From: Rhodobiaceae bacterium
Lineage (GTDB): Bacteria; Pseudomonadota; Alphaproteobacteria; Rhizobiales; JAKPQE01
Assembly (NCBI GenBank): GCA_028278505.1
Contig: JANQEG010000003.1
Location: forward strand, 1 to 60,507
Length of the DNA: 60,507 nucleotides
Direction: 5' to 3'
The notes beneath the pieces are model-generated. The model was given only the letters and a program-made list of their open reading frames with translations, was not told the DNA's origin and ran no database searches. A program made the position numbers and the translations under genes. Position 1 is the first letter of the stretch; each line of letters opens with the position of its first letter. Positions 1 through 60,507 of the stretch are shown here, in pieces.

Positions 1-69
1 CGTTCCGTCGCGCGGAAAATGAAACTCGCTGCTTGGAGCAAAGATTTCTTCTTCGAACTCTTTACTCAT
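1..69 (-). CDS. Partial hypothetical protein, start only, runs off left edge
   Basis: Read leftwards from an ATG at 69, an open frame of 23 codons continues past the window edge. It begins MSKEFEEEIFAPSSEFHFPR, an acidic start that I cannot place in a family. It lies downstream of gcvH on the same strand, where gcvP would often be found, but it does not look like the start of GcvP. The base composition is more AT-rich than gcvH. With only 23 codons visible, the case rests on the start codon and the absence of stops. Confidence 0.3.
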   Translation of the reverse strand, partial: MSKEFEEEIFAPSSEFHFPRDGT

Positions 70-84
70 ATGCAATAGCCCTGC

Positions 85-101
85 CGCAAGGGGGAGGGGA
101 G
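85..101. repeat. Partial copy of a G-rich dispersed repeat
   Basis: The 17 bases here are identical to the right arm of the hairpin repeats at 33059..33081 and near 43311..43335 (CGCAAGGGGGAGGGGAG). The left arm is almost absent, so this is a fragment of the same repeat family. It lies between gcvH and the partial gene at the left edge. Confidence 0.5.
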
Positions 102-125
102 TAATGCCGCGGAGCACGCTTCCCC

Positions 126-500
126 TCAAAGCCCGGCGACATAGTCCTGATAAGCCGCGGCATCCATAAGTCCGTCCAGTTGCCCGCCGCCGTCGAGTTC
201 GACCTTCATGAACCAGCCGCCCTCCTCGGCCGACTGGTTGACCGTTTCCGGCGCCTCGGCCAGTGCCGCGTTGATCTCGACCACCTTGCCGGTGACCGGG
301 GCATAGACTTCGCTCGCCGCCTTGACCGATTCGACGACCGCCGCCTCGTCGCCCTTTTTCACCGCCCGGCCGATCTCGGGGAGGTCGACGAAGACGATGT
401 CGCCCAACTGCTCCTGGGCATAGTCGGAGATGCCGATCGTCGCCACATTGCCGTTGACGGCGATCCATTCGTGATCTTCGGTATAGCTCTTGGCTGTCAT
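126..500 (-). CDS. gcvH: Glycine cleavage system H protein
   Basis: This 124-residue lipoyl carrier shuttles the aminomethyl group between the P and T proteins of the glycine cleavage complex. The N-terminal motif YTEDHEW is typical. The lipoyl-lysine loop reads [17 protein letters not shown], with the modified lysine at about residue 60. The length is normal for the family. It follows gcvT with a 17-bp gap on the same strand, so it is probably co-transcribed under the glycine riboswitch upstream of gcvT. No P-protein gene is visible in the window. Identification is secure. Confidence 0.97.
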
Positions 501-517
501 GGTCTTCTTCCTGCTGC

Positions 518-1666
518 TCAGGCCTTGGGTTTGCGATAGTAACGCTGGGGAACGAAGGGGAGGGCGGCGACCCGCGCCGGCAATGGCTTGCCGCGCACGA
601 TCAGCGAAATCTCGGTGCCGGGCTCGGCAAAGCCGCTGTCCACATAGCCCATCGCCACCGGGCCGCCGACCGTCGGGCCAAAGCCGCCGGACGTCACCGT
701 TCCGATCGGGCGACCGGCGTCATCCTGGATTTCGGTGCCTTCGCGCGCCGGTGCGCGGCCCTCGGGGCGGATGCCGACCCGGCGCCTCTCAGTGCCGGTC
801 TCCATCTGACGAAAAATGATATCGGCGCCGGGAAAGCCGCCTTCGCTGCGCCGCCGCTTGGAGATCGCCCACACCAGATCGGCCTCGACCGGCGTCGTCG
901 TCTCGTCGATGTCGTGACCGTAAAGGCAGAGCCCGGCCTCAAGCCGCAGCGAATCGCGGGCGCCGAGCCCGATCGGTGCCACTTCATCCTCGCCGAGAAG
1001 CGCCCTTGCGACCGTTTCCGCCGCGTCTGCCGCAACCGAAATCTCAAAGCCGTCCTCGCCGGTATAGCCGGAGCGGCTGATCTGGCAGGCAATCCCGTCG
1101 AATTGGGTGCTGCGGGCGGTCATGAACGAGAGTTCGGCCGCTTCGGGTGCGTGCCGGGCGATCGCATCGGCCGCCTTCGGTCCCTGCAGCGCCAGCAGGG
1201 CGCGGTCGTCGGCCAGCTCGTAGCGGATATCGCCCGGCAGCGCGCCGGCGATCGCGGCATCGTCGACCGCCTTGCGCGCCGCATTGACGATAAGGTTAAG
1301 CCGGCCGTCATCTTCCGGTGCCGCCGGCCGCGTGACCATCAGATCGTCGATAATGGTCCCGGCCTCGGTCAGGAGCAGCGTGTAGCGCATGCGGCCGGGA
1401 TGAAGCGCGGCGAAATCGCCGGTGGTCAGCGCCTCGAGCGCTGCCGCAACCGCGCCGTGATCGGCGCCGACGAGCGCCCGCTGGCCCATATGGGACACGT
1501 CGAACAGCCCGGCATTCTCGCGCGTCCAATTGTGTTCGGCGAGAATGCCCAGGGGATAGTGCACCGGCATGTGGTAGCCGGCGAACGGCACCATCTTGCC
1601 GCCCAGTTCGACGTGGAGCGCATGCAGCGGTGTCGTGTTCAGGTCTTGGGTCTGCGGATCGGCCAT
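518..1666 (-). CDS. gcvT: Aminomethyltransferase (glycine cleavage T protein)
   Basis: This 382-residue enzyme transfers the methylene group from the aminomethyl-lipoyl H protein to tetrahydrofolate, releasing ammonia. Family signatures include [15 protein letters not shown] near the N-terminus, the FDVSHMGQ segment, [10 protein letters not shown] and the C-terminal glycine-rich barrel. The frame stays open much further upstream, but that part is riboswitch RNA. The ATG at 1666 is preceded by a GAGG Shine-Dalgarno sequence and gives the normal family length, so it is taken as the start. gcvH follows. Confidence 0.96.
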
Positions 1667-1721
1667 TTTTCGGTCCTCGACAAGGGGCTTACCATGACCG
1701 ACGGCGATTCGCCGGTCTTGC

Positions 1722-1912
1722 CCTCTCTGTCGCAGGACCTGAGAGATTTCCCGACCTTTACGCCGGTTACTCCTTCGGTGAGTCGCGGAGACGGTACTCC
1801 GCCGACTGCTTTCCAGAGTGTCGTCCGGACTGGCGGTCCAGGGGCCTGAGAGTTTCCCGGGCGGTTGCTCCTTCGGCGCCGGGGCGGCCGCCCCGAACTC
1901 TCCCGCCGACCG
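1722..1912 (-). promoter_or_regulatory. Tandem glycine riboswitch upstream of gcvT
   Basis: Read on the minus strand, two glycine aptamers follow each other. The first has the entry GGGAGAGTT (about 1897..1905), the core CGCCGAAGGAGCAA and the closing AACTCTCAGGC. The second begins at ACTCTGGAAAGC and has ACCGAAGGAGTAA and AATCTCTCAGGT, ending in GACAGAGAGG near 1722. These are the hallmark elements of the cooperative tandem glycine riboswitch, which normally switches on glycine cleavage genes when glycine is plentiful. About 55 nt separate it from the gcvT start and include CCCCTT, which could pair with the GAGG Shine-Dalgarno, so control of translation is possible (inference). Confidence 0.95.
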
Positions 1913-2002
1913 ATCATGCCGGCCTGGTCGCGCGACCGTCAGCCGGACATGGACGAGGCACGACAGAACCCCGTCTAGAGCCATAAAAAGCTCTTGCCGC
2001 CG

Positions 2003-2030
2003 AGTTTAGTAACCCGCGGCATTCTGTCAA
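2003..2030 (-). promoter_or_regulatory. Sigma70-type promoter for riboswitch-gcvT-gcvH
   Basis: On the minus strand a perfect -35 box TTGACA (2025..2030) is followed after 16 bp by TAAACT (2003..2008). Transcription would start near 1996 and enter the glycine riboswitch, which fits its place between the upstream gene's stop and the aptamers. Confidence 0.6.
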
Positions 2031-2048
2031 CCGCAACGGAGCGTCCGT

Positions 2049-2645
2049 TCAGCGCTTTTCGTCGAACCCGACAAAGACGCGATAGCTGCCGTTGCGTTCG
2101 GGCTCGGGCACGTAGATGGCGTCGTCGACATGGGTGAAGCTCACCCGCGGCTGTGTCGCCGAAAGCGTTGCCGGGATCTGGTAGAGCTTGGAAAACAGCA
2201 CTTCCGAGCCGCCTTGGACGATGGCGATCCTGAGCGGCACGTTGATATTGCCGACCGCGCCTTTCGGCCCGGCAACGATCCAGCCGGCAACGCCGACCTT
2301 CATCGTCAGGATGCCGCCGGAGAAGAAGCACTCCCGCGCCGTTTCCGAAATCGTCGCCTGATAGCGCACCTGCGTCGGGTCGTCTTCGCCGCCGCGTTCA
2401 TAGACGCGGACCACCTGGGTACCCTCGCGGATCGACACGCGCGGGCATTTCAACCGCTTGCCCGATTCGCCCGATTCCGGAGAAATCTGTGCCGGCTCCG
2501 CGGTGCCGCGGATCAACTTGCCGGCGACGCTGTCGGCCGGCGGTGAAGTGCTGCCGGAACTGCACGCGGCGATGATCGTCGACATCGCCGCGGCCGACGC
2601 GATGCGCGCCCATCGGCGCTGATACGCAATACTGTACTGCCGCAT
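2049..2645 (-). CDS. Putative lipoprotein of unknown function
   Basis: The product is 198 residues if started at the ATG at 2645; an in-frame ATG at 2663 would add six residues. An N-terminal arginine-containing segment and a short hydrophobic stretch end in a lipobox-like AACSS with the cysteine at about residue 28, followed by a Ser/Pro/Gly-rich linker. This points to export and anchoring in a membrane. The rest looks like a mixed beta domain with motifs such as [10 protein letters not shown]-like strands, and I recognise no family. It is transcribed alone, between divergent ispH and the gcv promoter. Confidence 0.75.
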
Positions 2646-2729
2646 GTTTACTCGGTCTCCCAAACCAATGCGGTCTCTATAACAGGCATCGGCGGATTTG
2701 GCGACATCGACGCAACCGGCCGCCGCGCC

Positions 2730-2758
2730 TTGACAGCGGCGCCGGAGCTACCTCTATT
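2730..2758 (+). promoter_or_regulatory. Probable promoter of ispH-thrB-rnhA
   Basis: A perfect TTGACA (2730..2735) is separated by 17 bp from TCTATT (2753..2758), 48 bp before the ispH start. The orientation and spacing suit a housekeeping promoter for the three-gene run that follows. Confidence 0.5.
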
Positions 2759-2806
2759 GCATCGGAACCGGCGACGCCGGAACACCGAGCAGAGGCGGAC
2801 CCGCGG

Positions 2807-3763
2807 ATGAAGCCTGCCCTGGAAATCCTGCTGTGCGCGCCGCGCGGCTTCTGCGCCGGCGTCGACCGGGCGATCCAGATCGTCGAACTGGCGTTGAAGC
2901 AGTATGGCGCGCCGGTCTATGTGCGCCACGAAATCGTCCACAACCGCTTTGTCGTCGACGGTCTGCGGGCGAAGGGCGCCGTCTTCGTCGAGGAACTGGA
3001 TGAGATCCCGGACACCGAGGCGCCGGTGATCTTCTCCGCTCACGGCGTTCCGAAATCGGTGCCGGAGGCCGCCGCCGCCCGCGGCCTGTTCTTCCTCGAT
3101 GCCACCTGCCCGCTCGTCTCCAAGGTCCATCGCGAGGCCGAGCGGCATCATGGCCGCGGCGACGAGATCGTGCTGATCGGCCATGCCGGCCACCCGGAGG
3201 TGATCGGCACGATGGGGCAGCTTGACGCCGGCGCGGTGCACCTCGTCGAAACGGTCGCCGACGCCGAGGCGCTGACGCCGGCCGATCCGGAACGCCTCGC
3301 CTATGTCACCCAGACGACGCTGTCGCTCGACGACACCGCCGAGATCGTCGCCGTATTGACGCGCCGCTTCCCGGCGATCCGCCAGCCGGCCAAGGGCGAT
3401 ATCTGCTACGCCACCACCAACCGCCAGGAGGCGATGAAGGCGGTGGCCGGTTCGGTCGATGCGGCGATCGTCGTCGGCGCGCCCAATTCGTCGAACTCCA
3501 AGCGGCTGCGCGAGGTGGCGGAACGCGCCGGCTGTCCGCGCGCCGTTCTGGTGCAGCGCGCCGCGGACATCGACTGGTCGGAATTCGACGCGGTTAAGCG
3601 GATCGCCATCACCGCCGGCGCCTCGGCGCCGGAAGTGCTGGTCGAAGAGATCATCGACGCCTTTGCCGAGCGCTTTGCGGTGACCGTCGAAACCGTCCGC
3701 ACCGCCGAGGAGAACGTGTCCTTCAACCTGCCGCGTCCGCTGCGTCCTGCGGCGGCCGAGTGA
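2807..3763 (+). CDS. ispH: 4-hydroxy-3-methylbut-2-enyl diphosphate reductase
   Basis: IspH (LytB) carries out the last step of the MEP isoprenoid pathway, reducing HMBPP to IPP and DMAPP with a [4Fe-4S] cluster. The protein is 318 residues, the usual length. The three cluster cysteines are present: [10 protein letters not shown] (C16), DATCPLV (C101) and [11 protein letters not shown] (C200). The catalytic EVIGTMGQ region is also intact. It is the first gene of a run with thrB (21-bp gap) and rnhA. The window also holds dxs, the first enzyme of the same pathway, at 26.6-28.5 kb. Confidence 0.97.
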
Positions 3764-3784
3764 GGCGGCGGGGTCCGCACCGCA

Positions 3785-4750
3785 ATGGCCGTCTATACGG
3801 ACGTTTCCGCCGACGAGCTCGACGCTTTTGTCGCCGGTTATGCGATCGGCGACGTGCTCGCCTATAAGGGAATCGCGGAAGGGGTCGAGAACTCCAACTA
3901 TCTGCTGCACACCGAGGCTGGCCACTTCATCCTCACGCTTTACGAGAAACGCGTCGAGCCGCGCGACCTGCCGTTCTTTCTCGGGCTGATGGAGCATCTG
4001 GCCGGCCGCGGCATCACCTGCCCGACGCCGCTGCACGACCGCGCAGGCCAGGCGCTCGGACGCCTCGCCGGGCGGCCGGCGGCGATCGTCACCTTCCTCG
4101 ACGGCATGTGGATCAAGCGGCCGGCGCCGGACCATTGCGCCGCGCTGGGCACCGAAATGGCGCGCATGCACCTCGCCGCCGGCGATTTTGCGATGCGCCG
4201 CGACAACGCCCTGTCGGTTGCCGGCTGGCGCCCGCTCTATGAGGCCGCCGCCGCGCGCGCCGATGAGGTGCTCGGCGGCCTCGCCGATGAAATCTCCGCC
4301 GAACTGGACTATCTGGAGGCGAACTGGCCGGCCGATCTGCCGCGCGGCATCATCCACGCCGACCTTTTCCCCGACAACGTCTTCTTTTTGCGCGACCGGC
4401 TCTCCGGCCTGATCGATTTCTATTTCGCCTGCAACGATATCATTGCCTACGATCTGGCGATCTGCCTCAATGCCTGGTGCTTCGAGGCCGATCTCGCCTT
4501 CAACATCACCAAGGCGCGGGCGCTGCTCGCCGCCTATGTGGCGGTGCGGCCGTTTTCCCCCCGCGAGTTCGAAGCGCTGCCGCTTTTGGCGCGCGGCGCC
4601 GCGCTGCGCTTTCTGCTGACCCGGCTCAATGACTGGCTGAACGTGCCCGACGGCGCGCTGGTCAGGCCGAAGGACCCGATCGAGTACGTCAAGAAGCTGC
4701 GCTTCCACCAGACGGTGGCGAGCAGCCGCGAATACGGGCTCGATCCGTGA
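3785..4750 (+). CDS. thrB: Homoserine kinase (aminoglycoside phosphotransferase fold)
   Basis: This 321-residue kinase phosphorylates homoserine in threonine synthesis. It belongs to the alphaproteobacterial ThrB type, which has the aminoglycoside phosphotransferase/choline kinase fold rather than the GHMP fold. The catalytic loop reads [14 protein letters not shown], followed by a metal-binding [11 protein letters not shown]. The N-terminus ([16 protein letters not shown]) and the ENSNYLL segment are typical of the family. It sits 21 bp after ispH and 13 bp before rnhA, an arrangement often seen in alphaproteobacteria. Confidence 0.95.
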
Positions 4751-4763
4751 GGGGTCGTGTACG

Positions 4764-5201
4764 ATGAGCCGCCGCGTCGTGATCTGGACCGATGGCGCCT
4801 GTTCCGGCAATCCCGGGCCCGGCGGCTGGGGTGCGGTGCTCACCTTTAACGGCCATGAACGCGAGCTTTCCGGCGGCGAACCGGAAACCACCAACAACCG
4901 CATGGAGCTTATTGCGGCGATCACCGCGCTGGAGACGCTGAAGCGGCCTTGCCCGGTCGACCTCTATACGGATTCCCAATATCTGCGGCGCGGCATCACC
5001 GAATGGATCGTCGAATGGAAGGCGCGGGACTGGCGCACCGCGGCCAAGAAGCCGGTGAAGAATGTCGATCTGTGGCAGCGGCTGGAGGCGGCGATCGAAC
5101 GTCACGACATCGAATGGCATTGGGTCAAGGGCCATTCCGGCGACGAGATGAACGAGCGCGCCGACCGGCTCGCCCGCGACGGCATGAAGCCGTTTATGTG
5201 A
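4764..5201 (+). CDS. rnhA: Ribonuclease HI
   Basis: The 145-residue enzyme cleaves RNA in RNA-DNA hybrids. All catalytic residues fall at the positions of the E. coli enzyme: D10 ([11 protein letters not shown]), E48 (NRMELIA), D70 (YTDSQYL), H124 (KGHSGDE) and D134 (ERADRLA). It closes the ispH-thrB-rnhA run and converges on the GGDEF/EAL gene with only 16 bp between the two stops. Confidence 0.97.
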
Positions 5202-5217
5202 ATGCGAACAATTCGGG

Positions 5218-6972
5218 TCAGCCGGCCAGGCGGGCTTCGGCGAGCGCGGCCTCGGCGTCGAACTGTTTCAGATAGTCGACGAAGTCCTGCTCCGGCATCG
5301 GTTTGGCGAACAGGAACCCCTGGATTTCCTCGCAGCCGCACTCGGCGAGGTAGTTCAGTTGCTCGGCATTCTCGACGCCTTCGGCGATGATATTCAGACC
5401 GAGCTGGTGGGCGAGCGCGATCAGCGCCGGAACGATGGCGGTGTTCTTGCCCGTACCGGGCACGTTTTTCAAGAAGCTCCGGTCGATCTTGATGCGCGAC
5501 AGCGGGTAGGCGGTCAGGCAGGAGAGCGAAGCGTAGCCGGTGCCGAAATCGTCGAAGGCGATACCGACACCCATCTCGCTCAGGCGCTTGAGCGGCGCGA
5601 TGATGTCGGCGCCGGAATTGAGCACGATGTCCTCGGTGATTTCGAGTTCGAGCGCAGGGGCCGGCAGGCCGGTCTCCGTCAACACCTTTTCCACGTCCCT
5701 GAGCAGGGTGTCGTTGTAGAAATGCATCGGAAACAGATTGACCCCGATGCGGAAATTGCGGAAGCCCATGTCGTGCCAGCGCGCCGCCTTCTTGGCCGCC
5801 GTGTGCAGGATCCAAAAGCCGACCTCCAGCACGATCGGATGTTCCGCCAGCGACCCGATGAACGCGCCCGGGCCGACAAGGCCGCGGACCGGATGGCGCC
5901 AGCGCAACAACGCCTCGGCGCCGGCGATCTTGCCCGTCGCCGAATAGACCTGCGGCTGGTAGAACAGTTCGAACTCACCGTTCTCGAAGGCCTGCGCCAG
6001 CTCCTCGTCGAGCTTGCGGCGCGCCTGTGCCTGGACCCGCAGCATCGGATCGAAGATGCGGATATTCCGCGTCACGTCGGATTTCGATCCGTCGAGTGCG
6101 ATGCTCGCATTGGCGATCAGGTCGTCGGCGCTGGCGGCGTGGTTCGCCGAGATCGCGATCCCGGCCTGAGCTGCGATGTGGATATTCCGGCCGTCGATGT
6201 TGAAGGGAACCTCCAGGCGCCGGAACATGCGGCGCACCACCTCGTCAATGATGCGGACATCGCCGCAGTTCGGGATGACGAGGGAGAATTCATCGCCGCC
6301 GACGCGGAACAGTTTTGCGCCCTCCGGTGTCTCGCTCGACAATCGATGGGCGACCGCCTTCAGAAGCGCGTCGCCGTTGAAATGGCCGATCGCATCATTG
6401 ATCTTCTGGAAATGCTCGATTTCGAGCGTCGCGATGGCCACCGAGCATGACAGTCCGTCGCAGAAATTGCTCAGGGCGCAGTTCAGATAGTGCTGCATCT
6501 TGTGGCGGTTGGGCAGATTGGTCAGCGGATCGAAATAGGCGATGCGGTGCAGGTCGGCTTTCGCCTTCCGGCGCTCTGTGGCATCGCGTATGACGGCGAC
6601 GACGAACGAACCTTCCGACGTTACCAGCGGGCTGAGCATGATATCGACGGCGATCTCGCTGCCGTCCTTGCGCACCGCGCTCAGTTCGTCGAGACCGCCC
6701 ATCGGCCGGACGTGCGGACTGCGGAAGAACATCGAAACATAACCGGAATGTATGCCGCGAAAACGCTCCGGGATGAGTTGCATGATCGACTCGCCCAGCA
6801 GCTCTTCCGGCCGGTAGCCGAAAACATCGGTGAACTGTCCATGGATCTGCGCGATCGTCCCGGACTGATCGACGACGACGATCGCGTCCGGCAGGTTTCT
6901 CAGAAGCTGATCAGTGGCCGCGCTCGACTGATGAAGATCGCTGTCGTTCGGCCTATCCACTTTCGTCAACAT
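5218..6972 (-). CDS. PAS-GGDEF-EAL cyclic-di-GMP signalling protein
   Basis: The product is 584 residues from the ATG at 6972; an upstream start would add 33 residues. An N-terminal PAS domain (about 20-140) carries the motif IVVVDQSGTIAQIHGQFTDV. It is followed by a GGDEF domain with an intact RVGGDEFSLVIP signature, and a C-terminal EAL domain. The EAL domain keeps AEALLRWRHP, LEITEDIVL, DDFGTGYASL, KIDRSF and AEGVE, so phosphodiesterase activity looks possible, and the GGDEF half is not visibly degenerate either. No transmembrane segment is seen, so it is probably cytoplasmic. Transcribed alone. Confidence 0.93.
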   Translation of the reverse strand: MLTKVDRPNDSDLHQSSAATDQLLRNLPDAIVVVDQSGTIAQIHGQFTDVFGYRPEELLGESIMQLIPERFRGIHSGYVSMFFRSPHVRPMGGLDELSAVRKDGSEIAVDIMLSPLVTSEGSFVVAVIRDATERRKAKADLHRIAYFDPLTNLPNRHKMQHYLNCALSNFCDGLSCSVAIATLEIEHFQKINDAIGHFNGDALLKAVAHRLSSETPEGAKLFRVGGDEFSLVIPNCGDVRIIDEVVRRMFRRLEVPFNIDGRNIHIAAQAGIAISANHAASADDLIANASIALDGSKSDVTRNIRIFDPMLRVQAQARRKLDEELAQAFENGEFELFYQPQVYSATGKIAGAEALLRWRHPVRGLVGPGAFIGSLAEHPIVLEVGFWILHTAAKKAARWHDMGFRNFRIGVNLFPMHFYNDTLLRDVEKVLTETGLPAPALELEITEDIVLNSGADIIAPLKRLSEMGVGIAFDDFGTGYASLSCLTAYPLSRIKIDRSFLKNVPGTGKNTAIVPALIALAHQLGLNIIAEGVENAEQLNYLAECGCEEIQGFLFAKPMPEQDFVDYLKQFDAEAALAEARLAG

Positions 6973-7188
6973 GGCAATCTGTTCTTCTCGGTGGCTTGTG
7001 ACAGGTTTCGGGGCTCGATTCGGTTTCAGGGTTTTGGATTGTTCGGGATCGCCCGCCGGTCTTGTTCTCAATTGAATCCCCGCGTTTCACACCGTCTCCG
7101 TGTATCTGACGGCCAAATTAAAATTTCGTATCGAAAGCCATTGACGCCGATGACCGACGGCGGGTTTTGTCGATTTTTCGATTAATCT

Positions 7189-7215
7189 CGATGAGATGTT
7201 TAATCATCGATTAAA
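7189..7215. promoter_or_regulatory. AT-rich inverted repeats in the divergent gap before tmpA-like gene
   Basis: The 374-bp gap between the divergent GGDEF/EAL gene and the dioxygenase gene contains two overlapping dyads: CGATGA/TCATCG (7189..7194 and 7204..7209) and TTTAAT-CATCG-ATTAAA (7199..7215). The second fits the T-N11-A pattern used by LysR-type regulators. The rest of the gap shows no gene. This is a candidate operator only; no regulator gene is adjacent. Confidence 0.35.
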
Positions 7216-7238
7216 CCGCCGGCGTGTCATGGCGTTAA

Positions 7239-9079
<1,841 letters not shown>

Positions 9080-9180
9080 GGTTTTCGCTGGCGACGTGCG
9101 GATTGGGAGGTGAATGGGCAATCCGGCACTGACGCGGCGCGCAATAGCAAGAGAGGCGCCCAGCCGCCGTCGGTGCCGGC

Positions 9181-9663
9181 CTATTTCAGCTTGGCGCGGA
9201 CTTCCCTGATGCCGTCGGCGACGAGCGTGTCGCCGGCCTCGCCGGTGGTCTGCTTGGCCAGGATCATCTCGGCGGCGCGAATGGCGACATCGGCGGCCGC
9301 CGCCTGCACGTCGGCGCGCGCCTGCGCTTCGGCCTGGGCGATCTTGAGTTCGGCTGCCCGGGTCCGCCGTTCGATCAGTTCGGAAAGCGCCAGATTGGTG
9401 GCCTCGGTCAGCCGTTCGGCCTCCGCCTTGGCCTGGGCGATGATGTCCTCGGCCTCGCGCTCGGCGTTCTGGGTCTTGCGCTGATATTCGGCGAGCACCG
9501 CCTGCGCCTCCTCGCGCAACTGGCGGGCTTCGTCGAGTTCCTTCTCGATCCCCTCGGCACGGTCATCGAGCGCCTTGGTGATCATGCCCGGCACCCGCAT
9601 GTAGAGCACGATGCCCAGAAAGACCAGGAGCGCGACAAAGGCCCAGAACGTGGCGTCGAACAT
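9181..9663 (-). CDS. atpF: ATP synthase Fo subunit b
   Basis: The 160-residue peripheral stalk subunit has one N-terminal membrane helix (FWAFVALLVFLGIVLYM) followed by a long charged coiled coil rich in Ala, Glu, Arg and Gln. The ATG at 9663 is chosen because the family starts with this short MFDATFW segment; the frame extends a little upstream without support. It is the last gene of the Fo operon, 13 bp after the b' gene. The paired b and b' genes are typical of alphaproteobacteria. Confidence 0.93.
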   Translation of the reverse strand: MFDATFWAFVALLVFLGIVLYMRVPGMITKALDDRAEGIEKELDEARQLREEAQAVLAEYQRKTQNAEREAEDIIAQAKAEAERLTEATNLALSELIERRTRAAELKIAQAEAQARADVQAAAADVAIRAAEMILAKQTTGEAGDTLVADGIREVRAKLK

Positions 9664-9676
9664 CCGATTCCGCCCC

Positions 9677-10225
9677 TTATCTTCCGCCGTTGAGGCTCGC
9701 GGCCACGGCGTCGGCAACGTCCTTTTCGGCGAGCTTGCCGCCGATGAGCACCGTCACCACCGCCTCGGTGGCTTCGGTGGCGATCCCGCTGACCTGGCCG
9801 AGCGCCTCCGCCTTGATGTCGCGAATGCGCGCATCGGCTGCCGCCAGTTTCTCGGCCAGTTCCTCCTCGACCGCCTGGCGCTTGGCCTCGACATCGGCGG
9901 CGAGGCTGTCGCGGGTCGAGCGGGCGATCGCCCCGGCCTTGGCCCGCGCCTCGCCGAGCGCCTGCTCGTAGGTCGCGATCGCCTCGTCGGTTTCCTCCTT
10001 GAGCCGCACCGCTTCGGCGCGGTCGCCTTCGATGCGGTCGCGGCGGTCTTCGAGGATGCCGGCGATGCGCGGCAGCGCCACCTTCGACATCAGATAGTAG
10101 AGAAGGCCGAAGAAGATCGCGAGCCACAGCAGTTGCGAGCCGAAACTGGAGGTGTCGAACGGCGGGAACTGCCCGCCGCCTTCGTCATGGGCGACCCCGG
10201 TTTCGGTATGGGTTTGCTCGGCCAT
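9677..10225 (-). CDS. ATP synthase Fo subunit b' (second stalk subunit)
   Basis: The 182-residue protein has a hydrophilic N-terminal tail of about 30 residues, a membrane helix (LLWLAIFFGLLYYLMS) and a long coiled coil. The motif VALPRIAGILEDRRDRIEGD is characteristic of b/b' subunits. It pairs with the neighbouring b subunit to form the heterodimeric peripheral stalk. It lies in the operon atpI-atpB-atpE-b'-b. Confidence 0.93.
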   Translation of the reverse strand: MAEQTHTETGVAHDEGGGQFPPFDTSSFGSQLLWLAIFFGLLYYLMSKVALPRIAGILEDRRDRIEGDRAEAVRLKEETDEAIATYEQALGEARAKAGAIARSTRDSLAADVEAKRQAVEEELAEKLAAADARIRDIKAEALGQVSGIATEATEAVVTVLIGGKLAEKDVADAVAASLNGGR

Positions 10226-10287
10226 GCCGGTCTCTACCTCATGCTTCGGTCGGCGTCAGTGCGCCGATAAAGCCCTCTGTCGGACGA

Positions 10288-10515
10288 TCAGAAGACGAAG
10301 AGCAGAAGAAGCGCGATCAGGAGCGAGAAGATGCCGAGCGCTTCGGTCAGCGCGAAGCCGAGCAGCAGATTGGTGAACTGGCCCTGCGCCGCCGACGGGT
10401 TGCGCAGCGCGCCGGAGAGATAGTTGCCGAACAGAACACCGAGGCCGATGCCGGCCCCGCCCATGCCGGTGCAGGCGAGGCCGGCGCCGATCAGTTTTGC
10501 AGCATCCGCTTCCAT
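10288..10515 (-). CDS. atpE: ATP synthase Fo subunit c
   Basis: The 75-residue rotor proteolipid has two membrane helices joined by the polar loop ALRNPSA. The proton-binding carboxylate is E58 in [11 protein letters not shown]. The length and sequence are normal for alphaproteobacteria. It lies between the a and b' subunit genes. Confidence 0.97.
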
Positions 10516-10578
10516 GAGATTGAGCTCCTTTTTTCCGAATCTCTTGAGTTGAGCAGTCGTCGTGCGCCGTCCCGCGGA

Positions 10579-11325
10579 TCAGTGACCCGGGTGCAGGGCG
10601 TCGTTGATGTAGATGCAGGTGAGGGTCGCGAACACATAGGCCTGCAGGAACGCGACCAGGAATTCGAGCGCCGTCAGCGCAACGGTCAGCAGGAACGGGA
10701 GCACGGCGCCGGAAATGCCGACGAAGCCGAGCGTGCTCAGCGTCACGACGAAGCCGGCGAACACCTTCAGCGTGATGTGGCCGGCGAGCATGTTGGCGAA
10801 CAGCCGGATCGACAGGCTGAGCGGCCGCGCCACGAACGAGATGATCTCGATCGGGATCAGCAGCGGCAACAGCCAGGGCGGCACGCTCGGCACGAACAGT
10901 TTGAGGAATTTCACGCCGTTGCGGATGACGCCGTAGACGATGACCACGCTGATCACCAGCATCGCCAGCGCGAACGTGACGATGATGTGGCTGGTCACCG
11001 TGAAGAAATAGGGAAACATGCCGAGCAAATTGCAGATCAGCACGAACGCGAACAGCGAGAACACGAACGGAAAGAACCGCATCCCCTCGCTGCCGGTGAT
11101 ACTTCGCAATGTCCCGGCGATGAACTCGTAGACCAGTTCGGCGATCGACTGCATGCGCGTCGGCACCAGGCCGCGGCCGCTCGTCGCCAGGATCAGGAAG
11201 CCGGAGATCAGCGTCACGGCGGCTGCCATGAACAGCGCCGAATTGGTGAAGCCGAAATCGACGCCGCCGATTTCGAGCGAGAAGAATTTCTGGATCTGGA
11301 ACTGATGAATCGGATCGTTCGCCAC
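10579..11325 (-). CDS. atpB: ATP synthase Fo subunit a
   Basis: The 248-residue integral membrane subunit forms the proton half-channels. The essential arginine lies in [15 protein letters not shown]. Five to six hydrophobic segments are visible, including [12 protein letters not shown] near residue 40 and [16 protein letters not shown]. It follows atpI (81-bp gap) and precedes atpE. Confidence 0.97.
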
Positions 11326-11406
11326 CGGACCAGCCCTTCATGCCCTAAATTCGCTCGGCCATCGCCGACGGTCATAATCGTTTGCCGGTTCCGGGTCCAG
11401 CCCCGA

Positions 11407-11748
11407 TCACCGCACCGAACCGGTGGCGCGCAGGAGATTGAGCACACCGGCGGCAAAACCAAGCAGCAGGAACACGATCATCCCCCAGGGTGACGTATCG
11501 AGCCATTTGTCCAGCGCCCAGCCCAGCGCGGCGCCCACCGCAACGCCCGCGACGAGTTCGCTCGACAGCCGGAAGGCCTGGCCGATCGCCGACATCTTCG
11601 CGGTCGGTTCCTCTCCGTCCGGTCCGCCGGCCTTTTCGTCACGCTGTGAAAGCTGCCGGTCGAGGCGCTGCAACCGTTCGGAAAGTCCGGCTTCGTCGGC
11701 AGGGCGGTCCGTCCCCGAACCATCGTCTTTTGTGCCGTTTCCGTTCAT
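11407..11748 (-). CDS. atpI: ATP synthase protein I (AtpI)
   Basis: The 113-residue protein has a charged, disordered N-terminal half with short heptad-like segments (LSERLQRLDRQLSQRDEK) and two C-terminal hydrophobic segments (ELVAGVAVGAALGWALDKW and WGMIVFLLLGFAAGVLNLL). This is the AtpI/AtpQ-type layout. AtpI proteins help assemble the c-ring. It is the promoter-proximal gene of the Fo operon. Confidence 0.9.
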   Translation of the reverse strand: MNGNGTKDDGSGTDRPADEAGLSERLQRLDRQLSQRDEKAGGPDGEEPTAKMSAIGQAFRLSSELVAGVAVGAALGWALDKWLDTSPWGMIVFLLLGFAAGVLNLLRATGSVR

Positions 11749-11797
11749 CGCCGATCATCCAGCGGCGGCCGGATCGCCCGTCCTTGAAGCCGCGCGC

Positions 11798-11826
11798 ACA
11801 ATAGTTTGTGCCCGGTGGCCTGTCAA
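11798..11826 (-). promoter_or_regulatory. Promoter of the ATP synthase Fo operon
   Basis: On the minus strand TTGACA (11821..11826) is followed after exactly 17 bp by TATTGT (11798..11803), about 50 bp before the atpI start. It is one of the closest matches to the sigma70 consensus in the window. The sequence upstream (about 11845..11890) is AT-rich and could act as an UP element. Confidence 0.65.
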
Positions 11827-11936
11827 GGCAGGCCGCCGACCATTAAGCATTTGAATTATAAATAATTTTAGCGCCTTCAAATGTAACGGCGCGGCACCGC
11901 ACGGAGTTTCGGTGCAGCGCAGCAATCGGGGCCGGG

Positions 11937-14900
11937 TCAGCTCGCTTCGCGGTAGCCCTCCGCCGTCTGCAGATCGACCGAGACGAGCTGGCTGACGCCG
12001 CGCTCCGACATGGTCACGCCGAACAGCCGGTCCATCCGCGACATGGTGATCGGATTGTGGGTGACGATCACGAACCGGGTCTCGGTCAGCCGCGTCATCT
12101 CGTCGACGAGATCGCAGAACCGTTCGACATTGGCATCGTCGAGCGGGGCGTCGACCTCGTCGAGCACGCAGATCGGCGCCGGATTGGTGAGAAACACCGC
12201 AAAGATCAGCGCCAGCGCGGTCAGCGCCTGCTCGCCGCCGGACAGAAGCGTCAGCGTCTGCGGCTTCTTGCCGGGCGGCTTGGCGATGATTTCCAGGCCG
12301 GCCTCGAGCGGATCGTCGGATTCGATCAGCATCAATTGCGCGGTGCCGCCGCCGAACAGCTTGTGAAACAGTTCGCGGAAATGGGCATCGACCCGCTCGA
12401 ACGCCACCAGCAGCCGCTCGCGGCCCTCCCGGTCGAGGCTCTGTATGCCCTGGCGCAGCCGGCGGATCGCCTCCACCAGATCGTCGCGCTCGCCGATCAT
12501 GGCGTCGCGGCGGGCGGCGATCTCGCGCGCCTCCTCGTCGGCGCGAAGATTGACGCCGCCGAGCCGTTCCCGCTCGAGCCGCAGCCGCTCAAGCCGGGTC
12601 TCCACCGCATCGACGGCGGGCAGCGTCTCGACATCGTCGAGGCCGGCGAGCGACCGTGTCTCGTGCGGGGCGACGTCGAGCGCCTCGGCGATCCGCTGCT
12701 CGATGTCGGTCCGGCGTTCGGCCGCTGCCGTCAGCCGCTCTTCGGCGCGCGCCTGGCCTTCCTTGGCTTCGGCGAGCGCGGTCAGCGCGACGGCGGCGGC
12801 GCGGTCGGCCTCGGCGCGCCGGCTCTCGGCGGCGGCAAGCAGATCGGCGGCGTCCTGGCGCGCCTTTTCCGCAACACCGATGTCATCGAGAAGCCGGCGC
12901 CGGCGCTGGTCGATCTCGTCGGGCAGGTCGGCGAGCCGGGCCCGCTCCTGTTCGGCCTCGGCGCGCCTGGTCGAAAGCGTGGCGATATGGCTTTCCGCAT
13001 TGGCAATCCGCGCCTGCCAGTTGGCCCGGTCGCGGGCGATCGCCGCGACCCGTTCGCCGCGCAGCTTGGCCTCGCGCTGCAGCCCGTCGGCGGCGGCCCG
13101 CGCCTCCGCGTCGGCGGCCCGGTCGGTCTCCACCTTTGCGCGCAACTCCTCCAGCCTTGTCTTGAACGCGGACGGGTCCGGCGCCTCGGCCAGCGCCTTT
13201 TCGGCCGCAGCCCCGGTCCGTTCGGCCTCGGCGATCGCCTCGTCCATGCGCCCTTCCGCGTCCTCGATCGCCATCATCCGGGCGTTGAGTTCGCCGGACT
13301 GTCTTTCGGCGGCCGAGAGCGCTTCGCGGGCTTCGGCCAGCGCCGTCTGGGTGGCGCGCCAGTGTTCGCGGCATTCCCGCTCGTGGCCGATGGCGGCCTC
13401 GACCGCGGTCTGCAGCGACTGAACGCGTTGGCGCAGATCGTCGCGTTCACCAACGGCGCGCGACTGGGCTGCGGCGATCTCGTCGAGCCGGTTCTTCTGC
13501 GCCAGCCGCTGGGTCGCCGCGGTGGGCGCATCGGCGCTGGCAACGAAGCCGTCCCAGCGCCACAGATCGCCCTCGCGCGAAACCAGCCTCTGGCCGGGCA
13601 TGAGCAGCGATTGCAGGCCGGCGCCGTCGCGCCGATCGACGAGCCCGATCTGCTGCAGCCGCCGGGCGAGCGCCGGCGGCGCGGTGACGTGGTCATTGAG
13701 AGAGTCGACGCCTTCGGGCAGCGCCGGATCGGTCGGCAGCGGCAGGGCGCCCGCCCAATGGGCCGGCGCCGCGGCGTCGAGCGCGGCGTTGAGGTCGTCC
13801 CCGAGCGCAGCACCGAGCGCCGCTTCGAAGCCGGGCGCGACCTTGACCGCATCGATCACCGGCCGGAACGCGGCCCTATCGTCGCTGCCGAGCACCCGCC
13901 GCAGCGTCTCGGCCTCGGCCTCCAGCCGCTCGGCGTGGCGCTCGGCCTCGGCGAGCAGCGGCCGCGCCGCCGCCTCCGCGTCCCGGGCCGCGGCCGCCGC
14001 CGCCTCGGCATCGCCTGCTGCCGCCTCGGCGGTGGCAAGCGCACTCTCGGCCTCGTTGACGGCGGTGTTGAGGGCGCCGTGATCGGCGCGCTCGGCGATC
14101 TTCGCTTCGATCGCAGCCCGGTTTTCGCGCAGCGCCTGCCGCTCCCGGTCGAGCCGGGCGAGACGGGTGGCGGTGTCCCGGGCGGCGTTTTCAAGCTGCC
14201 GCCGCTCGGCCTCGATTTCGGCCGCCTCGGCGGTGGCGCGGCCGAACGCCGCCTCGCTTTCGGCGAGCGCCGCGCCGGTCTCCGTGCGCCGGGCCTCGGC
14301 CTCGGCTTCGCGCCCCGCCGCGCCGTCGACTTCGGCCTTCAGCCAGCTTTCCTCCTCGGTCAGCCGTTCGAGCACCGACTGGTTTTCGCTAATCAGGCTC
14401 TGCTCGCGGTCGAGATCGTGGCCGAACTGCTCCAGCCGCCGGTCGAGGTCGGCGAGGCGGTGGCGCGCCTGCGCCTCCTCGGCGTCGAGCGCATTGCGGG
14501 TCAACGTCAGCTTCTGCAGGGCCGCGGCCGCCCGCGCCTCGCCGTCGCGGAGCGGCGGCAATTCGTGCCCGGCCACCGCCTGGTCGCGCGCCGCGGCGGC
14601 CTGGGCACCGGCCCGTTCGGCGACGATGCCGCGCGCCGCCGTCAGCGCCTGTTCCGCCTCGCCCGCCTGGTCGCAGGCGGCGCGCCAGCGCAAATGCAGG
14701 AGCGTTGCTTCGGCGCGGCGGATTTCGCCCGACAGATTGCGGTAGCGCGTCGCCTGGCGGGCCTGGCGCTTCAGCCCGTCGAGATGGCTTTCGATTTCGG
14801 TGAGCACGTCTTCGAGGCGGTCGAGATTCTGCTCCGCGCCGCGCAGCCGCAGCTCCGCCTCGTGGCGGCGCCCGTGCAGGCCGGTAATGCCCGCCGCCTC

Positions 14901-15395
14901 TTCGAGAATGGCGCGGCGCGCCTGCGGCTTGGCGGCGATGAGTTCGCCGATCTGGCCCTGGCGCACCAGCGACGGCGAGCGGGCGCCGGTCGAGGCGTCG
15001 GCGAACAGCAAGTGCACGTCGCGGGCGCGCACCTCGCGGCCGTTGACCCGGTAGGTGGAGCCGGATTCGCGCTCGATCCGCCGCGACACTTCGAGCGTTT
15101 CCAGATCGTTGAAGGCGGACGGTGCGCTGCGGTCGGCATTGTCAAGGGTGACGACGACCTCGGCGGTGTTGCGCGCCGGCCGGTTGAGCGAGCCGGAGAA
15201 GATCACCTCGTCCATGCCGGCCGCGCGCATGGCCTTATAGGAGCTTTCGCCCATCACCCAGCGCAGCGCCTCGACCAGATTCGACTTGCCGCAGCCATTC
15301 GGCCCGACAATGCCGGTCAGGCCCGGCTCCATCAGGAATTCGCCCGGGTCGACGAAGGATTTGAATCCGGAAAGCCGGAGTTTGACGAACTTCAC
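11937..15395 (-). CDS. smc: Chromosome segregation protein SMC
   Basis: This 1152-residue protein is the ATPase arm of the bacterial condensin complex. The N-terminal head has a Walker A in VGPNGCGKSNLVEALRW (residues ~30-45) and a family marker VMGESSYKAMR. Two very long coiled coils rich in Ala/Glu/Arg flank a hinge around residues 480-600. The C-terminal head has the ABC signature LLSGGEQALTALAL and a Walker B in ICVLDEVDAPLDD. The length is normal. The gene for the DsbA-like protein lies 45 bp upstream on the same strand, an arrangement common in rhizobia. Confidence 0.97.
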   Translation of the reverse strand: MKFVKLRLSGFKSFVDPGEFLMEPGLTGIVGPNGCGKSNLVEALRWVMGESSYKAMRAAGMDEVIFSGSLNRPARNTAEVVVTLDNADRSAPSAFNDLETLEVSRRIERESGSTYRVNGREVRARDVHLLFADASTGARSPSLVRQGQIGELIAAKPQARRAILEEAAGITGLHGRRHEAELRLRGAEQNLDRLEDVLTEIESHLDGLKRQARQATRYRNLSGEIRRAEATLLHLRWRAACDQAGEAEQALTAARGIVAERAGAQAAAARDQAVAGHELPPLRDGEARAAAALQKLTLTRNALDAEEAQARHRLADLDRRLEQFGHDLDREQSLISENQSVLERLTEEESWLKAEVDGAAGREAEAEARRTETGAALAESEAAFGRATAEAAEIEAERRQLENAARDTATRLARLDRERQALRENRAAIEAKIAERADHGALNTAVNEAESALATAEAAAGDAEAAAAAARDAEAAARPLLAEAERHAERLEAEAETLRRVLGSDDRAAFRPVIDAVKVAPGFEAALGAALGDDLNAALDAAAPAHWAGALPLPTDPALPEGVDSLNDHVTAPPALARRLQQIGLVDRRDGAGLQSLLMPGQRLVSREGDLWRWDGFVASADAPTAATQRLAQKNRLDEIAAAQSRAVGERDDLRQRVQSLQTAVEAAIGHERECREHWRATQTALAEAREALSAAERQSGELNARMMAIEDAEGRMDEAIAEAERTGAAAEKALAEAPDPSAFKTRLEELRAKVETDRAADAEARAAADGLQREAKLRGERVAAIARDRANWQARIANAESHIATLSTRRAEAEQERARLADLPDEIDQRRRRLLDDIGVAEKARQDAADLLAAAESRRAEADRAAAVALTALAEAKEGQARAEERLTAAAERRTDIEQRIAEALDVAPHETRSLAGLDDVETLPAVDAVETRLERLRLERERLGGVNLRADEEAREIAARRDAMIGERDDLVEAIRRLRQGIQSLDREGRERLLVAFERVDAHFRELFHKLFGGGTAQLMLIESDDPLEAGLEIIAKPPGKKPQTLTLLSGGEQALTALALIFAVFLTNPAPICVLDEVDAPLDDANVERFCDLVDEMTRLTETRFVIVTHNPITMSRMDRLFGVTMSERGVSQLVSVDLQTAEGYREAS

Positions 15396-15440
15396 CGGCC
15401 GGCCCCCCGCTCATCACCGGGGCCGGGGATTTCACGCCTG

Positions 15441-16076
15441 TCAGTCGAGATGCGGGTCCAGTTCCGCCGCAAACTCCTCAATCGTCCGTGCTCCCCGCAT
15501 CACTTCGCCGTTGATGAAGAAGGTCGGTGTCGACCTAATCCCGAACTTCTCCTCGGCGCGTTGCCTGACCGATGTCAGTCCGTCGAGCAATTCCTGATTC
15601 GTCAAGCATGCCTCGAAAGACTCCTGTGTAAAACCGACCTGTTTGGCGATCGTCAGCAGCGCATCGGCCGGCTTGTCGCTGTAGGCCCAGGTCCTCTGCT
15701 GCTCGTAGAGCAGCGACAGGAAATCGAAAAATCTGTCGTCCGGCGCGCAGCGCGCCAGCATGGCCGCGCCCATGGCCAGCGGATTGAGCGGGAAATCCCG
15801 GTAGATGTAGCGGATCTTGCCGGTGTCGATATAGTCCCTTTTCAGGGCACCGAAGGTATCGACATGAAAATTGCCGCAATGACTGCAGGTGAGCGAGGCG
15901 TATTCGACGACCGTCACCTCGGCGTCTTCGCTGCCGAGCACCTTTTCGGGCAGCTTGCCGGGTGCATGAAGCTCGTCGATCGGATAGCTCTCGGCCGCGG
16001 CCGGACCGGCGATGAACGGCAGCGCGGCGATGATCACGGCGGCGGCTATTCTCTGGAACGTTCTATTCGGGGACAC
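15441..16076 (-). CDS. DsbA-family thiol:disulfide oxidoreductase, exported
   Basis: From the GTG at 16076 the product is 211 residues, with a typical signal peptide (FQRIAAAVIIAALPFIAGPAAAE). A thioredoxin-fold domain follows with the active site CSHC in ASLTCSHCGNFH, the inserted helical domain, and the cis-proline in IRSTPTFFINGE. The GTG start follows AGGA at suitable spacing. ATGs at 16142 and 16178 are in frame but would bury the signal peptide. It probably acts in the periplasm as a thiol oxidase or isomerase. smc follows on the same strand. Confidence 0.9.
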   Translation of the reverse strand: MSPNRTFQRIAAAVIIAALPFIAGPAAAESYPIDELHAPGKLPEKVLGSEDAEVTVVEYASLTCSHCGNFHVDTFGALKRDYIDTGKIRYIYRDFPLNPLAMGAAMLARCAPDDRFFDFLSLLYEQQRTWAYSDKPADALLTIAKQVGFTQESFEACLTNQELLDGLTSVRQRAEEKFGIRSTPTFFINGEVMRGARTIEEFAAELDPHLD

Positions 16077-16191
16077 GTCGGTTTTCCTGTCTTCGGGGAA
16101 ACGGCTTCCGGCACGCCGGTTGAACCCGCTCAACCTAGCCATTTCTGAGCAAGACTGCACCGGAAAATGCGGCAACACTGGGATAGCACTC

Positions 16192-16734
16192 TCACGATTT
16201 CGTCAAGTGCTCGGCGCGCACGGCGCGGCCGAGCCGGGTCAGCGCCGCGCGCAGGTCGTCATCGTCAATGGCGCGCAGTTTCTCCGCCAGCGCCGCCTCG
16301 TCGGCGGCCGCTAACGGCTCGATCTTGCGCCGCTGTTTGGGCGCGCTGCGCACGATCGGCCGCTGCAAAATTTTGATGCGGCCGATCGCCGGATAGCCGA
16401 GGAAGATGTTGACCCGCTCGATGATGCGCGGCGCGTCCTGCTGCACGAAGAGGGCGTGCGCGCCGGCGACCCTGAGCACCAACGTTGCCGCCTCCTGTCC
16501 GGCGTCCGGATCGTCGATCCGCCGCGGCCACAAAATTCCGTCCGGCTCGCATTGAAGCGCTCGTTCGGCGCCGACGATTTCGGCCCACCAGGTGATGAGC
16601 TCGGCGCCGGCAAAGCCGCGCCGGCGGCAGAGATCGCCGATCGCGCCGGGCACGAGGTCGGCGACGCTGACCGGGCCGCGCCGTTTCTTTTTCCCGGAAG
16701 GCTGCGAGGGGGCTTTCGCCCGGTTGTCGCCCAT
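16192..16734 (-). CDS. DUF721/DciA-like protein
   Basis: The 180-residue protein has the DUF721 pattern of a WW-containing domain (ELITWWAEIVG) followed by a conserved segment with GAHALFVQQDAPRIIERVN, the single-strand nucleic-acid-binding KH-like fold described for DciA helicase loaders. A basic, low-complexity N-terminus precedes it and a charged C-terminal tail ends it. The ATG at 16734 follows AAGGAGAA. DciA proteins load the replicative helicase in bacteria that lack DnaC, and that is inferred here only from family resemblance. It faces mutY head to head. Confidence 0.8.
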   Translation of the reverse strand: MGDNRAKAPSQPSGKKKRRGPVSVADLVPGAIGDLCRRRGFAGAELITWWAEIVGAERALQCEPDGILWPRRIDDPDAGQEAATLVLRVAGAHALFVQQDAPRIIERVNIFLGYPAIGRIKILQRPIVRSAPKQRRKIEPLAAADEAALAEKLRAIDDDDLRAALTRLGRAVRAEHLTKS

Positions 16735-16820
16735 CGGCGGATTTTCTCCTTGACCGGAATCGGGGCAGCGGTTTCGCTTTGCAGATGCTTCAGCGCAGCC
16801 GGCCAACGGATACAAGCCTA

Positions 16821-16869
16821 AAGCGTATTCCCGAAAAGTGGAAACCGGTTTTCGGATAAGAATACGCTT
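16821..16869. repeat. Rhizobiales-type intergenic palindrome
   Basis: Outer arms AAGCGTATTC (16821..16830) and GAATACGCTT (16860..16869) are perfect inverse complements. Inner arms CCGAAAA (16831..16837) and TTTTCGG (16849..16855) also pair, around GTGGAAACCGG. This arrangement is recognisable as a short palindrome repeated many times between genes in Rhizobiales genomes. It lies between the divergent DciA-like and mutY genes, inside their shared control region. Confidence 0.75.
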
Positions 16870-16881
16870 CAAAAAAAAAGA

Positions 16882-17991
16882 GTGAGCACTTTGAGTGAGT
16901 TCGAAAAAACGAAAAGTGCTCATTCACGCCCGGCCGGTCCTGCAAAGGCCGGCGGCGACGCCGGTCGCCTGCTCGCCTGGTACGACAGACACGCCCGCGA
17001 CCTGCCCTGGCGCGTCGGGCCGGCCGATCGCCGCGCCGGCCGCCGCGCCGATCCCTACCGGGTCTGGCTGAGCGAGATCATGCTGCAGCAGACGACGGTC
17101 GCCGCGGTTCGGGACTATTATGCGAACTTCCTCCGGCTGTGGCCGGACGTCGCCGCGCTGGCCGCCGCCGACGACCACGCGGTGATGAAGGCCTGGGCCG
17201 GGCTCGGCTATTATGCGCGCGCCCGCAACCTCCTGAAATGCGCCCGGACGATCGTCGCCGACCATGGCGGGCGGTTTCCGCAAAGCGCTGCGGCGCTTGA
17301 ACGCCTGCCCGGCATCGGGCTCTATACGGCAGCCGCGATCGCGGCGATCGCCTATGACGAACCGGTCGCCGTCATCGACGGCAATGTCGAGCGGGTGATG
17401 GCCCGGCATGGGGCGCTGGAGGTGCCGCTGCCGGCCGCCAAGCTGCTCATCAGGGAAAGGGTGGCGGCGCTGATCCCCGCCGACCGGCCGGGCGATTTCG
17501 CCCAAGGCCTGATGGATCTGGGCGCCACGATCTGCGCCCCGAAACGCACGCTCTGCAATGCCTGTCCGTGGGCGGTAAGCTGTGCCGGCCGCCGCGCCGG
17601 CGATCCTTTGCGGTTTCCGCTAAAGGCGCCGAAACCGCAAAAGCCGACCCGTTTCGGCATCGCCTATGTCGCTGTCCGCGCCGACGGCGCGGTGCTCCTG
17701 CGCCGCCGCCCGCCGCGCGGCCTGCTCGGCGGCATGAGCGAGGTGCCGGGCAGCGACTGGGGACCGGACCGCGCCGCGCCGGCGCCGCCCTTTGCCGCGG
17801 ACTGGCGCCCGGCCGGCGAGGTCACCCACACCTTTTCCCATTTTCACCTGCTGCTTGAGGTTCATCGCGCCGAGATGGCGACAAAAACAAGGGCCATCGC
17901 CGGTGGCTGGTGGAGCCGGCCGGAGGCGCTTGCGGGCGAGGCGCTGCCGAGCGTCATGCGCAAGGTGCTGCGCGCCGCGAAGGTGATGTGA
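16882..17991 (+). CDS. mutY: A/G-specific adenine glycosylase
   Basis: MutY removes adenine mispaired with 8-oxoguanine. The 369-residue protein has the helix-hairpin-helix LERLPGIGLYTAAAIAA with the catalytic aspartate in AVIDGNVERVMAR. The [4Fe-4S] ligands have the pattern C-x6-C-x2-C-x5-C (CAPKRTLCNACPWAVSC), and a C-terminal NUDIX-like recognition domain begins near residue 245. The GTG at 16882 gives an N-terminal tail of about 25 residues before the conserved LLAWYDRHARDLPWR. A later start is possible, as no strong Shine-Dalgarno is visible. Confidence 0.95.
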   Translation: MSTLSEFEKTKSAHSRPAGPAKAGGDAGRLLAWYDRHARDLPWRVGPADRRAGRRADPYRVWLSEIMLQQTTVAAVRDYYANFLRLWPDVAALAAADDHAVMKAWAGLGYYARARNLLKCARTIVADHGGRFPQSAAALERLPGIGLYTAAAIAAIAYDEPVAVIDGNVERVMARHGALEVPLPAAKLLIRERVAALIPADRPGDFAQGLMDLGATICAPKRTLCNACPWAVSCAGRRAGDPLRFPLKAPKPQKPTRFGIAYVAVRADGAVLLRRRPPRGLLGGMSEVPGSDWGPDRAAPAPPFAADWRPAGEVTHTFSHFHLLLEVHRAEMATKTRAIAGGWWSRPEALAGEALPSVMRKVLRAAKVM

Positions 17992-18177
17992 GCCGCTGCG
18001 TGCATCATGTCGGTGCCGCGGTGCCCGGCCCATCGCCGATCCGCCGGGCACCGCAGCACCGACAGGACAGCCATTCGCAACAAAGGCTGGACAGGTTCCG
18101 CCAAAACTTCATTATCGCAAGCCAGTCCGTTTCCCCTGCCGCCGCTTCCCTCGCGGCGCCTGCCGAAAGCGATAGTG

Positions 18178-19401
18178 ATGGCCCAGCAACTCCGCGACGT
18201 GCCGGTCTGGCGTTCGGTTCCGGTCATCATCGTCGCCGGCTGCCTGATCGCCATGCTGTCTTTCGGGCCGCGGGCCTCGCTCGGCCTGTTTCTGGCGCCG
18301 ATGACCGAGGCGCGCGGCTGGTCGCGCGAGGCGTTCGCGCTGGCGCTCGCCATTCAGAACCTGATGTGGGGCGCCGGCCAGCCGATTTTCGGAGCGATCG
18401 CCGACCGCTGGGGCACCGCCCGCGTGCTCACTTTCGGCGCCGTCATCTATGCGCTCGGCCTTTACGGCATGGCTTATGCGGAAAACCCGCTCTGGCTCCA
18501 TGTGTGGGCCGGCGTGGCGGTCGGGCTCGGCATGGCGGCGGCGTCGTTCTCGCTGGTGCTGGCCGCCTTCGGCCGCAGCGTCAGCCCGGCCAAACGCACG
18601 GTTGCCTTCGGCATCGGCACGGCGGCCGGGTCGTTCGGCCAGTTCCTGTTCGCCCCGCTCGGCCAGGCCTTTATCGAGAATTTCGGCTGGCTGCAGGCGC
18701 TCGTCATCATGGCGGTGCTGGTTTTGTCGATCATCCCGCTCTCCGTGGCGCTGATCGGCAAGCCGGAACCGAGCGGCGCGACCGGGCCGGAACAGTCGAT
18801 CCTCGACGCGCTTGGCGAAGCCTTCGCCCATCGCAGCTATGTCCTGCTGGTCTTCGGCTTTTTCGTCTGCGGCTTCCACGTCGCCTTCATCGCCGTGCAC
18901 CTGCCGCCCTTCATCACCGATGTCGGCATCGATGCCCGCTGGGGCGCCTGGGCGATCGCCATTATCGGCCTTTTCAACATCATCGGCTCGTTCGCCTCGG
19001 GCATCATCTCCGGGCGCTATTCGAAACCCTATGTCCTGTCGCTGATCTATTTTCTGCGCGCAATCGTCTTCGCGCTCTTCGTGCTGCTGCCGCCGACCCC
19101 GCTGACGATCCTCGTCTTTTCCGCGACGCTCGGCCTGTTGTGGCTGTCGACGGTGCCGCCGACTTCGGCGCTGGTCGCCATCATGTTCGGCCCGCGCTAT
19201 ATGGCGACCCTGTTCGGCTTCGTCTTCTTCTCCCACCAGATCGGCGCCTTTCTCGGCGTCTGGCTCGGCGGCCGGCTCTACGACACGACCGGCTCCTACG
19301 ATGTGGTGTGGTGGCTGTCGGTGGCGCTCGGCGTTTTTGCCGCGATCGTCCATTGGCCGATCCAGGAACGCCCGGTGCCGCGGCTCGAGGCGGCTGAGTA
19401 A
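18178..19401 (+). CDS. Major facilitator superfamily transporter
   Basis: The 407-residue membrane protein has twelve predicted hydrophobic segments and the MFS loop motif GAIADRWGTARVLTFG between helices 2 and 3. The N-terminal half (MLSFGPRASLGLFLAPMTEARGWSREAF) resembles the monocarboxylate/oxalate-formate group. The frame is open for 57 codons upstream, but that part is not hydrophobic and looks intergenic, so the ATG at 18178 is chosen. The substrate cannot be told from the sequence. It converges with the methyltransferase gene, with two bases between them. Confidence 0.88.
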   Translation: MAQQLRDVPVWRSVPVIIVAGCLIAMLSFGPRASLGLFLAPMTEARGWSREAFALALAIQNLMWGAGQPIFGAIADRWGTARVLTFGAVIYALGLYGMAYAENPLWLHVWAGVAVGLGMAAASFSLVLAAFGRSVSPAKRTVAFGIGTAAGSFGQFLFAPLGQAFIENFGWLQALVIMAVLVLSIIPLSVALIGKPEPSGATGPEQSILDALGEAFAHRSYVLLVFGFFVCGFHVAFIAVHLPPFITDVGIDARWGAWAIAIIGLFNIIGSFASGIISGRYSKPYVLSLIYFLRAIVFALFVLLPPTPLTILVFSATLGLLWLSTVPPTSALVAIMFGPRYMATLFGFVFFSHQIGAFLGVWLGGRLYDTTGSYDVVWWLSVALGVFAAIVHWPIQERPVPRLEAAE

Positions 19402-19403
19402 CG

Positions 19404-20471
19404 TCAGTTGCGCGTGAACGCGGCGATCTTCGACAGGAACGCGGTCCGATCGGACAGGGCCGAAAAGCCCCGGCGCGCAAACAGCCGGCCGAGATCGTCA
19501 TTGAGATAGCCGGCGTAATAGGGCTCGTGGAAGAGCTGCGGGAACAGTTCCAGAAGCCCGTCGTAGTCCGGCCGGTCGCCGCTCTGCAGCGAATCGACGA
19601 TCACGACGAGCCCGCCCGGCTTCAGCACCCGGGCGATTTCGCCGGCGACCGCGCGGCGGATTTTCGGCGGCAGCTCGTGAAACAGATAGCTGACGCTGAC
19701 AAGGTCGAGGCTTGCATCGGCGAACGGCAGCGCCTCGGCGGCGGCCAGCAGCGGAGCAAAGGTCGGTCGGTCGTCGAGCCGGCGCCGCGCTTCGCCGAGA
19801 TAGGCCTCCGACAGATCGACGCCGGTCAGCTTCAGCCGCGGATAGGCGGCAAGCAGTTCCCTGGCAAAGCTGCCGGTGCCGGTGCCGAGATCGGCCGCTT
19901 TCAATCGGCGCTGGTCGCGCCCGGCGATCCAGGTCGCCACCGGCACCAGGCCCTGGCGGCGCATCGCCGGCGTTGCCCCGGTAAACAGCACCTCGACCTG
20001 GTGATCGTAGATCGCGGCTGATTCCGGGCTGGTCCAGCCGTCGGTCTGGAAGTGGAAATTCTGCAGCCAGTAGCGCGGCCGCTTGCCGCGCAAATCGCTC
20101 TTGGCCGGATCCTGGTGCGTGCCCTCGACCCGGCGCCGGCTGACCGCCTCGACATCGGCGAAAAAGGCGCGGGTGGTGGCGAGGACCGCGGCCGGGTCGT
20201 TCGGCAGATCGTCGGGCAGCGGATAGCGCCCGGCCTCGGCATTGGCGAGGTCGCGGCGGTGCAGGCGGGCGATGTCGGCGAGCATTTCCGCCTCGCCCGG
20301 CACCCGCCCGGCGGGCTTTGCGACCCTGGGGCGGACGAGGTCGTTTTTCTCCTCGAAGCGGCGCACATATCGCTTCATGGCGAAGCTCTCGCCGGCGAAC
20401 CATGCGGTGCGCAGGGCAGCACCGGCCGCAAACCGGCCGCGCTTGGTCCATCTCTCTATCGCCGTTTCCAT
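19404..20471 (-). CDS. SAM-dependent methyltransferase, class I
   Basis: The 355-residue protein has an N-terminal extension of about 190 residues of unknown role (GKRPRYWLQNFHFQTDGW) before a Rossmann-type methyltransferase domain. That domain carries the SAM-binding motif I DLGTGTGSFARELL, the acidic loop GVDLSEAYLGEAR and the post-motif SVSYLFHELPP. The substrate is unknown. It lies 36 bp after tlyA on the same strand, so the two may be co-transcribed. Confidence 0.85.
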   Translation of the reverse strand: METAIERWTKRGRFAAGAALRTAWFAGESFAMKRYVRRFEEKNDLVRPRVAKPAGRVPGEAEMLADIARLHRRDLANAEAGRYPLPDDLPNDPAAVLATTRAFFADVEAVSRRRVEGTHQDPAKSDLRGKRPRYWLQNFHFQTDGWTSPESAAIYDHQVEVLFTGATPAMRRQGLVPVATWIAGRDQRRLKAADLGTGTGSFARELLAAYPRLKLTGVDLSEAYLGEARRRLDDRPTFAPLLAAAEALPFADASLDLVSVSYLFHELPPKIRRAVAGEIARVLKPGGLVVIVDSLQSGDRPDYDGLLELFPQLFHEPYYAGYLNDDLGRLFARRGFSALSDRTAFLSKIAAFTRN

Positions 20472-20507
20472 CGCCGCTTCACGCTTTCCTCCGGCCCGCC
20501 GCCGCCA

Positions 20508-21257
20508 TTATACGCGCTTTTTCGCAGCCAGCAGAAATTCGCGATTGCCCGATCCGCCGGCGACCGGCGAGGGCATGAGGCCGGCGACGCGGAAGCCGGC
20601 GCGGCCGTCGAGCCAGGCGGCGACATCGTTTGCCGCCGCTTCGGCCAGGGCGGGATCGCGGACGATGCCGCCCTTGCCGAGCCCGGATCGTCCGACCTCG
20701 AATTGCGGCTTGACGAGGACCAGCGCCCAGGCGTCGTCGCCGGTCAGCGCCAGGGCCGGTTCGAGCGCCACCTTCAGCGAGATGAAGCTGAGATCGGCGA
20801 CGAGCGCATTTATCGGCTCGGGGATATGCTCGCGGCCGAGATCGCGGGCATTGACGCCTTCCAGGACGATGACGCGCTTATCGTTTCGCAAGCCCGCATC
20901 CAACTGGTCGTGGCCGACATCGACGGCGTAGACGCGGGCCGCGCCGCGCTCCAGCAGCGTTTGTGAAAAACCGCCGGTCGAGGCGCCGAGATCGAGCGCG
21001 ATGCGGCCGCCCGCATCGAGGCCGAAATGGTCGAGCCCGGCGATCAGCTTCAGCGCCGCCCGGGAGACGTAGCCGGCCGCCGGATCGGCCACCGACAAAT
21101 CGGCATCGGCGGCGACCGCCAGGCCGGGCTTCCGCGCCACTCGGCCGTCGACGGTAACGCTGCCGCGCAGGATCGCGTCGCGGGCCCGCGCCCGGTTGGG
21201 GAAAAGGCCGCGGGCGGCGAGCAATTGGTCGAGGCGGTGTCGGGCGCTGTCGGGCAT
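20508..21257 (-). CDS. tlyA: TlyA-family rRNA 2'-O-methyltransferase
   Basis: The 249-residue protein has an N-terminal S4 RNA-binding domain (RLDQLLAARGLFPNRARARDAIL) and a C-terminal FtsJ-like methyltransferase domain with the SAM motif LDLGASTGGFSQTLLERGA and catalytic lysines (VLVKPQFE). TlyA methylates ribose positions in 16S and 23S rRNA and is sometimes annotated as hemolysin A. In many alphaproteobacteria it follows dxs; here dxs lies 5.3 kb away, separated by accessory genes. Confidence 0.92.
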   Translation of the reverse strand: MPDSARHRLDQLLAARGLFPNRARARDAILRGSVTVDGRVARKPGLAVAADADLSVADPAAGYVSRAALKLIAGLDHFGLDAGGRIALDLGASTGGFSQTLLERGAARVYAVDVGHDQLDAGLRNDKRVIVLEGVNARDLGREHIPEPINALVADLSFISLKVALEPALALTGDDAWALVLVKPQFEVGRSGLGKGGIVRDPALAEAAANDVAAWLDGRAGFRVAGLMPSPVAGGSGNREFLLAAKKRV

Positions 21258-21381
21258 ATAACGGTGCAGATGTCGGCTGTCGCCGCCACCATAGCACCGG
21301 ACCGGCGCAACGCTTCAACGGCTTGCGCGCTCCGCGTCGTTCGCGCAAGACTTTGCCGCGAGGCCAACAGGGACCAAAGCC

Positions 21382-21960
21382 ATGCGAATCGCGCTCACCG
21401 AATTCGCCAGACGGCATTGGGACGAGAGTTCGAGCGGCACGAAAATCATCGGGCTTTCGCCGGAAGATTTCGTCGCCTTTTGCAATGCCGCGCTTGAAGC
21501 AGGCAGCCCGCTCGTCGCCGGCTATGCGGCCTTCTGCAAGCACCTTTTTCTGGAAAACACCACGCCGACAAAATCCGCATTTGCGCCGATAACCGACGAG
21601 AACCGGCACCTTTTGCGAAGCGGTTACGCCGCCAGGCGCGAGGGCGAACTCGCCGTGCTTGAGCGCTGGTTCGAGGGATTGGCGCCGCCGCGCGCCGCCT
21701 TCCTCGACGTCATTTTATACAGCAGGGCGCAATTGCGGGCCGAGGCCGCCGACGGGCCGGACAATGAACCGCCGCCCGATTGCGAATGGGGCATCGTCTC
21801 GGTCATCGGAACCCTTGAGCCGGTCGAGCCGCCGATGCCGCCAATCACCCAGATGCGCAACAGCCTGGGGCGGCAGGAGGGCGGCTCGGGCGTGCCGATC
21901 GACCGCGACGCCTATGCAAAGGCAGTCGCGTTCTGGGAGGCGCATGCGTCGGTTAGGTGA
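21382..21960 (+). CDS. DUF3228-like conserved hypothetical protein
   Basis: The 192-residue protein begins MRIALTEFARRHWDE and contains AGYAAFCKHLFLEN, NRHLLRSGYAARREGEL and LDVILYSRAQL, which fit my recollection of the DUF3228 family. No signal peptide or membrane segment is visible, so it is probably soluble and cytoplasmic. No function is known. It stands alone, on the opposite strand from tlyA. The family assignment is from memory and not checked. Confidence 0.7.
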   Translation: MRIALTEFARRHWDESSSGTKIIGLSPEDFVAFCNAALEAGSPLVAGYAAFCKHLFLENTTPTKSAFAPITDENRHLLRSGYAARREGELAVLERWFEGLAPPRAAFLDVILYSRAQLRAEAADGPDNEPPPDCEWGIVSVIGTLEPVEPPMPPITQMRNSLGRQEGGSGVPIDRDAYAKAVAFWEAHASVR

Positions 21961-22127
21961 GAGCAGGCGTGGATTGGAGCAGAGCAAGACAAGCCGCTTA
22001 AATGGCGCCCTGTCGGGATTTTCCCTTTAGAATTCTGAACACAACCATTTTGAGGCAGAATGCGCCTTATAAGTGCATTATGATTGCGAACTGCGCAAGA
22101 ACCGATAGTCCTGAAAGGTTGATACCG

Positions 22128-22487
22128 ATGGGTTACCGCCTGTCCAATGAAGAAATCGAATTCTTGGAATCGGACGATATCATCACGCCGTTCAAGATAA
22201 AACACGATATTGACTATATATTTAATGGCTATAATATTGATATATATTATAACTATATTGATTATCATTTTGAAAGAAATGGCGTCTACTGCGTCGCCCG
22301 CGCCTATTTGGATGAGATAAATTCAGTTAGCATCCGCGGTATTTTTTCCGGTTCGGACCGAAGGGAAACCGCCAAATCGCGCGAAATGCTTGAAGTTGTC
22401 TGCAACTATCTGAAAAGAAGATACCGAAAAATCGAGGTGTTCAAAGACGGTGAGTATAAGACGATTTGGACCAACGCCTACCCGTGA
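22128..22487 (+). CDS. AT-rich orphan protein of unknown function
   Basis: The ATG at 22128 follows GAAAGG and gives 119 residues; an in-frame ATG at 22080 would add 16. The protein is rich in Tyr, Ile, Asp and Asn (IDYIFNGYNIDIYYNYIDYH), then continues with a helical basic stretch (MLEVVCNYLKRRYRKIEVF). The stretch 22190..22280 is strikingly AT-rich against the surroundings, and codon use differs from the neighbours, which suggests recent transfer. It could be a small immunity or defence-related protein, but nothing in the sequence shows this. Confidence 0.55.
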   Translation: MGYRLSNEEIEFLESDDIITPFKIKHDIDYIFNGYNIDIYYNYIDYHFERNGVYCVARAYLDEINSVSIRGIFSGSDRRETAKSREMLEVVCNYLKRRYRKIEVFKDGEYKTIWTNAYP

Positions 22488-23147
22488 CGTGAAGACAAGC
22501 CAGCCGGAAAACGGGGAAAAACACACGTAAAAACACCCTCGATCGGCGATGCAGGCCGATCCGATGTTTGTCGAGGCTGACCGTTGGGAGGGAATACGCG
22601 TGGCCGGCGCGGGCGATACGCAGCCCACCGCCGACCGAGCCCGAAATCACGCCTCGGGCGCACGCCAAACTGATACTTATGCGTGCGATACGCACTATCC
22701 TCGATCAGGGTTAAAGTTCGGTGAAAAAATATGATTAAACAGATGTTTACGGAGATTACCGAGTTCTAAACCCGGTCCCGCCTCGCGCGTCCCATATTGG
22801 ATCATCCGGGGTATTTCGGTTCGGGGTTGGCCGGCCTTTCGATCGTTTCCCCGGCCTTCATCGGCTGCAAAAACGGTCCGGGAGTGGTTCGATTACTTCA
22901 GGAGGATTTCTTCAGCGGCTTGCGACCGCCGCGATGCCAATGGATTCCCGCTTTCGCGGGAAAGGTGCGCGTTGGGGATCGGAATCCAAACCTGCACCGC
23001 CCCCGTGAAAACGGGGGCCTATTGCCCACCTCCGCACGGTATGTCGCACGCGGGTGTGTCAGCCGAATCGGCGCGAATATCGCCACTTTCCTTCCGCCGC
23101 CCTGGATTGCTTCCCCCGGCTTCCGCCGCCAACCTTCACATTCCGCG
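22488..23147. other. 660-bp gap with two hairpins of a dispersed repeat
   Basis: No convincing gene was found in this stretch. It holds a repeat-like block: an outer dyad TGGATTCC (22941..22948) / GGAATCCA (22981..22988), an inner hairpin TTCCCGC-tttc-GCGGGAA (22945..22962), and a second hairpin GCCCCCGT-gaaa-ACGGGGGC (22999..23018). Such GGATTCCCGC...GCGGGAA hairpins are a common intergenic repeat type in GC-rich proteobacteria. The first 300 bases show nothing clear. Confidence 0.5.
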
Positions 23148-23285
23148 CTAATAGAAACAGCCGAGGAATCCGCTGGCGATACGCTCGAAATAGACGATGT
23201 CGCCATAGCGCGACCACAGCCATGCGGTGCCGACCAGAAGGTTGGCGAGCGCAAGTCCGACAATGATCTTGCTCGTCTGTGTCAT
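23148..23285 (-). CDS. Small single-pass membrane peptide beside SCO1
   Basis: A 45-codon frame from an ATG at 23285 to a TAG at 23148 encodes one strong hydrophobic helix (IIVGLALANLLVGTAWLW) followed by an amphipathic tail ending in a cysteine (FLGCFY). Third codon positions are mostly G or C, as in real genes here. It lies 75 bp downstream of the SCO1-like gene on the same strand, so it may be part of the copper/oxidase maturation group. The Shine-Dalgarno is weak. I do not recognise a family. Confidence 0.5.
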   Translation of the reverse strand: MTQTSKIIVGLALANLLVGTAWLWSRYGDIVYFERIASGFLGCFY

Positions 23286-23360
23286 CTGCGCGTGTCCAAA
23301 TGCCGGCGGCGGCCGGCCTGCATCCACTATATGATGCAGGACCCGCCGGCGCCAATCCGC

Positions 23361-23996
23361 TCAGCCGTTTTCGATCAGCCGCCGCAGCTTTTTCAATACG
23401 CTCTCCTGGTCCTCCTGATAGGCGACCGTGCCGACGAACTCGCCCTTGCCGTTCATCAGATAGACGGTCGCGGTGTGGTCCATCGTGTAGTCGTCGCCCT
23501 CGAGCGCCACCTTCTTGGCGTAGACCCGGTAGCCCTTGATCACCTGATCGATCTGCGGCCGCGCGCCGCTGAGGCCGATGATGCGGGGATCGAATGCGGT
23601 CAGATAGTCCTTCATCTGCTCCGGGGTGTCGCGCTCGGGATCGACGGTGACATAGACGAAGCGCAGCTTGTCGGCATCGTCGCCGAGCGCCTCCAGCCAT
23701 TGCGACGCCTCCCACAACGTCGTCGGGCAGACGTCCGGGCAATAGGTGAAGCCGAAGAACATCGCCCGCGGCTTGCCGAGCAAATCCTTGTCGGTGACGG
23801 TGCGCCCCGCGGTATCGACGAGTTCGAAAGGGCCGCCGATCGTCGCCACCGGCTTGCTCAAGAGCCCGCCGGTGTCGCCGGCGATCTCGGCCCGGTACCA
23901 GCCGAGCGTCAGCGCGCCGAGCGCGCCGACGAGGACAGCGATCGCCGCCCACGCCAGAACGCGAAGCGGCGGTGGATTCGTCCGCTTTTTGGTCAT
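23361..23996 (-). CDS. SCO1/SenC family copper chaperone
   Basis: The 211-residue protein has an N-terminal membrane anchor (VLAWAAIAVLVGALGALTLGW) and a thioredoxin-fold domain with the copper-binding CxxxC motif in FGFTYCPDVCPTTL. The distal histidine lies in DYTMDHTATVYLM. SCO proteins deliver copper to the CuA site of cytochrome c oxidase and act on the periplasmic side. The gene follows the PCu(A)C gene by one base, so both are very likely co-translated. Confidence 0.93.
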   Translation of the reverse strand: MTKKRTNPPPLRVLAWAAIAVLVGALGALTLGWYRAEIAGDTGGLLSKPVATIGGPFELVDTAGRTVTDKDLLGKPRAMFFGFTYCPDVCPTTLWEASQWLEALGDDADKLRFVYVTVDPERDTPEQMKDYLTAFDPRIIGLSGARPQIDQVIKGYRVYAKKVALEGDDYTMDHTATVYLMNGKGEFVGTVAYQEDQESVLKKLRRLIENG

Positions 23997-23997
23997 G

Positions 23998-24516
23998 TCA
24001 TTGGCCCTGCATGCCGCCCATGCCCTTCATCATGCCTTTGCCCTGATGCATGTGCATGCGGGCGCCGGTGCCGATCGACTTGACCGGCATCTTTACCTCG
24101 ACGCTTCCTGCCTTCATGAAATCGAGCGTGACGGTCACGGTCTCGCCCTCGACGAAGCTTTTCCGCACGTCGAGGAACATGACGTGATAGCTGCCCGGTT
24201 TCAACTCGACGCTGGCGCCGGCGGCGATTTCCAGCCCGCCCGCGACCGGGCGCATCTTCATGATGTCGTCGACGACCGCCATTTCGTGAATTTCGACGCG
24301 GCCGGCGGCCGGCGATTTGCCGCCGACCAGCCGGTCGGCCTCGGTGCCGGTGTTTCTGATCACCAGGAACCCGCCGCCGGCGCGGGCGCCGGGCGGCATG
24401 GCGCGGGTCCACGGGTCGTGCAGTTCAAGCGATCCATGGGTGACCATGTCCGCCAGGACCGGGACGGAAACGAGCATGAGGGTGCCGGCAAGCGCCAGCT
24501 TGGCGAAGTGCTTCAT
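23998..24516 (-). CDS. Periplasmic copper chaperone PCu(A)C
   Basis: From the ATG at 24516 the protein is 172 residues, with a signal peptide (KLALAGTLMLVSVPVLA). The cupredoxin-like domain carries the copper motif split as IHEM...MKMRPV...HVMF, which fits the H(M)x10Mx21HxM pattern. An unusual Met/His/Gly-rich tail (RMHMHQGKGMMKGMGGMQ) ends the protein and could bind additional copper(I). PCu(A)C works with SCO in loading the CuA centre, and the adjoining SCO1-like gene supports this. Confidence 0.93.
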   Translation of the reverse strand: MKHFAKLALAGTLMLVSVPVLADMVTHGSLELHDPWTRAMPPGARAGGGFLVIRNTGTEADRLVGGKSPAAGRVEIHEMAVVDDIMKMRPVAGGLEIAAGASVELKPGSYHVMFLDVRKSFVEGETVTVTLDFMKAGSVEVKMPVKSIGTGARMHMHQGKGMMKGMGGMQGQ

Positions 24517-24621
24517 TTGAGCCTCCATATGTCGAGACGGCCCGGTCGCACCGCAGCCCTCTCGATGAGAAAACAGATTTCGGGAAGGTGTCGCGGCCGC
24601 TTGATTGGGGGCCGCGGGGGC

Positions 24622-25047
24622 TCAAACGGCCGGCGGTCCGCGCGGCGAGGGGCCGCGCAATCGCGGGCCGCGCCGCTGCGGCGCCTTCGGATCGGGCCGG
24701 AAGCCGATTGCAATTTCGGCATATTCCGGCGCCATGACGGTCGTCAAAGGGGCAGTGACGGCCGCATCGCCGAGGACGCTGAGGCAGCACGGGCCCATCG
24801 GGCAGCGATTGCCCTCGTGCTCGGTCGGGATGTCGCCTTCGCCGAAGCGGACGAGCTTGAAGCCGTCGGCGGTACAGATGACGATGAATTCGCCACCGTT
24901 CAACTGCACCGCACGGCTGGTTGCCGTCGCGTGGTCGGTCGCGGCGATCAGGAACTGCAGGGAGAACAGGAACGCCACCGCCGCCGCCACAACGGGCCGG
25001 CGGCGCATGTCGGCAAGCAGGCTGAACCGCGCTGTCCTGGTCATCAC
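24622..25047 (-). CDS. DUF2946-like cysteine-containing exported protein
   Basis: The 141-residue protein has an N-terminal hydrophobic segment (VVAAAVAFLFSLQFLIAA), a cysteine in VICTADG and a cluster CPMGPCCLSVLG. Spaced cysteines after a signal anchor are a feature of DUF2946 proteins, which often lie with copper-handling genes, as here next to PCu(A)C and SCO1. The C-terminal tail is Pro/Arg-rich and probably disordered. A role in copper binding is inference from context. Confidence 0.65.
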   Translation of the reverse strand: MMTRTARFSLLADMRRRPVVAAAVAFLFSLQFLIAATDHATATSRAVQLNGGEFIVICTADGFKLVRFGEGDIPTEHEGNRCPMGPCCLSVLGDAAVTAPLTTVMAPEYAEIAIGFRPDPKAPQRRGPRLRGPSPRGPPAV

Positions 25048-25056
25048 GATGGCAAT

Positions 25057-26436
25057 TTAGTCCAATCGCGCGTCATTGCGATAGGGCACTTCGTCCGCCA
25101 TCTCGTCGTCCGGCGCCTTGTCGTCGGTCAAGTCGTCGTCTTCGCCGGCATCGACGAAATAGTCATACTCCGACGGCGCGTCGGCGACCTCGGGCACGAT
25201 CACGTGCGGATCGTCCTCTTCGAGCGGCTCCGGCGTGATCACGCCGCCGATCGGGGCGGATGCCGCATATTCGTAATCGGTCTTCTCCGCCGGCGCCCGG
25301 CGCTGCCTTATCCGGTAGACGACATAGGCGATCAGCAGCGCCTGGCTGGCGGCGATGGTCGCGAAAAGCCCGCCGGTCCCGAGCACGTCCATGAAAGTGG
25401 CGGCGATGATCGGGCCGAAGATCGAGCCGGCGGCGTTGACCAGCAGCAGGCCGGCCGAGGTATCGACCACGGAAAGCTCGCCGGCCATGTCGAAGGCGTG
25501 CGATGCCGCCACCGTATAGACCGGCAGGGTGAACATGCCGAACAGGACGGCCAGGCCCAGAAGCGCAAAAGTCGGCGGCCGCAGGAAGCCGAGCGCGATG
25601 CTGGCGAGGCAGGCGAGCACGAGCGTGCCGACCAGCACCTTGCGCCGGTCGATCCTGTCCGAAAGCCGCCCGAGCGGCCATTGCATCAGCGCGCCGCCGA
25701 CCACGACCACGCTCATGAAGGTGGCCGCCTCGGCCACCGAATAGCCGATCTGGGTGGCGAACACGGCGCCGAGCGACCAGAACGCGCCATTGGTGAGGCC
25801 GGAGATGAAGATGCCGGCGAAACCGACCGGCGAAGCCTTGAACAGCGCTTTCGGCGAAAACTGCACGATCGCGATCGGCGCCGGCGCTTCCGACCGGGTC
25901 ATCGCCACCGGGATCGCGGCCACCGAGACCAGGATCGAGGCCAGCGCAAAAAGCGTGAAGGTGCGCGGATCGGCGAGCGTCACCATCATCTGGCCGACCA
26001 CCAGAAAAACGAACACCAGCGTCACATAGGCCGACATGACGAAACCGCGGTTCTCGTTGGTGGCGCGCTCGTTGAGCCAGCTTTCAATGGTCAGGAAGAT
26101 CGCCGCGAGGCAGAAGCCGGTGGTGGCGCGAAACAGGTACCACGGGATCTCGTTGACGATGATGGCGTGCGCCAGCGCCACCGCCGAGGCCGCCGAGACG
26201 GTCGCCAGGAAGGCGCGGATATGGCCGGCGCGCAGGATCAGATAGGGCCCGGCGAAACAGCCGAGCAGAAAGCCGACATAATAGAACGAGCCGAGCGCGC
26301 CGAGCGCGATCTGGTCGAACGCTTCGAGGTCGGCGCGGATCGGCACCAGCGTCTGCTGCAGGCCGTTGCCGGCGAGCAGGAACGCGGTCGACAAAAGCAG
26401 CGCGAAAACGGGCCGGAGCGACACGAACATGGGCAT
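25057..26436 (-). CDS. MFS transporter with acidic cytoplasmic tail
   Basis: The 459-residue protein has twelve hydrophobic segments and resembles the YcaD-like MFS group (LLGCFAGPYLILRAGHIR at loop 2-3, MQWPLGRLSDRIDRRKVLVG in the central loop). After the last helix (~residue 375) it carries about 80 polar residues dominated by Asp and Glu (DYFVDAGEDDDLTDDKAPDD), which is long for the family. The substrate is unknown. A second ATG at 26430 is as plausible a start. It lies just upstream of the DUF2946-like gene on the same strand. Confidence 0.85.
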   Translation of the reverse strand: MPMFVSLRPVFALLLSTAFLLAGNGLQQTLVPIRADLEAFDQIALGALGSFYYVGFLLGCFAGPYLILRAGHIRAFLATVSAASAVALAHAIIVNEIPWYLFRATTGFCLAAIFLTIESWLNERATNENRGFVMSAYVTLVFVFLVVGQMMVTLADPRTFTLFALASILVSVAAIPVAMTRSEAPAPIAIVQFSPKALFKASPVGFAGIFISGLTNGAFWSLGAVFATQIGYSVAEAATFMSVVVVGGALMQWPLGRLSDRIDRRKVLVGTLVLACLASIALGFLRPPTFALLGLAVLFGMFTLPVYTVAASHAFDMAGELSVVDTSAGLLLVNAAGSIFGPIIAATFMDVLGTGGLFATIAASQALLIAYVVYRIRQRRAPAEKTDYEYAASAPIGGVITPEPLEEDDPHVIVPEVADAPSEYDYFVDAGEDDDLTDDKAPDDEMADEVPYRNDARLD

Positions 26437-26586
26437 CCATCAAGGGTGACCGGGCCGGCGTGCCTTGCCCGTTTTAGGATCACAATTCGTCGCAGTGTGC
26501 GCTGCCGATTTGACGCCGGCGCGTCAATTCGTGCCACGATTTGGCGAGTTTAGAACATGTGATTGAGCCGACGGCGGCGGCTCACC

Positions 26587-28506
26587 TCATGCGGGGCGTG
26601 CGATCCCCGCCGCCTCGCGCCCCAGCGCCTCGAAGACGCGGGCGACGATGGCAGACGCATCGAGCCCGGCCGCGGCGATCATCGCCTCCGGCTTGCCGTG
26701 GTCGAGGAAACGGTCGGGCAGCACCATCGGCCGGATCTTGAGGCCGCGTTCGAGCAGGCCGGTTTCGGCGAGATACTGCAGCACATGGGCGGCAAAGCCG
26801 CCGGCCGAGCCTTCCTCGATGGTGATCAGCACTTCGTGCTCACCGGCAAGCCGGGCGACAAGCTCGGTGTCGAGCGGCTTGGCGAAGCGGGCGTCCGCCA
26901 CCGTCGTCGACAGACCGTGCGCCTCCAGTTCGCGGGCCGCGTCGAGCGCTGCGGCAAGCCGTGTACCGAGCGACAGGATCGCCACCTTGGTGCCCTCGGT
27001 AACGATCCGGCCGCGGCCGATGTCGAGCGGCGCGCCTTCGGCCGGCAGTTCGACGCCGACGCCGTTGCCGCGCGGATAGCGGAACGCCGAGGGCCGGTCG
27101 TCGATCGCCGCCGCCGTCGCCACCATGTGGACGAGTTCGGCCTCGTCGGCGGCCGCCATCAGCACGATGTTCGGGATAGAGGCCAGATAGGCGACGTCGA
27201 AGGCGCCGGCATGGGTGGCGCCATCGGCGCCGACCAGCCCGGCCCGGTCGATGGCGAAGCGCACCGGCAGCTTCTGGATGGCGACGTCGTGCACGACCTG
27301 GTCGTAGGCGCGCTGCAGGAAGGTCGAATAGATCGCTGCAAACGGCCGGTAGCCTTCGACGGCAAGGCCGGCGGCGAAGGTGACGGCGTGCTGTTCGGCA
27401 ATGCCGACATCGAAGAAGCGGTCGGGGAATTCGGCTTCGAAGCGGTCGAGCCCGGTGCCGGCCGGCATCGCCGCGGTGATGGCGACGATCCTGTCGTCGC
27501 GGCGCGCTTGCTTGACCAGGCTTTCGGCGAACACGGTCGTGTAGCTCGGCGCGTTCGTCGCCGGCTCGGCTTGCGCGCCGGTGACCACGTCGAAGCGGGC
27601 GACGCCGTGATATTTGTCCTGGGACTCTTCGGCCGGCGCGTAGCCCTTGCCCTTCTGGGTGACCACGTGGACCAGTATGGGGCCCTTTTCCGCATCGCGC
27701 ACATTGCGCAGCACCGGCAGCAGATGGTCGAGATTGTGCCCGTCGATCGGGCCGACATAGTAGAAGCCGAGCTCCTCGAACAGGGTGCCGCCGGTGACGA
27801 AGCCGCGGGCGAATTCCTCGGCCCGTGCGGCGCTCTCCTGAATGAATTTCGGCAGCCGCTTGGTGAGCTGCTTGGCGGTCTCGCGCAGGCTCAGATAGGA
27901 CGGCCCCGACACCCGGCGGGCGAGATAAGCGCTCATCGCCCCGACCGGCGGCGCGATCGACATGTCGTTGTCGTTGAGGACGACGATCAGCCGCGACTGC
28001 ATGGCGCCGGCATTGTTCATCGCCTCATAGGCCATGCCCGCCGACATGGAGCCGTCACCGATGACACAGACCACGTTGCGGTTGCCGTCCTCCATGTCGC
28101 GCGCCACCGCCATGCCGAGGCCGGCGGAGATCGATGTCGAGGAATGCCCGGCGCCGAACGGGTCGTAGGGGCTCTCGCTGCGCTTGGTGAAGCCGGACAG
28201 GCCGCCGCTTTGCCGCAATGTCCGGATGCGGTCGCGGCGCCCGGTCAGGATCTTGTGCGGATAGCACTGATGGCCGACATCCCAGATCAGCCGGTCGCGC
28301 GGCGTGTCGAAGACGTGGTGCAGGGCGAGCGTCAGTTCGACGACGCCGAGGCCGGCGCCGAGATGGCCGCCGGTTTCCGACACCGCCGAAATCGTCTCCC
28401 GGCGCAGTTCGTCGGCCAGTTGCGGCAACTGGTCGTCGCTGAGCTGTCTGAGATCGTCCGGATTGCCGATCGTGTCGAGAAGCGGTGTCGGTGACGGCTT
28501 GGTCAC
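26587..28506 (-). CDS. dxs: 1-deoxy-D-xylulose-5-phosphate synthase
   Basis: Dxs condenses pyruvate and glyceraldehyde 3-phosphate in the first MEP-pathway step, using thiamine diphosphate. The 639 residues match the family length. The N-terminal domain has the histidine in [12 protein letters not shown] and a TPP motif beginning [18 protein letters not shown]. The pyrimidine-binding domain has [15 protein letters not shown], and the transketolase C-domain ends the protein. The frame stays open 63 codons upstream; the GTG at 28506, preceded by AAGG and matching the family N-terminus, is preferred. Its pathway partner ispH is also in this window. Confidence 0.96.
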
Positions 28507-28567
28507 AAGCGCTAGGCCTTGGTTGGGTTTTGGAGCGTTGGGCGTTCTGAATACAATATATGGCCGA

Positions 28568-28590
28568 ACGGTGGCAATTGGCGCCACCGT
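28568..28590. repeat. Inverted repeat upstream of dxs
   Basis: ACGGTGGC (28568..28575) and GCCACCGT (28583..28590) are perfect inverse complements around 7 bases. This dyad sits 60-85 bp before the dxs start, near AT-rich bases that could be its -10 region. It could be an operator or simply a hairpin in the leader; nothing else distinguishes the two. Confidence 0.4.
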
Positions 28591-28702
28591 CGGCAGGAAA
28601 AAACGGTGAAAGGGTCTATTCACACCGCACGACACAACAGAGTTTTTCCGTCCTGCCGGGCGTGGTTTAGGCATTTTGGGATGGTGTCGATCCACTCTCC
28701 AT

Positions 28703-28823
28703 CGTCATTGCCCGCTTCATGCGGGCAATCCAATGGCGGTCCGTTACCCAGAAGCGCTTGAATGCCTTCACCAATGCGTTGGCAAGTTGACGGGCCAATG
28801 GACCGCCCGGATAAACCGGGCGG
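28703..28823. repeat. Two-hairpin dispersed repeat between dxs and its upstream neighbour
   Basis: The 367-bp gap before dxs contains a hairpin ATTGCCCGC-ttcat-GCGGGCAAT (28707..28729) and a second, CCGCCCGG-ataaa-CCGGGCGG (28803..28823). GGCGGTCC and GGACCGCC also pair across the middle. This is the typical form of a dispersed alphaproteobacterial intergenic repeat. No gene is seen here. Confidence 0.6.
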
Positions 28824-28873
28824 TGACGAGGGAGAGGTGGTGGTGATGATGTTTGTGTCGTGGTGTGTGGTCT

Positions 28874-30367
28874 CTATTCCCCGACAATCGTGACCGGCGA
28901 CACCAGCGCCGGCCCGGCAAGGCCGGGCGCACGTGGCGGCGCGCTCAATCCGCCGCCCGGCGCCTTTGTCGGGGCGACCAGCACGGCAGGCGCCGGGCTT
29001 GCCCGTCGCACGCTCGCTGCCGGTTGCGGCGCGGCCGCGGGCGTCACCGGCGCGGCCTCTGCGGCGACCGGATCCGGCAACGGGGTTGCTGCCGTTTCCT
29101 CCGGCGATTCGGTTTGCGCCGGTGGCGCGGTCAGGGCCGCGGTCTGCGGCGCCGGAACAACCGCAGGCGTCTCATCGGGCGCGTCAGGCCTTTCGACGAC
29201 CACAAACGCATCGTCCGCCGGTTCGGGTTCGGGCCCGATGTCGGCAGTCGCGATCGGCTCGAATTCAGCCGGCACCGGCGATGGTGCTGCCGTCACCTCA
29301 GTCTCGGTCGGCTCAACGATCACCCCGGCCGTTTTTTCGTCCGCGTCCGCTGGGGTATCGGACGGGACTTCGGCAATGGCCGGTGCGGGATCCACGTCCG
29401 GCTTTTCGACGGTTTCGGGTTTTTCGGCCGGCACCTCCGGTGCCGATGCCGCCAAGGTTTCGCGCAAGCCCAGACCGGACAACGGCACCTCCGCTTCGAC
29501 CGCGGGCGCTGCCGGCGGTGCGGCTGCAATCTCCGACACCGTCGGCCGCACGGTCGCGCCGCTAAGATCGGGGCCGGCCGGCGGATCGTCGGCCGCCTCG
29601 GCGATCGCCGGTGCGGAGGTCTCGGCCGCGGCGCGCAAAGCGGCGACCACACGCACCATGTCGTCATCGAGCGCCTTCAGATCGCCGTCGCTAGCGATCC
29701 GGTCGGCGATGCCGACGACGACGATGGTGCCGGCGAAGATCGTCGCCCCGTTCACCTTGCCGAACCGCACCTCCTGCTCGTCGGCGACGACGCCCGCCGC
29801 GACATAGGATTTGAACATGTCGTCGGCGACGACCGGCGTGCCGGCCAGCCCGACGCCGGTGAGGTGATCGAGCGCAACGAAGGAGGAGGCGTGCTTGGGA
29901 AATTCGCCTTGAAGATAGATGTCCGGCAGGGCGCCTGCGGTCACCCTGAACGTTTCGGCGGCGTCGTTCAGCAATGCCGAAAGCTCTTCGCCGGAGGGAT
30001 CGGCGAAGGTCGGATTGCCGAGCTGCTCGCCGTCATAGGCGATGCTGCCGAAACGGGTGATCCGGCGGGTCGGATCGCCGCGCCAGTCGGCGAGCTGGCG
30101 GCAGTCGGCGAAGACGATGGCGGTCTTCACGCCGGCATCGGCAGACGACAGATTGAGGCGCGCCGAACGTTCCGACCGCGAGCGCCCTGGGTCGAGGACG
30201 CAAAGCCCGGCCGGCGGCACGAAGTCGAAGCTGCGGGCGCCGATCTTCAGCGTTTCGGCGTCGGCGGCCGCGGTCGCGGCGAGGAGGGCACTTGCGAAGG
30301 CAATCGGCGCGGCGGCGCGGCGTCCGGTCGGCGCAGGGCGGCTGCGCGCGGTAAAGGGGAAAGACAT
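28874..30367 (-). CDS. Exported protein with long Pro/Ala/Glu-rich tail
   Basis: The 497-residue protein begins with an arginine-rich start and a signal peptide (IAFASALLAATAAADAE). A globular region of about 230 residues (FDFVPPAGLCVLDP...RVVAALRAA) follows. The remaining ~250 residues are low-complexity Pro/Ala/Glu/Val sequence ending in a basic patch (PAASVRRASPAPAVLV). Such a tail could span the periplasm or cell wall. I recognise no family. It lies between xseB and dxs on the same strand, breaking the usual xseB-dxs adjacency. Confidence 0.75.
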   Translation of the reverse strand: MSFPFTARSRPAPTGRRAAAPIAFASALLAATAAADAETLKIGARSFDFVPPAGLCVLDPGRSRSERSARLNLSSADAGVKTAIVFADCRQLADWRGDPTRRITRFGSIAYDGEQLGNPTFADPSGEELSALLNDAAETFRVTAGALPDIYLQGEFPKHASSFVALDHLTGVGLAGTPVVADDMFKSYVAAGVVADEQEVRFGKVNGATIFAGTIVVVGIADRIASDGDLKALDDDMVRVVAALRAAAETSAPAIAEAADDPPAGPDLSGATVRPTVSEIAAAPPAAPAVEAEVPLSGLGLRETLAASAPEVPAEKPETVEKPDVDPAPAIAEVPSDTPADADEKTAGVIVEPTETEVTAAPSPVPAEFEPIATADIGPEPEPADDAFVVVERPDAPDETPAVVPAPQTAALTAPPAQTESPEETAATPLPDPVAAEAAPVTPAAAPQPAASVRRASPAPAVLVAPTKAPGGGLSAPPRAPGLAGPALVSPVTIVGE

Positions 30368-30452
30368 CTGCTCTGCTCCACGCGGTACGAAAGGAAGCCG
30401 GACGAGGTTAAGGAAAAAGGTTTACCGAATTGATAGCGCCGACAACGGCGCT

Positions 30453-30707
30453 TCATTCCACATCGAACGGCTCGGTTCCTTCCGGTTTGCCGTCGGCGGA
30501 AAGCCGGATCTTCTCGATCTTCTGCTCGGCGGTCTTGAGCAGGCCGTCGCAGTGTTTCTTCAGCAATTCGCCGCGCTCATAGATCTCGATCGATTGTTCC
30601 AGCGGGACATCGCCGCGTTCGAGTTTGGCGACGATGCTCTCCAGTTCCTGAAGCGCCGCCTCGAAGCTCATCTCGGCGATCGCCGGTCCGGTTTCGTCTT
30701 CGCTCAC
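30453..30707 (-). CDS. xseB: Exodeoxyribonuclease VII small subunit
   Basis: This 84-residue coiled-coil subunit has the family core [37 protein letters not shown]. It binds XseA to make the single-strand nuclease; xseA is not in the window. It lies 25 bp after the deacetylase-like gene, the usual partner in alphaproteobacteria. Confidence 0.95.
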
Positions 30708-30732
30708 CGCAACGCTCCCGCGTGTTCGTCGC

Positions 30733-31659
30733 TCAGCCGTTCATCAGGGCGTCGACATGGCCGGCGACCGCGCTCGACAGCGCGTCCAGATCGTAGCCGC
30801 CTTCCAGCATCGAAACCACCCGGTTGCCGCAATGCCGTTCGGCGAGCGCCATCAGTTTGCGGGTAATCCACACGAAATCCGCGTCTTGCAGGTTGAGGCC
30901 GGCGAGCGGATCGCGTTCATGGGCATCGAAACCGGCCGATATCAGGATCAGATCGGGTTCGAACCGGTCGATCGCCGGCAGGATCGCCAGCTCCATCGCC
31001 TCGCGGAACGTGTCCGATCCGGAGCCGGAGGGAAGCGGCGCGTTGACGATGTTGCCGACACCGGTCTCCGCCGGCGCGCCGGTGCCCGGATAGAGCGGCA
31101 TCTGGTGGGTCGAGCCGTAGAACACGTCGGCATCTTCCCAGAAGATATCCTGCGTGCCATTGCCGTGATGAACGTCGAAATCGACGATGGCGACGCGTTC
31201 GGCGCCGTGCTTTTGCCGGGCGTGGCGGGCGGCGATCGCCACATTGTTGAACAGGCAGAACCCCATCGCCTGGGTCGTCTCCGCATGGTGGCCGGGCGGC
31301 CTGACCGCACAGAACGCATTGTCGGCGGCGCCGGTCATGACGTCGTCGACGGCCGCGATCGCCGCGCCGACGGCGCGCAGCGCCGCTTCCCAGCTTCCCG
31401 GCGACATCGAGGTGTCGGCATCGATCCGCACAAGGCCCTCGCTCGGCCGGATCCGGGCGATCGCCTCGACGAAGGCCTCCGGGTGGGCGAGCACCGCCGT
31501 TTCGGCTTCCGCCATCGGCGCCGACTTCCGTGTAAGTGGGGCAAAATCGTCGCCGCCGAGCGCCTCCTCGATCGCCCGCAGCCGGTCCGGGCGTTCGGGA
31601 TGCCCGAACGGCGTCAAATGTTCGAGGAAGGCGGGATGGGTCAGATAAAGCGTCGACAC
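30733..31659 (-). CDS. Histone-deacetylase-family (acetoin utilisation-like) protein
   Basis: From the GTG at 31659 the protein is 308 residues. It keeps the zinc deacetylase motifs: [23 protein letters not shown] and [15 protein letters not shown], so the zinc ligands (Asp/His/Asp) are in place. Bacterial members act on acetylated polyamines or proteins, and the substrate here is unknown. The frame extends 18 codons upstream, but the family starts at [13 protein letters not shown]. It sits just upstream of xseB, as in many alphaproteobacteria. Confidence 0.92.
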
Positions 31660-31760
31660 CGGCTCGGGCCTTTCAGGATTTGTGTGATCGAATCTGGTCC
31701 GCGATCGCGCCAAGTCTAGTCCACCAAGGGGGCGGGCGATACAGCGGCGGCGTGACGTTG

Positions 31761-32732
31761 TCAGCCGTCATAGTCGGGGCCGCGAACCGTATAGGGTTTG
31801 TTGTCGCGCCAGGCCCGCATCAGCGCCTTGAGCTCGGCGTCCTCGTCTTCCGGCAGCACGATGCGCAGCGACACCAGAATATCGCCATGGCCGCCGGTCG
31901 CCGTCGGCAGCCCCTTGCCCTTGAGGCGCAGGGTCCGGCCGCCGCTGGAGCCGGCCGGCACCTTCAACTCGACCGTCGCCGACAGCGTCGGCACCCGCAC
32001 CTTGGCGCCGAGCACCGCCTCGTCGAGGCTGATCGGCAGGTCGAGCCGCAGATCGTCGCCATCGACGGCAAAGAGCTTGTGCGGCTTGATCTCGATGGTG
32101 ATCAGCCCATCGCCCGCGGGCGCGCCGCCGGCGCCCGGCATGCCCTGGCCCTTCAGCCGAACCTGCCGGCCGCTGCGCAGGCCGCCGGGCAGGGCGACAT
32201 CGACCTGCTTGCCCGTCGGCAGATGCACCCGGACCTTCTTGCGCGCGGCAATCTCCTCAAGACTGACATGGACGGTGCCCTTGACGTCGCCGCCCTTTGT
32301 CCGCCGCTGCGCGGTCGCCATATCCGGGCCGAAACCGTCGCCGAACGGCGATCCGCCGCCGCCGCGGCCGAACATCTGGCTGAGAATATCCTCGGCGCCG
32401 AAGCCGCCGCCGGGCCCGCTCGACGACCAGCGGAAGGTGGTGCCGCCGGGGCCGCGGGAAAAGCCGCCGCCGGGCTGGGCGCCGAAGCCCTCGAACCCGG
32501 CGAATTTCGGCTTGCCCTCGGCATCGATCTCGCCGCGGTCATATTGTCCGCGCCTTTCCTTGTCGCCGAGGATCTCGTAGGCGGCGTTGACCTCGGCGAA
32601 TTTCTCCTGCGCCTTCGGGTCGTTGGAATTGGAATCCGGATGGTAGGCCTTGGCGAGCTTGCGGAAGGCCTTCTTGATCTCAGTCTCGGTCGCGCCCCGG
32701 CCGAGCCCGAGGACTTTATAAGGGTCACGCAT
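31761..32732 (-). CDS. DnaJ-family co-chaperone (CbpA-like)
   Basis: The 323-residue protein has an N-terminal J domain (residues 1-65) with the HPD motif in [12 protein letters not shown], a Gly/Phe-rich linker ([17 protein letters not shown]) and two C-terminal beta-sandwich domains ([20 protein letters not shown]). It lacks the cysteine-rich zinc finger of DnaJ proper, so it is a class II (CbpA/DjlA-like) Hsp70 partner. Transcribed alone on the minus strand, between the deacetylase gene and pdxH. Confidence 0.92.
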
Positions 32733-32944
32733 TTCGGCTTTCCCGCTCGCAGACGCCGGGAGATGAGACGGACGTCGTCTTCGGGGATATGGTATCGGCT
32801 AGGAAAAAAAACCAGAAGCCGGAAAGCCGGCGGTTTTCCATAAACCGCGAGCAGGCGGGCGGCGTGGCGCTCTCCTCAAGTCAGATAGGGCCTCATCCTC
32901 GCCCCGAAATAGTGTGACCGCATTTGAGATGTCGGCAGGCCTTA

Positions 32945-33083
32945 CCCTCCCCCTTGTGGGGAGGGTGGACGGCGCGTCAGCGCCGGCCGGGTGGGGGTAA
33001 AGCGCAACCTCGGCCGAAAATCGCTGATTGTTTTTGTTTCTTTGACCCCCACCCCCGACCCCTCCCCGCAAGGGGGAGGGGAG
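32945..33083. repeat. Composite G/C-rich inverted-repeat element, copy A
   Basis: In the 517-bp gap before pdxH lie three nested structures: hairpin CCCTCCCC-cttgt-GGGGAGGG (32945..32965), hairpin GGCGC-gtca-GCGCC (32971..32984) and hairpin CCCCTCCCC-gcaag-GGGGAGGGG (33059..33081). GGGTGGGGGT (32989..32998) also pairs with ACCCCCACCC (33045..33054), closing the whole. The same layout with an unrelated loop recurs at 43195..43335. The rest of the gap shows no gene. Confidence 0.75.
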
Positions 33084-33249
33084 AAACACCCCTCTCTTGA
33101 GTGCCTTCCCAAAGGCGAGGTTTTTTCAAGCGCTTGTGATACACACCTTCACCTCTCCCCGCCGGCCAAGCGGACGATTCCGGTGGTGTGATCGCGGCAA
33201 TCGGTTATACCTCTCGGCGAACGCGTCAAAGGTAGGACCGGGAGCAGTC

Positions 33250-33888
33250 ATGTCCGAGCACGACAACAGCAGCGACAGCCACGTTTCGGCCGATGATTTC
33301 ACCGCCGACGACGAGCCGTTTGCGCTGTTCCGGACCTGGCTTGCCGAGGCTGAGGCGCGCGAGCCCGAAGACCCCAACGCGATGGCGCTGGCCACGGTCG
33401 ATTCCGACGGCCTGCCCAATGTGCGCATGGTGCTGCTCAAAGGCGTCGATACCGGCGGGTTCGTCTTCTACACCAATCTGGAGAGCGCCAAGGGCGACGA
33501 GATGGCAGCGCAGCCGAAGGCGGCGCTCTGCCTGCACTGGAAGAGCCTGCACCGGCAGGTGCGGGTGAGGGGGCTTATCGAGCCGGTCGGCGCCGCCGAC
33601 GCCGATGCCTATTTCGCCTCGCGCCACCGCTCCAGCCAGATCGGCGCCTGGGCATCGCGGCAGTCGCGGCCGCTGGAGAGCCGCTTTGCGCTGGAAAAGG
33701 CGGTCGCGCGCTTTACCGCGAAATTCGCCATCGGCGAGGTGCCGCGGCCGCCGTACTGGTCGGGCCTTCGCCTGTTGCCGCTGGAGATCGAGTTCTGGCA
33801 GAACCGGCCGTTCCGGCTGCACGATCGCGTGGTGTTCCGCCGCGACGATCCATCGGGCGGCTGGCACCGCACCCGGCTTTATCCGTGA
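33250..33888 (+). CDS. pdxH: Pyridoxamine 5'-phosphate oxidase
   Basis: The FMN-dependent enzyme makes pyridoxal 5'-phosphate, the cofactor of the aminotransferase encoded 2 kb away. The 212 residues include [21 protein letters not shown], the FMN-binding [32 protein letters not shown] and the C-terminal [17 protein letters not shown]...WHRTRLYP. The ATG at 33250 follows GGGAGC. The open frame continues 51 codons upstream without support. Confidence 0.96.
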
Positions 33889-34022
33889 TGCATTGCTTGG
33901 CACGCGGCGATCGCGGTGTGCCCAAGAGATCGATCTGGGTTGGTCAGTTTCCGGCAGGGCGCAGGGCACAAGGCAACTGCGCCGCAATCGCAGCCGAACG
34001 CCGCCGCAACGACGATCCGACG

Positions 34023-34214
34023 TCAATCGGTGTACTGGGCCACCGCCGCCAGCTTCTTCTTCGCCGCCGACGCTTTCGACCGCGGCTTGAACAAGGCCGC
34101 GGCGCGTACCGCAGCGGTGCCGAGTGTCTTGTACTGGGCTTCGAGGGCGCCGCCTTGTCGGAGTCCCCGATCCTCGTAGTAATCCCTTGGATGACGCGTT
34201 TTCTCGACCGACAT
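34023..34214 (-). CDS. Small basic hypothetical protein
   Basis: The ATG at 34214 gives 63 residues (an upstream ATG at 34241 adds nine). The N-terminus is polar (VEKTRHPRDYYEDRG) and the C-terminal half is basic and alanine-rich (AALFKPRSKASAAKKKLAAV). No signal or membrane segment is seen. A GGGAC upstream could serve as the ribosome site. It lies between pdxH and a decayed glycosyltransferase; no function can be suggested. Confidence 0.45.
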   Translation of the reverse strand: MSVEKTRHPRDYYEDRGLRQGGALEAQYKTLGTAAVRAAALFKPRSKASAAKKKLAAVAQYTD

Positions 34215-34395
34215 CGTTATTGTCCCGTTTCGTCTCGGCAACCACCAGCCGCCTGCTTCGGGTCAGCTCGCTCACTCTTTTTGCCGCACCGACCCGAATA
34301 CATTAGAGCTGGGCACCGATTACGGCAGTATTGTGGTCGACCGATATTTTCACAACAGTCGTCACCGATTTGACGTCAACGGTTTAATTCACTTT

Positions 34396-34671
34396 TTATA
34401 ACAATTCGTAAGAAACCGGGAAGTTGCGTGAAGTCGTGAACGCCGGAAAGGCCGCCGCCGCCCGCTTCCGGATACCCCGCGCCGGCCCGCGCGCGCTCGC
34501 CGCCCGAGGCCCGACAGTGCGGGCGAGCCGTCGTCGACGGCACTCAGGTGATGGCGCCTCCCCGGCGTCTTCGGCGAGCGACCGGCACAGCCTCGCAAAG
34601 CTGTCGCGGTCATCGAAAGCCGGCGTCACCACGAACCACGGCGCCGTTTTTTCGGACGCCGGCGGGGTCAC
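34396..34671 (-). pseudogene. Remnant of a family 2 glycosyltransferase N-terminus
   Basis: The frame from a GTG at 34671 reads WFVVTPAFDDRDSFARLCRSLAED, a typical GT2 opening. About 35 codons in, the homologous reading jumps to another frame, where AVDDGSPALSGLG supplies the next GT2 motif (the nucleotide-sugar aspartates). Both frames then lose similarity and end near 34390 in AT-rich sequence, so most of the ~300-residue enzyme is missing. The GTG overlaps the stop of the UDP-glucuronate decarboxylase gene (GTGA), so this was once the next gene of that operon. Confidence 0.65.
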
Positions 34672-35657
34672 GCGCCCACCGTCAGATCGTCCACGGCCGT
34701 GCTGCCGAGTTCGCCGAGCAGGGCGTCGAAATAGGCGATCGTCTTTTCCAGGCCCTGGCGCAGCTCGACCTCGGGCGCCCAGTCGAGCGCGGCGCCGGCG
34801 CGGGCGATGTCCGGCTGGCGCTGGATCGGGTCGTCGCTCGGCAGCGGCCGGTACACCAGTTCCGATTTGCTCGCCGCAAGCTCGAGCACGATCTCGGCCA
34901 GTTCGGCGATCGAGAACTCGATCGGGTTGCCGAGATTGAACGGGCCGATCAGCGGGCCGGGCCGGTCCATCAGCCGCATCAGGCCGTCGACCAGATCGTC
35001 CACATAGCAGAACGACCGGGTCTGCCGGCCGTCGCCGAAAATGGTGATCGGCTTGCCGAGCAGGGCCTGGACGATGAAGTTGGAGACGACACGGCCGTCA
35101 TTGGGGTGCATGCGCGGACCGTAGGTGTTGAAGATGCGCGCGATGCGCACGTCGACCTGGTGCTGGCGGTGGTAGTCGAAGAACAGCGTCTCGGCGCAGC
35201 GCTTGCCCTCGTCATAGCAGGCCCGCACCCCGATCGGATTGACGTTGCCCCAATAGTCCTCGCGCTGCGGATGCTGGGTCGGGTCGCCGTAGACCTCGCT
35301 GGTCGACGCCTGCAGGATCCGCGATCCGGTGCGCTTCGCCAGACCGAGCATGTTGATGGCGCCGTGCACCGACGTCTTCACCGTCTGCACCGGGTCGTGC
35401 TGGTAGTGATAGGGGCTCGCCGGGCAGGCGAGGTTGAAGATGCGGTCGACCTCGACATAGAGCGGGAAGGTCACGTCGTGGCGCAGCAGTTCGAAGTTCG
35501 GCGCCGCCAGCAGCTTTTCGATATTGGTCTTGCTGCCGGTGAACAGATTGTCGACGCAGATGACATCGTCGCCGCCGGCGACCAGAAGCTCGCAAATGTG
35601 TGAGCCGATGAATCCGGCGCCGCCGGTGACCAGCACCCGCTGCTGGATGTGTTTCAT
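34668..35657 (-). CDS. UDP-glucuronate decarboxylase (UDP-xylose synthase-like)
   Basis: The 329-residue short-chain dehydrogenase/epimerase has the NAD motif [16 protein letters not shown] and the catalytic YxxxK in [11 protein letters not shown]. It also has decarboxylase-specific stretches such as [18 protein letters not shown] and [16 protein letters not shown]. It would convert UDP-glucuronate to UDP-xylose for surface polysaccharides. The ATG at 35657 follows GAGGGAAA. Its stop overlaps the start of a glycosyltransferase remnant, so the downstream use of its product at this locus appears to have been lost. Confidence 0.9.
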
Positions 35658-35702
35658 TGCGCTTTCCCTCGGCTGGCCCGTTTCTCGAATGCGGTCGAAC
35701 AC

Positions 35703-37085
35703 TCAACCGTTGCGCAGGCCTTCCTTGCCGACCCAGGCCTCGGTGTCGTCGAGCGCCCTCTCCAACCGGTCGAACAGATCGTCGAGTTCGGTTTGTGTGA
35801 TCACCATCGGCGGGCAGATCGCGATCACGTCGCCGAGCGGCCGCAAAATTGCGCCGTGCGCCTGCAGGAACGCCATGCATTTGGCGCCGACGCCGGCCTT
35901 CGGATCGAACGGTTTCTTCGCCGCCTTGTCGGCGGTGAGCTCGACGCCGGCGACCAAACCCTTGTTGCGGGCTTCGCCGACCAGCGGGTGATCGGCGAGT
36001 GCCTGAAGCCGCCTTTCGAATTGCGGCACGAGGCCGCGCACGCTACCGACGATGTCGCGGCTGCGATAGATGTCGATCGCCTTCGATCCGATCGCGCAGC
36101 CGAGCGGATGGCCGCCATAGGTGAATCCGTGGCCGAACGTGCCGATCTTCGCCGATTCCGCTTCCAGCGCCTCATACATGAAGGGCGGCATCAGGATCGC
36201 CGACAACGGCGCGTAGGCCGCCGTCAATTGTTTGGCGACGGTGATGGTGTGCGGCCGCATGTTCAGCGTCTCCGCCCCCCACCAGTTCCCGGTCCGGCCG
36301 AAGCCGCAGATCACCTCGTCGTCGATGAGCAGGATATCGTGCTCCTCAAGCACCGGCTGGATCGCTTCGAAATAGCCCTCGGGCGGGACGATCACGCCGC
36401 CCGCGCCCATCACCGGCTCGGCGATGAAGGCGGCGATGGTGTCGGGCCCCTCGCGCTCGATCATCGCCCGCAGATTGGCGGCGAGCCGGGCGGAGAATTC
36501 GAGCTCGGTCTCGCCGGGCTCGGCGAACCGGTAATGGTGCGGGCAGTCGGTGTGCAGCACGCCCGCGACGGGAAGATCGAAATCCATATGGTTGGGCGGC
36601 AGGCCGGTGAGCGAGCCGCTCATCACGGTCACGCCGTGATAGGCTTTTACCCGGCTGATGATCTTCTTCTTCTCCGGCTTGCCGCGGGCGTTGTTGTAAT
36701 ACCAGGCGAGCTTGATCTGGGTATCGTTCGCCTCCGAGCCGGATGAGGAGTAGAGCACCCGCGCCACCTCCATCGGCGCCAGCTCCTTCAGCTTCTCGGC
36801 GAGCTCGATGGCCGGCTCCATCCCCTTGGCACCGAACAGATGGTAGTAGGGCAGCTTCCTGAGCTGTTCGATCCCGGCCTCGACCAGTTCTTCATCGCCG
36901 AAGCCGAGGCCGGCGCACCACAAGCCCGACATGCCCTCGATATAGCGATTGCCCTCATTGTCGTAGACGTGTACCCCTTCCCCCCGCTCCAGGATCAGCG
37001 GCCCGATCTCGGCGACCCGGTGCAGCGGCGTATAGGGATGAACGATCGTCTCGATGTCACGAACCTGTGCATTGGTGAGCGGCAT
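35703..37085 (-). CDS. Class III aminotransferase (omega-transaminase type)
   Basis: The 460-residue PLP enzyme resembles omega-amino acid/putrescine-pyruvate transaminases. It has GMSGLWCAGLGFGDEEL near the N-terminus, the phosphate-binding YSSSGSEANDTQIKLAWYY, the cofactor aspartate in LLIDDEVICGFGRTG, and the PLP lysine in TVAKQLTAAYAPLSAI. The donor and acceptor cannot be told. The ATG at 37085 fits the family start; the longer open frame overlaps the HAD gene on the other strand. The decarboxylase gene follows 45 bp downstream. Confidence 0.92.
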   Translation of the reverse strand: MPLTNAQVRDIETIVHPYTPLHRVAEIGPLILERGEGVHVYDNEGNRYIEGMSGLWCAGLGFGDEELVEAGIEQLRKLPYYHLFGAKGMEPAIELAEKLKELAPMEVARVLYSSSGSEANDTQIKLAWYYNNARGKPEKKKIISRVKAYHGVTVMSGSLTGLPPNHMDFDLPVAGVLHTDCPHHYRFAEPGETELEFSARLAANLRAMIEREGPDTIAAFIAEPVMGAGGVIVPPEGYFEAIQPVLEEHDILLIDDEVICGFGRTGNWWGAETLNMRPHTITVAKQLTAAYAPLSAILMPPFMYEALEAESAKIGTFGHGFTYGGHPLGCAIGSKAIDIYRSRDIVGSVRGLVPQFERRLQALADHPLVGEARNKGLVAGVELTADKAAKKPFDPKAGVGAKCMAFLQAHGAILRPLGDVIAICPPMVITQTELDDLFDRLERALDDTEAWVGKEGLRNG

Positions 37086-37151
37086 TCTCAACTCCCTCGC
37101 AAAGTCCGGGCAAGCTAAACGCCGAATTCGCCCCCCTGTAAAGGTGAACCG

Positions 37152-37850
37152 ATGACGATAAGCGCCATTCTTTTCGACAAGGACGGCACGCTGCTCGATT
37201 TCGACGCCACCTTCGGGCCGGCCGGCTGGCACATCCTCAACGACCTGGCCGGCGGCGATGCGGGGCTGTTGGCGGCGCTCGCCGAAATCGCCGGATACGA
37301 TCTTGCCGCGCGGCGGTTCGCCCACGATGCCCCGTTCGTCGCCGATCCGACGGAAGTCTACGGTCCGGCCTGGGCGCAGACCCTCGACCGCCCCGCCAAT
37401 ACGGCGTTTTTCGAGCAAATCGACCAATTGACCGCACAATATGCCCTGGCCAATCTGACGGTGTTCCAGGATGTCGCCGATACGCTGGATCACCTCGCCG
37501 GATGCGGCCTGCCGCTCGGTATTGCGACCAATGATGTTGAAGCCGTCGCGCGCGACCAGATCTCTATTCTGGGGTTCAGCGGATATTTCACGTTCATCGT
37601 CGGCTGCGATTCCGGTCACGGTGCAAAACCCGGTCCCGGCATGGTCCACGCCTTTGCCGCTCACACCGGCATCCCGCCGGCGGAAATCGCCATGGTCGGC
37701 GATTCCCTGCGCGACCTGCAAACGGCCCGGGCCGCCGGCGCCGTCGCCATTGCCGTGACCACCGGCCTGGCCGCCGCGGAGATGCTGGCGCCGCACGCCG
37801 ATCACGTCATCGGCCGGCTCGGCGACCTCGATCGCATTATCTGCGGGTAA
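37152..37850 (+). CDS. HAD-family hydrolase (phosphoglycolate phosphatase-like)
   Basis: The 232-residue protein has HAD motif I FDKDGTLLDF with the nucleophile and acid aspartates (D in DKD), motif II LGIATND, and motifs III-IV GAKPGPGM...AMVGDSLRDLQTA. The helical cap lies between residues ~20 and 95. It resembles Gph-type phosphatases; the substrate is not certain. A hairpin element begins on the base after its TAA stop, so the 3' untranslated region is provided by that element. Confidence 0.9.
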   Translation: MTISAILFDKDGTLLDFDATFGPAGWHILNDLAGGDAGLLAALAEIAGYDLAARRFAHDAPFVADPTEVYGPAWAQTLDRPANTAFFEQIDQLTAQYALANLTVFQDVADTLDHLAGCGLPLGIATNDVEAVARDQISILGFSGYFTFIVGCDSGHGAKPGPGMVHAFAAHTGIPPAEIAMVGDSLRDLQTARAAGAVAIAVTTGLAAAEMLAPHADHVIGRLGDLDRIICG

Positions 37851-38242
37851 TACCAACCGTCGTGGAGTTTGACTCATCTGATGGGCTCAAATCGGTTCAC
37901 TCGGGCAGGCGCGGCGCGCAGCGCGATGCCTTCGACGGCGATATATCGCCGTCGTCGGATTCTTAACCGCCGCAAATCGGGAACACCCGATTTGCGGTGC
38001 ATCGGGCAAGCGCCGCAACGCACCCGATGGACCGATTTGGCCCACCACCCAAGTCGGGTGTTCCCGACTTGGGCATTGAAAGGGCTGAAACCGGAAACAT
38101 CCGGTTTCAGGTGGCCGGGTTCTTTTCCGCCGTGGCTTTGTCGCGCCTCGCTTATGATGCTGGGCATCACCGCGCTCGGACGCTTCGTGCCACGACGGAA
38201 AATCATCCCGGTCAGATGGGTTAAACCCCACGACGGTTGGTA
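37851..38242. mobile_element. 392-bp MITE-like element with long terminal inverted repeats and six-fold hairpin interior
   Basis: The ends are inverse complements over 31 bases with three mismatches: TACCAACCGTCGTGG at 37851 and CCACGACGGTTGGTA ending at 38242. Both sides are flanked by TAA, a possible target duplication. The interior holds a perfect palindrome CGACGGCGATA/TATCGCCGTCG (37933..37954) and stems of 12 bp (37970..37997), 7 bp (38000..38029), 11 bp (38048..38073) and 10 bp (38085..38110). No protein is encoded. It has the form of a non-autonomous transposon. Confidence 0.7.
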
Positions 38243-38288
38243 TAAAGAGGTAAGAAGCACCCATCTTCGGCCTGCGATGGAGGATCGC

Positions 38289-38492
38289 ATGGGTACGGTA
38301 CTGGACTTCGATACCGCGCCGAAGGCACGGCGCCCGCGGGCCGGCGAGCGGACCTGCGGTTCGACAGCCGGAGAACTCGTGATCTTCCCCGGCGTCCGCA
38401 TCGAACGTCATGGCGTCGATCTGAGCGCGCGTCTGCGCGACACCGCCGGCATGGCCCAGCCCAGGCCCGATAATTCAACGACCCGGTACTGA
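38289..38492 (+). CDS. Small conserved hypothetical protein
   Basis: The ATG at 38289 follows a strong GGAGG and gives 67 residues. The centre, GELVIFPGVRIERHGVDLSARL, looks like a conserved core that I associate with small rhizobial proteins of unknown function. The N-terminal third is basic. It lies 46 bp after the hairpin element, which may have separated it from its original promoter. The longer upstream frame runs through the element's palindromes and is not real. Confidence 0.6.
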   Translation: MGTVLDFDTAPKARRPRAGERTCGSTAGELVIFPGVRIERHGVDLSARLRDTAGMAQPRPDNSTTRY

Positions 38493-38538
38493 TCCGTTCG
38501 GCGAGTGCGGCGGCCGCGGATCCGGGCGGGGGGTAAAC

Positions 38539-39348
38539 GTGTCGGAACGTCGTCCGCTGTTTTCTTGTTTGGCTTTGCTCGTCTGCGTTCTGACGATCGC
38601 CGCCTGCGCCCGTCCCGTCGGCGATTTCGGCCGCGCCCGGCCCTCCGTCATTCACGACGAGATCATGCCCGCGATCGGCCTTGGGTCCGCCATCGGTCGC
38701 GGCGAGCCCGTTTCCCTGTTTCGCTTCACCGATGACGAGAAGCGCATGCGCGACATGAGCTGGGCGATCGTCCGGCCGCCGCATGTTGACGACTGGTATG
38801 CGGCAAATCTCATCGAGCTCGAGCGCACCCGAATTCTCGGGCCGGTCGACCTGACGCTCGATCCGCGCGTCTATTACGAGCTGTTGCGGCGCGAGCCCTA
38901 CAGGTCGAGCGAGGCGCGCTATGCCCGGGTGGCCAATGATGCCGATGTCGACGCCGAAGGCGTGCGGCCGTTCTATACCGTCGTCTGCCGGGTATTTGAG
39001 GCCGATCGCGAACGGCTTCGCGTCGCCCGCAGCCTGCCGGACCTGACGCCCGAGGAAGCCGCCGATGTCGAGGCGCGGATATGGGAAAACCGCAACGTCG
39101 CGGCCTGGGCCTGGCGTTCGCTCGAATTCCGCGTCGCCGCCTACCAGTATGCGCTCGAACGCCTGCAGATCGAAACGCCGACGCTGGAACGGGTCTATGA
39201 CGTCAGCCAGGCGATCGACGTGCTGATCTGGCATGTCGAAGATCCCGACGGCCTTTCGCGCTGCATCGAAGGCGGCGGCTACAACGCGGCCCAGGATGTC
39301 CGGCCCGGACGGGCGTTGTGGCCGGATGACGCCGCCGTGAAGAAATAG
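38539..39348 (+). CDS. Putative lipoprotein, unknown function
   Basis: The 269-residue protein starts with a GTG and has a lipoprotein signal (FSCLALLVCVLTIAAC) with the lipid cysteine at about residue 23. The mature part is rich in Arg, Glu and Trp (WAIVRPPHVDDWYAANLIELE, MSWAIV) and appears mostly helical. I recognise no domain. It lies 46 bp after the small conserved gene on the same strand. Confidence 0.75.
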   Translation: MSERRPLFSCLALLVCVLTIAACARPVGDFGRARPSVIHDEIMPAIGLGSAIGRGEPVSLFRFTDDEKRMRDMSWAIVRPPHVDDWYAANLIELERTRILGPVDLTLDPRVYYELLRREPYRSSEARYARVANDADVDAEGVRPFYTVVCRVFEADRERLRVARSLPDLTPEEAADVEARIWENRNVAAWAWRSLEFRVAAYQYALERLQIETPTLERVYDVSQAIDVLIWHVEDPDGLSRCIEGGGYNAAQDVRPGRALWPDDAAVKK

Positions 39349-39445
39349 CCCTCACCGCGCGGTCAGACCAAAGGAATTTGATCCCGACCCGTTGTGACCG
39401 GCAAATTCCCGTCGTCTGCGCGGTCAAGTGCAAATGCCGCTGGCA

Positions 39446-40078
39446 TCATTGCGGCTTCGGCGGCGGGATCGGTTCGACCGGTTCGCGGTGTGCAGGCACC
39501 CTTTCGGGCAGCTCAAACCCGGCACATCCGGTCTCATTGAGCGCTGCATGGACCGCGGCCTCGTCTTCGGCATCGCGCACATAGGCCCTGAGGATGACGA
39601 ATCCGGCGCTGTCGGGCGATTCGACCAGCACGAGCTGTTCGGACTCGGCGACCGGGGCCTCGTTGAAGAGCGTCAGCTGCAGGCTGGTGAACAGCCTGAG
39701 ATCGACGCTGAGCCGTTCCGCCGCCCGATTGTTGATGCTGTAGAAACTCAGCCCGCCGACCGTGTAGAGCGACATCGACCAGTAGGGCGCCGGCAGGCTG
39801 ACCTCGATCCGCAGCGGCCGATCGGCGAGGTCGTATCGGCACACCGCATGGACCATGTTCGGATCGAACATCGGCAGCGCTTCGTCCCGCGCCGTCGATC
39901 GCGGGATCAGATTGAACTGCTGGTCGTCGCCGAACCGGCCGACCACGCCATAGGGGTCGTTGGTGGCGACGATCGGCACCATCAGCACGCTGGCGATGTG
40001 AACGATGCCGCCGAGCACGACCCCGGCAAGAACCCAGGTCAGCCTTGAGCGCAGCCAGTCCGTCCAGGTCTTCGTCAT
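39446..40078 (-). CDS. DUF1254-like membrane protein
   Basis: The 210-residue protein has one N-terminal helix (LTWVLAGVVLGGIVHIASVLMVPIV) and an extracytoplasmic domain with PMFDPNMVHAVCRYDLAD and PAPYWSMSLYTVGG, typical of the short rhizobial DUF1254 type. The start overlaps the stop of the DUF1214 gene (ATGA), so both are co-translated. Together they make the two halves found fused in large DUF1254-DUF1214 proteins. The function of these proteins is unknown. Confidence 0.82.
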   Translation of the reverse strand: MTKTWTDWLRSRLTWVLAGVVLGGIVHIASVLMVPIVATNDPYGVVGRFGDDQQFNLIPRSTARDEALPMFDPNMVHAVCRYDLADRPLRIEVSLPAPYWSMSLYTVGGLSFYSINNRAAERLSVDLRLFTSLQLTLFNEAPVAESEQLVLVESPDSAGFVILRAYVRDAEDEAAVHAALNETGCAGFELPERVPAHREPVEPIPPPKPQ

Positions 40079-40650
40079 CGGCAGGCCGCCCTCAACACCC
40101 GCGGCAGCGGCAGGTTTTCGATATCGCTGGTGGCGGTGAGCGGCGTGTCATAGATACGCAGGACGAGCCGGTAGCGCTCGGCCGCTCCGGCCTGCACCCA
40201 GTTTCCCGGCCGCGCCTCTTTCGCCAGCATGATCTCGAATTCGCCGTCGCTCCGTCGCAGCACTTCCGGCGAGGTGAAGCCGTGGCGCCCGAGCGGCGTG
40301 TCCATCAGCCTGCCGTCGGCGTCGTAGACCGTCAGCGTCCAAAGCCGTGCCGGCGGCGTCTGCCCGACGATGCGATAGTCGCAATCGCCCGACAGCGTCT
40401 CGCCGCCGGCATCGCTGTCGGCGATGAAGACGAGCCCCTCGCCGGCGCCGATCGGAATCTCCCGGGTCCGCGCCAGCCGGGCGCGCGTGTAGGGATCGGC
40501 CTGAAGGCTTCCCGCCCGCGGCCAGGCGTCCCATTCGCCGGCGTGGACGGCCCCGAAGAGGCGGCCGTGCTCGACCGCGAAATAGGTCAGGCCAAGCCCG
40601 ACCACAGCGGCGATCGACGTCGTCAGCAGGAAATTGAGGAGGAAGCGCAA
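40075..40650 (-). CDS. DUF1214-domain membrane-anchored protein
   Basis: The 191-residue protein has an N-terminal anchor (FLLTTSIAAVVGLGLTYFAV) and a DUF1214 core with DADGRLMDTPLGRHGF and ARPGNWVQAG...YRLVLRIYDTP. It precedes and overlaps the DUF1254-like gene by four bases. DUF1254/DUF1214 proteins are linked by some to envelope processes, but no activity is established. Confidence 0.85.
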   Translation of the reverse strand: MRFLLNFLLTTSIAAVVGLGLTYFAVEHGRLFGAVHAGEWDAWPRAGSLQADPYTRARLARTREIPIGAGEGLVFIADSDAGGETLSGDCDYRIVGQTPPARLWTLTVYDADGRLMDTPLGRHGFTSPEVLRRSDGEFEIMLAKEARPGNWVQAGAAERYRLVLRIYDTPLTATSDIENLPLPRVLRAACR

Positions 40651-40773
40651 GACCTCACCCGATTAGAGGACCGCCGCGGCCTCGGACCGATTCGGCGGGC
40701 GAAGATTGGACAGTCCGCGTCTGTTTAGCGAAAAGCGCCGCACCGCGCCATGGTTCCGGTATGGCAGCCGGCG

Positions 40774-43005
40774 CTAACGTTCGCCGGCGCCACGCTCGCT
40801 GGCCGGTGCCTTCGTTCTGCCGGCATAACGCGTCTCCGCGTCGTCGATGCCGGCACGGTCGTCGTCCAGCGTTCCGCCGGCGGTTTCCGCGCCCGCGGCC
40901 TCGCGCAGGAGTGCCCCGATCCGATCGATCGCCGCGGTCGATTTTTCCGAAAGCGACAACGGGATCGCCCCGCCGACGACCACGGGCGGCCCGGATTTGG
41001 GCGCCAGGCTGACCGAAACGCGGTTCTTCGATTTGCGCGTGACCAGGAGTTCGCCGCTGGCGCCGATCCCGGGTATCGGCTTCAGATCGACATTGGCGTG
41101 GGCGAACCGCATCAGCTTGTTCCACGTCATCGCCGGAAGGAAGCCGCCGGTGACCCGTCCGGTCGGCTTGAAATTGTCGTTGCCGAGCCAGACCGCGGCG
41201 GAGAAATTGCCGGTGAAGCCGATGAACCAGGCATCGCGATAGGCCTGGGTGGTGCCGGTCTTGCCGCCGGCGATAACGCCTTCGATAATCGCCCGCCGCC
41301 CGGTGCCCGACGAGATCACCCGGGTGAGGATCGAGTTCATCTGCGCCACCGTCTTTTCCGGCAGCACCCGCTCGGCGGCCGGCTCGTCGCGGCTGTGGTC
41401 GTAGAGGAGCTCGCCTTTGGTGTTGCGGATCTGCAGGACGCCGTGGGGCATCGCCCTCATGCCGCCATTGGCGAACACCGCATAGGCGCTGGCCATGTCG
41501 ATCACCGACACCTCGGCGACGCCGAGCGGCAGCGGCCGGGTGATCTTCAACTCGGAGCGGATGCCCATCCGTTTCGCCGTGTCGATGATCTTGTCGCGGC
41601 CGATCGCCTGGGCCAGCCGCACCGGGATGGTGTTGATCGATTTGACCAGCGCCGTCATCAGCGTCACCGCGCCGCGATAGCTGCGCCCGTAATTGCGCGG
41701 GCTCCAGCCGCCGATATTGATCGGCGCGTCGACGACGACGCTGCGCGGCGAATACCCGTTCATCATCGCGGTCGTGTAGACGAAGGGCTTGAACGACGAT
41801 CCCGGCTGGCGCAGCGCGTCGACGGCGCGGTTGAACACCGACTGGCCATAGTCGCGGCCGCCGACCATGGCGCGCACCGCGCCCTCCGGCGTCACCAGCA
41901 CGATCGCCCCCTGGCTCGTCCGCCGTTCCCGGCCATATTCGCGCAAGGTCGATTCGAGCGCGTTTTCGGCCGCCCTCTGCAGGTTCAGATCGACCGTTGT
42001 GTGGGCGAACAGGACCCGGTCGTCGCCCTTGGCCAGCCGCTTGGCCTCGATGAACGCCCAGTCGAGGAAATAGTTCGGGTTCTCGTCGTCGAGCCGGTCG
42101 ATCGGGATCGCCGGATTGCGCCGGGCGGCGACGACCTGGCCTTCGCTGGCAAAGCCCGCTTCGACCATGTTGCTCAGCACCTCATTGGCGCGGGCGCGGG
42201 CGGCGGGCAGATTGATGTGGGGCGCGAACTTGGTCGGCGCCTTGAACAGCCCGGCCAGGAGCGCCGCTTCGGCGAGCGTCACCTGGCGCACCGATTTGCC
42301 GAAATAGTATTGCGACGCCGCCTCGATGCCGAAGGCGCCGCCGCCCATATAGCTGCGGTCGAGATAGAGTTTGAGGATTTCGTTCTTGCTCAGATTCATC
42401 TCCAGCCAGATCGCCAGGAACGCCTCCTTGACCTTGCGCTCCAGCGTCCGCTCATTGCTGAGGAAGAGGTTCTTGGCCAATTGCTGGGTGATCGAGCTGC
42501 CGCCCTGGACCACGGTTTTGGCCCGCACGTTCTCGACCAGCGCGCGGAACGTGCCGATCACGTCGATGCCGAAATGGTCGAAGAAGCGCCGGTCTTCGGT
42601 GGCGAGTACCGCCTTGACGGCGAAATCGGGGACGTCTTCGAGCGGGATCGAATCGTTCTGGAAGATGCCGCGGCGGCCGATCTCCTCGCCGAAGCGGTCG
42701 AGGAAGGTGACCGAATACTCCACCTGGGTGCGCCAGTCGGTCTTGGTCGCATCGAACGCCGGCAGCGCCAGCGCCAGCGCCAGGAGCGCGCCGACGGTGC
42801 CGAAACTGAGGCCGTCGGACAGCACCTCGACGACGGAACGCGGCGCGCCGGTGACGCGGAAGCGCCGCATGAACACCGAATAGGCGTCATAGCGGTTGCG
42901 GACCGCCTCGCCGAAGCGGTAAATGCCGGTATCGATCCACGCATCGATGGCGAGAAAGAAGAAACGCCAGCGCTTTTCCGGTTCTTTATTTTCCGGCTCT
43001 GTCAC
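40774..43005 (-). CDS. Class A penicillin-binding protein (PBP1A family)
   Basis: The 743-residue bifunctional peptidoglycan synthase has a cytoplasmic N-terminus of about 65 residues, one membrane helix (TVGALLALALALPAF) and a GT51 transglycosylase domain with the catalytic glutamates in ATEDRRFFDHFGID and QGGSSITQQLAKNLFL. The transpeptidase domain has the SxxK serine in QPGSSFKPF, the SxN motif in KSINT and KTGTT. A disordered tail of about 100 residues ends it. The start is uncertain: GTG at 43005 or TTG at 43014, the latter following AAGGAA closely. Confidence 0.93.
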   Translation of the reverse strand: MTEPENKEPEKRWRFFFLAIDAWIDTGIYRFGEAVRNRYDAYSVFMRRFRVTGAPRSVVEVLSDGLSFGTVGALLALALALPAFDATKTDWRTQVEYSVTFLDRFGEEIGRRGIFQNDSIPLEDVPDFAVKAVLATEDRRFFDHFGIDVIGTFRALVENVRAKTVVQGGSSITQQLAKNLFLSNERTLERKVKEAFLAIWLEMNLSKNEILKLYLDRSYMGGGAFGIEAASQYYFGKSVRQVTLAEAALLAGLFKAPTKFAPHINLPAARARANEVLSNMVEAGFASEGQVVAARRNPAIPIDRLDDENPNYFLDWAFIEAKRLAKGDDRVLFAHTTVDLNLQRAAENALESTLREYGRERRTSQGAIVLVTPEGAVRAMVGGRDYGQSVFNRAVDALRQPGSSFKPFVYTTAMMNGYSPRSVVVDAPINIGGWSPRNYGRSYRGAVTLMTALVKSINTIPVRLAQAIGRDKIIDTAKRMGIRSELKITRPLPLGVAEVSVIDMASAYAVFANGGMRAMPHGVLQIRNTKGELLYDHSRDEPAAERVLPEKTVAQMNSILTRVISSGTGRRAIIEGVIAGGKTGTTQAYRDAWFIGFTGNFSAAVWLGNDNFKPTGRVTGGFLPAMTWNKLMRFAHANVDLKPIPGIGASGELLVTRKSKNRVSVSLAPKSGPPVVVGGAIPLSLSEKSTAAIDRIGALLREAAGAETAGGTLDDDRAGIDDAETRYAGRTKAPASERGAGER

Positions 43006-43194
43006 GGCGATCAACCATTCCTTGCGGGTGCCCCCATAAGGCTTCCCCAGGCAGCTCCCCAGCTTGCTTCCTTGTCGGTTATTCCGGCCAGAAAGGCAAG
43101 TCCGGCGGCGTACGCCGAATTCCGGGATGCGGCGACGCAGAGTGATTATGATGGCGCGGGCGTCGTCTTTCGCGGAGGCGGTCTCCGGGTAAAA

Positions 43195-43335
43195 CCTCCC
43201 CCTTGCGGGGAGGGTGGAAGGCACGAAGTGCCGGCCGGGTGGGGGTTGAAATGCTAATGCATGCGCTATCCGACAGCATCCGATCTGTTTTTTTTGACCC
43301 CCACCCCTGACCCCTCCCCGCAAGGGGGAGGGGAG
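43195..43335. repeat. Composite G/C-rich inverted-repeat element, copy B
   Basis: The 477-bp gap between divergent PBP1A and YcgN-like genes contains a second copy of the element at 32945..33083. Its arms CCTCCCCCTTGCGGGGAGGG and CCGGCCGGGTGGGGGTT, and the right arm (to 43335), are nearly identical, while the loop (43250..43290) is unrelated and ends in a T-run. A further related unit follows at 43371..43396. No gene is seen in the gap. Confidence 0.75.
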
Positions 43336-43482
43336 AATTCCGAGCTTGCCGCCATCGTTCCCTCCCCCCTTGTGGGGGAGGGACAGGGAGGGGGGTGACT
43401 TGACTTCGCCCGCGTCTTTTGTTCCGCAGACCACTCACTTGGGTCCTCGCCTTAATGCGGAGCGGGCTTTGGAGCGCTTGGC

Positions 43483-43962
43483 TTGACAAAGGAAACCGAA
43501 CAAAAAGCCGCTGAACAGGCGCCAGCCTTCTGGCGCGAAAAGCCGCTCGACGCGCTCAATCCGCAAGAATGGGAAGCGCTCTGCGACGGCTGCGCCCGCT
43601 GCTGCCTGATGAAGCTGGAGGACATCGACACGGGCGAGATCGCCTGGACCGACATCGCCTGCCGGCTGCTCGATCATGAAAGCTGCCGCTGCAAGGACTA
43701 TGACAACCGCTCAGACCGCGTTCCCGACTGCGTCCGCCTCGATGCGGAGACTGCGAAAAGCCTGACCTGGCTGCCGCCGACCTGCGCCTACCGGCTGCGG
43801 GCCGAGGACCGTCCGTTGGCCGACTGGCATCCGCTCGTCAGCGGTTCGAGTGATACCGTGCACACGGCCGGCATCTCGGTGCGCGGCCGCATCGTCGCCG
43901 AAGACGACATTTTGCCCGATGATCTTGAAGATCACGTCGTTGCGTGGCCGGGGGAGGGGTGA
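43483..43962 (+). CDS. YcgN-family cysteine-cluster protein (UPF0260)
   Basis: The 159-residue protein has the cysteine cluster CDGCARCCLMKLED near residue 35, then CRLLDHESCRCKDY and PDCVRLD, the pattern of the YcgN/UPF0260 family, which is likely to bind a metal or Fe-S cluster. It starts with TTG at 43483 after GGAG. No further function is known. Next to it, downstream, the composition drops sharply to AT-rich. Confidence 0.9.
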   Translation: MTKETEQKAAEQAPAFWREKPLDALNPQEWEALCDGCARCCLMKLEDIDTGEIAWTDIACRLLDHESCRCKDYDNRSDRVPDCVRLDAETAKSLTWLPPTCAYRLRAEDRPLADWHPLVSGSSDTVHTAGISVRGRIVAEDDILPDDLEDHVVAWPGEG

Positions 43963-44169
43963 GAGTATTATCTATTTGATACGATTCACGATTTGATTTT
44001 CCGAGTAAATCTGAGCGATTGTGCTACATATTTCACGAGGTCCGCTGCACTGATTTTCCGTTCTTGCGGCTAATTGTTTGATTTATATCAACATATAAAT
44101 AGTTATGCCTTGTAAATATTGTTTAATAACGTAAAAACGTGTATTAATTTGATATTTTAATTTGTTGGG

Positions 44170-45021
44170 ATGAGGTGCTTAAGTACAATGATTGATATTG
44201 CTCTCCCGATCGAAATTACTACGAAACCAAAGAGATATCGGCCGGTTGGTCGATGTATTTACTGCGGAAGAAAAAGCGGCAAACTATCTGACGAACATGT
44301 CATCCCATATGGGATTGCGGGAAACTCGGTGATTCTTCCGAAAGCCAGTTGCTCTCGACACGGCAAGGCGACAGGGAAGATAGAGACCGTATGCCTTCGT
44401 CATTTGTGGTGGCCACTTCGAACTCAACTCGGGTTACCGACCCGAGGCAAACGACCACCGAAGAACTTTAATCTCCGGCGCGTCAAGGTAACCGGAGAAT
44501 ATTCAGATGGTAGACTCGATTGCGTGCTCGTGAGTGATATTAAAGTTACTCCAGAAGAATTTCCTTTTGTTTATACTGCTTTAAAACTACCGCCGCCGGC
44601 TATACTCGTGGGCAGAAATCCGGTCGAAGATGTGAATTATAAAGTCTGGTGTGCGTTTTCAGAGGAAGAATTTAAGAAGTACTCTTTAGGAGACAAACAC
44701 GGCACCATCATAGCCCCTATCGAACCAGAAACATTTTGCAGATTTTTGGCAAAAATCTCCCATGCTTATGCTGTAGCTGAGCTCGGTTTTGGAGCATTTC
44801 GGCCGGTGCTAGCCGAGTTTATTATTGGAAATCCCCTACGAGCATTGGAATGGATTGGCGGGGAGGCCGGTGAGCATGACGCCACAGCGAACCTTCATGA
44901 AATTAGTTGGAAGATACAGACAGTAGACTCGCGAGTTTTTGTTGTTGTTGAACTGCGTTTATTCGCATGTCTGGGAAGCCCGAAGTACACTATTGTCGTG
45001 GGAGAAATAATCCATCCATAG
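44170..45021 (+). CDS. HNH-like protein of foreign composition
   Basis: The 283-residue protein has a possible HNH zinc/nuclease core near residues 28-65: CIYCGRKSGKLSDEHVIPYG followed by KASCSRHGKATGKIE. The second CxxC of a standard HNH is replaced by CSRH. The remaining 220 residues show no domain I know. The gene and its 200-bp leader (43963..44169) are far more AT-rich than the flanks, so recent transfer is likely. An internal ATG at 44188 is an alternative start. It might be a restriction-type nuclease or a remnant of a defence module, but this is not shown. Confidence 0.6.
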   Translation: MRCLSTMIDIALPIEITTKPKRYRPVGRCIYCGRKSGKLSDEHVIPYGIAGNSVILPKASCSRHGKATGKIETVCLRHLWWPLRTQLGLPTRGKRPPKNFNLRRVKVTGEYSDGRLDCVLVSDIKVTPEEFPFVYTALKLPPPAILVGRNPVEDVNYKVWCAFSEEEFKKYSLGDKHGTIIAPIEPETFCRFLAKISHAYAVAELGFGAFRPVLAEFIIGNPLRALEWIGGEAGEHDATANLHEISWKIQTVDSRVFVVVELRLFACLGSPKYTIVVGEIIHP

Positions 45022-45032
45022 GAAAAAAATCC

Positions 45033-45061
45033 TTGACACCGTAACGCAACTTCGCTAGGGT
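45033..45061 (+). promoter_or_regulatory. Near-consensus promoter upstream of the GTA cluster
   Basis: A perfect TTGACA (45033..45038) is followed after 17 bp by TAGGGT (45056..45061), with an A-run just upstream. It lies 127 bp before the first GTA gene and reads into it. No other convincing promoter was seen between the genes of the cluster. Confidence 0.5.
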
Positions 45062-45187
45062 TCGTCTACCGTCGGACAAATGCGGGCGGGGCCGAGCGCC
45101 ACGAACCGCGGGGCGGACAAAGTTTTCTTAAAAATTCCAAGTGATTAACGCGGTCGGCGACGGGCGCGGGAAAGTGGTGTCGCGATC

Positions 45188-45703
45188 GTGACCGCAGGCG
45201 AGGATATCGACTGGGCGACGATCCGGCGCCTCTATGAATCCGGCTCGCCCGGCGTGGCGGCGATCTGCGCCGCCGCCGGCATCGGCACCGGCGCGCTCTA
45301 CCGCCGCGCCCGCAAGGAAAACTGGCAGCGCCGGCGCGACGACAAGACCGGCGCAAAACGCCGCGGTCGCCGGCCGGCAAAGCCGCGGCGAAAGGACGAC
45401 GCCGCGGCGGAGGCGCCGCGAAAGGTCGATCGCAGCGGCCTCATCCGCCGGCTCTATGCGGCGCTCGAACGCCAGGTGCGCGAGGTCGAAGCGCGGCTGG
45501 CCGAGGAAGACGTGCCGGCCTCGGCCGGGGAGCGCGACGCCCGCACGCTCTCCAATCTGGCGCGGACCTTTGAAAAGCTGATGGAAATCGACGGCGGTGG
45601 CGCCGAAGCTCAGGACGAGGGAGGCGCCCGTGACATCGATGCGCTCCGCAAGGAACTTGCGAAACGCATTGATCGACTGCGCCGGGAAAGAGGCGATCGA
45701 TGA
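45188..45703 (+). CDS. GTA small terminase-like protein (orfg1 position)
   Basis: The 171-residue protein starts with GTG. Residues ~8-45 look like a helix-turn-helix (WATIRRLYESGSPGVAAICAAAGIGTGALYRRARK), as expected for a DNA-binding small terminase; a basic linker (KRRGRRPAKPRRKDD) and helices (LIRRLYAALERQVREVEARLAEED) follow. It overlaps the large terminase gene by 74 bp. GTA packaging is non-specific, so the DNA-binding part may differ from phage TerS. It seems longer than the roughly 110-residue R. capsulatus gp1 I recall. Confidence 0.75.
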   Translation: MTAGEDIDWATIRRLYESGSPGVAAICAAAGIGTGALYRRARKENWQRRRDDKTGAKRRGRRPAKPRRKDDAAAEAPRKVDRSGLIRRLYAALERQVREVEARLAEEDVPASAGERDARTLSNLARTFEKLMEIDGGGAEAQDEGGARDIDALRKELAKRIDRLRRERGDR

Positions 45704-46970
45704 CCTTTTCGCCGGCCTGCGCCCGGCCGAGATCGACTTGCTCCTGCACGACTGGGTGCTGTGGGCCCGCGACGACCAGTTACCGCCCGCCGGCGACTGG
45801 ACGACCTGGCTGATCCTTGGCGGCCGCGGCGCCGGCAAGACCCGCGCCGGCGCCGAATGGGTGCGCGGCACGGTCGCCGGCACGCCGCCCTATGGCCGGC
45901 TCGACACCGGCCGCATCGCGCTGATCGGCGAGACCCATGCGGACGCCCGCGAGATCATGGTCGAGGGCCTGTCCGGCCTGCTCGCCGTGCATCCGGCCGC
46001 CGCAAGGCCGCGCTGGGAGGTCTCGCGCCGCCGCCTGCTTTGGGAGAATGGCGCGGTTGCGCAGGTGTTCTCGGCGGAGGACCCGGAGAGCCTGCGCGGG
46101 CCGCAATTCGAGGCCGCATGGGCCGATGAGATCGGAAAATGGCGGTATGCGGAAGCCGCCTGGGACATGCTGCAATTTGCCTTGAGGCTCGGTGACCGGC
46201 CGCGCCAGATCGCCACCACGACGCCGCGGCCGACGCCGCTGATCCGGCGCCTGGTCGACGACAAACAGACGATCGTCACCAGGGTGACGACAAGGTCGAA
46301 CGTCGCCAATCTGGCGCCGGGCTTTCTCGACATCATCGTCGGCCGCTATGCCGGCACGCGGCTGGGCCGCCAGGAACTCGACGGCGAATTGATCGAAGAC
46401 CGCCCGGACGCGCTCTGGCAGCGCGGTGCGATCGAGCAGACAAGGACCGAAGCGCCGCCGGCACTCGGCCGCATCGTCGTCGCCGTCGATCCGCCGGCCT
46501 CGCATCGCCGCGGTGCCGATGCCTGCGGCATCGTCGCTGCCGGCGTCTGCGAAGAGGGCGTCGGCTATGTGCTGAAGGATGCGAGTTTGTCCGGCGCCCG
46601 CCCGGCCGAATGGGCGGCGCGCGCCGTCTCGCTCTATCACCGGATCGGCGCCGATGCGCTGATTGCCGAAGTCAACCAGGGCGGCGACATGGTTGCCGCC
46701 GTCATCCACGAGATCGACGCCACCGTCGCCGTCGTCGCGGTGCGCGCCACCAGGGGCAAATGGCTGCGCGCCGAGCCGGTCGCCGCGCTCTACGAGCAGG
46801 GCCGGGTCCGCCATGTCGGCAGTTTTCCGGAGCTCGAGGACGAGATGTGCGATTTCGGCCCGGACGGCCTTTCCACCGGCCGCAGCCCCGACCGGCTCGA
46901 TGCGCTGGTCTGGGCGCTGACGGCGCTGATGCTGCGCCGCAGCGGCGAGCCGAATGTGCGGTTTTTATAA
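45630..46970 (+). CDS. GTA large terminase (packaging ATPase/nuclease, orfg2)
   Basis: The 446-residue protein has the Walker A LGGRGAGKTRAGAEW, the Walker B AAWADEIGKWRYAEAAW and a C-terminal RNase H-like nuclease with catalytic Asp residues in IVVAVDPPASHR, EVNQGGDM and RSPDRLDALVWAL. It pumps host DNA into the GTA head. The GTG at 45630 follows GAGG and overlaps the small terminase gene; an ATG at 45639 is the alternative. The sequence is a close match to alphaproteobacterial GTA terminases. Confidence 0.93.
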   Translation: MTSMRSARNLRNALIDCAGKEAIDDLFAGLRPAEIDLLLHDWVLWARDDQLPPAGDWTTWLILGGRGAGKTRAGAEWVRGTVAGTPPYGRLDTGRIALIGETHADAREIMVEGLSGLLAVHPAAARPRWEVSRRRLLWENGAVAQVFSAEDPESLRGPQFEAAWADEIGKWRYAEAAWDMLQFALRLGDRPRQIATTTPRPTPLIRRLVDDKQTIVTRVTTRSNVANLAPGFLDIIVGRYAGTRLGRQELDGELIEDRPDALWQRGAIEQTRTEAPPALGRIVVAVDPPASHRRGADACGIVAAGVCEEGVGYVLKDASLSGARPAEWAARAVSLYHRIGADALIAEVNQGGDMVAAVIHEIDATVAVVAVRATRGKWLRAEPVAALYEQGRVRHVGSFPELEDEMCDFGPDGLSTGRSPDRLDALVWALTALMLRRSGEPNVRFL

Positions 46971-46994
46971 GGTTGAATCAGGATCGAGGGCCCG

Positions 46995-48203
46995 ATGATC
47001 GAAAAGATGATGCACTGGATCGTGCCGGCCGGGCTCCGGGCGGCGATCGAGTCCAAGGCGTCGCGTGCCGCAGCGCTCATCGTGTTCGAGCGCAAGGGCC
47101 AGCCGGTATGGACGCCGCGCGACTACGCCGCGCTCGCCCGTGAGGGCTACGCCAAGAACCCGATCGTCTACCGCTCGGTGCGGATGATCGCCGAGGCCGC
47201 CGCCTCGGTGCCGTGGCTGCTCTATCGGGGTGCCGCCGAGATGGACGAGCACCCGCTGCTGGCGCTGCTCGCCCGGCCCAATCCGCGCAGTTCCGGCGGC
47301 AGCTTCATGGAGGAGGTCTACGGCCACCTGCTGACGGCGGGCAACGCCTATCTGGAAGCGGTCGTTGTCGACGATGCGCCCCACGAGCTTTACGCGCTCC
47401 GGCCCGACCGGGTCCGCGTCGTGCCGGGTGCGGAGGGCTGGCCGGAGGCGTTCGACTATACGGTTTCGGGCCGCACGGTGCGGTTCGAACAGAATGCGGG
47501 CAGCGTGCCACCGATCCTCCATCTCGGCCTCTTTCACCCGCTCAACGACCATTACGGCTTTGCGCCGCTGGAGGCGGCGCAGACGAGCCTCGATGTCCAC
47601 AATGCCGCGAGCACTTGGACCAAGAGCCTGCTCGACAATTCCGCCCGGCCGTCGGGCGCGCTCGTTTATTCCGGCCGCGACGGCGCCAATCTGACCGATG
47701 ATCAGTTCGACCGGCTGAAAGCCGAACTCGAAGAGGGCTTTCAGGGCGCGCAGAATGCCGGGCGCCCATTGCTGCTGGAAGGCGGGCTCGATTGGAAGAC
47801 GATGGCGCTCTCGCCGCGCGACATGGATTTCATCGCCGCCAAGAATACCGCCGCGCGCGAAGTCGCGCTCGCTTTCGGCGTGCCGCCCATGCTGCTCGGC
47901 ATCCCCGGCGACAACACCTATTCCAACTACCAGGAGGCCAACCGCGCCTTCTGGCGCCAGACCGTGCTGCCGCTGATCGGCCGCACCGCCAAGGCGATGT
48001 CGGCCTGGCTGGCGCCGGCCTTCGGCGACGATCTGCGGCTCTGGTACGACGTCGACCAGATCGAGGCGCTGTCGGTCGAACGCGAGGCGCTGTGGCGCCG
48101 CGTCGCCGAGGCCCCGTTCCTGACCGCCGACGAGAAGCGGATGGCGGTCGGCTACGAGCCCGTCGCCGACGGCGACGATGTCGCTGCCGACCGGGACGAA
48201 TAA
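46995..48203 (+). CDS. GTA portal protein, HK97 family (orfg3)
   Basis: The 402-residue portal has the family markers YRSVRMIAEAAASVPWLLY near residue 60, NPRSSGGSFMEEVYGHLLTAGNAYLE and the C-terminal IPGDNTYSNYQEANRAFWRQTVLPLIG. Portals form the dodecameric ring through which DNA enters. The gene follows the terminase gene by 24 bp with an own Shine-Dalgarno (GAGGG). Confidence 0.93.
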   Translation: MIEKMMHWIVPAGLRAAIESKASRAAALIVFERKGQPVWTPRDYAALAREGYAKNPIVYRSVRMIAEAAASVPWLLYRGAAEMDEHPLLALLARPNPRSSGGSFMEEVYGHLLTAGNAYLEAVVVDDAPHELYALRPDRVRVVPGAEGWPEAFDYTVSGRTVRFEQNAGSVPPILHLGLFHPLNDHYGFAPLEAAQTSLDVHNAASTWTKSLLDNSARPSGALVYSGRDGANLTDDQFDRLKAELEEGFQGAQNAGRPLLLEGGLDWKTMALSPRDMDFIAAKNTAAREVALAFGVPPMLLGIPGDNTYSNYQEANRAFWRQTVLPLIGRTAKAMSAWLAPAFGDDLRLWYDVDQIEALSVEREALWRRVAEAPFLTADEKRMAVGYEPVADGDDVAADRDE

Positions 48204-48287
48204 CACCGGCATTCGAGAAATTACCGGCCCTTCATCGGGCGATTGCCGCGATTTGCCGCGGCCGTCGTCAAGTCACGGGATACCGCA

Positions 48288-48986
48288 ATGCGCGACTATG
48301 ACCTCGTTCTCGACCGCGAAGTGAAATTTGCGCCCGCCGACCTGACCGAAGTGGAAGCCGACGGAACGTTCACCGGCTATGCCAGCCTCTTTGGCGTCGC
48401 CGATCTCGGCCACGACGTGGTCCTGCCGGGGGCGTTTCGCGCCAGCCTGGAGCGCCGCGGCGCCGCCGGCGTAAAAATGCTCTATCAGCACGACCCGGCC
48501 GATCCGATCGGCGTCTGGCTCGACATCGCCGAGGACGGCAAGGGCTTGCGCGTCACCGGCCGGCTGATGACCGAGGTTGCCCGCGGCCGCGAGGTGCTGG
48601 CGCTGATGCGCGCCGGCGTGCTCGACGGGCTGTCGATCGGCTTTCGCACCGTAAGGGGCCGCCACGACACCAAGAGCGGCACCCGCCGGCTCCTCGAGGT
48701 CGATCTCTGGGAGATCTCGGTGGTCACCTTTCCGATGCTGCCCGGCGCCCGTGTCGCCGCCGTCAAGACCGACGACGGCGAGCGGCGGCTGCCGACGGCA
48801 CGCGAATTCGAACGCTGGCTCACGCGGGACGCTGGGCTGACGCGGACCGAAGCCCGGACGGTCATCCAGTCCGGGTTCAAAACGCTTCTCGGCACGCGGG
48901 ACGCTGCTGACGATGGCGATCAATTCGTCGCGGCCGCCATTCGCCAGGCCGCACGGCGTATCCGAACCATGAGGTATCAGCAATGA
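48288..48986 (+). CDS. GTA prohead protease, HK97 family (orfg4)
   Basis: The 232-residue serine protease has TFTGYASLFGVADLGHDVVLPGAF, the histidine in MLYQHDPADPIG, and the serine in VLDGLSIGFRT; the order H then S matches herpes-type assemblins. It cleaves the capsid N-terminus during maturation. The ATG at 48288 gives the family start RDYDLVLDREVKF. Its stop overlaps the capsid start by four bases (ATGA). Confidence 0.92.
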   Translation: MRDYDLVLDREVKFAPADLTEVEADGTFTGYASLFGVADLGHDVVLPGAFRASLERRGAAGVKMLYQHDPADPIGVWLDIAEDGKGLRVTGRLMTEVARGREVLALMRAGVLDGLSIGFRTVRGRHDTKSGTRRLLEVDLWEISVVTFPMLPGARVAAVKTDDGERRLPTAREFERWLTRDAGLTRTEARTVIQSGFKTLLGTRDAADDGDQFVAAAIRQAARRIRTMRYQQ

Positions 48987-50251
48987 CCCCTGCAACACAC
49001 GCTCCGGCACCGGAGCAGAAGGCGGCACAGAAGGTGCCGACCAGCACCGAAGTCGTCGAGGCGTTCGACGAATTCATGCGCTCCTTCGAGGCCTTCAAGG
49101 CCGCCAATGATGAACGCATCGCCGAGATCGAATCCCGTGTCGGCGGCACCGACGTCATGACCGAGGAGAAGATGGTCCGCATCAACCGGGCCCTCGACGA
49201 CCAGAAGCGCCGGCTCGACGATCTCCTCGTCCGCCACAAGCGGCCGGGCCTCGGCGGCAGCCGCGCCGGCTTCGGCATCAGCGAGCACAAGAGCGCGTTC
49301 GATGCCTATATCCGCCGCGGCGCCGAGGACGGCATGCGCCGGTTCGAGCAGAAGGCGCTGTCGATCGGCTCCGATCCCGACGGCGGCTATCTGGTGCCCG
49401 AGGAGACGGAGACGGAAATCGGCCGCCGGCTGGCGCAGATTTCGCCGATCCGGGCGATCTCCGGCATCCGCCAGGTCAGTTCCTCGGTCTATAAGAAGCC
49501 GTTCTCGACCACCGGCCCCGCGGTCGGCTGGGTCGGCGAGACCGACGCGCGCCCGCAGACGGCGACGCCGACGATCGCCGAACTGCAGTTCCCGGCGATG
49601 GAGCTCTACGCCATGCCGGCGGCGACCGCCTCGCTGCTCGACGACTCCGCCGTCAACATCGACGAATGGATCGCCGACGAGGTCCAGGTCGCCTTCGCCG
49701 AGCAGGAGGGTGCTGCCTTCGTCACCGGCGACGGCGCCAACAAGCCGACCGGCTTCCTCAACTACACCGCCATCGCCGAGTCGAGCTGGAGCTGGGGCAA
49801 TCTCGGCTATGTCGCCACCGGCAGCGACGGCGCCTTCCCGGCGTCCGACGCCTCCGACGTGCTCGTCGACATGATCTATGCGCTGAAAGCCGGCTACCGG
49901 CAGAACGCGCACTGGGTCATGAACCGGCGCACCCAGGCGGAGATCCGCAAGCTGAAGGACGCCGACGGCAACTATCTGTGGCAGCCGCCCGCGACCGCGG
50001 GCGCCGCCGCGACGCTGATGAACTTCCCGCTGGTCGAGGCCGAGGACATGCCCGACATCGGCTCCGACAGCCTGTCGGTCGCCTTCGGTGATTTCGGCCG
50101 CGGCTATCTCGTCGTCGACCGCGTCGGGGTGCGCGTGCTGCGCGATCCCTACAGCGCCAAACCCTACGTGCTGTTCTACACGACCAAGCGCGTCGGCGGC
50201 GGCGTCCAGGATTTCGACGCGATCAAGCTGCTGAAATTCGGCGTCTCGTAA
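48983..50251 (+). CDS. GTA major capsid protein, HK97 fold (orfg5)
   Basis: The 422-residue precursor has an N-terminal delta domain of about 110 residues with coiled-coil pattern (VVEAFDEFMRSFEAFKAANDERIAEIE), expected to be removed by the protease, then the HK97 fold. Markers are SIGSDPDGGYLVPEETETEI, AVGWVGETDARPQT, FLNYTAI and the P-domain FGDFGRGYLVVDRVGVRVLRD. An intrinsic terminator follows 24 bp after the stop, which may set its high expression apart from the downstream genes. Confidence 0.95.
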   Translation: MTPATHAPAPEQKAAQKVPTSTEVVEAFDEFMRSFEAFKAANDERIAEIESRVGGTDVMTEEKMVRINRALDDQKRRLDDLLVRHKRPGLGGSRAGFGISEHKSAFDAYIRRGAEDGMRRFEQKALSIGSDPDGGYLVPEETETEIGRRLAQISPIRAISGIRQVSSSVYKKPFSTTGPAVGWVGETDARPQTATPTIAELQFPAMELYAMPAATASLLDDSAVNIDEWIADEVQVAFAEQEGAAFVTGDGANKPTGFLNYTAIAESSWSWGNLGYVATGSDGAFPASDASDVLVDMIYALKAGYRQNAHWVMNRRTQAEIRKLKDADGNYLWQPPATAGAAATLMNFPLVEAEDMPDIGSDSLSVAFGDFGRGYLVVDRVGVRVLRDPYSAKPYVLFYTTKRVGGGVQDFDAIKLLKFGVS

Positions 50252-50274
50252 TCCTCCGAGGCCTCCCCGCCTGG

Positions 50275-50313
50275 CGGTCCCGCCTTCCCCGGAAGCGCGG
50301 GACCGTCCTTTTT
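50275..50313 (+). terminator. Intrinsic terminator between the capsid gene and the connector gene
   Basis: A perfect 9-bp stem CGGTCCCGC (50275..50283) / GCGGGACCG (50297..50305) with a 13-nt loop is followed directly by TCCTTTTT (50306..50313). This is a textbook rho-independent terminator. It sits inside the cluster, 24 bp after the capsid stop and 36 bp before the connector gene, so it must be leaky or regulated if the rest of the cluster depends on the upstream promoter. Confidence 0.75.
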
Positions 50314-50348
50314 CGGACCCTTCCGAAGCCCACAAGGAATTCAGTCAA

Positions 50349-50924
50349 ATGAGCGCCGTCCTCGTCACCCCGCCAGCGGTCGAACCGGTCTCGCTCGCCG
50401 ACGCCAAGCACCATTTGCGCATCGAGCACGGCGATGACGACGAGCTGATCGGCGATCTTATCGCCGCGGCGCGCCTCCACATCGAGGCCGAGACCCGCCG
50501 CGCCCTGATCACCCAGACCTGGCGCCGCTTTCTCGACCGCCGTCCGGACGGCGGACGGCTGGTCCTGCGCCCCTCGCCGGTGCAGTCGATCGCCTCGGTC
50601 GCCGTCTACGATGCCGACGACACGATGCAGATCGTCGATCCCGGCGCCTATCTGGTCGACACCGCATCGGTGCCGGCGCGGTTCGTCTTCAAGACCGGCA
50701 TGCCGCTCGGCGCGACCCGCGAATTGAACGGCATCGAGATCGAATTCGTCGCCGGCTACGGCGACACCGCAGACGACGTGCCGATGCCGCTGCGCCAGGC
50801 GATCCTGCGCCTGATCAACCATTGGTACGAGCACCGCGAGGCGGTCAGCCTGTCCGGCACCGGCGGCTATGTGCCGGTCGGCCTGGAGGCGCTGATCGCC
50901 GGCTTCCGGGTCCCGCTTCTGTGA
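50349..50924 (+). CDS. GTA head-tail connector protein (orfg6)
   Basis: The 191-residue protein is of the phiE125 gp8/HK97 gp6 connector type: VEPVSLADAKHHLRIEHGDDDELIGDLIAAARLHIEAETRRALITQTW at the N-terminus (markers LADAKHHLRI and AETRRAL), then a beta domain and IEFVAGYGDTADDVPMPLRQAILRL. Such proteins form the ring beneath the portal. It follows the terminator with its own AAGGA. Confidence 0.9.
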   Translation: MSAVLVTPPAVEPVSLADAKHHLRIEHGDDDELIGDLIAAARLHIEAETRRALITQTWRRFLDRRPDGGRLVLRPSPVQSIASVAVYDADDTMQIVDPGAYLVDTASVPARFVFKTGMPLGATRELNGIEIEFVAGYGDTADDVPMPLRQAILRLINHWYEHREAVSLSGTGGYVPVGLEALIAGFRVPLL

Positions 50925-50928
50925 GGCG

Positions 50929-51267
50929 ATGATGAAAAGGCCCGCAACCACGCCCGGCCGGCTGCGCCATCGCCTCGTGCTGGAGACACCGCAAGCGACG
51001 CCCGACGGCGGCGGCGGCGAGATCGTGACCTGGACCGTTGTTACGACGCTCTGGGCCGACATCGCCCCGGTGTCGGCGGCGGAGCGCCAGGCCGCCGGCC
51101 ATCTGGAAGCCGCGGTCAGCCACACTATCCGCATCCGCCACCGAACCGATGTCGGCGGCAATCAGCGGTTCAGTTACGGCGCGCGGATATTCCGCATCCG
51201 CGCCGTGCTCGATCCGGACGAAACCAGGCGGTTCCTCACCTGCTTCGTCGAGGAGACGGCGGAATGA
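50929..51267 (+). CDS. GTA head closure protein (orfg7, SPP1 gp16-like)
   Basis: The 112-residue protein has the head-closure pattern GRLRHRLVLETPQATPDGGGGEI, WTVVTTLWADIAPVSAAER and RIRHRTDVGGNQRFSYGARIFRIRAV. It would close the connector and join head to tail. It starts 4 bp after the connector stop and overlaps the next small gene (ATGA at 51264). Confidence 0.87.
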   Translation: MMKRPATTPGRLRHRLVLETPQATPDGGGGEIVTWTVVTTLWADIAPVSAAERQAAGHLEAAVSHTIRIRHRTDVGGNQRFSYGARIFRIRAVLDPDETRRFLTCFVEETAE

Positions 51268-51596
51268 AGTTCTCCGGACGGTTCATCGATCCGCAGCCGC
51301 TGATCGACCGGCTCTACCGGCGCGTGACCGAAACCATCGCGCCCGACCTTGTGGCGGCGGAGGCGGAGCGGATCCGCGCCGCCATTCTGGACGCCGCCGA
51401 CAGCGGCGGCGAGATCGATCTGGCGATCCTCGACGATGTCCGGGTCGAAACCGCCGATGGCGGCCGCTCGCGAACCGTCACGCTGCCCGCCGAGGCGCTG
51501 TTTGAACGCGAATTCGGGACGCTTGAACGGCCGCCGCGGCCGCTGCTCCGCGATGTGCTCAATGACAGCGACCGGCCGTCGCGCCTCAGGCGCTGA
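51264..51596 (+). CDS. HK97-gp10-like neck protein candidate
   Basis: The 110-residue protein overlaps the head-closure stop by four bases. Its C-terminal part reads FEREFGTLERPPRPLLRDVLN, which resembles the EFGT...RPFLRPA end of HK97 gp10 family neck proteins. The position, between head closure and tail terminator, is where gp10 lies in siphophages. I recall no gene between g7 and g8 in the R. capsulatus GTA, so this may be a lineage-specific member. The assignment is moderate. Confidence 0.65.
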   Translation: MKFSGRFIDPQPLIDRLYRRVTETIAPDLVAAEAERIRAAILDAADSGGEIDLAILDDVRVETADGGRSRTVTLPAEALFEREFGTLERPPRPLLRDVLNDSDRPSRLRR

Positions 51597-51623
51597 TTTG
51601 GAACGAAAGTCCGGGAAACCGTC

Positions 51624-52034
51624 ATGACCTATTCCGCCTGGGCGTTGCAGAAGGGGGCTTACGAGCGGCTCGCCGCCGATACCGGGCTCACCACCCTTTT
51701 GGGCGGCCCGCGCATCTATGACGACGTGCCGCGCAAGGCGCCGTTTCCCTATCTGACCCTCGGCCCGGTCTCGACCGCCGACTGGTCGACGGGCACCGAG
51801 GCCGGCGGCGTGCACGACCTGGTCGTCCATATCTGGTCGCGCAGCGACGGCAAGCGCGAGACGCTGGCGATCATCGAAGCGGTCGGTGATGCCCTGCATG
51901 AGGCCGCGCTTACCCTCGACGGCCATCATCTGGTCAATCTGCGCTTCGAATTCGCCGATGCGCGCCGCGATCCCGACGGCTTCACCTATCACGGCGTCGT
52001 GCGCTTCCGCGCGGTGACCGAACCGAGCGCCTAA
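51624..52034 (+). CDS. GTA tail terminator, DUF3168 (orfg8)
   Basis: The 136-residue protein begins SAWALQKGAYERLAADTGLTTLLGG and continues with IYDDVPRKAPFPYLTLGPVSTADWST, the DUF3168 signature. Tail terminator proteins cap the tail tube and join it to the neck. It has the normal length and sits between the gp10-like gene and the major tail protein gene. Confidence 0.9.
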   Translation: MTYSAWALQKGAYERLAADTGLTTLLGGPRIYDDVPRKAPFPYLTLGPVSTADWSTGTEAGGVHDLVVHIWSRSDGKRETLAIIEAVGDALHEAALTLDGHHLVNLRFEFADARRDPDGFTYHGVVRFRAVTEPSA

Positions 52035-52067
52035 CCGCCGGCCGGCCGGCAAATCAAGGAGAGTTTC

Positions 52068-52481
52068 ATGGTCGCGCAAAAGGGCAAGGACCTGCTGCTG
52101 AAGATCGACAGCGACGGCGGCGGCACATACCAGACGGTGGCCGGCCTCCGGGCCCGGTCGATCGCCTTCAACGCCGAGCCGGTCGACGTCACCGACACCG
52201 AATCCGTCGGCCGCTGGCGCGAGCTTCTGGAAGGCGCCGGCGTCCGCCGCGCCGGGCTCGCCGGCTCCGGCATCTTCAAGGATGGCGCCAGCGACGAGAC
52301 GGTCCGCCAGGTCTTCTTCGACGGGCTGATCCGCAACTGGCAGGTGGTTATCCCCGATTTCGGCACCATCACCGCGCCGTTCCAGATTGTGCGGCTCGAA
52401 TATGGCGGCGACCACAATCGCGAGGTCACCTTCGATCTGGCGATGGAATCGGCCGGCGCCGTGACCTTTGCGGCGGCCTGA
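52068..52481 (+). CDS. GTA major tail protein (orfg9, TP901-1 family)
   Basis: The 137-residue tube subunit begins MVAQKGKDLLLKIDSDGGG and has GLRARSIAFNAEPVDVTDTES and FQIVRLEYGGDHNREVTFDLAMES, typical of the GTA/TP901-1 major tail protein. An excellent Shine-Dalgarno (AAGGAGAG) precedes the ATG, consistent with high expression. Confidence 0.92.
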   Translation: MVAQKGKDLLLKIDSDGGGTYQTVAGLRARSIAFNAEPVDVTDTESVGRWRELLEGAGVRRAGLAGSGIFKDGASDETVRQVFFDGLIRNWQVVIPDFGTITAPFQIVRLEYGGDHNREVTFDLAMESAGAVTFAAA

Positions 52482-52493
52482 GGCGCGCGGGCG

Positions 52494-52838
52494 ATGGCCA
52501 ATCGACATCGCGGCGAGATCGAGGCCCTGCTCGACGGCAAGCCGTATACGCTGTGCCTCACGCTGGGCGCGCTTGCCGAACTGGAGCAGGCCTTCGGCGC
52601 CGGCGATCTGGTGGCGCTGGCCGAGCGCTTCGAGCGCGGCCGGCTTTCGGCCCGCGACGCGACCCGCATTCTGGGCGCGGGCTTGCGCGGCGCCGGCAAC
52701 GACATCGGCGACGACGCGGTCGCGGCGATGAAGGTCGATGGCGGCGCGGCCGGCGTCGCCGGGATCATCGTCGCGCTGCTTAAGGCAACCTTCGGCGACG
52801 GCGCGCCGGACGGGGAGGGGTCCGCAAACCCTCGCTAG
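52494..52838 (+). CDS. GTA tail assembly chaperone, zero-frame product (orfg10)
   Basis: The 114-residue protein begins MANRHRGEIEALLDGKPYTLCLTLGALAELE and continues with a helical region (ALAERFERGRLSARDATRILG), the layout of GTA family tail chaperones. Such proteins bind the tape measure protein during tail assembly. Its last codons contain an X_XXY_YYZ heptamer (52826..52832) just before the TAG at 52836, leading into a -1 frame chaperone domain. If frameshifting occurs, a fraction of ribosomes would make a 186-residue fusion. Confidence 0.88.
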   Translation: MANRHRGEIEALLDGKPYTLCLTLGALAELEQAFGAGDLVALAERFERGRLSARDATRILGAGLRGAGNDIGDDAVAAMKVDGGAAGVAGIIVALLKATFGDGAPDGEGSANPR

Positions 52839-52862
52839 CCGCGTCGCCGACGGCGCCGCGGC
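52812..52862 (+). promoter_or_regulatory. Putative programmed -1 ribosomal frameshift signal
   Basis: Three parts occur in the right order. A Shine-Dalgarno-like run GGGGAGGGG (52812..52820) is followed by the heptamer A_AAC_CCT (52826..52832), aligned with the zero frame as X_XXY_YYZ. After a 5-nt spacer comes a hairpin: stem GCCGCG/CGCGGC (52838..52843, 52857..52862), one mismatch, inner stem CGCC/GGCG with loop GAC. The zero-frame stop TAG (52836..52838) overlaps the first stem base. The -1 frame is open to 53053. Confidence 0.65.
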
Positions 52863-53053
52863 CGGCCTTTCCCTGGGACGACGTCATGGCCTTCGGCCTC
52901 GGCCGGCTGGCGCTGCCGCCGTCCGTGTTCTGGACGATGACCCCGCGCGAGATCGCGGCCGCCGTCGCCGGTGTATTCGGCCGCGCGCCGCTGCCGCCGG
53001 AGCGGGCCGATCTGGCCGCGCTGATGGCGCGGTTTCCCGACAATAGACCTTGA
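52832..53053 (+). CDS. GTA tail assembly chaperone, -1 frame extension (orfg10.1 domain)
   Basis: This -1 frame encodes SLAASPTAPRPAFPWDDVM, then AFGLGRLALPPSVFWTMTPREI and ends LMARFPDNRP. The FPWDDVM...FWTMTPRE core is the Phage_TAC_6-type tail chaperone found after orfg10 in GTAs. From the upstream stop at 52781 to the core there is no ATG, GTG or TTG; the first ATG (52886) would remove the conserved FPWDD. It is therefore most simply made as a frameshift fusion to orfg10, like lambda G-T. A rare start codon is the alternative. Confidence 0.75.
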   Translation, partial: SLAASPTAPRPAFPWDDVMAFGLGRLALPPSVFWTMTPREIAAAVAGVFGRAPLPPERADLAALMARFPDNRP

Positions 53054-53062
53054 GGCTAAGCC

Positions 53063-53644
53063 ATGGCGATCATCGAGCAGGCGACGATCGAGGTGAATGC
53101 CGACACCTCCGACGTCAAGGAAAAGCTCACCGAGATGGAATCGCTCGGCAAGAAGTTCGGCACCGCTTTGTCCGGGGCCCTTCAAGGCGCGATCACCGGC
53201 GGCAAGTCGCTGACCGACGTGCTCCGGGGCATCGGCCTGCAGTTTGCCAATCTGACACTCAAGTCGGCGCTCAATCCGATCGAGAACATGCTGTCGAAGG
53301 GCTTCGGCGATCTGTTCAAATCGGTTCTGCCGTTTGCTGCGGGCGGGGTCGTCGGCACCGAAAGCGTGGCGCCGTTTGCCGCCGGCGGCGTCGTCACCGA
53401 ACCGAGCTTCTTTCGCATGCCCGGCGGCCGTCTCGGCCTGATGGGCGAGGCCGGCGCCGAGGCGATCCTGCCGCTCTCGCGCGGCCCCGACGGCCGGCTC
53501 GGCGTGCGCGCCGAGGGCGGCGGCGCGCCGACCCATGTCACGGTCAATATCCAGACCCAGGACCTCAAGTCCTTCCGCCGCTCCGAGGCGCAGGTCTCCG
53601 CGGCTCTTGCCCGCGCCGTCGGCCGCGGCCGGCGCGGCTTGTGA
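53063..53644 (+). CDS. GTA tape measure protein, short (orfg11)
   Basis: The 193-residue protein begins AIIEQATIEVNADTSDVKEKLTEMESLGKKFG and has a central hydrophobic segment (LKSALNPIENMLSKGFGDLFKS). The tape-measure tail motif FFRMPGGRLGLMGEAGAEAILPLSRG is present. PFAAGGVV occurs twice (near residues 91 and 103). The length is tiny compared with phage tape measures but normal for GTAs, whose tails are short. It starts 9 bp after the chaperone extension ends. Confidence 0.9.
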   Translation: MAIIEQATIEVNADTSDVKEKLTEMESLGKKFGTALSGALQGAITGGKSLTDVLRGIGLQFANLTLKSALNPIENMLSKGFGDLFKSVLPFAAGGVVGTESVAPFAAGGVVTEPSFFRMPGGRLGLMGEAGAEAILPLSRGPDGRLGVRAEGGGAPTHVTVNIQTQDLKSFRRSEAQVSAALARAVGRGRRGL

Positions 53645-53673
53645 ACTCCAGTTAGACCCAGGAACCGCAGCCC

Positions 53674-54318
53674 ATGTCGAACCCGGCGTCCTTTCACGAA
53701 GTCCGGTTTCCGATCGACATTGCGCTCGGCGCAAGCGGCGGGCCGGAGCGGCGCACCGAGATCGTCCTGCTCGCCTCCGGTCATGAAGAGCGCAATGCGC
53801 GCTGGGCCGATTCGCGCAGGCGTTACAATGCCGGCTACGGCGTCAAATCGGTGCGCGATTTGCACGAGGTGATCGCCTTCTTCGAGGAGCGCCGCGGCCG
53901 CCTCTACGGCTTCCGCTGGAGGGACCGGCTCGACGACCGCTCGTGCGCGCCGGGCGACACGCCGGGACCGCTCGATCAGGAGATCGGCACCGGCGACGAC
54001 ACCACCGTCGCCTTCCAGCTCCGCCGCCGTTATGGCGACGCTTACGCGCCCTGGGACCGGTCGATCGCAAAGCCGGTCGCCGGCACCGTCCGGGTCGCCG
54101 TCGCCGGCACCGAAAAGGTCGAAGGCACCGATTTCACCTGCGATCCGGCGACCGGCATCGTCACCTTTTCGGCGGCACCGGCCGCAGGCGCGGTGATCAC
54201 CGCCGGCTTCGAGTTCGACGTGCCCGTGCGTTTCGACGCCGACACGCTGGAAATCAACCTCGCCGCCTTCGAGGCCGGCGACATCCCCGCCATTCCGCTG
54301 ATCGAGATCAGAGTATGA
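53674..54318 (+). CDS. GTA distal tail protein, DUF2460 (orfg12)
   Basis: The 214-residue protein has FHEVRFPIDIALGASGGPERRTEIV, RWADSRRRYNAGYGVKS and the receptor region FEERRGRLYGFRWRDRLD, then a beta domain ending in DIPAIPLIEIRV. These are DUF2460 signatures. It forms the distal tail ring at the baseplate. Its stop overlaps the hub gene start (ATGA). Confidence 0.93.
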   Translation: MSNPASFHEVRFPIDIALGASGGPERRTEIVLLASGHEERNARWADSRRRYNAGYGVKSVRDLHEVIAFFEERRGRLYGFRWRDRLDDRSCAPGDTPGPLDQEIGTGDDTTVAFQLRRRYGDAYAPWDRSIAKPVAGTVRVAVAGTEKVEGTDFTCDPATGIVTFSAAPAAGAVITAGFEFDVPVRFDADTLEINLAAFEAGDIPAIPLIEIRV

Positions 54319-55202
54319 AGGTTCTGTCGCAGGATTTGCGCGATCATCTCACTTCCGGCGCCACCACGTTGTGCCGGTGCTGGAAGGTGATCCGCACCGA
54401 TGGCGTCGTGCTCGGCTTCACCGATCACGACCGCAGCCTTAGTTTCGACGGCGTCGACTACGAGGCCGCATCCGGGTTTACCGCGAGCGAAGCGGTCAGC
54501 GAGCTGGGGCTTTCGGTCGGCGGCCTTGAGGTCGACGGCGCGCTTTCCTCCGACCGGTTGCTTGAGGCCGACATCGCCGGCGGCGCCTATGACAATGCCC
54601 GGGTCGAAGTCTGGCTGGTGAACTGGACCGACACCGACGAAAGGCTGCTTCTGCGGATCGGCAATATCGGCGAGGTCGAACGCGCCGACAACGCATTCCG
54701 CGCCGAGATCCGCGGCCTCGCTCACGCTCTCGACCAGGAGCAGGGGCGTATCTTCCAATATGAGTGCGATGCCGATTTCGCCGATGCGCGCTGCGGCATA
54801 GACGGCGGGCAGCCGGCCTATTCCGGCAGCGGCACCGTGCTTTCCGCCGACAGTGCCCGGCTTTTCGATGCGGAAAACCTCGCCGGCTATGCCGACGGCT
54901 GGTTCACCCGCGGCCGCCTGACCTGGACCGGCGGCGCCAATGCCGGCCGCGTGATCGAGGTGAAGGACCATACGCTTATCGATACCACCGCGTCGTTCAC
55001 CCTGTGGCAGCCGATGGGCGCCGACATCGCCGCCGGAGACACGTTCACGGTGGTTGCGGGCTGCGACAAGCAATTCGGAACCTGCAGCGCGAAATTTTCC
55101 AATGTCCTCAATTTCCGCGGCTTCCCGCACATGCCGGGCAATGACTACACGGTGCACTACGCCAAGCGCGGCGGCAACAATGACGGCGGGAGCATCGCGT
55201 GA
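54315..55202 (+). CDS. GTA hub protein, DUF2163/BR0599 type (orfg13)
   Basis: The 295-residue protein has DLRDHLTSGATTLCRCWKV, GFTDHDRSLSFDGVDYEAASGF and the C-terminal domain with GCDKQFGTCSAKFSNVLNFRGFPHMPG. The cysteines in YECDADFADARCGID and CDKQFGTC are conserved; the R. capsulatus hub was reported to hold an Fe-S cluster, so these may be its ligands (inference). Start and stop overlap neighbours by four and one bases. Confidence 0.93.
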   Translation: MKVLSQDLRDHLTSGATTLCRCWKVIRTDGVVLGFTDHDRSLSFDGVDYEAASGFTASEAVSELGLSVGGLEVDGALSSDRLLEADIAGGAYDNARVEVWLVNWTDTDERLLLRIGNIGEVERADNAFRAEIRGLAHALDQEQGRIFQYECDADFADARCGIDGGQPAYSGSGTVLSADSARLFDAENLAGYADGWFTRGRLTWTGGANAGRVIEVKDHTLIDTTASFTLWQPMGADIAAGDTFTVVAGCDKQFGTCSAKFSNVLNFRGFPHMPGNDYTVHYAKRGGNNDGGSIA

Positions 55203-55633
55203 TGCCGCGCCGCGACCAGATCATCGCCGAGACCCATAGCTGGATCGGCACGCCCTATCGCCACCAGGCGTCGCTGAAAGGGGTCGGTTGCGACTGCCTC
55301 GGCCTGATCCGCGGCGTCTGGCGCAGCGTCTATGGCGACGAGCCGGAGCAGATACCGGGCTATTCGCCGGACTGGGCCGAGGCGGGCGGTCAAGAGACGC
55401 TGGCGTCCGCCGCCCGCCGCCATCTCGACGAGATCGATCCGTTGGCGGTGCAGCCGGCCGATATTCTCCTGTTTCGCTGGCGCGCGCTGATGCCGGCCAA
55501 GCACGCGGCGATCCTTATAGCGTCCGACCGCTTCGTTCACGCCCATGACGGTGCCGCGGTCGCAACCGCAGCACTTTCGCCCTGGTGGCGCCGCCGCCTG
55601 GCCTATGCCTTCCGCTTTCCCGGGATCGACTGA
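55202..55633 (+). CDS. GTA NlpC/P60 family peptidase (orfg14)
   Basis: The 143-residue protein has THSWIGTPYRHQASLKGVGCDCLGLIRGVW, where the second cysteine is the catalytic one of the NlpC/P60 fold, and a histidine in AKHAAILIASDRFVHAHDG. It probably cuts peptidoglycan cross-links when the GTA enters a recipient cell. The ATG at 55202 overlaps the hub stop (TGATG), and the stop overlaps the next start in the same way. Confidence 0.92.
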   Translation: MPRRDQIIAETHSWIGTPYRHQASLKGVGCDCLGLIRGVWRSVYGDEPEQIPGYSPDWAEAGGQETLASAARRHLDEIDPLAVQPADILLFRWRALMPAKHAAILIASDRFVHAHDGAAVATAALSPWWRRRLAYAFRFPGID

Positions 55634-58600
55634 TGGCGACGCTGGTTCTCTCTCTGGCCGGGCAGGCGATCGGCGCGGCGCTCGGATCGCCGCTGCTCGG
55701 CACGATCGGACGTGCCGCCGGCGCCATCGTCGGCTACGGCCTCGACCAGGCGCTCTTCGGCAAGGGGTCGTCGACGGTGCGCGAGGGGCCGCGCCTCTCC
55801 GATCTCGAGGTCCAGGCCTCCTCGGAGGGCGCGCCCATTCCCCGGGTCTACGGCCGCGCCCGCATTGGCGGGCAGATCATCTGGGCCACCCGTTTCGAGG
55901 AGGTCACCGAGACGACGACGACCACGTCGGGCGGCAAGGGCGGTGGCGGCAGCCGCAGGACGCAGACCGAGATCACCTATTCCTACTATGCCAACATGGC
56001 GATCGGCCTCTGCGAAGGCCCGATCGCCAGGGTCGGCCGCATCTGGGCCGACGGCGATCAGCTCGATCTGACCGACGTCACTTATCGGGTCTACACCGGG
56101 ACCGAGAGCCAATCGCCCGACAGCCTGATCGAAGCGAAACAGGGCGCGGGCGTTCCCGCCTATCGCGGCCTCGCCTATGTGGTGTTCGAACGCCTGCCGC
56201 TGGCCGAGTTCGGCAACCGGGTGCCGCAGCTGAATTTTGAGGTCACCTCCATTCTGCCGGGCCTGGAGACACGGCTGAACGGCATCAATTTGATCCCGGG
56301 CGCGAGCGAGTTCGGCTACGATCCCCAGGCGCTGATCCGCACCGTTTCGGCCGGCTCCTCGGTTTCGGAAAACGCCCATTCCGGATCGGGCGCCTCGGAC
56401 TGGACGACGGCGCTCGACGACCTTCAGGCGGTCTGCCCGAACCTGCAGCAGCTGGCGATCGTCGTCACCTGGTTCGGCACCGATCTCCGCGTCGGCCAGT
56501 GTCAGCTCCGCCCGGCCGTGGAGAACCGGGAAAAGGTGGTCGACGGCGCCGAATGGCGGGTCGGCGACGTCGTGCGGTCGACCGCGGAACTGGTCAGCAC
56601 CTATCTCGACCGTCCGGCTTTCGGCGGCACGCCGTCCGATGCCGCGGTGATCGCCGCGATCCAGAACCTCAAGGCCCGCGGCCTCAAGGTGGTGCTCAAT
56701 CCCTTCGTGATGATGGACATCCCGGCCGGCAATACGCTGCCCGATCCGTGGAGCGGGCTCGGCGAACAGCCGCCCTATCCCTGGCGCGGCACGATCACCT
56801 GCGATCCGGCGCCCGGCCGGCCCGGCAGCCCCGACCAGACCGGCGCCGTCATCGCCCAACTCGATGCGTTCATCGGCGCCGCCGCTGTCGGCGATTTCAC
56901 CGTCAACGGCACCACGGTTTCCTATTCCGGCCCGGCCGAATGGTCGCTGCGCCGCATGGTCCTGCACTACGCCCATCTGAGCGTCGCCGCCGGCGGCGTC
57001 GACACTTTCCTGCTCGGCTCCGAACTGGTTGCCCTGACCCAACTGCGCTCGGCGCCGGACACCTATCCGTTCGTCGCCGCGCTCAGCCAGTTGGCCGACG
57101 ATGTGCGGTCCGTCGTCGGCTCCAGCACCGAGATATCCTACGGCGCCGACTGGTCGGAATATTTCGGCCACCAGCCCCAGGACGGCAGCGGCGACGTCTA
57201 CTTCCACCTCGATTCCCTGTGGGCCAACGCGAATATCGACTTCATCGGCATCGACAATTACATGCCGCTCGCCGACTGGCGCGACGGCGACGCCCATCTC
57301 GATGCCGAGATCGCCGATTCGGCCTACGACAATGACTACCTGCAGGGCAACATCGCCGGCGGCGAGGGCTTCGACTGGTATTATGCGAGCGACGCCGACC
57401 GCACCGCGCAGCTGCGCACGCCGATCACCGACACCACCTACGGCAAGCCCTGGGTGTTCCGCTACAAGGATCTGGTCAACTGGTGGTCGAACCAGCACTT
57501 CAATCGTCCGCTCGGCGTCGAGGCGGCGCAGCCGACCGCCTGGGTGCCGCAGTCGAAACCGATCAAGTTCACCGAGACCGGCTGTCCGGCCGTCGACAAG
57601 GGCGCCAACCAGTCGAACGTCTTTCCCGATCCGAAATCCTCGTCCTCGTCCTATCCCTATTTCTCCAACCGCAGCCGCGACGACGAGGCGCAGCGCGCCT
57701 TCCTGAACGCGGTCGTCAGCTATTGGGACCCGGACGATCCCGACTACGATCCGGCGCGCAACCCGGTGTCGTCGGTCTATGGCGACACGATGGTCGATGC
57801 CGCCTCGATCTTCGCCTGGACCTGGGACGCGCGGCCCTATCCGGCATTCCCGGCACTGCGCGAGGTCTGGTCCGACGGCGGCAACTGGACCACCGGCCAC
57901 TGGCTCAACGGTCGTCTCGGAACCGCGCCGCTCGCCGCGCTGATCGCCGCCATCTGCGAGCGCCAGGGATTTGCCGACTATGACGTCACCGGCGTCTATG
58001 GGGTGCTCGACGGCTATGTCATCGACCGGCCGATGTCGGCTCGCGAGGCCATTGACCCGCTGATCGAGGCCGGTCTCGTCGAGGCGCTTGACGCCGGAAC
58101 GGTGGTTCGCTTCTTTAGCCGCGGCCGCCGCCCCGAACTGGCGCTGACGGTCGATGATCTGGTCGACAGCGAAGACCGGCCGCTGGTCACCGTCACCAGG
58201 GCGCAGGAGACGGAACTGCCGCTGCAATTGACGCTCGGCTTCACCGGCGATCCGGTCGATTTCCGGCGTTCGGCCGTCTCCTCGCGCCGGCTTGCCGGGT
58301 CGAGCCGCCGTGAAGCGCGTATCGAACTCGCCGCGATGATGGAACACGGCACGGCGAAGCGCACGGTCGAGAGCCGGCTGCACGATCTCTGGGTCGGCCG
58401 CGAGCGGATTTCCTTTTCGCTGGCGCCGAGCGAAATCGCGATCGAGCCGGGCGATGTGCTGCGCCTTGAGCGCAACGGCGTCGACCGCGCGATGGAGATC
58501 GTCCGCATCGACGAGGCCGGACAATTGTCGATCGAGGCGCGCGCGGTCGAGCGCTCGATCGGCGCGCCGGTCGCCGAAGCCGGGCGCGAGCGCGAGATGA

Positions 58601-59556
58601 GCCGCCCGGTCGTCTACGGCAAGCCCAGCGTCCATATTCTCGACCTGCCGATCCTCAATGGCGGCGTCACCTCGCCGGGCGCCCGCATCGCCGCCTTCGC
58701 CGATCCCTGGCCGGGGCGCATGGCCGTCTACCGTTCGCCGAGCGAGCAGAGCTTCACGCTGCTGCAGATGATCGACCAGCCGGCGACGATCGGAACCCTT
58801 GCGACGCCGCTTGCGGCCGGCCGTCTCGGCCTCTGGGACCGCGTCAACCAGTTCGAAGTGGAGCTCCAGGGCGGCGCGCTCGCCGGCCAGTCCGAGCTGC
58901 TGGTCCAGGCGGGGGCCAATATCGCGGCGGTCGGATCGGCCGCGGGCGGCTGGGAAATCCTCCAGTTCCGCGACGCCACGCTGATCGCCGAAAACACCTA
59001 CCGTCTGTCCTGGCTGCTGCGCGGCCAGGCGGGCACCGAGGACGTCATGCATGCGGGGCATTCGACGGGTGCGGATTTCGTGCTGATCGACGCCGCCGCC
59101 GTCGAGATGCCGCTGCGCGCCGACGAGATCGGGCGGCTGCTCTATTACCGGATCGGTCCTGCGGTGCGCACGATTGCCGACCCGTCGTTCCGCGCACTGA
59201 CACAGACGCTTGCCGGCCGCGCCGGGCTGCCGTTCAGCCCGTCCCATCTGAAGGCCGTCAAGGACTATGGCAGCGGCGATATCGCGCTCGCCTGGACGCG
59301 GCGGACGCGCATCGGCGGCGACGCCTGGCTCGGCGAGGTGCCGCTCGGCGAGGACGCCGAGGCCTACGACGTGCTGATCTATGACGGCGAAACCGTCAAG
59401 CGGACACTCAACGTCGATGGCCCCCAGGCGATCTATGCGGCCGACGATCAGTCCGCCGATTTCGGCGCGCCGCTGTCGACGGTGGATTTTGCCGTGCACC
59501 AGCTCTCGGCGACCCATGGCCGCGGCGTTCCACGCCGGGCGGCGATCGAACTCTGA
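55633..59556 (+). CDS. GTA large tail-tip protein (orfg15, megatron)
   Basis: The 1307-residue protein has an N-terminal hydrophobic start (LVLSLAGQAIGAALGSPLLG), a region with TTTTSGGKGGGGSRRTQTEITYSYYANMAIGLCEGPI, and a TIM-barrel-like domain (about 430-770; FRYKDLVNWWSNQHFNRP and TAWVPQSKPIKFTETGCPAVDKG) typical of GTA orfg15. Tail-hub domains and a C-terminal fibronectin-like stretch (DIALAWTRRTRIGGDAWLG) follow. It forms the tip that reaches the recipient membrane. The frame is intact over its full length. Confidence 0.94.
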   Translation: MATLVLSLAGQAIGAALGSPLLGTIGRAAGAIVGYGLDQALFGKGSSTVREGPRLSDLEVQASSEGAPIPRVYGRARIGGQIIWATRFEEVTETTTTTSGGKGGGGSRRTQTEITYSYYANMAIGLCEGPIARVGRIWADGDQLDLTDVTYRVYTGTESQSPDSLIEAKQGAGVPAYRGLAYVVFERLPLAEFGNRVPQLNFEVTSILPGLETRLNGINLIPGASEFGYDPQALIRTVSAGSSVSENAHSGSGASDWTTALDDLQAVCPNLQQLAIVVTWFGTDLRVGQCQLRPAVENREKVVDGAEWRVGDVVRSTAELVSTYLDRPAFGGTPSDAAVIAAIQNLKARGLKVVLNPFVMMDIPAGNTLPDPWSGLGEQPPYPWRGTITCDPAPGRPGSPDQTGAVIAQLDAFIGAAAVGDFTVNGTTVSYSGPAEWSLRRMVLHYAHLSVAAGGVDTFLLGSELVALTQLRSAPDTYPFVAALSQLADDVRSVVGSSTEISYGADWSEYFGHQPQDGSGDVYFHLDSLWANANIDFIGIDNYMPLADWRDGDAHLDAEIADSAYDNDYLQGNIAGGEGFDWYYASDADRTAQLRTPITDTTYGKPWVFRYKDLVNWWSNQHFNRPLGVEAAQPTAWVPQSKPIKFTETGCPAVDKGANQSNVFPDPKSSSSSYPYFSNRSRDDEAQRAFLNAVVSYWDPDDPDYDPARNPVSSVYGDTMVDAASIFAWTWDARPYPAFPALREVWSDGGNWTTGHWLNGRLGTAPLAALIAAICERQGFADYDVTGVYGVLDGYVIDRPMSAREAIDPLIEAGLVEALDAGTVVRFFSRGRRPELALTVDDLVDSEDRPLVTVTRAQETELPLQLTLGFTGDPVDFRRSAVSSRRLAGSSRREARIELAAMMEHGTAKRTVESRLHDLWVGRERISFSLAPSEIAIEPGDVLRLERNGVDRAMEIVRIDEAGQLSIEARAVERSIGAPVAEAGREREMSRPVVYGKPSVHILDLPILNGGVTSPGARIAAFADPWPGRMAVYRSPSEQSFTLLQMIDQPATIGTLATPLAAGRLGLWDRVNQFEVELQGGALAGQSELLVQAGANIAAVGSAAGGWEILQFRDATLIAENTYRLSWLLRGQAGTEDVMHAGHSTGADFVLIDAAAVEMPLRADEIGRLLYYRIGPAVRTIADPSFRALTQTLAGRAGLPFSPSHLKAVKDYGSGDIALAWTRRTRIGGDAWLGEVPLGEDAEAYDVLIYDGETVKRTLNVDGPQAIYAADDQSADFGAPLSTVDFAVHQLSATHGRGVPRRAAIEL

Positions 59557-59581
59557 CTTAACCGACCGACGGAGCCGGCTC

Positions 59582-60507
59582 ATGTCCGAAACCGAAACGA
59601 CGAAGCTCGGCCTGCCTCTGATTCAGGCGGCCGAGGCGCAGAAGCACGTCACCCATAACGAGGCCATCGATGCGCTCGACACGCTGGTCCATCTGGCCGT
59701 GCTCGACCGCGATCTGACAACGCCGCCGGGCACGCCGGGCGACGGCGACACCTATATTCCGGCGGCCGGCGCCGGCGGCGACTGGAGCGGCCGCGACAAT
59801 GACGTCGTCGCCTGGCAGGGCGGAATCTGGCGTCACTACCCGCCGCAGATCGGCTGGCGCGCCTTCATCGTCGATGAGGCGCAGGTCCTGGTCTGGGATG
59901 GTGCGGCCTGGACCAGCATCGCTGAATTCACGATGCCGAGCGAGCTTCAGAATCTCTCCCTCCTCGGCGTCGGAACGACGGCGGACGCGACCAACCCGTT
60001 TTCCGCCAAGCTCAACAATCTTCTGGTTTCGGCGAAATACACCGGCGAGGGCGGCGACGGCGACCTCCGCTACAAGCTCAACAAGGAGAGCGCGGCGGAT
60101 ACGTTGTCGCTGCTGATGCAGGACAACTGGTCCGGCCGCGCCGAACTCGGGCTTATCGGCAATGACGACTTCACCATCAAGACATCGGCCGATGGAACAA
60201 GCTGGAACAACGCCATCGAAGTCGACGCCAACGGCTACGTCAAACTGCCGCAACGTCCGCTCTTCATGGGCCAGCGCACCGGTTCCACCCAGACAGCGTC
60301 CGGGGCTTTCGTTGTCGACAATGTTTGGCTGGACACCGCATCTGCCTACAACACCTCGAATGGCCGCTTCACCTGTCCCGTTTCGGGCTATTATGAAGTG
60401 CACGCGCGCATATTGTTGAGTAACGGCCCTGTAAATGCCTGGGCGGATATGGCGGTTTGGAAGAACGGCGTTCTGCAGGGCCAACAATTCGCCTACAGCG
60501 TGCTTTA
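59582..60507 (+). CDS. DUF2793 fibre-like protein with C1q-like end, partial at right edge
   Basis: The frame starts at ATG 59582 and runs off the window after 308 codons. Residues ~8-110 are a DUF2793 domain (KLGLPLIQAAEAQKHVTHNEAIDALDTLV in shortened form: LPLIQAAEAQKHVTHNEA). A beta-rich part follows, then a segment like a C1q/TNF-type trimeric head: TSNGRFTCPVSGYYEVHARI and MAVWKNGVLQG. It follows orfg15 by 25 bp, so it is probably the receptor-binding fibre of this GTA. The end is not visible. Confidence 0.8.
   Translation, partial: MSETETTKLGLPLIQAAEAQKHVTHNEAIDALDTLVHLAVLDRDLTTPPGTPGDGDTYIPAAGAGGDWSGRDNDVVAWQGGIWRHYPPQIGWRAFIVDEAQVLVWDGAAWTSIAEFTMPSELQNLSLLGVGTTADATNPFSAKLNNLLVSAKYTGEGGDGDLRYKLNKESAADTLSLLMQDNWSGRAELGLIGNDDFTIKTSADGTSWNNAIEVDANGYVKLPQRPLFMGQRTGSTQTASGAFVVDNVWLDTASAYNTSNGRFTCPVSGYYEVHARILLSNGPVNAWADMAVWKNGVLQGQQFAYSVL

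Follow-up and report, generated by a model that had tools for sequence, protein, structure and literature searches.

How is the second tail assembly chaperone of a gene transfer agent (GTA) made when its reading frame has no start codon? This question is raised by a gene junction in the window, the 60,507-nt stretch of DNA analysed here (Rhodobiaceae bacterium, assembly GCA_028278505.1, contig JANQEG010000003.1, positions 1..60,507, forward strand). A GTA is a domesticated phage that carries host DNA from cell to cell. In phage lambda, the tail chaperone genes G and GT are arranged in order with a -1 overlap. Xu, Hendrix and Duda reportedly described, in 2004, the G/GT tail assembly chaperone frameshift in lambda and its siphophage relatives. 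From the sequences compared below, the g10/g10.1 pair of the window is very probably a -1 programmed ribosomal frameshift cassette of this siphophage kind inside a GTA.

The gene cluster and its two chaperone genes

The window holds an RcGTA-type cluster, known here from its genes, with everything from terminase to megatron present. Profile searches identified the terminase, HK97-type portal, protease, capsid, connectors, tail tube, chaperones and tape measure, and, in the distal part, a distal tail protein (Rcc01695 family), the hub, an NlpC/P60 peptidase and the megatron. Two chaperone-like ORFs sit between the major tail protein gene and the tape measure gene (in the order PF06199, PF11836, PF09550, RcGTA_tape). 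The relevant features are:

45597..59556, + strand: RcGTA-type head-tail cluster, profile matches from terminase to megatron (GTA_megatron, E 0; TIGR02217; GTA_TIM)
52068..52481, + strand: g9, major tail (tube) protein, immediately 5' of g10 (PF06199, E 2.1e-44; TIGR02126)
52494..52838, + strand: g10, tail assembly chaperone 1 (G-like), 114 aa (PF11836, Phage_TAC_11, 'GTA-gp10', E 8.6e-32)
52832..53053, + strand: the part of g10.1 that would be read after a -1 slip, 73 residues, stop TGA 53051-53053 (PF09550, Phage_TAC_6; TIGR02216)
53063..53644, + strand: g11, tape measure, presumed chaperone client (NF058675, RcGTA_tape, E 2.3e-51)

The g10.1 part begins with the linker SLAASPTAPRPA, and the TAC_6 domain follows, with the profile start at the F encoded at 52868 (PF09550, E 1.1e-17; NCBIfam TIGR02216, 'rcc01693 family', E 6.2e-17). 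The g11 match scores 174.7 bits, under the model cut-off of 220, and g11 has no Pfam family match. At the other end of the cluster, an ORF of 171 aa (45188-45703) lies ahead of the large terminase, which we take to be the position of GTA g1, the small terminase. An ORF of 283 aa (44170-45021) adjoins the cluster on its 5' side; its start, CIYCGRKSGKLSDEHVIP, looks HNH-type nuclease-like by eye.

The junction in the window

The second chaperone domain lies in the -1 frame relative to g10, and this frame is open from 52784 to 53053. The initial annotation had claimed that no ATG, GTG or TTG precedes the FPWDD core in this frame, and the sequence confirms it: from 52784 to the TAC_6 core there is no ATG, GTG, TTG or CTG, and the first ATG of the frame, at 52886, is the M of FPWDDVM. 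The zero frame of g10 ends ...GGG TCC GCA AAC CCT CGC TAG, with the stop at 52836-52838 by ORF reading. Around this stop, the three elements described in the initial annotation are found at the following positions:

52812..52820, + strand: GGGGAGGGG, candidate stimulator complementary to the anti-Shine-Dalgarno (anti-SD) sequence, with a 5-nt gap to the heptamer
52826..52832, + strand: slippery heptamer A_AAC_CCT in X_XXY_YYZ register (zero-frame codons GCA, AAC, CCT), 3 nt ahead of the stop
52838..52862, + strand: candidate stem of 10 bp with one 1x1 mismatch, -18.3 kcal/mol, beginning 5 nt 3' of the heptamer

The duplex of GGGGAGGGG with the 8-nt anti-SD is strong, at -10.6 kcal/mol. The stem is present as described, but it is not stronger than local composition would give (50-nt window, z -0.65). 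The 113 residues before the slip and the 73 after it add up to the 186-residue fusion that had been proposed beside the 114-residue product, and both the coordinates and the arithmetic hold.

We infer the occurrence of the slip and its rate from these elements, and the role of the fusion by analogy with lambda. Most ribosomes would end at TAG 52836 and release the 114-residue chaperone. A fraction would pause at A_AAC_CCT, aided by the SD-like element and perhaps by the stem, and the Asn and Pro tRNAs would re-pair one base back (AAC to AAA, CCT to CCC). Reading would then continue in the -1 frame to give the 186-residue fusion with the TAC_6 domain, predicted to read ...SANPSLAASPTAPR across the junction. 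As in lambda, the fusion may link tape measure and tail tube protein and determine the ratio of the chaperones. The YYY of the window heptamer is CCC, which is off the classical consensus of A or U at YYY and counts against a slip; in annotated phage sites, the authors of PRFect found every position occupied by each of the four bases (PMC10885494 for both).

Within the window, in-register XXXYYYZ sequences are infrequent, with three in the 4215 codons of the 13 other GTA ORFs. These three (T_TTG_GGC, A_AAG_GGC and T_TTC_CCG) are none of the kinds common in relatives, and comparison with the relatives suggests that chance does not account for the heptamer at the junction.

Heptamers and start codons in the first set of relatives

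The alignment with relatives proposed in the initial annotation was carried out on two sets. The first set combined the best 80 of 149 loci in IMG/VR, the best 80 of 140 in named genome contigs, a single family relative and 29 of the 45 matching class-sample genomes (the top 30 without the window), which gives close relatives a large weight. A complete head-tail cluster was established for the window only. The 191 loci, including the window, comprised 6 without the pair and 185 g10+TAC_6 pairs, the second domain being in the -1 frame in 177 of them. Dropping exact duplicates left 156 junctions. A start was scored when ATG, GTG or TTG occurred in the -1 frame anywhere from 60 nt before the g10 stop up to the core; CTG was left out of the definition.

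No start codon precedes the core in 75 of the 156 junctions, and 69 of these 75 carry an in-register XXXYYYZ in the overlap, compared with 6/35 junctions with an ATG start and 18/46 with GTG or TTG. Counted by register, XXXYYYZ sequences numbered 107:4:4 in start-less junctions, 21:4:0 with GTG or TTG and 6:2:1 with ATG. In a codon-shuffle null on 63 start-less representatives (85% identity), the mean was 13.7 and the maximum in 500 shuffles was 25; 59 of the 63 were observed with a heptamer (58 by the counting rule used for 69/75). As a background, the last 90 nt of the gene 5' of g10 held an in-register heptamer in 1/144 and 1/100 loci.

Start-less heptamers of the first set were C_CCT_TTC (33), T_TTC_CCT (30, nearly all overlapping C_CCT_TTC), A_AAC_CCT (15), G_GGA_AAC (7), G_GGA_AAG (6), C_CCT_TTG (6) and others. 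Across relatives, the same place is thus filled by different heptamers (C_CCT_TTC, A_AAC_CCT, G_GGA_AAG/C, C_CCT_TTG), and slip sites would appear to differ between lineages, with a start-stop overlap in many relatives instead. One same-family relative (L165) and one same-order relative (L182) have GCA AAC CCT CGC and then the stop, as in the window.

The window belongs to the junctions with a TAA or TAG stop and the core downstream, where no NTG is possible at the overlap. All 15 start-less junctions of this class have an in-register heptamer, and none has one off register. A CTG at the overlap with a downstream core occurs in 16 of the 75 start-less junctions, and 12 of these 16 have a heptamer.

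The initial annotation had named, as evidence against a frameshift, relatives with an ordinary start and no heptamer. Many relatives are of this kind: an ATGA start-stop overlap is found in 30 of the 156 junctions, with no in-register heptamer in 26 and one in 4. Because the heptamer and the ATG start are largely mutually exclusive, we take these to be alternative states of a single gene pair and not a refutation.

Junctions with an overlapping core and junctions without a heptamer

Of the start-less junctions in the first set, 43 have an FPW core that starts ahead of the g10 stop, so that the -1 frame already encodes it while g10 is still open. C_CCT_TTC here coincides with the codons of PFPW, so protein conservation accounts for part of these heptamers. 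When only heptamers ending before the F were counted, they occurred in register in 9/43 loci and in the other registers in 4 and 4. The proline before F is encoded by CCC in 35/35 junctions with an overlapping core, compared with 2/13 with ATG (Fisher p 3.5e-9). CCC is also frequent at this position elsewhere (7/15 with GTG or TTG; 13/17 start-less with a downstream core). This codon bias would count against the protein being the whole explanation. Six loci without C_CCT_TTC hold another heptamer upstream, which is G_GGA_AAA or G_GGA_AAC in L017, L025, L088 and L103, and A_AAC_CCT in L112 and L117; L181 and, in the order sample described below, L225, L226 and L228 have neither C_CCT_TTC nor another heptamer. 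The argument for a frameshift rests on the downstream-core class since this is free of the PFPW codon confound.

A heptamer is absent from 6/75 start-less junctions of the first set (L020, L138, L157, L160, L168, L181) and from 9/59 of the order sample (L221, L225, L226, L228, L245, L285, L301, L306, L320). Several of these exceptions have CTG at the overlap, and the AAC CCT of relatives corresponds to CGC CCT in L168, from the window's order, and in L306. The exceptions may use CTG or another slip motif, or they may be decayed. L138 (Phyllobacterium sp. 628) keeps GCA AAC CCT before the g10 stop and has TGA in place of the W of the FPW core; its broken -1 frame is perhaps that of a decaying GTA or a sequence error.

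The order sample and the phase of the junction

For the order sample, 199 genomes were drawn evenly from the window's order, and g10 was found in 125. Six were set aside (five already in the first set and one truncated match, G393); the same profile models as before were applied to the other 119. The -1 phase was found at 106 junctions, with a heptamer in 50/59 start-less junctions, 7/27 with ATG and 5/20 with GTG or TTG. The registers of the start-less junctions were 72:4:6. With a TAA or TAG stop and a downstream core, 22/24 had the heptamer. Removal of near-copies (identity >90%, within the sample or with the first set) left 97 junctions, and among these 46/54 start-less junctions had a heptamer vs 1/18 with an ATGA overlap (Fisher p 1.2e-9). 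A_AAC_CCT in register recurs in L205, L231, L234, L244 and L250, and 10 instances of G_GGA_AAG were counted at start-less junctions in this sample.

Among the 22 loci outside the -1 phase, 20 carry an NTG in frame. The other two (L016, L191) look misparsed by eye, as does L196. Doubtful parses aside, start-less junctions are found in the -1 phase alone, which is what a -1 shift would demand.

The upstream SD-like element and the candidate downstream stem

For junctions that carry one of the commoner heptamers, complementarity to the anti-SD was followed as a function of distance. With a downstream core and no start, it peaks 8-12 nt before the heptamer, with means of -5.0 kcal/mol at 11 nt (n=20) and -5.2 kcal/mol at 10 nt (n=27). 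With an overlapping core, the peak is broad (-6.6 kcal/mol at 14 nt, n=38; -6.0 kcal/mol at 20 nt, n=20). At ATGA and GTGA junctions without a heptamer, complementarity is instead strongest 4-5 nt before the start codon, where the means are -4.9 and -5.3 kcal/mol for GTGA (n=13, 7) and weaker, -3.4 and -2.9 kcal/mol, for ATGA (n=22, 18). These differing peaks suggest that the spacing of the element tends to go with the state. A candidate upstream SD-like stimulator is thus present both in the window and, as peaks over background, in its class. Taken over the two sets, heptamers occur where the start is absent and are rare with ATGA, and the SD-like spacing fits, so that this test by alignment comes out in favor of a -1 frameshift.

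The stem did not stand out in the same way. In 50-nt folds compared with dinucleotide shuffles, start-less junctions with a downstream core had a median z of -0.60 vs -0.56 for the control stretch. Those with an overlapping core had -0.15 vs +0.83 (p 0.0011), a difference that comes mostly from the control. In 32-nt sliding windows compared with dimer shuffles, the lowest mean z for the downstream-core class lay at +3 (-0.91) and +6 nt (-0.78). The effect compared with distant windows was not significant for either class (Wilcoxon p 0.11 for the downstream core, p 0.39 for the overlapping core). Clear hairpins 5-6 nt after the heptamer are found in L093, L310 and L312. We do not claim that the stem is conserved; it is clear in some relatives and not significant as a class.

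Alternative explanations

Together, the absence of a start, the association with an in-register heptamer and the SD-like spacing in two sets of relatives underlie the -1 frameshift reading. Another possible explanation is termination and reinitiation, in which ribosomes would stop at TAG 52836 and restart, by coupling and without a fusion, on a codon outside the canonical set (CTA, ACG) or on the ATG at 52886, inside the domain. Many relatives seem to do this through an ATGA or GTGA overlap, with an SD-like sequence strongest just before the start. A short product is also conceivable at C_CCT_TTC-type junctions, since their g10 stop falls inside the codons for V-M in the core, in many cases as GTGATG. 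The overlap codon of the window, however, is CTA, and ATG 52886 lies 47 nt past the stop and would lose both F and W, the latter present in 241/262 junctions. Coupling also predicts neither in-register heptamers, yet these fill 15/15 and 22/24 of the junctions with a TAA or TAG stop and a downstream core, nor an SD-like sequence spaced for the heptamer. Reinitiation is thus an unlikely account of the window.

Even less likely is that the window copy is decayed or misassembled, an indel or substitution having removed the start so that g10.1 is no longer made. The window comes from one genome assembly of 150 contigs that is 84.9% complete, and decay is seen in relatives, as in the stop inside the core of L138. 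Against this, the start-less -1 arrangement with a heptamer recurs in 69/156 (window included) and 50/106 junctions, including that of the same-family L165. The 13 other GTA ORFs scanned are also open, each with a family match (that of the tape measure under the cut-off). Transcriptional slippage as the source of the fusion is the least probable of the three, and hardly credible here, since it would give the same -1 product but generally needs longer runs than the AAA and CCC of the window heptamer, and the SD-like element would act on ribosomes.

Comparison with known frameshift systems

The window and lambda G/GT, compared by arrangement and family names, are alike in gene order, in the -1 overlap and in a slippery heptamer near the zero-frame stop. 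They differ in that the pair described here is GTA-encoded, has A_AAC_CCT and belongs to PF11836/PF09550. In E. coli dnaX, an upstream SD-like element, a heptamer and a downstream stem occur together, as do the SD-like element, the heptamer and the candidate stem in the window; the shift in dnaX leads to an early stop, whereas in the window it would lead to a new domain. An excerpt of PMC5009743 gives a molar ratio of 30:1 for the two lambda products and A_AAA_AAG as the slip site of dnaX. It also describes G_GGA_AAG, which occurs at start-less junctions of the order sample too, as highly shift-prone in E. coli.

The same two genes, g10 and g10.1 (g10.5), are named tail chaperones 1 and 2 in the RcGTA of Rhodobacter capsulatus (PMC11409702, in part). 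In the partial texts of PMC11409702 and PMC7296036 on RcGTA, the word frameshift does not occur. A frameshift has been proposed for the GTA-like element of Wolbachia (PMC10299305, in part), which is also a putative GTA, but that shift is +1 and affects a hydrolase gene rather than the tail chaperones. RcZahn, unlike most of the R. capsulatus phages described, is reported to show no clear evidence of a tail-chaperone frameshift (PMC8601537, in part). No report of a -1 frameshift in GTA tail chaperones was found in the open-access literature searched, including portions of PMC3711429, PMC8601537, PMC11409702, PMC10299305, PMC9022992, PMC3610622, PMC7296036, PMC5009743, PMC9765227 and PMC10885494. 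This agrees with the initial annotation, which knew of no such switch in a GTA; most subscription journals lie outside this scope, and a report elsewhere is possible.

Two proposed states of one gene pair

A tree of 118 rows and 162 columns was used to follow the two states. Only 15 of its 115 inner branches are starred as supported. The minimum number of changes is at least 22 for heptamer presence and 26 for start or no start; support is weak, and the direction of change is not readable. The start-less state with a heptamer requires 25 changes, compared with a shuffled mean of 39.7, and the starred branches force 3. An independent-pairs test found 4 pairs at starred branches (p 1), too few supported branches for a verdict. 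On this weakly supported tree, the start-less state with a heptamer seems to be clustered and yet to switch often.

R. capsulatus belongs to the Rhodobacterales. It lies outside the compared loci, but Paracoccus denitrificans (L201), of the same order, has an ATGA overlap and no heptamer, and this state may explain why work on RcGTA missed a frameshift. On balance, we favor the broader view that RcGTA-type GTAs of the Alphaproteobacteria commonly keep a working G/GT frameshift. The pair would have switched many times between fusion by a -1 slip and two proteins made by an ATGA or GTGA overlap, with repeated replacement of the slip sequence, and the common -1 phase would permit the exchange by point changes. 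The frameshift would have gone unnoticed because the well-studied GTAs, those of the Rhodobacterales type, have the start-codon arrangement.

For many GTAs of the Alphaproteobacteria, this predicts a fusion protein in tail assembly that annotation based on start codons would miss. If true, this would be the first such switch in a GTA within the open-access literature searched, and evidence of recoding kept under selection in host-domesticated phage machinery. Related tails apparently built with and without the fusion would form a natural experiment in which the need for the G/GT fusion becomes testable.

Other observations

Two short, weak DNA matches to the g10 region occur in the same genome as the window and are possibly due to chance (G000:C102:7093-7169, L002, 74% over 77 bases; G000:C32:5539-5571, L003, 88% over 33 bases). 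Among the relatives, L288, L305 and L307 have AT-rich junctions, as judged by eye, with TAC_6 separate and in the same frame as g10, after the g10 stop. Linkers of >100 nt separate the g10 stop from the TAC_6 core in L046, L092, L129, L135, L212, L252 and L292. Some of these translate to strings resembling dispersed repeats, such as HSRESGNPE in L135, which would fit an insertion of repeats at the junction. Finally, two entries filed as 'Bacteriophage sp.', L199 (MW462191) and L200 (MW091529), contain a GTA-like pair in which TGA follows A_AAC_CCT without a gap. As annotated, the second gene begins further downstream and no joined feature is given; these entries may be GTA clusters deposited as phages.
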